Virus record (IMG/VR): IMGVR_UViG_3300034111_000586
Coordinates: 1 to 31,208 of that record
Strand: one strand, 5' to 3'
Source: a virus
Length of the DNA: 31,208 nt
This document shows, piece by piece, positions 1-31,208 of the stretch; position 1 is the stretch's first letter; each line of letters starts with the position of its first letter. The notes beneath the pieces were generated by a model that saw only the letters and a list, made by a program, of their open reading frames with translations, made no database searches and had not been told where the DNA came from. The translations under genes and the position numbers were made by a program.

Positions 1-501
1 GAGGCAGGGTTTTCGGTCTTCCGCAAGGAAGAGCAGCAAGCCCCTGTCGCTGAAGTGAAAGCGAAGCCGAAGACGGACGAGGCCAATGACATTCGCCGTG
101 TAGTCGAGTCGATCCGTGAGCGGCACGGCATCAGCCTGGACCGCATCGGCGCCCTCGTTGGCGTGACCGGAGGCGCCGTGGCTAACTGGGCTTCGGGCCG
201 ACGTTCGGCGTCGGCCGAGTCGTGGCGGCTGCTGTCTCGGCTCAAGCGGCGATCAGACTCGCTGCCGCCGCGAAGCGAAACGCTGATCGCCGAGGCCAGC
301 GGTGCGCTGAAGGGCCGACGACTCGTCAAGGGCCGTGGATGGCAGCATCGGAGAACAAGCGAGGACGATCGACTCCAGATGGCGATCCTGCGGTTCGACG
401 AAGGCGTCGGCATCGAGGAGATCGCCGAGAAGTTTAGCGTCTCGGCCGGGACCGTGTATCGAGTGATCCGTGACTTTGAAACCAAGAAGGAGGAAGTCTG
501 A
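1..501 (+). CDS. Two-HTH DNA-binding protein, 5' end cut by the window
   Basis: The frame is open from base 1, so the gene very likely starts upstream; a GTG at 55 is the first internal candidate but has no convincing ribosome site. Two helix-turn-helix segments are visible. The first, about nt 127-240, is XRE-like and reads around ISLDRIGALVGVTGGAVANW. The second, about nt 382-480, reads EEIAEKFSVSAGTVYRVI and resembles the HTH of resolvases and sigma region 4. The linker is Arg/Lys-rich. It is probably a phage regulator or DNA-organising protein. The stop is followed two bases later by the next ATG, so the genes are likely co-transcribed. The DNA-binding role follows from the HTH motifs; the target is unknown. 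Confidence 0.7.
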   Translation, partial: EAGFSVFRKEEQQAPVAEVKAKPKTDEANDIRRVVESIRERHGISLDRIGALVGVTGGAVANWASGRRSASAESWRLLSRLKRRSDSLPPRSETLIAEASGALKGRRLVKGRGWQHRRTSEDDRLQMAILRFDEGVGIEEIAEKFSVSAGTVYRVIRDFETKKEEV

Positions 502-503
502 CC

Positions 504-899
504 ATGCCCAAGATCACCATCGAGATCGAAGACACGCTGCAAGAGCGTGTCGACTCGGCGATCGACGAAGTTCGAGACTTGCTCAAGTCTTACGTTCGAC
601 GCGAGGAGCCCGAAGACCTGCCGTGCCTGCACAACGACCTCGACTACTCGGGAGACGTTCACTCGATCATCGACGGATCGGTGCCGTTCCGGACGAGCGA
701 GATCGAGGCGACGTGGTACTTGCACGGCCAAGACTTGGAGGAGGCGTACGAGACCGTCGGGATCGGCACGAATCCCCGCGAGAACCATGGCATGACGGCT
801 ATCTACTGCTACATCGAGCAGAAGGTGGCTGAGTGGTATCACGGCCACGCCCAAGCAGTGTTCGATGAGGCCCTCAAAGAAGAAGGAGACGACGAATGA
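504..899 (+). CDS. Hypothetical acidic protein, 131 aa
   Basis: I do not recognise this protein. The ATG at 504 follows a clear ribosome site (AAGGAGGAAG at about 487-496), and the stop overlaps the next gene by four bases. The protein is acidic, starts with a beta-strand-like KITIEIED and is predicted mostly helical, with a central aromatic stretch (ATWYLHG, YCYIEQKVAEWYHGH). There are no membrane segments and no signal peptide. Its place in a tight run of small genes before the replication block suggests a small early phage protein; no function can be assigned. Confidence 0.75.
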   Translation: MPKITIEIEDTLQERVDSAIDEVRDLLKSYVRREEPEDLPCLHNDLDYSGDVHSIIDGSVPFRTSEIEATWYLHGQDLEEAYETVGIGTNPRENHGMTAIYCYIEQKVAEWYHGHAQAVFDEALKEEGDDE

Positions 900-1249
900 A
901 GAACTCGATTCGTGTGATCCATCCCTACTGGGACAACGGCTCCCTCGTGTTCGACGACCCCGCCGTGGGGCTCGTCAAGGAGCCGTTCGTCGCCGGTGCG
1001 GATTCGGTGCTGGGCTCCCTGGCGGAACGAGTCCCAGGCTGCTCAGAGCAGTTCACGCTGGTGTTCTCGGACGAGAAGTTCCCTGGACATCAGACGTCGT
1101 TCCGGCTCGTTGGGCCGGAGTACGGCGGCAACTGGTATGCGTGCGATGACCTGGGTGGAGTTCATGGATGGCTCTGCCCGGCGCTCTTCAAGTACTTCGC
1201 GAAGGCGCCGGAGCGTCTCTACATCCAGATCAAGGAGTGCGAGGCATGA
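896..1249 (+). CDS. DUF6717-like protein, 117 aa
   Basis: The protein matches my memory of the DUF6717 family. It has an N-terminal VIHPYWDNGSLVFDD block, then VGLVKEPFVAGAD, a FPGHQ segment, GGNWYACDD and a C-terminal GWLCPALFKYFAKAPERLY. It is close to the usual family length and apparently complete. The biochemical role of the family is unknown. The start is set by an AGAAGGAGA ribosome site inside the previous gene, and the ATG overlaps that gene's TGA. It was assigned by eye, without a profile search. Confidence 0.75.
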   Translation: MKNSIRVIHPYWDNGSLVFDDPAVGLVKEPFVAGADSVLGSLAERVPGCSEQFTLVFSDEKFPGHQTSFRLVGPEYGGNWYACDDLGGVHGWLCPALFKYFAKAPERLYIQIKECEA

Positions 1250-1563
1250 TGAAGATTGTCGTCTCCGAAACGTATCGCGTCAGCGAGCGAGTTGTGCTGG
1301 CTCGCGGCGATACGTTTCGGGCGTCGGGAGGGCCGTACTGGAAAGGCCCAAACGGCGAGAAAGTCGCCGTGAAGGCCAGAGGTCCGTACACGTTCCACTC
1401 GCACTGCGCGAAAGGCTCCTGCGAGTGGATCAACGCTACAGACCGCGACGGCCAGTACGCTGTCTTGCATATCGCCGGGCGACGAAAAAGCCCGGCGGGG
1501 CTGGTGCCGAGGCCCCATAAGATTCTCGGCAAGAAACGAAAGGGGAAGAAAAATGCTCGCTGA
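1246..1563 (+). CDS. Hypothetical basic protein, 105 aa
   Basis: The start is chosen at the ATGATG (1246 or 1249) because AAGGAG lies about ten bases upstream and the ATG overlaps the previous stop; a longer frame from 1168 would run far into the upstream gene. The N-terminal half looks like a beta-rich fold (MKIVVSETYRV, then a GPYWKGPNG turn) with HSHCAKGSCEW in the middle. The C-terminus is a lysine/arginine tail (KILGKKRKGKKNAR) likely to be disordered and possibly nucleic-acid binding. I do not recognise the family. Confidence 0.65.
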   Translation: MMKIVVSETYRVSERVVLARGDTFRASGGPYWKGPNGEKVAVKARGPYTFHSHCAKGSCEWINATDRDGQYAVLHIAGRRKSPAGLVPRPHKILGKKRKGKKNAR

Positions 1564-1810
1564 TGGACGCTCAGTGTGGGTCGCCTGGGCTGGGATATCG
1601 ACCAGCGAACGGGTGGCAGTAACCGAACTTTACCAAGCCGACGTCGTGAGCGGGGCAGACCGTCTCGTGCGGCGGCGAGAAGACGGAAGGCTGCGAGTCT
1701 TGTGCTTCGAGAAAGTCTTTGAAAAAGAGGCCGAAGCGAAGTCGCACATCGCTGCCACGCTCGACTCATATGTCTCTGCGATTCAGACGATCGCCAGTCG
1801 GTATCGGTAG
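1553..1810 (+). CDS. Hypothetical protein, 85 aa
   Basis: A small protein overlapping the previous gene by 11 bases, with AGGGGAAG as ribosome site. The N-terminal half is beta-rich (SVWVAWAGIS, ERVAVTELYQADVV); the C-terminal half is a probable helix (EKEAEAKSHIAATLDSYVSA). There are no cysteines beyond one and no membrane segment. I do not recognise it. It ends the first run of overlapping genes, and a promoter-like box starts four bases after its stop. Confidence 0.6.
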   Translation: MLADGRSVWVAWAGISTSERVAVTELYQADVVSGADRLVRRREDGRLRVLCFEKVFEKEAEAKSHIAATLDSYVSAIQTIASRYR

Positions 1811-1813
1811 TTT

Positions 1814-1828
1814 TTGTACGGACACACT
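1814..1828 (+). promoter_or_regulatory. Promoter-like box TTGTACGGACACACT
   Basis: This 15-mer matches the recurring box TTGTACGGATACGCT at 13 of 15 positions. It lies in the short gap after the stop at 1810 and 28 bases before the ATG at 1857. No good TTGACA-like element is seen upstream, so it may be a weak copy or rely on the box alone. Confidence 0.4.
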
Positions 1829-1856
1829 CTCTCGCAGAACAGAAAGGATTCTGGAC

Positions 1857-2138
1857 ATGCTCGACACGTATACCCAGGTCATCGTCGACGAGTTCCGCAA
1901 GCACGAAGCCTTCGCAGAGCGGGCCAGGAAGTGGCTCGCCGATGCCGACACGCAGTCGCTCTCGGCGTCTGAACGTGAGGCCTACCTCGCCAAGTCCATA
2001 CAGGCGACGTGCCTGCTCTCCATGATGAAAGTCCGGGCGCCTGACTTCGCTCACTCGATCCTGCTCAGGGCCTTCGACGAGATCGACTGGCAGGAGGCAG
2101 CGAAGGCCCTGTATTTCGTGAAACCGGAACTCAACTAG
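1857..2138 (+). CDS. Hypothetical helical protein, 93 aa
   Basis: The ATG at 1857 is preceded by AGAAAGGAT and by the promoter-like box at 1814-1828, so I prefer it to a longer frame that would run back into the previous gene. The protein is predicted all-helical and rather acidic (VIVDEFRKHEAFAERARKWL, SASEREAYLAKSIQATCLLS). No membrane segment, signal peptide or known motif is seen. It starts a new run of genes leading into the SNF2-type helicase. Confidence 0.65.
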   Translation: MLDTYTQVIVDEFRKHEAFAERARKWLADADTQSLSASEREAYLAKSIQATCLLSMMKVRAPDFAHSILLRAFDEIDWQEAAKALYFVKPELN

Positions 2139-2149
2139 GAGGCGTACCA

Positions 2150-2494
2150 ATGGACAAGAACAAGTTCTCCTGGCCGTTCTCGAAGCATCGGCAGTCGTGG
2201 ATCGCGACGGGCGACAGGCTGATCAGCGAGGCGGCCGACGACCTCGAAGACGGCGGCGGCGGACAGCCGCTGACGCCGAAGCACTACCGGCAGTACCGTC
2301 GCGCGGCTCGTAAGTACGAGAAGTCGGCGAATTGCTACCGGAAGGCGGGGCTCGGCGCCATGGCCCTGGCCTCGTGGCAGGACGCGGCTGAGTGCTGGGC
2401 AGCAATCGGCGACGCCAAAGAGTTCGCACGGTGCGAGCAGGAAGAACTGTCGATCGACGTGTACTGGGAGGAGGACGAAAACGATGCCGCTTGA
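2150..2494 (+). CDS. Hypothetical TPR/SNAP-like helical protein, 114 aa
   Basis: The ATG at 2150 follows AGGAGGCGTACCA. The middle of the protein (RQYRRAARKYEKSANCYRKA, then LASWQDAAECWAAIGDAKEF) has the alternating A-x-x-Y/W-x-x-A pattern of tetratricopeptide or alpha-SNAP helices, about two helical hairpins. The C-terminus is very acidic (YWEEDENDAA). It overlaps the helicase gene by 11 bases and is therefore probably translationally coupled to it. A partner-binding role is possible but is only inference. Confidence 0.65.
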   Translation: MDKNKFSWPFSKHRQSWIATGDRLISEAADDLEDGGGGQPLTPKHYRQYRRAARKYEKSANCYRKAGLGAMALASWQDAAECWAAIGDAKEFARCEQEELSIDVYWEEDENDAA

Positions 2495-3845
2495 GCCGTG
2501 GCCGCACCAACTCGACGAGGCCGACTGGATCACTCAGCGACTGTGGGCGTATCTCAACGGCGACATGGGAACAGGCAAGACCGGCGCTTGCCTGATCGCG
2601 ATGCGTGCCTGCCAGCGAGTGCTGGTCTGCTGCCCGATCGCCGTTGGGCCCGCCTGGGTCAAGCAAGTCGGCCTGTGGGACTCAGGCCGCGAGACGTGCC
2701 TCGTCGTCGACGGCTCGTCGAAGGCGAGAGCCAAGGCCGTCGAGAAGGTCGCAGCCCGAGACAATCGGTTCGTCGTGGTCACCAACTACGACGCCGTTTG
2801 GCGGGGCGAACTTGGCAAGCAGATCGAGGCCGTGCAGTGGGACGCCATCGTGCTGGACGAGTCGCACCTTGTGAAGAGCCCGTCTGGAAAGCGGTCGCGA
2901 TGGCTCGCAAAACTCGCCGCCAGGCACAAGAACGCCAAGAGAATCTGCCTGTCTGGCACGCCGTGCCCCAACTCGCCGCTGGACTGGTGGGCCCAGTTCC
3001 GCTTCCTGAATCCCGAGATTCTCGGCGGCTCGTACACGGCGTTCCGGTCGCGAATCGCGAACACGCATCCCCGTCACCCGGCGTGGGTCATTGATTTCAA
3101 GCCCGAGGCGATCCAGGCCCTGAGCAAGAGACTTGATCCGCATGTCTATCGAGTCACGGCCGATCAAGTCTTGACCCTGCCAGATGCCATTCACACTGAC
3201 ATCGTCGTGTCATTGCCTGCGGACGCGAGAAAATACTACGAGGCGATCGAGGACGAGATGGTCGCCACCCTCGATACGGGCGAGACCGTGACGGCAGCGA
3301 ACAAACTCGTCGTCATCGGAAAACTCCAGCAGGCGACGTCTGGCTTCGCCGTGACGAGCGAAGGACAACTCGTGCCCGTCTCGTCGAAGAACCCCAAGCG
3401 AGAGGCGTTGCGAGAGTGGCTTGAGTGCCTGCCTGCGAATGAGCCCGTCGTGATCTTCTGCAAGTTCATCTCTGATCTCGACGCATGCCGTGACGTGCTT
3501 CGTGAACTGGGTCGCTCGTCGTCGGAACTCTCAGGCCGAGAAAAATCTCTTGACCAATGGCAGCGTGGCGATACAACTGCCCTGGTAGTGCAGCAGCAGG
3601 CTGGCGGCGTCGGCGTCGACATGACGCGGTCGTGCTACTGCCTGTACTACTCGCTGTCGCACTCGCTCGGTGACTTCGAGCAGTCGACGGCACGAATCCG
3701 TCGGCCGGGGCAAACTCGGCCGTGCCGGTTCTATCATCTCGTCGCCGAGAACACGGTCGACGAGGCGATCTATCGAGCGTTGCAAGAAAAAAGGGACGTC
3801 GCCGAGGCTGTGTACTCGCGGCTCACACGGAGGGTTCCCGCATGA
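2484..3845 (+). CDS. SNF2-type DEAD/DEAH-box helicase (SF2)
   Basis: A 453-residue ATPase of the SNF2 branch of superfamily 2, predicted to move along or remodel DNA during phage replication or recombination. Visible motifs are a Q-motif-like PWPHQLDEADW near the N-terminus, Walker A GDMGTGKT (26-33), Walker B DESH (125-128), motif III SGTP (157-160), AGGVGVDM (about 373-380) and motif VI QSTARIRRPGQ (400-410), which is typical of SNF2 proteins. There are no accessory domains, so this is a minimal phage-type SNF2 helicase. The start ATG overlaps the previous gene and has GGAGGAGGA upstream. The stop overlaps the next ATG region, so it is coupled to the RecE-like nuclease. Confidence 0.92.
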   Translation: MPLEPWPHQLDEADWITQRLWAYLNGDMGTGKTGACLIAMRACQRVLVCCPIAVGPAWVKQVGLWDSGRETCLVVDGSSKARAKAVEKVAARDNRFVVVTNYDAVWRGELGKQIEAVQWDAIVLDESHLVKSPSGKRSRWLAKLAARHKNAKRICLSGTPCPNSPLDWWAQFRFLNPEILGGSYTAFRSRIANTHPRHPAWVIDFKPEAIQALSKRLDPHVYRVTADQVLTLPDAIHTDIVVSLPADARKYYEAIEDEMVATLDTGETVTAANKLVVIGKLQQATSGFAVTSEGQLVPVSSKNPKREALREWLECLPANEPVVIFCKFISDLDACRDVLRELGRSSSELSGREKSLDQWQRGDTTALVVQQQAGGVGVDMTRSCYCLYYSLSHSLGDFEQSTARIRRPGQTRPCRFYHLVAENTVDEAIYRALQEKRDVAEAVYSRLTRRVPA

Positions 3846-4699
3846 TTGTTAGTACGGACACGCTTCCCGGCGTCATCGACACGAAGAACGCGCCGTTCAT
3901 CGACGTGGACATGCCGAACGAGGCCTACCACGCCGAGAAGCACCACATCAGCCGCTCGACGGCGCACCGCTACGCCGACGACGACATGGGCGGTCGGTCG
4001 CAACGGTACGCCGAGCAGGGCGGCTCGCTCTTCGGTGGCAACTCAAGCACGGGCTTCGGCACGATCGTCGACGTGGCCTGCGGGGCCGAGATGCGTGGCG
4101 TTGACTGGCGGTCCCAGGTCGCCGTGCCGCCGGATAACGTGCTGGCGTCGGACGGTTCACGGCGAGGAAAGGCATATCAAGAGTGGAAGGCGACGCTGCC
4201 CGCTGGGTTCTGCGAGTGCAACGCCACAGACTACGCGAAAGTTCAGGACATCATCGCCTCGATCTACGAGCATGACGCTGCCAAGGCCCTCGTCGAAGCC
4301 GCGACGCACTCCCAGTACAGCGTGTTCTGGACGGACTCTGACGGTCACGCCCGCAAGGCCCGAGCCGACGGCGTCACGCCGCGAGGGTGGTTCGACCTCA
4401 AGACCACGAGCAGCGAGTGGCGAGACTTGAAGTGGAGTTTCCTCCGCTTCGGCTACGACTGGCAGGCCGTCTGGTATGCCGACGCCGCCCGCGTGGCTGG
4501 CTTCGAGCCGTTCGATTTCCCCTTCATCGTCGTGCAGACCTTCGCGCCGTTCAATGTCAAGGTCGTGACGCTGCCGGGCGACGTGCTGGCAAGGGCCGCC
4601 GACGAGATCAAGCGGACGCTGGATGCAGTCCGCACCCGACGCGAGACGGGCATCTACGTGCCCGCTTCGTATCACGCCGTGCAAGAGTTGGTGTTTTAG
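3842..4699 (+). CDS. RecE-like PD-(D/E)XK exonuclease (DUF3799-type)
   Basis: A 285-residue protein with the catalytic signature of the RecB/RecE nuclease superfamily: RADGV (D176), FDLKTT (D185-x-K187) and the downstream helix YDWQAVWYADA with the Q-x3-Y motif. This arrangement is typical of phage exodeoxyribonuclease VIII-like proteins, which resect double-stranded ends for recombination. The usual early histidine (G-x-x-x-H) looks replaced (GFGTIVDVAC), so that motif is atypical. The start at 3842 is supported by CGGAGGG eight bases upstream and overlaps the helicase stop. The next gene encodes a putative single-strand binding protein, giving a recombination pair. Confidence 0.85.
   Translation: MIVSTDTLPGVIDTKNAPFIDVDMPNEAYHAEKHHISRSTAHRYADDDMGGRSQRYAEQGGSLFGGNSSTGFGTIVDVACGAEMRGVDWRSQVAVPPDNVLASDGSRRGKAYQEWKATLPAGFCECNATDYAKVQDIIASIYEHDAAKALVEAATHSQYSVFWTDSDGHARKARADGVTPRGWFDLKTTSSEWRDLKWSFLRFGYDWQAVWYADAARVAGFEPFDFPFIVVQTFAPFNVKVVTLPGDVLARAADEIKRTLDAVRTRRETGIYVPASYHAVQELVF
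3850..3864 (+). promoter_or_regulatory. Promoter-like box inside the RecE-like gene start
   Basis: TAGTACGGACACGCT matches the box TTGTACGGATACGCT at 13 of 15 positions but lies 8-22 bases into the coding sequence. The gene's ribosome site upstream is good, so the box does not displace the start. It may be a remnant of an older junction or an internal promoter. Confidence 0.25.
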
Positions 4700-4714
4700 T
4701 TGTCTGGATACGAT
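4700..4714 (+). promoter_or_regulatory. Promoter-like box TTGTCTGGATACGAT
   Basis: The box begins one base after the stop of the RecE-like gene and sits 19 bases before the ATG at 4734, with a CGGAGG ribosome site in between. Its last six bases, TACGAT, would be a reasonable -10 element. A -35 element is not clear (GTTGGT about 16 bases upstream). The first 12 bases recur exactly twice inside the UvrD-like helicase gene. Confidence 0.45.
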
Positions 4715-4733
4715 TCCTTACGGAGGCTCAAAA

Positions 4734-5531
4734 ATGAGCAATGGTCTGTCGGTTGTCGGTTCGTTCCGTGCCCTCGAAGAGGGCAACGCTGCGGCGGCTC
4801 TCCTCGAAGCCAATCTCGGCGGCGCGGCGCTTCGCAGCAGTGACCTGACGTGGGTCAAAATCCCCACCGGCGGCGCGACACGATGGTCGTGGTCAAACAA
4901 GGCCGGTGCTGAGTTCAGTGAGAAGGCGATCACGGGCTTGCTCGTCGTCGTCAGCAAGACTGAGCAAGTCTTGTGGCCGCATGCTGACGCCACGAGCGGC
5001 AGCAGGCCGCTGCTCGTCTCGCTCGACGGTGCGACGGCCCACAAGGTCGGCAGCGACTACGGCGACCTCGATCCGAACGTGATCGAGGCGGCGAAGCGGG
5101 CCGACGGCACCTATGACTGCCGGAAGATTTCCTACTTCCAGTGGCAGGGCCGTGGGGCGGGCTCGAAGCCGCCGCGTGCCAAGTCCAGCCGCGTGCTGGG
5201 CGTTCTCCGCGAGGAGGACAATCAGCCGGTGTTCGTGCGGGTGAGTTCGACGAGCCTGCGGGCCGTCGACGATCTCCTGCGGGGCATCACGGCCGAGGGC
5301 CTGTTCCACTTCCGAGCGATCGTGGAACTGACCCTGGAGAAGCGGAAGGGCGCCAGGGCGGACTACGCCGTCCTTGTCGCCAAGTCAGTCGGCTCCGTCG
5401 ACGAGCAGACTGGCCTGCTCGCGAAGAGTCGGTTCACGGACACGATGACCAACGTCGTGTGCCCGCCGGTTGAGGACCGTGTCTCGCGGTCGCAGTCGGT
5501 CGCCTCGTCGACGGACGACGTCCCGTTCTGA
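4734..5531 (+). CDS. Putative phage single-stranded DNA-binding protein
   Basis: A 265-residue protein ending in SSTDDVPF, the acidic Asp-Asp-x-Pro-Phe tip used by bacterial and phage SSBs to recruit partners. The body is beta-rich (SEKAITGLLVVVSKTEQVLW, QPVFVRVSSTSL, LFHFRAIVELTLE), consistent with an OB fold, but I do not recognise a specific family. It is flanked by a RecE-like nuclease and a primase-polymerase, as expected for an SSB or annealing protein. The start at 4734 has CGGAGG upstream and a promoter-like box at 4700. The SSB call rests on the tail, the length and the context. Confidence 0.7.
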   Translation: MSNGLSVVGSFRALEEGNAAAALLEANLGGAALRSSDLTWVKIPTGGATRWSWSNKAGAEFSEKAITGLLVVVSKTEQVLWPHADATSGSRPLLVSLDGATAHKVGSDYGDLDPNVIEAAKRADGTYDCRKISYFQWQGRGAGSKPPRAKSSRVLGVLREEDNQPVFVRVSSTSLRAVDDLLRGITAEGLFHFRAIVELTLEKRKGARADYAVLVAKSVGSVDEQTGLLAKSRFTDTMTNVVCPPVEDRVSRSQSVASSTDDVPF

Positions 5532-5563
5532 TCTAGGCGGCTCGGGTTTTTCTCCTTCCCGCA

Positions 5564-5625
5564 CCCCTCGCCGTGCATACGCCGTCAAAAAGCGACACGG
5601 CGAGGGGGCCGCTTTTTCGTTTTTT
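5564..5625 (+). terminator. Rho-independent terminator, possibly a pseudoknot
   Basis: A perfect 12-bp stem pairs CCCCTCGCCGTG (5564-5575) with CACGGCGAGGGG (5596-5607), followed by T-runs at 5613-5617 and 5620-5625. It lies between the SSB-like gene and the primase gene, and is the clearest terminator in the window. A second possible stem pairs AAAAAGCG (5587-5594, inside the loop) with CGCTTTTT (5610-5617), which is pseudoknot geometry or an alternative fold. Confidence 0.8.
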
Positions 5626-5650
5626 CGTCTCTACCATGGAGGGTTCATTC

Positions 5651-7273
5651 GTGAGTTACGATTACAACGCAGATCGCATCTTTTCCGAAGTCTCGTCGCT
5701 TGCTGCCAGGGGCTGGAAGATCGTCAGGCTCTGGGGCGTCAGGGACAACTTCACCTGTACGTGCGGGCGTCCTGACTGCCCAACGCCTGGGAAGCATCCG
5801 CACGGCGGCGGCGGCTGGCCTGATCGAGCCACTGACGACGAGTCGCAAATCTGGTCGTGGCTCGAAGACGTCGAGGAACACACCCGCTCGAACTTCGGCG
5901 TCAGGCTCGGGGCCTCTTCGGGCGTGATCGACGTCGAGTTTGACTCGCCGGAGGCCGAGCAAGTTTTGAAACGGTACGGCCTGCACACGATCGACACGCC
6001 CACGTACTCCAGCGGACGTGGCGAGCATCGGATTTTCCAGTACTCGATCGGCCTGCCCGACGCTGGTGTCGTCAAGGTTGAGGGCCTGGAGGTCCGCATC
6101 GGCGGCGGCGACGCCGCGAGCCAGTCGGTGATTCCGCCGTCGTGGCACAAAAGTGGCAAGCAGTACCAGTGGTTGCCAGGCAAGAGTCCAGACGACTGCA
6201 ATCCGGCCGTCCTGCCAGACGCCTTCATGGCGGCGATCCTCGACTCGTCGAAGAGGAAGGGCTCAGGCCTCGTGGCCCAGGCTCGCGAGACTCTCGGAGG
6301 CGACGAGGCCGTCAAGGAAGGCGGACGGCATGCGTTCTTGGTTGGCGCGGCCAGTTGGCTCTGCGCTCGCGTCGGAGAATACACGACGGCCAACCTCAAG
6401 ATGGTCGCTACCCTGCTCGAAGGGGCGAACGCCGCGAGATGTCAGCCACCGAAGAGCCAGGACGAGGTCGTGAAGATCGCGAAAGACCAGTTTCTGCACT
6501 ACCAGCAGAAGCAGATCGAGCGGAAGTCCAAGCGTCCGTTCGAGCGATACGGCCTCGCCTGGAACCACGAGGACGGATGCTGGGAGCCAGGAGCGTGGCG
6601 GCTCACGATCGTCGAGAGCGACCCGCCTGAATACAAACTTCATGTCCCGTCGCCCAGCAACCCGCGACGGAGCGTGGCCGTCCTGCTAGACGCCGACGAG
6701 ATCACGAGATCACGAGACGTCGCCGTGGCGATTCTGGAGGCCACGAAGAGCGTCGACGTGCTTGATCCGAACCCGGCCCGCTGGGCGAAGACCTGGGACG
6801 GAGAGAACCTCCGTAACGAGGACGGAGGCTGGCGGACGATCCGTGGCCTGAAGTGCAAACTGTTCGACGACGCCGATCGCGAGATTCCTCCGATCGAGGC
6901 CAACGAAGCGGTCAACCACGCCCAGATTCTGTACCAGTACCTCCGTTTTGGGTTCGCCAAGACCGAGGGCGGCGAGAGCGAGAGCGACCGTCTCCCGAAC
7001 CACTCCGGCGTGCCGAAGTGGATTCAGGACAAGAAGGGCCGCTGGGGTCTGTGGCTGAAGTGGAACGAGGCCGTGTACGCCGCGTGGAGAAAGCGTGGAC
7101 TCCAGCAGCCTGGGCAGAAAATCACGCGACCCCTGAAGAGGCTCGTCCTCGAAGAGGTCGGAGAGAAGGATTTCGAGACCGACGCGAAGCGGTTCGACGG
7201 AGGATCGTCACGCTGGTTCATTCTCCGCGACCATCATCTGGAGGCCCTCGAACGTCTTTCCGGCTCTATATAG
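5651..7273 (+). CDS. Bifunctional primase-polymerase (Prim-Pol, AEP fold)
   Basis: A 540-residue replication protein with an N-terminal prim-pol domain of the archaeo-eukaryotic primase type. Residues 21-60 carry GWKIVRLWG, a CTCGRPDC cluster and PGKHP, then GWPDRAT. Residues 91-98 contain the metal-binding IDVE. SSGRGEHRIF (120-129) and SVIPPSWHKSGK (159-170) follow. Downstream, EGGRHAFLVGAASWLCARVG and NAARCQPPKSQDEV resemble the PriCT helical domain. The C-terminal 250 residues are unassigned; there is no Walker A, so helicase activity must come from elsewhere. I choose the GTG at 5651 because GGAGGG lies seven bases upstream; the ATG at 5636 overlaps that site. It probably primes and extends phage DNA. 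Confidence 0.88.
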   Translation: MSYDYNADRIFSEVSSLAARGWKIVRLWGVRDNFTCTCGRPDCPTPGKHPHGGGGWPDRATDDESQIWSWLEDVEEHTRSNFGVRLGASSGVIDVEFDSPEAEQVLKRYGLHTIDTPTYSSGRGEHRIFQYSIGLPDAGVVKVEGLEVRIGGGDAASQSVIPPSWHKSGKQYQWLPGKSPDDCNPAVLPDAFMAAILDSSKRKGSGLVAQARETLGGDEAVKEGGRHAFLVGAASWLCARVGEYTTANLKMVATLLEGANAARCQPPKSQDEVVKIAKDQFLHYQQKQIERKSKRPFERYGLAWNHEDGCWEPGAWRLTIVESDPPEYKLHVPSPSNPRRSVAVLLDADEITRSRDVAVAILEATKSVDVLDPNPARWAKTWDGENLRNEDGGWRTIRGLKCKLFDDADREIPPIEANEAVNHAQILYQYLRFGFAKTEGGESESDRLPNHSGVPKWIQDKKGRWGLWLKWNEAVYAAWRKRGLQQPGQKITRPLKRLVLEEVGEKDFETDAKRFDGGSSRWFILRDHHLEALERLSGSI

Positions 7274-7431
7274 GGAAATAATTAGGACTATGAAAGCAAA
7301 AGTAGAAGTCTACAAGTCAGAAACGGGAGTAAAGCGTTATCAGATATAGAGTTAGGTCTCCTATATAGACAAGAACTTGGACGGTACTTGAACAGTTTCT
7401 GGGTCTCATTCATCCACGGAGGGAAACAAGC
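7274..7431 (+). other. AT-rich intergenic island, candidate origin or leader
   Basis: This 158-base gap between primase and helicase is visibly richer in A and T than any other part of the window. TCTATATAGG (7265-7274) and CCTATATAGA (7360-7369) form a 10-base inverted repeat about 85 bases apart. A 19-codon ATG frame at 7290-7349 (MKAKVEVYKSETGVKRYQI) lacks a convincing ribosome site; it may be a remnant. The CGGAGGG at about 7419 serves the helicase gene. Position between replication genes makes it a candidate replication origin or an early promoter region; neither is shown. Confidence 0.4.
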
Positions 7432-9960
7432 ATGGCGACGGTAGAGCGAGCAATCGGCGGGGCTGGCACTGGGAAGACGAGGCTGATCCTCGATCGGCTC
7501 TCCCAGGCCAAGCGGGAACTGGGCCTGGGCGTCCACGAGATCGGCTTCTGCACCTTCACGAGGGCAGGCAGGGCCGAGATCGCTGGGCGGGCTGCCGCTG
7601 AGTGGAACGTCGACGTGGACGCCCTTACGAGCCACGGCTGGTTCCGGACGGCCCACGCGATCGCCTACCGTCAGGTCAGCGTGGCCGACGGGCAACTCAT
7701 CCAGGGCCGCGACGGCGACCAGTTCGTCTCGGACTCCGTCGGGGGCGTGATCAGCACGAGGATCGACGGTCGCGGCGAGCGGCAGTACATCTCAGGCGAG
7801 GGCGACGACAAGTCGATCCCGCTCTCGCTGAAGGCCTGGGAACTGGCTCGCAGCAAGATGACCAGCGTCCAGTCGATCCTGGCACGGTGGGACTTGTGCG
7901 GCGAGGAAACGCCGACACTCGCCGACGCCCGTCGCACGATCGAGAAGTACGAGAACGCCAAGAAGGCCCACGACCGTCTCGATTTCACGGACGTGATTTC
8001 CAGGTTCGCGGGCGTCCGCTACACGGTGGACGGGCCGTACCGGGTCGAGCCCGAGGGCGACGTGCCCGAGGGGCTTCGTGTCCTGGCGATCGACGAGGCC
8101 CAGGACTCGTCGACCCTCGTCGATCTCGTCTGCAAGCGGCTCGCCGCGAGTCCGACGATCGAGCGAATCTGGCTGTGTGGCGACCCGTACCAATGCCAGC
8201 CAGCCGGAACGCCTGTCCTGACGTTGTCTGGATACAAGAATATCGAAGACCTCGACCCGTCGACGGACAAACTCGTCTCGTTCAGCCGCAGGGAAGGCAG
8301 GTTCTACGGTGCGAATGGCTTCGAGATCGCAAACCGCGAAGTTGACTCTTCTAGTCTGATCGAAATCACGCTCGCCGACGGTACGAAGCACGTCTCCACG
8401 GACAGCCACAAATGGGTCGTCAGGACTCGCGGAAAGAAAAATGCGTTCGCAACGTACCTCATGTCTCGCGACGGCCGCTGGAGAGTCGGGACCGTCCAGA
8501 TGTTTGCCGGAAAGACTTCCGACAGGAACGGATCGTTCAGGCTCAAGATGCGTATGAATCAAGAGGACGCTAAACGCGCGTGGATTCTTGGCGTCTTCGA
8601 GACAGACCGCGAGGCCAGATGCTACGAGCAGATCGTCTCGTGTAAGTACGGCATACCGCAGGTCACGTTTCGTCCAGTCTCAGGAGGCAGGAGCAATCTC
8701 GACAAGGGATACATAGAGGCAGTGTTCGAGTCGCTTGGAGACTTGACTGCCAGCGGCTGTAGGTGTCTGAGAGACCACGGCCTCGACGCTGAATCTCCTC
8801 TTTGCGAGAAGGCCGACCGTTGCAAGAACGGGCATCATGCGAGCAGGCTCGTTCACGCATCGAACTTGCTGCCTGGAATCCACTACGTTCCGAAGATGAC
8901 CGACCCCGGCCGGGGAATCACAGCAAGGCGGTGCGAGTGGGTTGAGGTCGTGGCGTGCAGGAGGCTTCCCGCTGGCGAGAAAGTCCGAGTCTGGAGCATG
9001 AATGTTCACAAGCATCACACGTACGTGACAACAAGCGGTGTTGTCACAGGCAACTCGATCCACAGTTTTGCCGGGGGCGACTACACGCACTTCATGTCCT
9101 GGGAGGCGACCGAGTCGACCATGCAACGGTCCTACCGCTGCCCACGGCAAGTCCTGGCCCTGGGCGAGGCCTGCCTGCGGCAGATGACGAAGGGATACCG
9201 GGACCGTCAAATCCAGCACGCCGGGCACGACGGCTCCGTGAGCCGCGTCGGCAGTGCCGAGGAGGCCCTGTCTCGCCTGTCGGCCAACACGTCGGCCCTC
9301 ATCCTGGGACGCTGTGCCTACTCGCTCGAAGAGTACGAGGCGATCCTCCAGGCCAAAGGCATGCCGTACCTGTGGATCGACAAGACCTCCGGCTCTTCTA
9401 CGTTGTCTGGATACGCGGCCCTGTGGGGACTCCAGCACGGACAAACGATCTCGGGCGACGACTGGGCGAACGCCGTCCAGGCGATCGCTGTGAAGAGCGG
9501 CGAGCATGGCGAACTGCTCACTCGCGGCACCAAGACGGCATGGAAGAGCGGCAAGATGTCGCACGTCGATCTGATTCGTCCAACGACAGACGACTACGAA
9601 CTGATCGGCGTCACGCCGTCGCTGGCAACGCTGATCTCGCAGGGCCGCTGGCATCTGGCGATCGAGCCCAAGTCAGCCGATCGGGCGAGGATTTGGCTGG
9701 ACACGGCAACTCGCTACGGCGAGGAGGTCGCTACGAACCCGCCTATCCGGCTGTCGACGATTCACGGCGCCAAAGGCCTGGAGGCCGACACGGTGATCCT
9801 GTCGTCGATCACGAGCCCGAGCGTCGAGCGGTCTCGCAACGCCCTGGCTGACTTGCACGACGAGGAGTGCCGCGTGGCCTACGTGGCGGTCACGAGGGCC
9901 AAGAAGGATTTCATGTTCGTCGACGACGGATACCGCTACCGCATGGATTTGCCGCTATGA
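7432..9960 (+). CDS. UvrD/Rep-like SF1 DNA helicase interrupted by an intein
   Basis: An 842-residue precursor. The helicase part has Walker A GGAGTGKT (9-16), Walker B IDEAQD (about 220-225), motif III split by the intein (WLCGDPYQ before, SIHSFAGGD after), motif IV MQRSYRCPRQV, motif V TIHGAKGLEADTVIL and motif VI YVAVTRAKKDF near the C-terminus. After splicing the protein would be about 555 residues, normal for a compact phage SF1A helicase. It probably unwinds DNA for the prim-pol upstream. The start has CGGAGGG spaced correctly. The stop overlaps the ATG of the protease gene. Two copies of the 12-mer TTGTCTGGATAC lie inside the gene. Confidence 0.92.
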   Translation: MATVERAIGGAGTGKTRLILDRLSQAKRELGLGVHEIGFCTFTRAGRAEIAGRAAAEWNVDVDALTSHGWFRTAHAIAYRQVSVADGQLIQGRDGDQFVSDSVGGVISTRIDGRGERQYISGEGDDKSIPLSLKAWELARSKMTSVQSILARWDLCGEETPTLADARRTIEKYENAKKAHDRLDFTDVISRFAGVRYTVDGPYRVEPEGDVPEGLRVLAIDEAQDSSTLVDLVCKRLAASPTIERIWLCGDPYQCQPAGTPVLTLSGYKNIEDLDPSTDKLVSFSRREGRFYGANGFEIANREVDSSSLIEITLADGTKHVSTDSHKWVVRTRGKKNAFATYLMSRDGRWRVGTVQMFAGKTSDRNGSFRLKMRMNQEDAKRAWILGVFETDREARCYEQIVSCKYGIPQVTFRPVSGGRSNLDKGYIEAVFESLGDLTASGCRCLRDHGLDAESPLCEKADRCKNGHHASRLVHASNLLPGIHYVPKMTDPGRGITARRCEWVEVVACRRLPAGEKVRVWSMNVHKHHTYVTTSGVVTGNSIHSFAGGDYTHFMSWEATESTMQRSYRCPRQVLALGEACLRQMTKGYRDRQIQHAGHDGSVSRVGSAEEALSRLSANTSALILGRCAYSLEEYEAILQAKGMPYLWIDKTSGSSTLSGYAALWGLQHGQTISGDDWANAVQAIAVKSGEHGELLTRGTKTAWKSGKMSHVDLIRPTTDDYELIGVTPSLATLISQGRWHLAIEPKSADRARIWLDTATRYGEEVATNPPIRLSTIHGAKGLEADTVILSSITSPSVERSRNALADLHDEECRVAYVAVTRAKKDFMFVDDGYRYRMDLPL
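8194..9054 (+). mobile_element. Intein (287 aa) in helicase motif III
   Basis: Residues 255-541 of the precursor interrupt GDPYQ/SIHSF. The insert starts with Cys (CQPAGTPVLTLSGYKNIEDL, block A) and has TDSHKWVV (block B-like). It ends with KVRVWSMNVHKHHTYV and GVVTGN followed by Ser (blocks F and G). Removing it restores the canonical GDPYQSIHSFAGGD. The penultimate residue is Gly rather than the usual His. The central part carries WILGVF, EARCYEQIV, KYGIPQVTF and CLRDHGLD, which from memory matches the middle region of bacterial UvrD/PcrA-type inteins. No LAGLIDADG motif is present. Homing activity is therefore uncertain. Confidence 0.93.
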
Positions 9961-10706
9961 AACTCAAATTGATCGCCATCCCGCTACTCGCCGTCGCGAT
10001 CGTCGCGATCGCTGGCACGATCGACCCACGCAAGGACGATGAACGGCACCGTGAGTACGGCGACAAGTTCAAGTGCGTCGCAAAACTCGTGTGCCGAAAC
10101 ATCAAGACCGACTGCGAGCAGACCGCCAGTTGCGTGATCATCTCGCCGAGGTTTGTGATCACAGCCGCGCATGTCGTCGCTGACTGCGACGGCTGGTTCG
10201 TGCTGTGCGACGACGGATCGAAGCGCGAGATCGCCGAGATCGTCTCGCATCCTGACTTCAAGCAGAAGAAACTCAGTGAAGGAGACTTGGCGATCGGGAG
10301 AGTCTCGGAGCCGTTCACGCTGGACTTCTACCCTGCCTTGCACGGGCTCAAGGACGAGCCTGGACGGGTCGCCGCCATCGCTGGCTACGGGCTGACGGGC
10401 ACGTTCAAAACAGGCGCCGTGGTCTGCGACGGCAAAAAACGGGCAGGCTCCAACGTGGTCGACCGTGCCGACCGAGACCTACTGATCTGCTCCGTGGACT
10501 CGAACCGCAGGACAGAACTGGAGTTCCTGATCTCCCCGGGCGACTCAGGCGGCGGCCTGTTTCTCGGCAACGATCTCGCTGGCATCAACTCGTTTCTGAT
10601 GGTCGCGGGACGGACGGCAACGGCAAAGATGGGCGAGGAGTCGGCCCACACGCGAATCAGTGCCCACAAAGAGTGGATCGAGGAGGTTCTCAATGCCCGC
10701 GAATGA
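9957..10706 (+). CDS. Secreted or anchored trypsin-like serine protease
   Basis: A 249-residue protein with an N-terminal hydrophobic segment (KLIAIPLLAVAIVAIAG) that is a signal peptide or anchor, then a chymotrypsin-fold protease. The catalytic triad is visible: His72 in ITAAHVV, Asp110 in EGDLAIGR and Ser197 in PGDSGGG. Several cysteines (40, 46, 53, 59, 78, 84) could form disulfides after export. The ATG at 9957 overlaps the helicase stop, so translation is coupled. A phage-encoded exported S1 protease is unusual; it could act on envelope or surface proteins of the host, or on virion proteins. Substrate unknown. Confidence 0.88.
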   Translation: MKLKLIAIPLLAVAIVAIAGTIDPRKDDERHREYGDKFKCVAKLVCRNIKTDCEQTASCVIISPRFVITAAHVVADCDGWFVLCDDGSKREIAEIVSHPDFKQKKLSEGDLAIGRVSEPFTLDFYPALHGLKDEPGRVAAIAGYGLTGTFKTGAVVCDGKKRAGSNVVDRADRDLLICSVDSNRRTELEFLISPGDSGGGLFLGNDLAGINSFLMVAGRTATAKMGEESAHTRISAHKEWIEEVLNARE

Positions 10707-11178
10707 CCTTCTGTTCGACATCGCTCCGATCGAGGACGAGGACGGCAAGAAAAAGAAGTCCGCACGAAAGCGGCAGGCCGAGGAGCCTACGGCCCCCAAG
10801 GCCTGGGAGCCGCCGCCTGAGCCGCCCGCAGGGTTCATGCTCTCCATCGAGGGCCACGTCTCGTGCGAGAAGTGCGGACTGCAAGTCATCGACCTCGTCG
10901 AGGTCGTAAAGATCGGCGGCAAGCCGCAGTGGCGAGTCATGTGCGGCTGGTGGTGCATGACGACGTGGCTCATTGATCCCATTCCGGGCCTGCTCGACGA
11001 GGCCGACAAGTCGGCGAAGAAGTTCGTCCTTCGCGAGGGTCGCTTCGCTGGCAAGACGTTCGACGAAGTCTGGGACTCTGGCAACGAGTGGTACGTTCGC
11101 GATCTCGTGAAGATGGCGAAGCGAACGGTCGTGGCCGAAGCGGCGGCCGAGTGGCTGTCGAAAAAAAAGATTGACTGA
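10693..11178 (+). CDS. Zinc-finger protein with ExoX-like C-terminal module
   Basis: The 161-residue protein starts at ATG 10693 (GAGGAGGTTCT upstream) inside the end of the protease gene. A lysine-rich N-terminus (KKKKSARKR) precedes a proline-rich stretch. A Cys4 pair, CEKC and CGWWC, is probably zinc binding. The C-terminal part (KFVLREGRFAGKTFDEVW, WYVRDLVKMAK) resembles the short G-K-x-x-G-K-T/I module found at the end of ExoX-type exonucleases and some phage proteins. No nuclease domain precedes it. A DNA-associated role is likely. Its last codons lie within a 57-bp sequence repeated at 12418, and contain the -35 element of the promoter downstream. Confidence 0.65.
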   Translation: MPANDLLFDIAPIEDEDGKKKKSARKRQAEEPTAPKAWEPPPEPPAGFMLSIEGHVSCEKCGLQVIDLVEVVKIGGKPQWRVMCGWWCMTTWLIDPIPGLLDEADKSAKKFVLREGRFAGKTFDEVWDSGNEWYVRDLVKMAKRTVVAEAAAEWLSKKKID

Positions 11179-11198
11179 ACTGGTTGTACGGATACGCT
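11142..11198 (+). repeat. 57-bp direct repeat, copy 1
   Basis: Bases 11142-11198 match 12418-12474 at 55 of 57 positions without gaps. This copy covers the last 12 codons of the zinc-finger gene plus the promoter-like sequence. The partner lies 1,276 bases downstream after the first methyltransferase and a truncated small gene. Confidence 0.92.
11171..11198 (+). promoter_or_regulatory. Promoter: TTGACT - 16 bp - TACGCT with TTGTACGGA
   Basis: TTGACT (11171-11176) and TACGCT (11193-11198) are 16 bases apart, a normal sigma-70 spacing, and the full 15-mer TTGTACGGATACGCT ends at 11198. Transcription would start around 11205 and read into the methyltransferase at 11231 through a GGAGGG ribosome site. 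The same unit recurs at 12447-12474. Confidence 0.55.
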
Positions 11199-11230
11199 AC
11201 TCCCGCAAAATCGATCTCAAGGAGGGAAAA

Positions 11231-12277
11231 ATGAGCCACAGACTGAATACCGGAGACTGCATTGCTTGGCTTCGGACTCTGCCAGAATCGAGCGTCCACT
11301 GCTGCGTGACTTCGCCGCCGTACTGGGGCCTGCGTGACTACGGACACGACGGACAGTTTGGTCTTGAGGCCACACCGGAAGCCTACGTCGCCCGCATGGT
11401 GGAGGTGTTCCGCGAGGTGCGGCGAGTGCTTCGTGATGATGGGACTTGCTGGGTGAATCTTGGCGACTCGTACTACGCCGGAGGGTGGGAGTGCAGGAGA
11501 GTAAACGCCGTTGGAAATGGAAGTATGCCGCCAGAGCAGAGAAAAAGCGGCATTGCTACCAAGATCGACGGACTGAAGGCCAAAGACCTCGTCGGCATCC
11601 CATGGCGAGTCGCCTTAGCCTTGCAGGCTGACGGCTGGTGGCTGCGGCAGGACATCATTTGGCACAAGCCGAACCCGATGCCAGAGAGCGTGCGAGACCG
11701 CTGCACGAAAGCGCATGAATACGTTTTCCTGCTCACCAAGAGCGACAAGTATTTCTATGACGCCGATGCGGTGAGCGAGGCGAGCGTCGAGATGTCTCGT
11801 CCGCAGTCAGAGAAGAGGCGATTGCAGCGAATGAACCGAGGCGTTGTCACGGCGGGCCGATTCGGACAAACAAGCAAGGGCGTCGATTCCGGAGAGGAGC
11901 CAACGCATGTGATGCGATCCGGAGAAAGACGCAACCGCCGCTCCGTCTGGACCGTCACGACGAAGCCGTTCCGAGGAGCGCATTTTGCCGTGATGCCTCC
12001 GGACCTAGCCGAGTTGTGCATCAAGGCTGGCACAAGCGAAGAGGGGTGCTGCGATCGGTGCGGCGACCCGTGGAGCAAAGACAAGAAGTGCCGATGCGAA
12101 GGAAGTTCTCCGACGCCATGCACCGTTATGGACCCGTTCGCAGGCTCCGGCACGACGATGGCGGTTGCCGCAAGTCTTGGCCGCAGCAGTGTGGGGTGCG
12201 AACTCAATCCCGAGTACATCAAGATCGCGCAGGCGAGGATCGGTGCTGCCGTCGAAAAGGCCGGGCTTTTTGCATGA
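11231..12277 (+). CDS. Beta-class DNA methyltransferase (N4-cytosine or N6-adenine)
   Basis: A 348-residue SAM-dependent DNA methyltransferase. Catalytic motif IV TSPPYW precedes the SAM-binding motif I DPFAGSGTT near the C-terminus, the beta-class order. The middle carries LRQDIIWHKPNPMP and AHEYVFLLTKS, common in this group, then a target-recognition segment and a cysteine cluster (CCDRCG, KKCRC) that could bind zinc. The start at 11231 has AAGGAGGGA upstream. No restriction enzyme is adjacent, so protection of phage DNA or gene regulation is likelier than a restriction-modification role. A paralog lies at 12908. Confidence 0.93.
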   Translation: MSHRLNTGDCIAWLRTLPESSVHCCVTSPPYWGLRDYGHDGQFGLEATPEAYVARMVEVFREVRRVLRDDGTCWVNLGDSYYAGGWECRRVNAVGNGSMPPEQRKSGIATKIDGLKAKDLVGIPWRVALALQADGWWLRQDIIWHKPNPMPESVRDRCTKAHEYVFLLTKSDKYFYDADAVSEASVEMSRPQSEKRRLQRMNRGVVTAGRFGQTSKGVDSGEEPTHVMRSGERRNRRSVWTVTTKPFRGAHFAVMPPDLAELCIKAGTSEEGCCDRCGDPWSKDKKCRCEGSSPTPCTVMDPFAGSGTTMAVAASLGRSSVGCELNPEYIKIAQARIGAAVEKAGLFA

Positions 12278-12450
12278 GCATCCTCGAAGAACTCCGCGAA
12301 GCACACCCCGAGGCCCTGCTGGCTGACGGGCTCGAAGACGCACTCATCGGCTACACGATCAACACGCACGTCGCGGTCTACTCCGCGCAGAAGTGTGTCG
12401 AGGTACTCGTGCGGCGAGGCGGCCGAGTGGCTGTCGAAAAAAAGGATTGA
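12274..12450 (+). pseudogene. Truncated copy of the small NPEALLADG family
   Basis: The 58-residue frame starts by ATGA overlap with the methyltransferase stop. Its first 50 residues (HPEALLADGLEDALIGY, HVAVYSAQKCVEVLV) match the genes at 14658 and 15879, but after VRRGG the sequence switches to VAVEKKD. That tail is the 57-bp repeat copied from the end of the zinc-finger gene, read in another frame. About 30 C-terminal residues of the family are therefore missing. It is a recombination hybrid that may be non-functional. Confidence 0.8.
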
Positions 12451-12474
12451 CTGAACGGGTTGTACGGATACGCT
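12418..12474 (+). repeat. 57-bp direct repeat, copy 2
   Basis: The second copy of 11142-11198 has two substitutions. It replaces the 3' part of the truncated small gene and supplies a duplicate promoter for the next gene. The reading frame differs from copy 1, so the match is not explained by protein homology. Confidence 0.92.
12447..12474 (+). promoter_or_regulatory. Duplicate promoter TTGACT - 16 bp - TACGCT
   Basis: This is the same layout as 11171-11198: TTGACT (12447-12452), then TTGTACGGATACGCT (12460-12474). Transcription from it would give a leader of roughly 110 bases before the ATG at 12593. Confidence 0.55.
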
Positions 12475-12532
12475 TCTTGCCATGTGGCCCTGGAGCAGGA
12501 ACGCCATTGTCTTGGAACTCCGCAGGATCGCG

Positions 12533-12579
12533 TTTCGGATGCGCCGTCCCTATGCGGTGCGCATAACCCTCATCCGAAA
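12533..12579 (+). promoter_or_regulatory. Leader hairpin partly covering the ribosome site
   Basis: TTTCGGATG (12533-12541) pairs perfectly with CATCCGAAA (12571-12579), and an inner or alternative stem pairs ATGCGC with GCGCAT. The right arm runs into AAAGGAAAG, the ribosome site of the gene at 12593, so folding could limit translation. Possible RNA regulator; no known riboswitch class is recognised. Confidence 0.4.
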
Positions 12580-12592
12580 GGAAAGTGGATTT

Positions 12593-12886
12593 ATGGCCCT
12601 TGTCTATTCAGTCACGGCAGCCCCCGTCGTCGACTCTGACGTTTTCGCTCGCCGCTTGGTCGTTACGGTAAACGGCGAGAACGTAAGCAGCACTGACCAC
12701 CCCGCCGAGGTGACGTCGTTCGGCGAAGTGGCCGTGCCGCAGGATTCGCAAGTAGTCCTGACGCTCGTCGACATTGACGATGCGGGCAACTCTAGCGAGC
12801 CGTCGGTTGTCGAGTTCACGGCTACGGACACGATCGCTCCTGCGAAGCCAGGGTCGTTCGGCGTCACTCTTGTTCGCGAAGAGTAA
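12593..12886 (+). CDS. Small Ig/fibronectin-like beta protein, 97 aa
   Basis: I take ATG 12593, after AAAGGAAAG, rather than the upstream ATG at 12482, which has no ribosome site and adds an arginine-rich stretch over the leader. The protein is beta-rich (RRLVVTVNGENV, SQVVLTLVDIDDAGN, VVEFTATDTIAPAKPG). The D-D-A-G-N-x-S-E-P and D-T-I-A-P blocks are typical of immunoglobulin or fibronectin-III-like repeats. Such small beta domains often decorate virions or mediate binding, but its position between two methyltransferase genes is unexpected. Function unknown. Confidence 0.65.
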   Translation: MALVYSVTAAPVVDSDVFARRLVVTVNGENVSSTDHPAEVTSFGEVAVPQDSQVVLTLVDIDDAGNSSEPSVVEFTATDTIAPAKPGSFGVTLVREE

Positions 12887-12907
12887 GCCTCTCGCGGGGG
12901 GCAAAAA

Positions 12908-13852
12908 ATGATGCACGACATCATTCACGGCGACGCAACGGACGTCCTCTGCGGCATGGATGCCCAGAGCGTCCATTGCGTTGTCACGAGCCCGCCGTAC
13001 TACGCCCAGCGGTCGTACCTGGGCGAGACGGACCCGCTCAAGCCGCAGGAGATCGGCCTCAAAGGCGGCGAGTACATCGCGGACCTCGTGGCCGTGTTCC
13101 ACGAGGTCAAGCGGGTGCTTCGCGACGACGGCACGCTGTGGCTGAATCTCGGCGACGTCTACGAGAACGGCGAACTGCTCGGCCTGCCGTGGATGGTCGC
13201 CCGTTTGCTCCAGTCGGACGGCTGGATGCTTCGCCAGGACATCGTGTGGGCCAAGCCGAGCCCGATGCCCGAGAGCGTCTCTGACCGCTGCACACGGGCC
13301 CACGAGTACGTGTTCATGTTCACCAAGTCTCGCGACTACTTCTACGACGCCGAGGCGATCAAAGAAGAGTCTGGCTCGTCGCCGACGGGCAAGAACCGCC
13401 GCAGCGTCTGGCGGATCGCGTCGACGCCGTACGCCGGGGCCCACTTCGCCACGATGCCGACGACCCTGGCGGAACTGTGCATCCAGGCTGGCACGAGCGA
13501 GTACGGTGCCTGCTCGTCCTGCGGGACTCCGTACGAGCGGCAGATCGAGAAGCGGAAGATCACTCGCAAGCGGCCAAACCAGTACGTGAAGCGAACGGGC
13601 TCGAAGGGCACGGGCAACTCGTGCGCCAACACGGTGGCTGGCGTCGAGACCAAGACCATCGGCTGGAGCCCTGACTGCTCGTGCGTGGCGTGGGTCCAGC
13701 CGTGCGTCGTGCTTGATCCGTTCGCCGGAAGCGGCACGACGCTGGCCGTGGCTAAGGAACTTGGCCGCAGCGGTGTGGGCATCGAACTCAACGCTGAGTA
13801 CGTGGAGTTGGCGAGGAAGAGGGTAGCCCAGACTTCCGAGAGGATGCCATGA
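12908..13852 (+). CDS. Second beta-class DNA methyltransferase
   Basis: A 314-residue paralog of the methyltransferase at 11231, with motif IV TSPPYY near residue 28 and motif I DPFAGSGTT near the C-terminus. The shared core reads GWMLRQDIVWAKPSPMPES and AHEYVFMFTKS. A cysteine pair (CSSCG) and a late Cys-rich segment could bind zinc. The target-recognition region differs from the paralog, suggesting a different methylated sequence. The start is ATG 12908 (a second ATG follows at 12911) after GCGGGGGGC, a poor ribosome site. It overlaps the next gene by four bases. No partner nuclease is visible. Confidence 0.93.
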   Translation: MMHDIIHGDATDVLCGMDAQSVHCVVTSPPYYAQRSYLGETDPLKPQEIGLKGGEYIADLVAVFHEVKRVLRDDGTLWLNLGDVYENGELLGLPWMVARLLQSDGWMLRQDIVWAKPSPMPESVSDRCTRAHEYVFMFTKSRDYFYDAEAIKEESGSSPTGKNRRSVWRIASTPYAGAHFATMPTTLAELCIQAGTSEYGACSSCGTPYERQIEKRKITRKRPNQYVKRTGSKGTGNSCANTVAGVETKTIGWSPDCSCVAWVQPCVVLDPFAGSGTTLAVAKELGRSGVGIELNAEYVELARKRVAQTSERMP

Positions 13853-14148
13853 GCGGCACATCAACATCACAGTCTGATGGACTGAAGCAGAGGTGGTGGA
13901 ACTGGCATCGAGAGAATCCCCATGTATATGCGCTTTTCGAGAGATTTACCTTTGAGGCTATTCGCCTAGGGCACAAAAGACTGAGTGCTTGGCTGATCGT
14001 AAACAGAATCCGATGGGAGACGTCTGTTGTCACAAGCGGCGGGGACTTCAAGATCAGCAACGACTTCATCGCATATTACGCGAGGCTGTTCATGCACAAC
14101 CATCCTCAGTACTTGGGGTTTTTCAAAACCAAGGCACTAAAACGCTGA
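13849..14148 (+). CDS. Conserved small phage protein, 99 aa
   Basis: Its sequence pattern is one I associate with small phage and prophage proteins of unknown function: a W-x-x-W-H-x-x-N-P-x-V-Y start, then RLSAWLIVNRIRWET, FKISNDFIAYYARLF and HPQYLGFF. The length is typical and complete. It is basic and helical, with a winged-helix-like flavour, so DNA binding is possible. The start overlaps the methyltransferase stop. Codon choice is less GC-biased than its neighbours (AGA, CTA, ATA, TAT), which hints at later acquisition. Function is not known. Confidence 0.7.
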   Translation: MSGTSTSQSDGLKQRWWNWHRENPHVYALFERFTFEAIRLGHKRLSAWLIVNRIRWETSVVTSGGDFKISNDFIAYYARLFMHNHPQYLGFFKTKALKR

Positions 14149-14160
14149 CTTGGAATCAAC

Positions 14161-14661
14161 ATGAACCCCATCATCACGCTCACACCCTGGGAGTACGAGC
14201 GAGCCTTCGCCGTGGGCATCGGCCGCTTCACGGCAAACTGGGGCGTCGGTGACGCTGAGTACTACGACCGTAGCCTCATGGAAGAGGACCGAAACGCCCA
14301 GCCTGCCGCAGCGATCTGCGAACTCGCCGTTTCCAAGTACACCGGCAAGTACTGGCACGCTGGCGTTTGGAGCCGTGGAGACCACTCCAAGTACAAGCAT
14401 CTGGCAGACGTCGGCGACGACATCGAGGTCCGCCGCGTACGGACAAGAAACGCCGTCAAGGTCCGCAGCAAGGACGCCGGGAAGATCGTGTGGGCCGCCA
14501 GGACGGCCGACTCCGAGTACAAGACCGTCGAGATTCTCGGATTCATCTCGGCTGACGAGGTCATCAAGTCTCTCGTCGGCACGTATCAGTCAGAGAAGTA
14601 CGTGGAACTCGACTGCCTGTGCCGTCCGTGGATCGGCGTCGATGAGGTGATCTCCGCATGA
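14161..14661 (+). CDS. Hypothetical protein, possible PD-(D/E)XK-like fold, 166 aa
   Basis: The protein has an early acidic helix (AAAICELAVSKYTGKYW) followed by DVGDDIEVRRVR and a later strand-rich part (KIVWAARTAD, KTVEILGFI). The spacing of Glu, Asp and E-x-R resembles a family of phage proteins that I associate with a degenerate restriction-endonuclease-like fold. That is inference from pattern only. The start has no strong ribosome site, but the frame is well bounded. The last bases overlap the next gene (ATGA). It sits in a run of nuclease and methyltransferase genes. Confidence 0.6.
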   Translation: MNPIITLTPWEYERAFAVGIGRFTANWGVGDAEYYDRSLMEEDRNAQPAAAICELAVSKYTGKYWHAGVWSRGDHSKYKHLADVGDDIEVRRVRTRNAVKVRSKDAGKIVWAARTADSEYKTVEILGFISADEVIKSLVGTYQSEKYVELDCLCRPWIGVDEVISA

Positions 14662-14915
14662 CCAGCGACGACATCATCGAGACCCTGTCGGACCTGAATC
14701 CCGAGGCCCTACTCGCCGACGGATTCGAGCAGGCCCTGGTCGGCTACACGGCCAACTACCACCACCCACACGTCGCCGTGTACAGCGCGAAGAAGTGCAT
14801 CGCGATCCTCGTCAAGCGTGACGGCATGACCGAGGACGAGGCCGAGGAGTTCTTCTCCCTCAACACGCTCGGCGCCTATGTCGGCGAGAGCGGCCCGCTG
14901 TTCGCTTGGATGTGA
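14658..14915 (+). CDS. Small NPEALLADGF-family protein, full length, 85 aa
   Basis: This is the best-preserved of three copies in the window. It has LNPEALLADGFEQALVGY, then HVAVYSAKKCIAILV, then the DGMTEDEAEEFF helix and a C-terminal GAYVGESGPLFAWM. Proteins of this pattern are common in phages, but the function is unknown. The ATG overlaps the previous gene. The truncated copy at 12274 lacks the last third; the copy at 15879 is more diverged. Confidence 0.75.
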   Translation: MTSDDIIETLSDLNPEALLADGFEQALVGYTANYHHPHVAVYSAKKCIAILVKRDGMTEDEAEEFFSLNTLGAYVGESGPLFAWM

Positions 14916-14952
14916 GTCATTCGCGGAGGGGAAACCCGCGAGAGACTGTTTC

Positions 14953-15471
14953 GTGCCTTGGATCGTGTACGAGACCCGCTGCTTGGTCAGCGGAAAAATC
15001 TACATCGGCGTCCACAAGCAGGACGGCGACGAGTTCGACGGATACCTCGGCAGCGGAACGCTGATCACAGCCGCTGTCGAGAAGCACGGACGGGATAACT
15101 TCCGTAGACAGACTCTCTTCGCGTTTGAGTCTGAACGAGATGCCTACGCCAAAGAGGCAGAACTCGTGGGCCGGGAGTGGGTCGATTCGACGTGGACATA
15201 CAACATCAAAGAGGGCGGCATAGGGGGCGTCGGCTTCTCGATGCCAGAGGAGGCTCGCGAGAAAATCCGAGAGTACAGAACGGGAAGGCCGCACAGCGAA
15301 GAGACGAAGGAGAAGATTCGCCAGCATCGGGCCAAGATCGCGTTTCGCCACACTTCGGAGTCTCGGGCAAAGATGTCGGCCTCCAGAAAGGGCATTCCCC
15401 ATTCAGAAGAGCGAAAGCAGAGGATCAGCGATGGCATGAAGCGGTCTTGGCAACTGCGGAGGGCTCCGTAG
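14953..15471 (+). CDS. GIY-YIG homing endonuclease with NUMOD3 repeats
   Basis: A 172-residue free-standing endonuclease. The N-terminal domain has the paired motifs VYETRC and GKIYIGV, with YLGSGTLI, a conserved K-H-G-R-D-N-F and the catalytic-type Glu in AKEAELVG. The C-terminal half has NUMOD3 DNA-binding repeats (GRPHSEETKEKIRQ, GIPHSEERKQRISD). The GTG at 14953 matches the family start best; an ATG at 14878 would overlap the previous gene. GGAGGGG is present but about 21 bases from the GTG, so translation is probably weak. It is a selfish element that likely cuts related phages lacking it. Confidence 0.88.
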   Translation: MPWIVYETRCLVSGKIYIGVHKQDGDEFDGYLGSGTLITAAVEKHGRDNFRRQTLFAFESERDAYAKEAELVGREWVDSTWTYNIKEGGIGGVGFSMPEEAREKIREYRTGRPHSEETKEKIRQHRAKIAFRHTSESRAKMSASRKGIPHSEERKQRISDGMKRSWQLRRAP

Positions 15472-15473
15472 CC

Positions 15474-15764
15474 ATGCCACTAGAGACAACGATCACCAAG
15501 TCCATCGTCAAGTCCGCCAAGGCCAGCGGCTGGTGGACGTTCAAGATCGCCGGAGGTGCGTTCCAGCGGGCCGGTGTTCCGGACTTGCTCTGCATCAAGG
15601 GCGGACGGGCTGTGTTTTTAGAGGTCAAACAGCCTGGCAAGAAGCCGACGCCGCTTCAGCAGCACGTCATGCAAGAGATTCGTGAACAAGGCGGCGCAGT
15701 TGCCGAAGTTGTCACGAGCAAAGAACAAGCCCAGAAGGTGCTAGACGCAGCATGGGAAGCATAA
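15474..15764 (+). CDS. VRR-NUC domain nuclease
   Basis: A 96-residue protein covering little more than the VRR-NUC fold, a PD-(D/E)XK nuclease. It has the opening LETTITKSIVKSAKASGW, the catalytic GVPDLLCI (Asp) and VFLEVKQPGKK (Glu-x-Lys), then a helix with LQQHVMQEIREQG. Stand-alone phage versions are thought to act as structure-specific or Holliday-junction nucleases, often beside helicases. The ATG lies two bases after the homing endonuclease stop, and the end overlaps the next small gene. Confidence 0.9.
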   Translation: MPLETTITKSIVKSAKASGWWTFKIAGGAFQRAGVPDLLCIKGGRAVFLEVKQPGKKPTPLQQHVMQEIREQGGAVAEVVTSKEQAQKVLDAAWEA

Positions 15765-15910
15765 CTTCACGAAAAAACTGGCCTCCAGAGCCAGAGAAGC
15801 CGTCGCCGAAGCCTGTCTACGAGTTGGTTCTCGTGGACGGCGTTTGGCGGAAAGTCCTCAAACCCAAGGGAAGAAGAGATGATCGCCGCCAGAAGGCCGG
15901 AAGACGGTAG
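15752..15910 (+). CDS. Small basic protein, 52 aa
   Basis: A short frame overlapping the end of the VRR-NUC gene and the start of the next one. It begins MGSITSRKNWPPEPEKPSP, has a strand-like VYELVLVDGVWRKVL and ends in a very basic RRDDRRQKAGRR. It fills a gap otherwise left between two coupled genes, which supports it. No family is recognised. The Pro- and Lys-rich start suggests disorder. Probability of being a real gene is moderate. Confidence 0.45.
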   Translation: MGSITSRKNWPPEPEKPSPKPVYELVLVDGVWRKVLKPKGRRDDRRQKAGRR

Positions 15911-16154
15911 CGTGTACCGCGAGTTGCTGATCGTCAACCCAAACGCCCTCGTCGCCAAGGGTATTTCGGAGGCCTACATCGGCCACTCGTCTGGCGCCAG
16001 GCCGGTCGCCGTCTACGACTACGAGACATGCGTCGCAGTTGTCATGGCCGACAAGAGCATGTCCTACGAGCAGGCCGTTGACTATCTCAGCGAACGCATC
16101 GTGCCAGACTTCGTTGGACAAGACTTGCCGATCTTCGTGGTCGCGACGAACTAA
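15879..16154 (+). CDS. Diverged NPEALLADG-family protein, 91 aa
   Basis: This is the third copy of the small family: LLIVNPNALVAKGISEAYIGH, then PVAVYDYETCVAVVM, the SMSYEQAVDYL helix and VGQDLPIFVVATN. Order and spacing match the copy at 14658, but identity is lower, so this is an old duplication or a separate acquisition. Start ATG 15879 follows GGGAAGAAG. There is no membrane or signal segment. Function unknown. Confidence 0.7.
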   Translation: MIAARRPEDGSVYRELLIVNPNALVAKGISEAYIGHSSGARPVAVYDYETCVAVVMADKSMSYEQAVDYLSERIVPDFVGQDLPIFVVATN

Positions 16155-16178
16155 AAAACTCCATTGACACAGAGAAGT

Positions 16179-16586
16179 ATGGAAGCCATAACCACCACCG
16201 TTGGAATGCTCGCAGACCTCGATGCAAGAACGATCGTCGCGAGCCTGACCAAGCACGGAAGCGAGTTTCAGCGAGAGGTTCAAAGTCGACGCGGGTCGAC
16301 GACACCGATCGCGATTGTGCGGGACGGATCATGGAGGATCGTGTCGTGGGCAGCAACGCACGAGTGGCGGTCGCAGCAAACCCTCGAAGGGTTTACGCTC
16401 GACTCGCATCGCCGTCGCGGGCTCTCTCGCGTGGCCGCCGCGATGCTGGTCGCGGACGGCTCGATCAACCCGCAACTGCCGCTGGCTGTGTTCGCGCCGC
16501 ACTGCGTCGAGATTGCACGCAGCGTTGGGTGCCGGGACGTTCGCCTCTACGAACGTCGCGGTGACGGATGGTTCCTAAACTCGTAA
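16179..16586 (+). CDS. GNAT-like acetyltransferase-fold protein, 135 aa
   Basis: The central block TLDSHRRRGLSRVAAAMLVA has the R/Q-x-x-G-x-G/A pattern of GNAT acetyl-CoA binding, and LPLAVFAPHCVEIARSVGC and VRLYERRGDGWF match the end of short GNAT domains. The N-terminal half is variable. The ATG at 16179 has AGAGAAG upstream; a TTG at 16164 is a possible alternative. Substrate unknown. The call rests on pattern, and a few binding residues are weak, so an inactive fold is possible. Confidence 0.55.
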   Translation: MEAITTTVGMLADLDARTIVASLTKHGSEFQREVQSRRGSTTPIAIVRDGSWRIVSWAATHEWRSQQTLEGFTLDSHRRRGLSRVAAAMLVADGSINPQLPLAVFAPHCVEIARSVGCRDVRLYERRGDGWFLNS

Positions 16587-16600
16587 CGTGAGGCATTTGT

Positions 16601-17029
16601 ATGGACACGAGAACCGCGATCTTCATCATCCTGACCATGCTCGCCGCGTCGGCCGCCGCCGCCGAGCCGACCCCGGCCGACGGGACATGCAGCGTCCTCA
16701 CTGCTGGCGAGGCGCAGGTCGTCGAGAAGACTAACGAAGCACGCATCGAGAGCGGGGTGCATGAACTCGTCGTCGACTGCCGCCTCATGTCGTCGGCACG
16801 TCGGCACGCACGACGGATGGCTCGCGAAATGGCGCTGCGGCACAGCAGCGACCGCGTCGCCGAGAACGTCGCCGCCGGTCAGCCGACGGCGGCTGATGCC
16901 GTTGTGGTCTGGCTCGCGTCGCCAGGGCACCGCGCAAACATTCTGAACCATGGCTACCGACGTGTCGGCGTGGCCGGGTTCATCGGACCTGACGGACGAG
17001 CGTACTGGGTGCAGCAGTTCGCTCCGTGA
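16601..17029 (+). CDS. Secreted CAP (SCP/PR1-like) protein
   Basis: A 142-residue protein with a signal peptide (FIILTMLAASAAAAE, cleavage near residue 20-21) and one CAP domain. The conserved pieces are NEARIESGVHELVVD, ARRHARRMA (His69), AENVAAG (Glu88), WLASPGHRANIL (His110) and YWVQQF. The two histidines and the glutamate of the CAP cavity are present. CAP proteins are extracellular; bacterial ones are linked to envelope or spore functions, but the molecular activity is often unclear. One in a phage-like region is unusual. The start has only TGAGG eight bases upstream. Expression of a host-surface modifier is a reasonable inference. Confidence 0.88.
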   Translation: MDTRTAIFIILTMLAASAAAAEPTPADGTCSVLTAGEAQVVEKTNEARIESGVHELVVDCRLMSSARRHARRMAREMALRHSSDRVAENVAAGQPTAADAVVVWLASPGHRANILNHGYRRVGVAGFIGPDGRAYWVQQFAP

Positions 17030-17046
17030 CAAGCCCCTCCGGTGGT

Positions 17047-17087
17047 CCCGCCCGGCGAGCCAGGCTCTGCCGAACTCGCCGGGTGGG
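17047..17087 (+). terminator. Strong hairpin after the CAP gene
   Basis: CCCGCCCGGCGAG (17047-17059) pairs with CTCGCCGGGTGGG (17075-17087), 13 bp with one G-U, around a 15-base loop. There is no T-run after it, so it is a hairpin-only or Rho-assisted terminator, or an mRNA stabiliser. It separates the CAP gene from the helix-turn-helix and glycan genes. Confidence 0.5.
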
Positions 17088-17130
17088 CCATTTGACCGAC
17101 ATCACCCATCAAAGCAAAGGAGAGCCGACG

Positions 17131-17469
17131 ATGATTGACAAGGACAAACTCGCCGAAGTCTGGACGACCATGAAGGTCAACGACATCGCAGAGAAGTACG
17201 AGATGACCGCGCAGTCTGTCTATGCGCTCGCTCGCCGCTGCGGCCTGCCGAGCAGGCTCGACCTCGCCGGATTGAATGACGGCCCCGGCGAGGACGATCC
17301 CACTCCTGAGCAGATCGAAGAGCGGACTAAAGCCATTCGCGAGTCTTGGCCCGACGGTGAACACGAGCGTCGAGCGTCGTATCAGCGTCGTGTTCGCTAC
17401 GAGTTTCCACGCATCGAGACGTCAGCCTTCTTCGGAACGGCCGAGGCTGCGTCGTACTCAAGGATATAG
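17131..17469 (+). CDS. Helix-turn-helix protein upstream of glycan genes
   Basis: The ATG at 17131 has AAAGGAGAG spaced correctly. The N-terminal half has an HTH (VNDIAEKYEMTAQSVYALAR, then RCGLPSR) of the GcrA or sigma-region-4-like kind. A Pro-Asp linker and a helix (EQIEERTKAIRESWPDGEHE) follow. The same layout, in the same order, occurs in the protein at 19609, which lies on the other side of the glycan genes. The two are probably paralogs. A regulator of this block is a reasonable guess, but the target is unknown. Confidence 0.65.
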   Translation: MIDKDKLAEVWTTMKVNDIAEKYEMTAQSVYALARRCGLPSRLDLAGLNDGPGEDDPTPEQIEERTKAIRESWPDGEHERRASYQRRVRYEFPRIETSAFFGTAEAASYSRI

Positions 17470-17472
17470 CCT

Positions 17473-18072
17473 GTGCCCATCGAAGAGACTTGGCTCGTTG
17501 ATCCAGTCGGGTGCGCGATCGCGAAACTCCCTGGGCGAAAACTCGCCCTCGACATCGGCGCAAACCGAGGAGACTGGTCTCGCGAATTGGCTTTTGCGTT
17601 TGATCGCGTGATTGCCGTCGAGCCTGACGAACGGAATCCGCTGGCCCAGAACGTGGCCGGAAACGTCGAGGTCGTGACGGCAGCGGCCTGGAAGTCAGAC
17701 GGCTTCGTGACTCTCTACATGCGGCCGAGCCCAGACCAGAACTCGCTTCTGGAGACGCACCCCATCGGCGCGGGTGAGTGTAGCCCCGCGCCGGTGATCG
17801 AGCATCGCCTCGTGCCGTGCCGAACGCTGGATAGCATCGCCCCTGGTGGGGCTGACTTCGTGAAGATCGACGTGGAGGGAGCCGAGGCCGACATTCTGTC
17901 GGCGTGCAGTCGAGAGGGGAACTGGTCTCGAACACTGTTCGTGGTCGAGTGCCACGACATGTTCGACTCCGTGAAGGCCGAGTTGACGTCGCTCGGCAAG
18001 TCCGTGCTGCGGGTGCCTCACCCGTCGCCCACGGCGCACCCTGGTCACTGTTGGGCAATCGGCACTCCGTGA
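17473..18072 (+). CDS. FkbM-family methyltransferase
   Basis: A 199-residue SAM-dependent methyltransferase. It has motif I LDIGANRGDWS (about 26-36), IAVEPDE (about 47-53), the CRTLDSI block and VKIDVEGAEADIL, all diagnostic of FkbM proteins, which usually methylate sugar hydroxyls. A GTG start at 17473 follows an AAGGAT site just after the previous stop. It overlaps the next gene by four bases. With two glycosyltransferase-like proteins following, it probably methylates a glycan made by this module. Target unknown. Confidence 0.9.
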   Translation: MPIEETWLVDPVGCAIAKLPGRKLALDIGANRGDWSRELAFAFDRVIAVEPDERNPLAQNVAGNVEVVTAAAWKSDGFVTLYMRPSPDQNSLLETHPIGAGECSPAPVIEHRLVPCRTLDSIAPGGADFVKIDVEGAEADILSACSREGNWSRTLFVVECHDMFDSVKAELTSLGKSVLRVPHPSPTAHPGHCWAIGTP

Positions 18073-18734
18073 TTCTACTTTCGCAGTGGTACGAGCCCGC
18101 AAACGCCAGGCGTCGCGATGAACTGGCGTCCGCGAGGGGGCGGAACGAGTCGAGCGGCGTGTTCGAGAAGTGCGCGTACGTAGACGGCACGTCTCAGAAC
18201 TGGACATACGGCGACTTCTTCTCGCTGGCCGCGTCGCGGTTCTCAGGCCGCGTCTGCGTGATCGCCAACACAGACATCGTCTTCGACGACACAGCGAGCC
18301 TGCTTCCGGACCTCTGCCATCGCGGGCGGCTCATTGCCCTGACTCGCTGGGAGTCCTATTCGTCGCCCCGCATGCTCGGGCACTTCGCCGGAGAGCGGTT
18401 CTTCTCGGGGTCGCAGGACGCCTGGGCGTTCGTCGGCGGCGAACTGACGTCTCTCGGCAAGGACGTGCCGCTGGGTCGCATCGGCTGCGACAACTGCATC
18501 GCCGGTGAAGCGTGTCTGGCGGGGTTCGAGGTCGTCAATCCGTCGCTCGACATCGTGTCGCTCCACATTCACGCCAGCGGGGATCGCGGTGAGCAGAGTC
18601 CCGTGTATGGCCGATACGGATACCCGGAACTCTGCTCGTCGTTTCCAAGCGGCCTCGTGCTGTGCCACGACTGGCGGCCCGGCTCCAGCATGAGTCTCGT
18701 GCAAGCATCCTTGGTTGAAACATGCCAACCGTAA
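18069..18734 (+). CDS. Glycosyltransferase-like protein, 221 aa
   Basis: The GTG at 18069 overlaps the FkbM stop and gives an N-terminus MILLSQWYEP that fits this family. A central VCVIANTDIVFDD supplies a D-x-x-x-D-D metal-binding type motif. LIALTRWE, SGSQDAWAF and RIGCDNCIA follow, a pattern I associate with poorly studied bacterial and viral glycosyltransferase-like proteins. No signal peptide or membrane segment, so it acts in the cytoplasm. It is overlapped by the next gene, completing a three-gene glycan cluster. Confidence 0.7.
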   Translation: MILLSQWYEPANARRRDELASARGRNESSGVFEKCAYVDGTSQNWTYGDFFSLAASRFSGRVCVIANTDIVFDDTASLLPDLCHRGRLIALTRWESYSSPRMLGHFAGERFFSGSQDAWAFVGGELTSLGKDVPLGRIGCDNCIAGEACLAGFEVVNPSLDIVSLHIHASGDRGEQSPVYGRYGYPELCSSFPSGLVLCHDWRPGSSMSLVQASLVETCQP

Positions 18735-19630
18735 ATCTGACTAAGTTCGCAGACGAGATCAGACGACACGATCCGGACCTCATCCTGCCTCCCGATCTGG
18801 AGTTCGCCGATGAGTACTGGCGACGTGTGGAGATCGGCCGTCAGTGGGCCAAGCAACGGCGAGTCGCGCTCGTGGCGATCTGTCGCAATGCGATGCCGAT
18901 CCTGCCTCGCACGCTATCGCTCGTGGAGAAGACAGGAGCGATGTTCGCCGACTGGCGGGCGTTCATCTTCGAGAACGACTCGACGGACGGCACGAAGGAC
19001 GTCCTGAAGGCAGCGGCGGGAGGCAAACTCTCCGTGGCGACGACTGACAACGGTCGCCCGCACTTGAACTACACCAAGTCGTCTGATCGGACGATCGCCC
19101 TGGCTGAGTACAGGAACAACTGCCGACTCTGGTGCGAGTCACAATGCCGCGACTACGACTACGCCATCGTGTTTGATACGGACGCCTGGGGCGGCTGGAG
19201 CATCGACGGCGTCGCCAACACGATCGGACACCTCGAAGACGACGAGTACAGGAATGCTTCTGGTATGGGCTCGTACTCGTGGGCGATCTGGGGGCCTCCC
19301 GTGTGGCCGCAGCCGACCGAGTGCCAGTACGACGCCTGGGCGTGCCGGTGGACGTGGTGGCAGGAGCGGCAGAACATGCTCTGGTTCCATCTCTGGCATC
19401 CGCCCGTGGGTTCTCCCCCGGTGCGGATGAACTCGTGCTTCGGGCAACTGGGTGTGTACCGCATGGGGGACTACATCTCCGGCACGTACGCCGGTGGTGA
19501 CTGCGAGCATGTCGCTCACTGGAAGTCCATGGGCGGCGACTGCTATCTCAACCCGTCGCAGCGGGTGGTTTCATTTTGGGTTCCGGAGGAAAGCGTGAAA
19601 GACGAAGCATGCCACGAGGGCCAAACGTAG
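18722..19630 (+). CDS. Glycosyltransferase, GT69/CAP59-like
   Basis: A 302-residue protein with the family layout: VALVAICRNAMPILPRTL, FENDSTDGTKDVL, the acceptor-side R-x-x-x-L-A-x-Y-R-N (RTIALAEYRNN) and the D-x-D in VFDTDAWGGWS. The tryptophan-rich middle (WGPPVWPQP, WTWWQERQN) and CEHVAHW near the end are further landmarks. These resemble CAP59-type mannosyltransferases and phage relatives. It is predicted cytosolic and to add sugars to a glycan or glycoprotein. Translation is coupled to the previous gene by a 13-base overlap. Confidence 0.8.
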   Translation: MPTVNLTKFADEIRRHDPDLILPPDLEFADEYWRRVEIGRQWAKQRRVALVAICRNAMPILPRTLSLVEKTGAMFADWRAFIFENDSTDGTKDVLKAAAGGKLSVATTDNGRPHLNYTKSSDRTIALAEYRNNCRLWCESQCRDYDYAIVFDTDAWGGWSIDGVANTIGHLEDDEYRNASGMGSYSWAIWGPPVWPQPTECQYDAWACRWTWWQERQNMLWFHLWHPPVGSPPVRMNSCFGQLGVYRMGDYISGTYAGGDCEHVAHWKSMGGDCYLNPSQRVVSFWVPEESVKDEACHEGQT

Positions 19631-20028
19631 CCGTCTGTACGGCGACGTTCTCGAAGATGTGGTTGGCAGGGACGCCGACCAGAGTGATTGCCGAGACTCT
19701 GAAAATCTCGGCAGATCGGTGCGACGCGACTCGTCGCCAGTTGGGCCTGCCGCGACGGGAGAGTTGGCACGGCTCCAAGGCAGGGCACCGCAAGGCCTAC
19801 ATTCCCTCCGAGGCGGAAATCCGGCAGAAGTGCCTGGAGTTCCAGGCCGGGTGGAGCGAAGAAGAGCGAGCCCGTCGCCGCGTGGGCTGGAGCCCCGACC
19901 CGAAGCCCGTCGAGATTCGGGTCATCCCTGAGTCGATCGTGCGGGCCAACTACTCGCACCTCGCCGAAGAGAACACCCCCGGCGGATATCTCGAAGAACT
20001 CACCGATCGTGGAACTTCGGGTGATTGA
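19609..20028 (+). CDS. Helix-turn-helix protein, paralog of the one at 17131
   Basis: The ATG at 19609 lies inside the glycosyltransferase end. The N-terminal half reads WLAGTPTRVIAETLKISADR then RRQLGLPRRESW, an HTH aligned with the 17131 protein. EIRQKCLEFQAGWSEEERAR matches the second helix of that protein. A C-terminal extension (VEIRVIPESIVRANYSHL) is specific to this one. A weak ribosome site suggests coupled translation. Together the pair bracket the glycan module. DNA binding is inferred from the HTH. Confidence 0.6.
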   Translation: MPRGPNVAVCTATFSKMWLAGTPTRVIAETLKISADRCDATRRQLGLPRRESWHGSKAGHRKAYIPSEAEIRQKCLEFQAGWSEEERARRRVGWSPDPKPVEIRVIPESIVRANYSHLAEENTPGGYLEELTDRGTSGD

Positions 20029-20081
20029 AGAACTCCGTGTAGCCTGAACTCTGGCTCTGACACACGGAGGTTTTTCAAGCC

Positions 20082-20366
20082 ATGACTGAACCGAATTACG
20101 GCGCCGGTAACGTCTCGATCTGGGAAAAGATTCGCATCCTGCAAGAGTGGTCGCCAGTTGTTACCTACGTGCAGGCTTTTCTGGCCGAGCATGACCCGCA
20201 CGCCAAGTCTCTGATCGTCGCCGACGCCTGCGAGTGGCTCGCTGTGAAGTCCAAGAACACCAAGGTCGACGACGAACTCGTCGATCACGTTACGGCGATC
20301 CTCAAGTCTCCGCAGGGCGAGGCTTTCCTGCGATGGATCGTCGCCAAAGTTGACGGGGGAAATTGA
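20082..20366 (+). CDS. Hypothetical helical protein, 94 aa
   Basis: The ATG at 20082 follows ACACGGAGG, and a 53-base gap before it separates this gene from the HTH gene. The protein is all-helical (IWEKIRILQEWSPVVTYVQA, KSLIVADACEWLAVKS) with no membrane segment. It starts the run of small envelope-directed genes to 23042. I do not recognise it. Confidence 0.65.
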   Translation: MTEPNYGAGNVSIWEKIRILQEWSPVVTYVQAFLAEHDPHAKSLIVADACEWLAVKSKNTKVDDELVDHVTAILKSPQGEAFLRWIVAKVDGGN

Positions 20367-20641
20367 TGTTTGATGTCGAGTTTACTCTTCGCGCCGCTGC
20401 CGTCGTGGCGGCGGTTTTACTTGTGGCGTCCCCAAGCGTGGTGGGAGCAGTTCAAGCACTCCTGGCGTGGCGGCCGGTCTCGTTCAAGGTTCGGTCCTCC
20501 GGGCCTGAGCCGGAGACGACGGACGACGCCCATGTCGTGCTGGAGATTGCCCGTCGCCTCCAGAAGTCTGGCAACGTCGAGGGGGTGCGGCTGTGCAAGA
20601 GCCTCATCGACGTGCTACTCAAGCCGGAGAAGAAGCCATGA
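20366..20641 (+). CDS. Small membrane protein, one N-terminal TM, 91 aa
   Basis: Start ATG 20366 (GGGGGAA upstream) overlaps the previous stop by one base. One membrane segment (RAAAVVAAVLLVASPSVVGA) is followed by a charged cytoplasmic or periplasmic tail with HVVLEIARRLQKSGNVEGVR. The topology would suit a holin- or spanin-like role, but no family match is recognised, and a structural or regulatory membrane role is equally possible. Confidence 0.65.
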   Translation: MFDVEFTLRAAAVVAAVLLVASPSVVGAVQALLAWRPVSFKVRSSGPEPETTDDAHVVLEIARRLQKSGNVEGVRLCKSLIDVLLKPEKKP

Positions 20642-21126
20642 AGCGAGTACGGCTGATTGCGGCCCTTCTTCTGGCTGCGTACGGCGTGTTCGGCATCCCG
20701 TCACTGCCGAAACTCAGTGTTCCGAGCCTGTCGGCGTCGGTTGTCAGGGAGCCCAGCGAGGCCATGAAAAGCACCGTCAAGCCTGTCGTCCGCGCTGTCA
20801 GCAAGATGTCCCCGATCGACCGACTCTGGCTCCAGACTATCTATAGCAACGCGGCGAAGGTCGTGGCCGCCGACGGCATCGTCGAGCCCCAGGCGATCGT
20901 CTCGACCGAGGGCCTGCGGGCGATCCATGTGGCAATCCTCAAGTTCATCTGGCGAGGTATGGCCGAGAATCCGCCGGGCGAGTACGAGGGCCTGAGCGAG
21001 GCGATCGAGGGCGTAGTCGACGAGGTTCTCGGCGAAGACCAACGGTCGCTGACGCCTGAACTCCGGGCGAAGGCCGTCGAGGTCTTCGATGCGATTGCAT
21101 GGGCTGGGCTTGGAAAGGATCAGTGA
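20638..21126 (+). CDS. Exported helical protein, 162 aa
   Basis: ATG 20638 overlaps the previous stop. The N-terminus KRVRLIAALLLAAYGVFGIP is a signal peptide or anchor. The mature part is helical (PIDRLWLQTIYSNAAKVVAA, LRAIHVAILKFIWRGMAENP, GLSEAIEGVVDEVLGEDQ), without cysteines. Its neighbours are a small membrane protein and a papain-like protein, so an envelope role is plausible. I do not recognise the family. Confidence 0.65.
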   Translation: MKRVRLIAALLLAAYGVFGIPSLPKLSVPSLSASVVREPSEAMKSTVKPVVRAVSKMSPIDRLWLQTIYSNAAKVVAADGIVEPQAIVSTEGLRAIHVAILKFIWRGMAENPPGEYEGLSEAIEGVVDEVLGEDQRSLTPELRAKAVEVFDAIAWAGLGKDQ

Positions 21127-22097
21127 TGCCTGCTCCGTGGCGGCCCCAGGGGTACGTGCCTGATCGCGCGGCGACAGACAGGTTCGTCTCGTCGCTGAAG
21201 TACCCCACCCTGGCGGAAGCCGGGCCGAAACTCAAGAACAACGACAATCAAGACGTCGTTCTCTACCCGGCGATTCTCAAGGTCGATCCGCTCTACAAGC
21301 GTGTGGCCCAGGCAATCGGTTCGTGCGTCGGCCATGGCTGGGCCGGATGCGGGGACGCACTGGCCTCGACGGAAATCGTCGTCCACGGCGAGGCCGAAGA
21401 CTGGAAGGGCCGCATCCTCGAATCCTCGATTTACGGCGTGAGCCGGGTCGAAGCCAGAGGCAAGACCCGCGCGGGCACAGCCGACGGGTCGTTTGGCGCC
21501 GCAGCGGCGAAGGCCGTCATGCAGTGGGGCGTCCTGCACTACGGCGTGGACTACGGCGGCACGGTCTTCAAGGACTACTCTGGCATTCGCGAGAAGCAGT
21601 GGGGCGACACTGGCATGCCTGACGAACTGGAGAAGTTCGCCAAGCAACGCCGGATCAAGACCACGACCCTCGTCACAGATTTTGACTCGTATTGCAAAGC
21701 CATATCCAGCGGGTTCCCGGTCGCCATTTGTTCGGGCCAGGGCTTCACGATGTCCCGCTCGAAGGGAAAGACCGACGACGACATCGTCAATCGGGGCTTC
21801 GCCACACCTCGCGGCGAGTGGCTTCATTGCATGGCCGGGATCGGTAAGCGTGGCGGCAAGCGGCCGGGAGGGCTGATCTGGAACTCATGGGGAAGCAAGG
21901 CCCACACCGGGCCGCACTACTCTGGGATTCCTGACCGTCCTGACGACATACCCGCCGAGTTTCGAGGCTCGACGTTCTGGGTCGACGCTGAAGTCTTGGA
22001 CAAGATGCTCAAGTCTTGGCAAGACTCGTTCGCCCTCTCGTCCTACGACGGCTTCCCGCCCCGGAAACTCCCCTCGTGGACGGGAGGCATCCTGTGA
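21126..22097 (+). CDS. Papain-like cysteine protease fold protein, 323 aa
   Basis: The catalytic set of a C1A/papain-like enzyme is visible: Cys67 in GSCVGHGWAGCG, His234 in WLHCMAGIG and Asn253 in GGLIWNSWGS. A glutamine five residues before Cys67 (Q62) may form the oxyanion hole. There is no clear signal peptide. Length is larger than a minimal papain domain, with an N-terminal extension of about 50 residues. The natural target is unknown: virion maturation, peptidoglycan cleavage or lysis are all possible. Its place among membrane and lipoprotein genes favours an envelope or virion role. Confidence 0.8.
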   Translation: MPAPWRPQGYVPDRAATDRFVSSLKYPTLAEAGPKLKNNDNQDVVLYPAILKVDPLYKRVAQAIGSCVGHGWAGCGDALASTEIVVHGEAEDWKGRILESSIYGVSRVEARGKTRAGTADGSFGAAAAKAVMQWGVLHYGVDYGGTVFKDYSGIREKQWGDTGMPDELEKFAKQRRIKTTTLVTDFDSYCKAISSGFPVAICSGQGFTMSRSKGKTDDDIVNRGFATPRGEWLHCMAGIGKRGGKRPGGLIWNSWGSKAHTGPHYSGIPDRPDDIPAEFRGSTFWVDAEVLDKMLKSWQDSFALSSYDGFPPRKLPSWTGGIL

Positions 22098-22384
22098 CAA
22101 AGAAGGCCCTGCTTGCCGTGCTTGTGCTGGCCGGGTGCCAGCCTGAGCCAAGACTCACGCCGCAGCAGATCGAACTGCTCGGCGAGTGCTTCTCCTGCGC
22201 GGCCTACGAGGTCATCAAGGCCGAGTCCCTCACTCCGGCCCCGCAGCCGCCGCAGAAGTGCTGCGGGAAGTGCAAGGGCGGGCTCGTGAAGTCCGGAGAC
22301 GGCCTGGCGTGGGTGTCGTGCCCGTGCGACGACTCCTGCCCGTGCAAGACGAACTCCCTCATTCCCCCCAAGACCCTGCCGTGA
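22094..22384 (+). CDS. Cysteine-rich lipoprotein, 96 aa
   Basis: GTG 22094 overlaps the previous stop. The N-terminus MTKKALLAVLVLAGCQ ends in a lipobox (LAGC, Cys15), so it should be lipid-anchored. The rest has cysteine clusters FSCAAYE, CCGKCKGG and SCPCDDSCPCK, which may bind metal or form disulfides. Small lipoproteins next to membrane proteins in phages can be outer spanins, but the many cysteines and lack of long helix make this uncertain. Confidence 0.7.
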   Translation: MTKKALLAVLVLAGCQPEPRLTPQQIELLGECFSCAAYEVIKAESLTPAPQPPQKCCGKCKGGLVKSGDGLAWVSCPCDDSCPCKTNSLIPPKTLP

Positions 22385-22731
22385 ACCAGCAAGAACTCCG
22401 CGATCAACTGTGGCGGGAACTGCCGGTCCTGCGGCGAAACATCATCGGCCGCGAGAAGGTCGACGACATAATCACGATCGCCATCGAGCAGTGCCCGCTG
22501 GAGTTCTTCCAGCATATCTCGCAGGGCTCGAACGAGCAGGACGTGGCCCTGGCGGCCTGGGGGCAGTCCGTGAAGCGTGGCTACGGCGAAGAGGCCCAGT
22601 TCGGCCCGCTGTTCTGGATTCTGGTGAGCCCCTTGATTCAGTACTTGCTCAAGCGGCTCTTGGAGTGGTGGTTCGAGTCGCGGGCCAATCGCGTGAAGAT
22701 GGCCGGATGGAGGAGGGAGTTGACGAAATGA
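22381..22731 (+). CDS. Membrane-associated small protein, 116 aa
   Basis: GTG 22381 overlaps the lipoprotein stop. The first half is charged and helical (RRNIIGREKVDDIITIAIEQ); the second has a hydrophobic stretch (FGPLFWILVSPLIQYLLKRL) followed by EWWFESRANRV. That fits one membrane segment or an amphipathic helix near the membrane. I do not recognise the family. It lies in the middle of the run of envelope genes and is coupled to the next. Confidence 0.6.
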   Translation: MNQQELRDQLWRELPVLRRNIIGREKVDDIITIAIEQCPLEFFQHISQGSNEQDVALAAWGQSVKRGYGEEAQFGPLFWILVSPLIQYLLKRLLEWWFESRANRVKMAGWRRELTK

Positions 22732-23042
22732 CCGATGCGACCAAGCAGACGATCGTCGACACGGCGATCAAAGTGGCCGGAGACTTCGGCGTCCCCGTAG
22801 TCATCCTGGCGGCGTTCATCTGGATGGCCCGCGAGGCGGCCACGACGCTTCATGGCACCGTCGTCGTGCCCATCGTGGCGTCGCACACGGAGTTCCTCGA
22901 ATCGACTCGGGACACGCTGCACGAGATCGGAAGAACCCAGGCCCAGCAGGCCGAGACGCTCAAAGAAATGGCTATTTCGCAGATCGAGATCAAGCAGGCC
23001 GTACTTCGGTCTGGGACGAAGCCAACTTTAGGCAATGACTGA
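22728..23042 (+). CDS. Single-TM protein with coiled coil, holin-like candidate
   Basis: ATG 22728 follows AGGAGGGAG. A 104-residue protein with a hydrophobic helix (FGVPVVILAAFIWMARE), then a second weaker hydrophobic stretch (LHGTVVVPIVASHTEFL). A coiled-coil stretch follows (LHEIGRTQAQQAETLKEMAI). This layout is common in phage holins and holin-like proteins, but none is recognised by sequence. It ends the envelope run. A promoter-like box overlaps its stop. Confidence 0.6.
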   Translation: MTDATKQTIVDTAIKVAGDFGVPVVILAAFIWMAREAATTLHGTVVVPIVASHTEFLESTRDTLHEIGRTQAQQAETLKEMAISQIEIKQAVLRSGTKPTLGND

Positions 23043-23056
23043 AGTTTGGATACAGT
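23042..23056 (+). promoter_or_regulatory. Weak promoter-like box before the structural genes
   Basis: AAGTTTGGATACAGT matches the TTGTCTGGATACGAT form of the box at 11 of 15 positions, with TACAGT as a possible -10 element. The next gene at 23101 has an unusually complete ribosome site, AAGGAGGTGA (23088-23097), four bases before its GTG. Confidence 0.3.
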
Positions 23057-23100
23057 AAATGTGCCACGAGTTGGGCATGACCCACGCAAGGAGGTGACAA

Positions 23101-23451
23101 GTGGAACAGAAGATTCGCAGGAAGTACAAGACTTTCCCTATCGCGCTCTCGACCTCAACGGCGGCAGCGACGACGATCCGGTGGGACGATGTGGCCGGTG
23201 GCTGCATTGAGTTAGGAGCCGGGACGGCCGCGACATCGCTGCAAGTCTGGGCAAGCGACACTGACAGCGGGACGTTCGGCCGTCTATACGACTCGACTGG
23301 CGCTGCGGCCGACATCAAGTTGGCTCAGTCGTCGACCGAGGCCCGCGTCTACTCGCTCCCAGATGCCTGCTACGGAGCCGGGGCGATCAAGATCGTGGCT
23401 GGTCAAGAAGCAGCCACGGCGATCACCGCCAGCGTGATGCTCAAGACTTGA
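23101..23451 (+). CDS. Putative virion protein, beta-rich, 116 aa
   Basis: GTG 23101 follows AAGGAGGTGA, a near-perfect match to 16S RNA, suggesting strong translation. The protein is beta-rich and Ala/Thr/Ser-rich (TAATSLQVWASDTDSGTFGR, YGAGAIKIVAGQEAA), typical of small phage structural or fibre-associated domains. It starts the adhesin or fibre-like block. No specific family is recognised. Confidence 0.65.
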   Translation: MEQKIRRKYKTFPIALSTSTAAATTIRWDDVAGGCIELGAGTAATSLQVWASDTDSGTFGRLYDSTGAAADIKLAQSSTEARVYSLPDACYGAGAIKIVAGQEAATAITASVMLKT

Positions 23452-23471
23452 CGTCGGCGAGGAATTGCAGC

Positions 23472-23756
23472 ATGCCCAGGTACTTCCGCGCGACTCCCGA
23501 AGTCTACGCCACGATCTGTGCGCAACTGGACGCGGCATACGGTTACCCGCGACCCGAGACGCTGACTGATCGCACGCTTCCGGAGGCTGGCTCGCTGCCT
23601 GTTGACGAGATCGGCCGGGTGTATCTCGCCGTGTCGGCGGCTTACTGCGACTACGTCTTGCCGTCGCAACTGCTGCCAGAATTGCTCCTCACTGGCGCGG
23701 TGGAGGAGATCACCGCAGAAGACTATGCCGCCTTTCTTCCTGGGGATATTGAATGA
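23472..23756 (+). CDS. Hypothetical small protein, 94 aa
   Basis: ATG 23472 with GAGGAAT upstream gives a 94-residue acidic protein (RATPEVYATICAQLDAAYGY, then GRVYLAVSAAYCDYVL). It is mostly helical and lies between a virion-like protein and the large LamG protein, with an ATGA overlap to the latter. Proteins in this position often assist tail or fibre assembly; that is only a guess. Confidence 0.6.
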   Translation: MPRYFRATPEVYATICAQLDAAYGYPRPETLTDRTLPEAGSLPVDEIGRVYLAVSAAYCDYVLPSQLLPELLLTGAVEEITAEDYAAFLPGDIE

Positions 23757-26362
23757 TGGCGATGTCGCCCATCATCATGCGTCCGCTCGCTCGCAGTCCG
23801 CTGCCGAAGCGGATTGGCGGCCTGGGGCTGTGGCTTGACGCAAACAACGGAGCGAGTTTGACGCTCAACGGAGACGGCGTAAGTGAGTGGCGAGACCTCT
23901 CCGGTCGCGGGCGGCATTTTGTCCAGGCTACTGCCGCAAGCCAGCCAAATGCCGTGAGCCGCACCTACAACGGGCTGCGAGTGATTGACTTCGATGGTAC
24001 TCAGTTTTTGGAGGGCAACTCGGCGACGCTGAATCTCGCCCGCAACGTGCCGGGGCTCACGATCCTGATGGTCGCCAAGGCGGACTCGTACGGAGGTGCC
24101 GAAGTCCACCGGTTTTACAACTGGAAGTGCGGCGGCAACGACTTGTCGCGGGCCTCGCTGTTTGTTCAGGGGTTCGCATCGTCGGCTGAAATCTGGCTCC
24201 GCAGCCGCCGGCTCGACAGCGAGACGTTTTACGACGCCGAGTATGAAGCAGGCCTCGACGCGATCAACGCCAGCGTGTACACAGGCGTGATCAACTTCCA
24301 GGCTGCGGAGAGCCACCTGTATGTCGGCGGCTCACTGGTGGCGAGCAACCTGACCATGGGCACGCCCGGCCTTTCGTCCGACACCGACAGCCAGGACGCC
24401 TCGCTGGGCGCAAGGCTTGCCGACGGCGCGAGCGCGTGGGTGCAGCACCTCGACGGCTTTATTGCGGAGATGCTCGTCTACCAGCGAGTGCTGTCAGACC
24501 TAGAGCGGTCGCGTCTGGAGCAGTACTTGATCGACAAGTGGAATCCGCAGCCTGAGCCATTCTCTCCCGGCTCCCTCCCCGGCCTCGTCGGATGGTATGA
24601 CTTCTCGGACGCATCGACACTGACGGTTGTCGATGGCGAGATCACGGCTGTCGCGAACAAAGGAACCGGAGAGCCGACAGCGACGGCGTTTGAGGCCCTG
24701 GAGCCAGCATTCGTCGCCTCCGCACAGAACGGCCGCAGTGCCGCCCGGTTTCCCCAAAACGACGTTGGCATCGCCACCGGCCTGTCGGTGGAGGTTCCGT
24801 ACACAATCTTCCTTGCCGCTCGCCAGGGAGACGACGGCGATATTCGCCTGCTGTCCAGCGAAACCGATCCCAATCTCATTTCGATTCGCAGAACAAACGA
24901 CAACGTCGTTTACCTAAACGGCCAGTCAATCACGGACGATAAGTTTAGTGCCTCGCACTGGCCGACCTGCGTGACGCTGGAGGTTAGTTCTTTAGAGGCC
25001 ATGGTGCGATACAACGGCACGGATATCGCATCAACTGCTACTGTGGGCGACTGGGGCGACCTCCTCATCGGCAACGGGAACGACTACGAGTCGGGAAACG
25101 GCGACATATACGAGGTGCTGGTCTACGAGGGCATCCTCGCGCAACGCGAGAGGGTCGAGCAGTATCTGATGCAGAAGTGGGACATCCGACCGGTGCCGTC
25201 TCCGAAGATCACGGCTACCACCAGCCTGCCCTTCGCGTCCGCGTGGGCTTCCATCGACACGGACACAGAGTGGTATGCCGTCAAGGTTGGCGACGAATCG
25301 CCGGTCTTGTTTTCTGCCGGGCAAGAGGCATGGAACGAGACGGCCGCAGGGAGCCAGCAGCAGTCCTCGCAGCAACTGGTCGCCAGCGATAGGGGGGCCG
25401 CTCGGCTAGATCACTCGCACGCCAAGTTCGGGAACACAAGCCTGCTGCTCGCAGGGGGGCACCTACAATTGCAGGCGGGCGTCATCGACCTGTCGGCAGG
25501 AGATTGGACGATAGAGTGCTGGTTTCGGCCAGAGACTGAAGACCAGCCCGCAATGTGGCCGTCTGTCGTTAGTTTCGGGGACGGCTGGGTGCCAGGCGCG
25601 TGGTCGCTGCGGTACGATGATGACTCTGGGGCAGCGGGCGCATTCTCGGTGGTGGCCCATGACGAGGGCGCTCATTTGACGGCTGGCACCCCGTCGCCGT
25701 CTGGGCAGTGGCACCATGTCGCAGTAGTGCGAGACGGTGACGATGACAGGCTGTATGTCAACGGAGTGCTGGAGGCCACGCATACCCGAAACTTCACTGG
25801 GGAGCCAGGGGACTACATCTTACGCATCGGCGGCGGCTGGGACGGCGATAGCGCCGACTTGCTCGGCCACATCGACGGACTTCGTATTGTCTCGGGCAGT
25901 GCCATCTACACCGGACCTTCATTCACCGTTCCGGCGGCAGCGCCGACGGCGATCAGTGGCACAGTGCTGTTGATGAACTTCGACGCGCCCGCCACTCCAT
26001 CGCCCCGCGTGATTGAGATTTATCCGTGCGACGCCGAAGGCAACGCGGTCGGTCAGTTCACGGGAGTCGCGCTGTCTGGCAACGCGATCACGTCGCTGCG
26101 TGCGGAGGGCGTGTCCCTCGCGGCTACGGAGCCGGGCTACGTCTACCAATCCGGCTACGGCTCAGTGTACTCCTCCGGCTCGGCAGCGGAGTGCGACCTG
26201 ACTGGAAATCTACTGTCGGCGCAGGGGCTAAACACAGTGTACACGGACCTGCTGGGTGGATCGGGGTCGCTGTTCGTCACTGGCAATCCCGGCATCGACG
26301 CCGACGATCCGACGATTGCGACGGCGAAGGGGTATACGGTCTTTGGGTCGGAGGCGCCGTGA
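23753..26362 (+). CDS. Large LamG/concanavalin-like adhesin or tail-fibre protein, 869 aa
   Basis: Three jelly-roll domains are visible. The first two (about residues 20-260 and 280-475) each start with G-L-G/V-x-W-x-D and close with the same signature, LVYxxxLxxxERxxxEQYLxxKW, so they look like a tandem duplication. The third (about 560-740) has LLLAGGHLQLQ, DWTIECWFRPETE and GQWHHVAVVRDGDDDRLYVN, classic LamG pieces. The C-terminal 100 residues form a short repeat cap (LSGNAITSLRAEGVSLAA, LNTVYTDLL, GNPGIDADDPTIATAKGYT) shared with the protein at 27387. There is no signal peptide. It most likely binds host surface glycans as a fibre. Confidence 0.82.
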   Translation: MMAMSPIIMRPLARSPLPKRIGGLGLWLDANNGASLTLNGDGVSEWRDLSGRGRHFVQATAASQPNAVSRTYNGLRVIDFDGTQFLEGNSATLNLARNVPGLTILMVAKADSYGGAEVHRFYNWKCGGNDLSRASLFVQGFASSAEIWLRSRRLDSETFYDAEYEAGLDAINASVYTGVINFQAAESHLYVGGSLVASNLTMGTPGLSSDTDSQDASLGARLADGASAWVQHLDGFIAEMLVYQRVLSDLERSRLEQYLIDKWNPQPEPFSPGSLPGLVGWYDFSDASTLTVVDGEITAVANKGTGEPTATAFEALEPAFVASAQNGRSAARFPQNDVGIATGLSVEVPYTIFLAARQGDDGDIRLLSSETDPNLISIRRTNDNVVYLNGQSITDDKFSASHWPTCVTLEVSSLEAMVRYNGTDIASTATVGDWGDLLIGNGNDYESGNGDIYEVLVYEGILAQRERVEQYLMQKWDIRPVPSPKITATTSLPFASAWASIDTDTEWYAVKVGDESPVLFSAGQEAWNETAAGSQQQSSQQLVASDRGAARLDHSHAKFGNTSLLLAGGHLQLQAGVIDLSAGDWTIECWFRPETEDQPAMWPSVVSFGDGWVPGAWSLRYDDDSGAAGAFSVVAHDEGAHLTAGTPSPSGQWHHVAVVRDGDDDRLYVNGVLEATHTRNFTGEPGDYILRIGGGWDGDSADLLGHIDGLRIVSGSAIYTGPSFTVPAAAPTAISGTVLLMNFDAPATPSPRVIEIYPCDAEGNAVGQFTGVALSGNAITSLRAEGVSLAATEPGYVYQSGYGSVYSSGSAAECDLTGNLLSAQGLNTVYTDLLGGSGSLFVTGNPGIDADDPTIATAKGYTVFGSEAP

Positions 26363-27021
26363 CCTACTTCAGCACTCCACGCCACCGAGTGGCGATCAAC
26401 GCAAAGGTCGGCTCGTCCTCGCTGGCGAGGGCCATTATCAAGCAGTTCTATCCAAAGCAGAATAGGCTGATCCGCACGGCCGCGTTTCCGCCCGGCGTGG
26501 ACGAGACGAAGCGGCAATGGCACCGAATGTGTCCTCGCACGGGGAAGACTCGCAAGCCGGTGCTGCTCCTGGTGCGTGACCCGTTGTCGCGTTTTCTCTC
26601 GGCCATGCAACAGGTCGGACTCAAAAGCAAGGACGTTGAGGCGGCAATAGACTCGCTGGAAAACGACACAGCAGTGCCGTCGTTGCGCAACCGAAAGAGG
26701 CGGCGGCGGCCAAGCCGGAAGGATCGGCGTATCGGCCGCCTGCGAGACGACGTGCATTTCGCCCACCAGCACACGCTCGCCAACGGGCCGACCAAGTGCT
26801 ACCGATTCCCTGACCACTTAGAGCAGGCGGCTGCGGAGATTGGGCTGACGGGCAGGCTGCCAAGGGCCAACGAGGCCAAGAGAGAGAAGCCGACGCTGAC
26901 TCCCGAGCAGGAGGCAAGAGTTCGCGCGTACTACGCGGCCGATCAGTCTCTGTTTGCGTCGATCACGCAGGCGGGGCATGTGTACACGCCGGCGCTGCCG
27001 GTGGAGCCAGCCGAAGCCTAA
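26359..27021 (+). CDS. Sulfotransferase-like protein, 220 aa
   Basis: The N-terminus RVAINAKVGSSSLARAIIKQ carries the PAPS phosphosulfate-binding loop (KVGSSS), and LLLVRDPLSRFLSAM (R73, S77) matches the 3'-phosphate loop. The C-terminal YYAADQSLFASI resembles the end of Sulfotransfer_2 proteins. The middle contains a very basic stretch (RNRKRRRRPSRKDRR). GTG 26359 overlaps the LamG gene stop, so they are coupled. A phage enzyme here would sulfate a glycan or virion protein; substrate unknown. It is shorter than many family members but has both cofactor loops. Confidence 0.8.
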   Translation: MTYFSTPRHRVAINAKVGSSSLARAIIKQFYPKQNRLIRTAAFPPGVDETKRQWHRMCPRTGKTRKPVLLLVRDPLSRFLSAMQQVGLKSKDVEAAIDSLENDTAVPSLRNRKRRRRPSRKDRRIGRLRDDVHFAHQHTLANGPTKCYRFPDHLEQAAAEIGLTGRLPRANEAKREKPTLTPEQEARVRAYYAADQSLFASITQAGHVYTPALPVEPAEA

Positions 27022-27071
27022 AACCAGGCGGCAACTTTAGTCCTGCTCGCCTGCACTGGTAGCCTGGAGCC

Positions 27072-27383
27072 ATGGCTACTTTCAAGCAACTTCCGGCAGT
27101 GATGAACCTCGCGTTCAAGGCCGGTGACGCCGTGTCGCCGACGGTCGACTTCGACACGTCCCTGACAGGCCTGACAGTCTCGGCCCAGGTGTACTCGCTG
27201 GTTGACCGGAGAAAGATTTACGACATTCCGGTTGTGGTCTCGAACGCCACGAGCGGCGTGGTCACGATGTCAATTTCTTCTTCGCTCACGACGCAGACTC
27301 CTGCTGGCTCGTACGGTTGGCAGATGCAGTGGAGCAGCCCACTGCGAACTGTCATGGCTGGCACGGTCGATGTGATTGGGTAG
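27072..27383 (+). CDS. Small beta protein, BppU-like, 103 aa
   Basis: The ATG at 27072 has CTGGAG directly upstream, close but usable. The pattern LTGLTVSAQVYSLVDRRKIY, then a G-V-V-T-M-S-I strand and AGSYGWQMQWSSPLRTVMAG resembles the Ig-like N-terminal domain of baseplate upper proteins and other fibre-attachment domains. It lies between the sulfotransferase and the leucine-rich protein, consistent with a virion tail-tip part. The call is by resemblance only. Confidence 0.6.
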   Translation: MATFKQLPAVMNLAFKAGDAVSPTVDFDTSLTGLTVSAQVYSLVDRRKIYDIPVVVSNATSGVVTMSISSSLTTQTPAGSYGWQMQWSSPLRTVMAGTVDVIG

Positions 27384-27386
27384 CAA

Positions 27387-28472
27387 ATGCCAGTCTTCGT
27401 CTCGCCCGGCCAGATTTCCGCTTCCGTCTCCGGCAACTCGATCACGGCGAGCGTGTCTGGCGGCAGCGGCGTGGCTGTGTCCCAGTCCGCAAGCCAGCCC
27501 GTGTCGTTTCCGCAGGGAATCCAGACGCCAGCCCCCGTCCAGAGCGTCAACGGCCAGATCGGCAACGTCGTCATTCCTGTGGCAACCTGGGTGCCTCATA
27601 AGCCACCAGGCGTCGCCTGGCTGTCAAGCGTGCTGGACTCTGGCTCGTTCTCTCTTTCGGCTCGCTCGTCGACAGGGTATGCGGCCGTGCAGTGGTGGGA
27701 CGGATCGGTGCAGGCGTACGGCGCGGGATCGCCAGGGCAATACATCGCTGCTTCAAAGGCTGTCCTAGCGTCGGGCTATTGGGCCAAGTCGACCATCAAG
27801 CAAGTATTCGTCTGGTCTTGTGCATCTGCCGCGAACGCATCGCAGTCTGGCTCACTTACGGGGCTCTCCTGCTCTTCAAAGAAAGTCTTTGCTCTCTCGA
27901 TCGACGGCTGCTCGTCGCTGCTCGAAGTCTCGTGTGACTCGAATCAACTCACGAGCCTGAACCTCACTGGCTGCACGGCACTCCAGACGATCTCGTGCCA
28001 CCTAAATAGCCTGACGAGCCTCGACGTCAGCGACGCCACGCCCCTCCCGAGCCTGTACTGCCAGGGCAACTCCCTGCGAGGCCTGGACGTGACGAGAAAC
28101 ACAGCCCTGCAAGTCCTGTCATGCAGCACAAATCTCCTCGCGGCCCTTGACCTCTCGCAGAACTCGGCCCTGGTTGGCCTGTACTGCTTTGGCAACCAAC
28201 TAACAACGCTAGACATTCGCAACAAGCCTGCCCTGCGAGACGTGATCGCATCGAGCAACTCCATTTCGCTCGTGCGGGCAGCGGGAGTCGCCGCGTCTGG
28301 CGTGGCGGGCATGAACGTCGCGTCAAATCAACTCAACGCCGCGTCTCTGAACTCGCTATACACCGACCTCGCGTCAGTCCAGTCAGGCGTGATCTATGTC
28401 TCGGGCAACCCCGGCGTGGCTGGAGACAATCCGGCGATCGCCACCGCGAAGGGATACACGGTCAATGGCTGA
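27387..28472 (+). CDS. Leucine-rich repeat adhesin or fibre protein, 361 aa
   Basis: The N-terminal 120 residues are Ser/Gly/Val-rich and probably attach to the virion. Residues about 150-290 carry seven or more short repeats of about 21 residues, L-x-x-L-x-L-x-x-C/N-x-x-L (for example LTSLNLTGCTALQTISC, LTSLDVSDATPLPSLYC, LAALDLSQNSALVGLYC), with a cysteine column like that of BspA-type repeats. The C-terminal cap (LNSLYTDLA, GNPGVAGDNPAIATAKGYTV) is shared with the LamG protein at 23753. It probably binds the host surface. It overlaps the next gene by eight bases. Confidence 0.82.
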   Translation: MPVFVSPGQISASVSGNSITASVSGGSGVAVSQSASQPVSFPQGIQTPAPVQSVNGQIGNVVIPVATWVPHKPPGVAWLSSVLDSGSFSLSARSSTGYAAVQWWDGSVQAYGAGSPGQYIAASKAVLASGYWAKSTIKQVFVWSCASAANASQSGSLTGLSCSSKKVFALSIDGCSSLLEVSCDSNQLTSLNLTGCTALQTISCHLNSLTSLDVSDATPLPSLYCQGNSLRGLDVTRNTALQVLSCSTNLLAALDLSQNSALVGLYCFGNQLTTLDIRNKPALRDVIASSNSISLVRAAGVAASGVAGMNVASNQLNAASLNSLYTDLASVQSGVIYVSGNPGVAGDNPAIATAKGYTVNG

Positions 28473-29001
28473 CTTCTATCGCACCGTGGGCAAGCACAGC
28501 GTCCTGACGTCAGTGCCGGAACTGGCCGGGCAACTCGGGAACAATTTAGAGCCGAGCCCAAGCGGCCTGCCGGTGGCTGTATTCGGCGAGGGGCACCGAG
28601 ACCTGGGCTCGCTGGCCGTGGGCACGGCTGTCTTTTGGTGGCCCAACCACGCCCAGGAACTGTCTTCGCTGCTGGGCCTAGACTTGCAGCCCTCAAGTCT
28701 TCCGCAAGTCCCTGGCGTCCTGCCTGGATTCATCGTCGACGAGGCTGACTTTGCAGTGCCCCAGACCATCACGGCCACGCAGATTCGCCTCTGGCTTTTC
28801 AGAAATGGCGTGAGCCTGGAGGCTGTCCAGAGTGCGATCGACGCCATCCCAGACGAGGCGGCTCGCGGCGAGACTCGCATCCAGTGGGAGTATGCGCCCT
28901 ACGTAGAGCGGAGCCATCCATTCATCAACGCCCTCGGCCAGAGTCTTGGGCTGACCAGCGAGCAGATCGACCAGGCGTTCGTCGAGGCTGCTCGACTGTA
29001 G
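28465..29001 (+). CDS. Putative phage tail-module protein, 178 aa
   Basis: ATG 28465 lies inside the end of the leucine-rich gene. The C-terminal half (TATQIRLWLFRNGVSLEAVQ, DEAARGETRIQWEYAP, LTSEQIDQAFVEAARL) matches a pattern common in phage tail-module proteins, where it is predicted helical and of unknown role. The N-terminal half is beta-rich with PVAVFGEGHRDLG. It closes the fibre block. Confidence 0.6.
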   Translation: MADFYRTVGKHSVLTSVPELAGQLGNNLEPSPSGLPVAVFGEGHRDLGSLAVGTAVFWWPNHAQELSSLLGLDLQPSSLPQVPGVLPGFIVDEADFAVPQTITATQIRLWLFRNGVSLEAVQSAIDAIPDEAARGETRIQWEYAPYVERSHPFINALGQSLGLTSEQIDQAFVEAARL

Positions 29002-29026
29002 GCGAAAATCTCGTTGCGTGCGATTT

Positions 29027-29050
29027 TGCGACCGCTACGATCGGGTCGCA
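29027..29050 (+). promoter_or_regulatory. Hairpin at the start codon of the DUF551 gene
   Basis: TGCGACC (29027-29033) pairs with GGTCGCA (29044-29050) around a 10-base loop; the last base is the A of the ATG. No AGGAGG is visible ahead of this start. The hairpin could terminate the fibre operon or restrain translation here. Confidence 0.35.
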
Positions 29051-29523
29051 TGAGCAACTGGATTCCCACCGGCGAGCGACTTCCAGTCGAGACTGGCTGG
29101 GTGCTGGTCACCGTCGAGACTGACGGGCGTCGCGAAGTTGGCATCGCCAGGGCGATCAACAAGCAGATCGGCCTCGACTCGCCAGACATGGCCCCGCGTG
29201 TCACGCACTGGATGCCGCTGCCGGAGCCCGCGAAAAACTGCGTGGCTGGATTGGTCTTGTGCGTCGCCGTGCTGGTCGGGTGCGCCGCGCCGAATCCCGC
29301 AGCCTTCAAGTCCTACACCGTGACGGTCACGAGGCCGGATGGCGTTGTCCACCGGACTCTGCAAATCCAAAGCACAGAACATCCAAGAGTCGAGTCGTTC
29401 GACGACGAAGGCGGGTGCCTGCGGGTGCTGTACTGGAATGGTTCCTTCGATCGCTACAGCACGCAGCCATTTCCGTCGGGGTGGCTCGTCGAGGTCGAGC
29501 CGAACGCGGAGGCGAGCAGATGA
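29050..29523 (+). CDS. DUF551 domain fused to lipoprotein-like sequence, 157 aa
   Basis: The first 60 residues are DUF551-like: SNWIPTGERLPVETGWVLV and the family's closing VTHWMPLPEPA. The family normally ends there. Here the frame continues with CVAGLVLCVAVLVGCAAPNP, which looks exactly like a lipoprotein signal with lipobox LVGC, then a beta-rich domain (YTVTVTRPDGVVHR, CLRVLYWNGSFDRY). An internal GTG at 29241 or ATG at 29212 could start a separate lipoprotein. Either this is a true fusion or two gene products share one frame. Confidence 0.7.
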   Translation: MSNWIPTGERLPVETGWVLVTVETDGRREVGIARAINKQIGLDSPDMAPRVTHWMPLPEPAKNCVAGLVLCVAVLVGCAAPNPAAFKSYTVTVTRPDGVVHRTLQIQSTEHPRVESFDDEGGCLRVLYWNGSFDRYSTQPFPSGWLVEVEPNAEASR

Positions 29524-29711
29524 GCGACGACACCTCGTGGATGGACGGGCCTGTGCTGGTCGATCCTCCGAGCGGCTGGAGGTGGGGATTCCCAAAACTC
29601 TGGGATCGCAAGACGCCGTGCCGGGAGTGGCTGGTCGCCAATGGGTATCCAGAGCATCTGGCGAATCAAGACTTGCCGTGCCGGTTCATTCAGCCGGAGC
29701 GAGAGGATTGA
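29520..29711 (+). CDS. Hypothetical small protein, 63 aa
   Basis: ATGA overlap with the previous gene. A Trp/Pro-rich short protein (PPSGWRWGFPKLWD, then REWLVANGYPEHLANQD). No signal, membrane or known domain. Immediately followed by the next ATG with no gap. Coding is supported only by the tight packing. Confidence 0.5.
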   Translation: MSDDTSWMDGPVLVDPPSGWRWGFPKLWDRKTPCREWLVANGYPEHLANQDLPCRFIQPERED

Positions 29712-30005
29712 ATGCACGTCATCGACAAAGCAGCCTATGAAGGCGACATCGTCTCTCGGCTCAGGAACTGGCGAGGGCTGCACCTCGCTCACAGCGGGGA
29801 GTTGTTCGAGGAGGCGGCCGACGAAATTGAAAAGATTCGCGCCTACAGAGACGAAGCCGAGGATGCGGCGTCGATAGCGAACCTGGCGGCACTCAGCCTG
29901 CGGCTGACCGACGATGAGTGGGGGGCGATTGCATACTATGTCGGCACTGGCGGGCCTCGTGGTGTAGACGCCACGCTCCGCTCACTGCTGGAGCGAACGA
30001 AATGA
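29712..30005 (+). CDS. Hypothetical helical protein, 97 aa
   Basis: It starts directly after the previous stop with GAGCGAGAGG upstream. The protein is acidic, with a long helix (FEEAADEIEKIRAYRDEAED) and a C-terminal LRSLLERTK that resembles the SLLERTR end of the protein at 30174. The two may share a module. No family is recognised. Confidence 0.6.
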   Translation: MHVIDKAAYEGDIVSRLRNWRGLHLAHSGELFEEAADEIEKIRAYRDEAEDAASIANLAALSLRLTDDEWGAIAYYVGTGGPRGVDATLRSLLERTK

Positions 30006-30181
30006 GCCTGGACAAGGCTATCGAACACGGCAAGGAGAAACGGAAGGGCTATCACAAATCCGCCGCCGTTGACCGCACATGCCGACCCGGAGGCACATGC
30101 CCGTATTGCTCTAGGGGCAGGCGGCACAAGAACAAAAAGCGAGCGGCAGCGGCGAAGGACAAGGAGAGTGACTGTGGCTGA
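30002..30181 (+). CDS. Conserved small basic Cys protein, 59 aa
   Basis: The pattern LDKAIEHGKEKRKGY, then RTCRPGGTCPYC and KNKKR is one I have seen in many phages and prophages. It has three cysteines (C-x5-C-x2-C) and many Lys/Arg, so it may be a small zinc-binding or nucleic-acid-binding protein. ATG 30002 overlaps the previous stop. Role unknown. Confidence 0.75.
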   Translation: MSLDKAIEHGKEKRKGYHKSAAVDRTCRPGGTCPYCSRGRRHKNKKRAAAAKDKESDCG

Positions 30182-30404
30182 AGAACAGAATCCGGTGGCG
30201 TGGGCGGCGGTCGCCAAGAATGACGCCGCCGACTGGCTGCGGCACGCGATCGCCGCCGACCGCATCAGGATCGCGCAACTGGAGTCAGAGATCGAGCGCC
30301 TGCGGCTCACCTTCGAGGAGCGGCAGGCGATGATGCGCGCGATGTATCGGGTTGTTGGCGCCGACTCCGAAATACTCTGGTCGCTGCTGGAGCGGACGAG
30401 GTGA
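30174..30404 (+). CDS. Hypothetical coiled-coil protein, 76 aa
   Basis: GTG 30174 follows AAGGAGAG. One helix (RIRIAQLESEIERLRLTFEE) is a strong coiled-coil candidate; the C-terminus LWSLLERTR echoes the protein at 29712. It overlaps the previous gene by eight bases. No family recognised. Confidence 0.55.
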   Translation: MAEEQNPVAWAAVAKNDAADWLRHAIAADRIRIAQLESEIERLRLTFEERQAMMRAMYRVVGADSEILWSLLERTR

Positions 30405-30432
30405 GAACGACAAGGATCAGGAGCGGCGAGAC

Positions 30433-30720
30433 ATGAACACTGACAACACGCAGGACGGTGCCGAGCCGTCTCCTGCATCCGCTGGTTCTGCCACGCTCAC
30501 TGTGGACGACGTTGCGTTGCTCTACGACGAATGGAAGCGGCGATACTGCGGCCCGCGAGACATGGTGATTCTGGTGCGGAGGCCAATGTGGAAACGAGTG
30601 CTTTCCGTCCCGTGGATGTGGTGGTCGCACTTCGGACTGGCTTGCCAATACACGGGCGTTTTTCAAGCCGCGAGGCTGGCAACGCTCTTTGTCTGGGCGT
30701 TCCTCACGGTTCGCAAGTAG
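30433..30720 (+). CDS. Hypothetical protein with hydrophobic C-terminus, 95 aa
   Basis: The ATG at 30433 follows AGGAGCGGCGAGAC. The N-terminal third is Ser/Asp/Thr-rich and likely disordered. Then comes VDDVALLYDEWKRRYC, and a Trp-rich, weakly hydrophobic end (SVPWMWWSHFGLACQYTGVF, ATLFVWAFLTVRK) that may associate with membranes. It is the last + strand gene, and the attC-like element begins two bases after its stop, in opposite orientation. Confidence 0.55.
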   Translation: MNTDNTQDGAEPSPASAGSATLTVDDVALLYDEWKRRYCGPRDMVILVRRPMWKRVLSVPWMWWSHFGLACQYTGVFQAARLATLFVWAFLTVRK

Positions 30721-30722
30721 TG

Positions 30723-30812
30723 GTAGAACGGTGGCGATCAATGGCTCGCGGCCACAGGACGTTCCATCACGCACCACGATGCCCGCGAGTCCATTGCATC
30801 GCGTTGTTCGCC
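30723..30812 (-). repeat. attC-like site A (integron recombination element)
   Basis: Read on + coordinates, GCGAT, CAATGG and CTCGCGG (30734-30751) pair with CCGCGAG, then T, CCATTG, then C, ATCGC (30783-30802). The two unpaired bases T30790 and C30797 lie on one strand, the asymmetry that gives attC sites their orientation. End boxes are GTAGAAC (30723-30729) and GTTCGCC (30806-30812). The orientation matches the minus-strand gene, whose 3' end faces this site. The boxes only partly fit the RYYYAAC/GTTRRRY consensus. Confidence 0.75.
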
Positions 30813-30864
30813 CAATCGACAGTCTTTTCTAAGGTTTCGCGGAAACGCCCTGCCTATCACCTTG

Positions 30865-31065
30865 TCATTTTGTGCCAGTAGGCGGAGAACTGCCCGAGAG
30901 CCTACGCAAAATCTGGATAAAGAGATACTGCACAGCAATGATCGGCACAAGCATGATCGCACCAAGACACAGGATCAAGCTGAGCAGAGGGTGAACAAAG
31001 TAGAGCGATACCGCGGCGACGCCAACAGCCACGCATGACAACAACAACGAGCTGGAGAGTTTCAT
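30865..31065 (-). CDS. Integron cassette gene: 66-aa membrane protein
   Basis: The only minus-strand gene supported in the window. The ATG at 31065 has AGGAG eight bases upstream (31078-31074). The protein is almost entirely hydrophobic, with two membrane segments (LLLSCVAVGVAAVSLYFV and LLSLILCLGAIMLVPIIAV) and a short polar tail (RRLSGSSPPTGTK). I do not recognise it. It lies between two attC-like sites in the cassette orientation (gene then attC), so it is most likely the cargo of an integron gene cassette. Such cassettes often carry small membrane or toxin-antitoxin proteins; no partner gene is visible. Confidence 0.75.
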   Translation of the reverse strand: MKLSSSLLLSCVAVGVAAVSLYFVHPLLSLILCLGAIMLVPIIAVQYLFIQILRRLSGSSPPTGTK

Positions 31066-31081
31066 CGCGCACACTCCTGAC

Positions 31082-31169
31082 GGCGAACACCCGCGATCAG
31101 CGGCTCGCGGACAAGGCTTTGCAAAAATGACCGGCTTGTTCGCGAGTCCGCTGCATCGCTTCGTTCGAC
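31082..31169 (-). repeat. attC-like site B (integron recombination element)
   Basis: GCGAT, CAGCGG and CTCGCG (31093-31109) pair with CGCGAG, then T, CCGCTG, then C, ATCGC (31141-31159), with the same two unpaired bases as site A (T31147, C31154). The inner stem extends with GACAAG/CTTGTT. End boxes are GGCGAAC (31082-31088) and GTTCGAC (31163-31169). Paired positions that differ from site A do so on both arms (AT-to-GC switches in CAATGG/CCATTG versus CAGCGG/CCGCTG), so structure is conserved. No gene is visible from 31170 to 31208. Confidence 0.8.
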
Positions 31170-31208
31170 CGGTGCTAGCCAGCAGATAGAACCCTTCTGA
31201 TTTTCTTC

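Follow-up and report, generated by a model that had tools for sequence, protein, structure and literature searches.

Planctomycete-type attC sites in an integrase-less phage cassette array are predicted to act as translation starts for inverted genes

The right end of the window, by which we mean the entire linear viral record of 31,208 bp that was analysed, appears to be the start of an integron cassette array without an integrase (a CALIN) in the genome of a tailed phage. Our overall reading, which we hold with good confidence, is that the array is built on attC sites of planctomycete type, that a host integrase would act on these sites in trans, that most of the cassette genes are inverted relative to their sites, and that the attC site is predicted to provide the translation start of the gene. 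The attC sites, the unit boundaries, the phage context, the inverted polarity, the Shine-Dalgarno sequences and start codons with their frame, and the absence of intI from the records searched are all read from sequence.

A preliminary description of the window had pointed to two attC-like hairpins, here called sites A and B, enclosing a complete cassette, and had placed a sharp phage junction at position 30720. Both hairpins are present where it had put them, and a third site, site C, lies to their left. The features of the region are as follows.

30402–30491, minus strand: attC site C, with R'' GCAGAAC, arms GGAT[G]CAGGAG[A]CGGC / GCCG-CTCCTG-ATCC and R' GTTCTCA, found by both covariance model and structural scanner
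30723–30812, minus strand: attC site A, with R'' GGCGAAC, R' GTTCTAC and unpaired G and A six bases apart
31082–31169, minus strand: attC site B, with R'' GTCGAAC and R' GTTCGCC; its cassette runs off the contig
30729–31087, minus strand: cassette 1 unit, 359 bp, cut G^TT in each R' box, in the canonical gene-then-attC order
30865–31065, minus strand: cassette 1 gene, encoding a 66-aa hydrophobic protein, with ATG at 31065 and AGGAG 8 nt upstream, in canonical orientation
30408–30728, minus strand: cassette 2 unit, about 321 bp, cut G^TT to G^TT
30433–30720, plus strand: cassette 2 gene, 95 aa, starting inside site C and stopping just before site A, inverted relative to its own attC
30419–30423, plus strand: Shine-Dalgarno sequence AGGAG inside site C, in the 6-bp attC stem, 9 nt before the ATG
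30433–30489, plus strand: start codon and attC-encoded N-terminal tag MNTDNTQDGAEPSPASAGS, from sequence reading and the embedded-start scan
29712–30404, plus strand: flanking phage genes that resemble cassette bodies (ends SLLERTK / SLLERTR), with no recognisable attC start, read from translations

Sites A and B share 83–86% identity in their arms at a spacing of 357–359, and both fold as DNA, with z values on the two strands of −2.4 and −3.0 for site A and −4.8 and −3.8 for site B. Each is an imperfect inverted repeat ending in AAC and GTT (the R'' and R' boxes), with the same two unpaired bases six apart (minus strand GCGAT[G]CA..GG[A]C). Unpaired bases at this distance in the 3' arm of the bottom strand define the polarity of an attC site; they are T and C in the window sites and T and G in the textbook attC of aadA1, so that the second base is C here and G there. 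The R' boxes GTTCTCA, GTTCTAC and GTTCGCC depart from strict GTTRRRY, as do those of arrays in bacterial genomes.

A covariance model built for the purpose from only 14 bacterial attC sites, mostly of planctomycete genomes, matches site A at E 1.3e-16 and site B at E 3.6e-13, picks out site C at E 4.4e-11, and finds nothing further over the whole window. The same model recovers the aadA1 attC of plasmid R100 on the correct strand (E 4e-8) and, in the nearest relative of the window, a viral contig of 97,385 bp, all 12 sites found by the structural scanner together with two weaker ones (E down to 1e-17). The scanner, which looks for the pattern AAC..helix[bulge]6-bp helix[bulge]..GTT, identifies three sites in the window; shuffled sequence totalling 91 kb gives no match, and the attC cluster of phage TJE1 is recovered independently. 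In an earlier version that did not require the A bulge, ten shuffles yielded 2 matches. A search of the region against Rfam, which holds no attC family, returned a lone chance match to a microRNA. Judged by sequence and fold, we conclude that sites A, B and C are true attC sites and that chance is excluded.

The two cassettes of the window are of different kinds. Cassette 1, bounded by G^TT cuts at 30729 and 31087, is the complete 359-bp unit of gene and then attC that had been proposed, and the two R boxes concerned, R' of site B (GTTCGCC) and R'' of site A (GGCGAAC), are complementary, as they should be in one circular cassette. Its protein matches no Pfam family and has no relatives in the viral contigs or in 382 Planctomycetota genomes. 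Because its gene is canonical and its R boxes are of host type, it seems to have come recently from a bacterial integron, and it is probably an ordinary bacterial cassette captured from an integron of the host.

Cassette 2, in contrast, does not have its gene upstream of its own attC in the top-strand direction; cassette 1 does, and most viral cassettes do not. The gene to the left of site A, taken earlier for the end of the phage genes, is in fact the cassette 2 gene and begins inside site C. Another viral contig, L043, matches the window at 96% over exactly 30403–30729, with unrelated flanks beyond either R box. Since this sharing is exact to the base and the gene starts within site C, position 30720 is not a phage border; the preliminary description overlooked site C, cassette 2 and the inversion of cassette 2 relative to its attC. 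Contig L226 carries the body of the cassette 2 gene at 99% identity with a different attC-encoded start and tag, and in the 97-kb relative a homologue without a tag lies outside the array and has a start of its own.

Inversion is the rule among the viral cassettes. Their genes run against the canonical attC direction in a ratio of 63:10, compared with 4:22 (reversed to forward) at bacterial loci, in a count that uses longest open reading frames in GC-rich DNA and leaves 49 viral intervals ambiguous. The standards for polarity behave as they should: aadA1 on R100 and the sites of phage TJE1 are canonical, and the top strand defined by the bulges reads away from intI in 5 integrons of bacterial genomes. 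In 19 of 20 viral contigs that hold both an array and a placed terminase, two near-duplicates included, the attC top strand is opposite to TerL.

The second distinctive feature is that the attC site itself can hold a Shine-Dalgarno sequence and an ATG, in a frame that leaves the site into the gene. This is found at 123 of 253 distinct viral sites and at none of 75 bacterial ones; the contrast persists among sites gathered by the same broad pattern (93/179 viral, 0/28 bacterial) and by the narrow pattern alone (17/75 viral, 0/13 bacterial), although most viral sites were gathered by one sequence pattern and the counts are not a census. No such start occurs on the opposite strand of 221 sites. 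The embedded starts adopt one common frame relative to the R'' box in 117 of 123 cases, across more than ten classes of length and position, and in two large attC families the third codon positions are the most variable in the loop. The stop codon of most tagged genes lies only a few bases from the following attC, and in 101 of 115 the first half of the body offers no alternative Shine-Dalgarno sequence and ATG. The tags end in SPASAGS, SAASRGS and similar sequences; SDDNTQDGAEPSPASAGS is a further example of an attC-encoded N-terminal tag.

On these grounds the gene moved by an attC site appears to obtain both its ribosome-binding site and its start codon from that site. In the commonest coding families (ATG offset 28 or 31) the Shine-Dalgarno sequence AGGAG lies in the 6-bp stem, paired to CTCCT of the other arm, and the folded hairpin might repress or hinder translation. 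Among the products of the tagged genes are C5 and N6/N4 DNA methyltransferases and HNH nucleases, and most of the genes encode small proteins with common short motifs, PVAWAV, LTDEER and LLERTK, seen by eye.

Comparison with known phage CALINs offers an alternative, namely that host cassettes were acquired passively and that the embedded starts and the inversion are incidental. Such arrays, with two or more attC sites and no intI, are known from phages, may carry DNA methyltransferases, and have sites, those of TJE1 among them, shown experimentally to recombine with IntI1 (Qi et al. 2023, PMC9892861). Canonical cassettes are found both in TJE1 and, with host-type R boxes, as cassette 1 of the window. 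Accident, however, would not be expected to produce so strong a bias towards inversion in viral and not in bacterial loci, nor embedded starts at about half of the viral sites and no bacterial ones, nor a single frame for nearly all of these, nor a polarity almost uniformly opposite to TerL; we therefore consider passive acquisition unlikely.

In the arrangement that we favour instead, an integron integrase of the host would act in trans on the folded attC strand, excising and inserting cassettes. Most cassette genes, inverted relative to their attC sites, would thereby be aligned with the late operon of the phage, and the hairpin that serves as recombination site would double as the 5' leader of the gene, about half of the sites having a Shine-Dalgarno sequence followed by an ATG whose frame is constant. 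Translation would begin in the attC, read the 3' arm as a short tag (for example MSDDNTQDGAEPSPASAGS), continue through the R'' box into the body and end at the next attC. Each cassette, among them cassette 2 of the window, would thus be a unit ready for translation under transcription of the phage operon. We infer that the embedded start is used in vivo and that the arrangement carries a selective advantage.

The boundaries of the mobile units can be read from the R boxes. Over 171 neighbouring site pairs, drawn from the window, the 97-kb relative and other viral and bacterial loci, the boxes are complementary at 3.32 of 4 positions across a cassette and at 2.10 within one site; a permutation control gives 1.88, with a maximum of 2.15 in 2000. 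Complementarity across cassettes is what circles of single cassettes predict, and is not predicted for an ordinary hairpin repeat. Beyond the pair formed by L043 and the window, 11 further pairs of homologous cassettes end exactly at the AAC box and have different neighbours.

A hairpin repeat peculiar to the phages, acting as terminator, packaging signal or recombination hot spot and spread by homologous recombination, could resemble attC, and some observations would suit it: the phages have no integron integrase, relatives encode an unrelated tyrosine recombinase, internal segments recur among some of the bodies, and exchanges are at times located inside bodies or sites. Against it stand the cross-cassette complementarity of the R boxes, the units that end at the exact base of an R box, the matches to a bacterial integron site model down to E 1e-17, and the occurrence of sites of the same type next to intI in bacteria. 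We regard such a repeat as improbable, rather more so than passive acquisition.

True cassettes, as we take these to be, raise the question of which side of the gene its attC lies on. For pairs of homologous bodies, the attC sites on the start side agree at a median identity of 0.84 against a background of 0.62, and the next ones at 0.64. Bodies are thus linked to the start-side attC, and the mobile unit is the attC with the gene read from it; the gene is therefore inverted, in agreement with the polarity given by the bulges. The converse arrangement, in which an attC would open the cassette that follows it, with G^TT cut on the strand of the gene and with bodies lacking a start, was rejected as the main mode for the same reason. 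In a minority of pairs (12 of 72), the same body nevertheless stands under a different attC family, and in 8 of these 12 the alignment begins at the exact base of the R'' box. As the sequences stand, simple bottom-strand recombination does not explain this reassortment of bodies and attC families at the R'' box. Given the common frame, exchanges of bodies at that point would be productive.

The array belongs to the phage. The window encodes a helicase, a primase-polymerase, DNA methyltransferases and tail proteins, and its nearest relative, the 97-kb contig, is about 87% identical to it over long stretches and has portal, terminase, protease and tape measure genes. In that relative at least 12 attC sites, all on one strand, lie at 90.1–94.5 kb, upstream of the terminase and between phage genes. 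Among viral contigs, at least 119 stretches match the attC site pattern; the scanner finds sites in 98 viral loci, two or more in 57, and on both strands in none. A terminase match is present in 24 of 49 array-bearing contigs (a strong TerL in 22), and in the 20 contigs with both array and placed terminase the array lies 2.5–14 kb upstream where the order is directly readable, the circular distances for fragments being only indicative. Having two or more attC sites and no intI in a phage genome, these arrays are phage-borne CALINs. Nucleotide searches of isolate phage genomes, for which the end of the window and the array of the relative served as queries, found nothing.

Of the two possibilities in the preliminary description, a phage carrying cassettes is thus the right one. 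The other, a prophage (or, we add, a misassembled contig) beside a planctomycete chromosomal cassette array, is very improbable and already largely refuted: the window contig does end within the array, and a second contig, 99.98% identical to window 18396–30576, stops at 30576, just before site A, but that contig agrees with the window into the cassette of site C, terminase and portal genes come after the array in the 97-kb relative, array and TerL occur together in 20 viral contigs, and intI is found in none of 28 viral records.

Other observations concern the window and the records at large. Two neighbouring DNA methyltransferase genes of one PHROG family (11171–12277 and 12908–13852) lie outside the array, and an open reading frame at 14878–15471 contains a stretch judged by eye to resemble a GIY-YIG nuclease (IYIGVHKQDG..GYLGSG). 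The viral records are metagenomic fragments, of which a few may be misfiled integron fragments; one 12-kb contig filed as viral, L055, has up to ten longer, bacterial-looking attC sites with GTTAG-type boxes and may be a fragment of a bacterial integron.

The attC sites also point to the bacterial partner. The integron integrase (NCBIfam TIGR02249) is absent from all 28 viral records, including contigs of 97–204 kb, and the arrangement of a complete integron, intI next to attI, is found in none of them, the window itself being a fragment. In contrast, of 19 bacterial genomes (mostly Planctomycetota) that share the site type, 11 have a TIGR02249 match above the cut-off. A connection with planctomycete integrons, which the preliminary description based on sites ending in GTTCGCC, is supported: when bacterial genome loci are collected with the narrow site pattern, 20 of 28 belong to Planctomycetota (Kuenenia counted), and R' GTTCGCC occurs in arrays of bacterial genomes with the same site type. 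The broad site pattern is present in just 7 of 392 sampled Planctomycetota genomes.

The sites being of the planctomycete chromosomal type, it is most likely the integron integrase of the host that moves the cassettes in and out, and the shared attC type suggests that the hosts are probably planctomycete bacteria. A tyrosine recombinase of the phage was considered as integron integrase and rejected, being Xer-like and reaching at best 16.5 bits against the TIGR02249 cut-off of 265 (Pfam/NCBIfam). This Xer-like recombinase, at L037:1171–2037 and about 288 aa long, is conserved in five relatives.

Compared with the planctomycete chromosomal integrons, the phage arrays have the same attC fold, length and arm sequences; the chromosomal integrons differ in having intI, mostly canonical gene orientation and no start codon in any of 75 attC sites. 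With the phage CALINs of Qi et al. 2023 they have in common a phage genome, two or more attC sites and the lack of intI, but are distinguished by mostly inverted genes, by a Shine-Dalgarno sequence and ATG in the attC, by their occurrence in many phages, and by a place upstream of the terminase. The best-studied of those CALINs, in TJE1 and PH101, are described as typical (PMC9892861).

Two known systems join a recombination site to translation in other ways. ORF-11 of attI1, in class 1 integrons, places a Shine-Dalgarno sequence and start codon in a recombination site and aids cassette translation (PMC8876359), but it belongs to a single attI1, encodes a short separate peptide and acts by translational coupling on the first cassette only, whereas here each coding attC would fuse a tag to its cassette protein. 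Fused cassettes such as blaGES-1/aacA4 have open frames joined across the junction (PMC4670013); these are rare products of attC loss, whereas the tagged phage cassettes retain an intact attC that contributes to their coding sequence. In the literature searched, mostly without subscription papers and preprints, we found no report of attC sites that carry the start codon of inverted cassettes, or of planctomycete-type arrays in phages.

Integron cassettes are usually regarded as promoterless and reliant on the host platform. Translation of the following cassette is reportedly impeded by attC hairpins (PMC4670013); here, by contrast, we predict that the hairpin acts as the signal to start. We lean, with less assurance than for the overall reading, towards the broader proposal that a large group of phages has turned attC into a combined module for recombination and translation start, in which a hairpin start of fixed frame, inverted bodies, in-frame reassortment at the R'' box and a borrowed host integrase would build arrays in which small proteins and anti-restriction enzymes all bear the same kind of tag. 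If so, one lineage of phages has made the integron serve its own ends, exchanging genes through the host integrase at a fixed place in its genome, and several of the exchanged genes are DNA methyltransferases that could counter restriction. It would also open a way for cassettes to pass between phages and environmental integrons and would explain, in a form that can be tested, why cassettes are inverted, and it suggests looking in viral collections for attC sites on the strand opposite to transcription.

One further feature of these phages concerns the terminase itself. In about ten array-bearing phages, among them the 97-kb relative (L027:3456–4760), the terminase frame is broken by one stop codon; this is TAG, TAA or TGA in different phages, which suggests a split or read-through gene.
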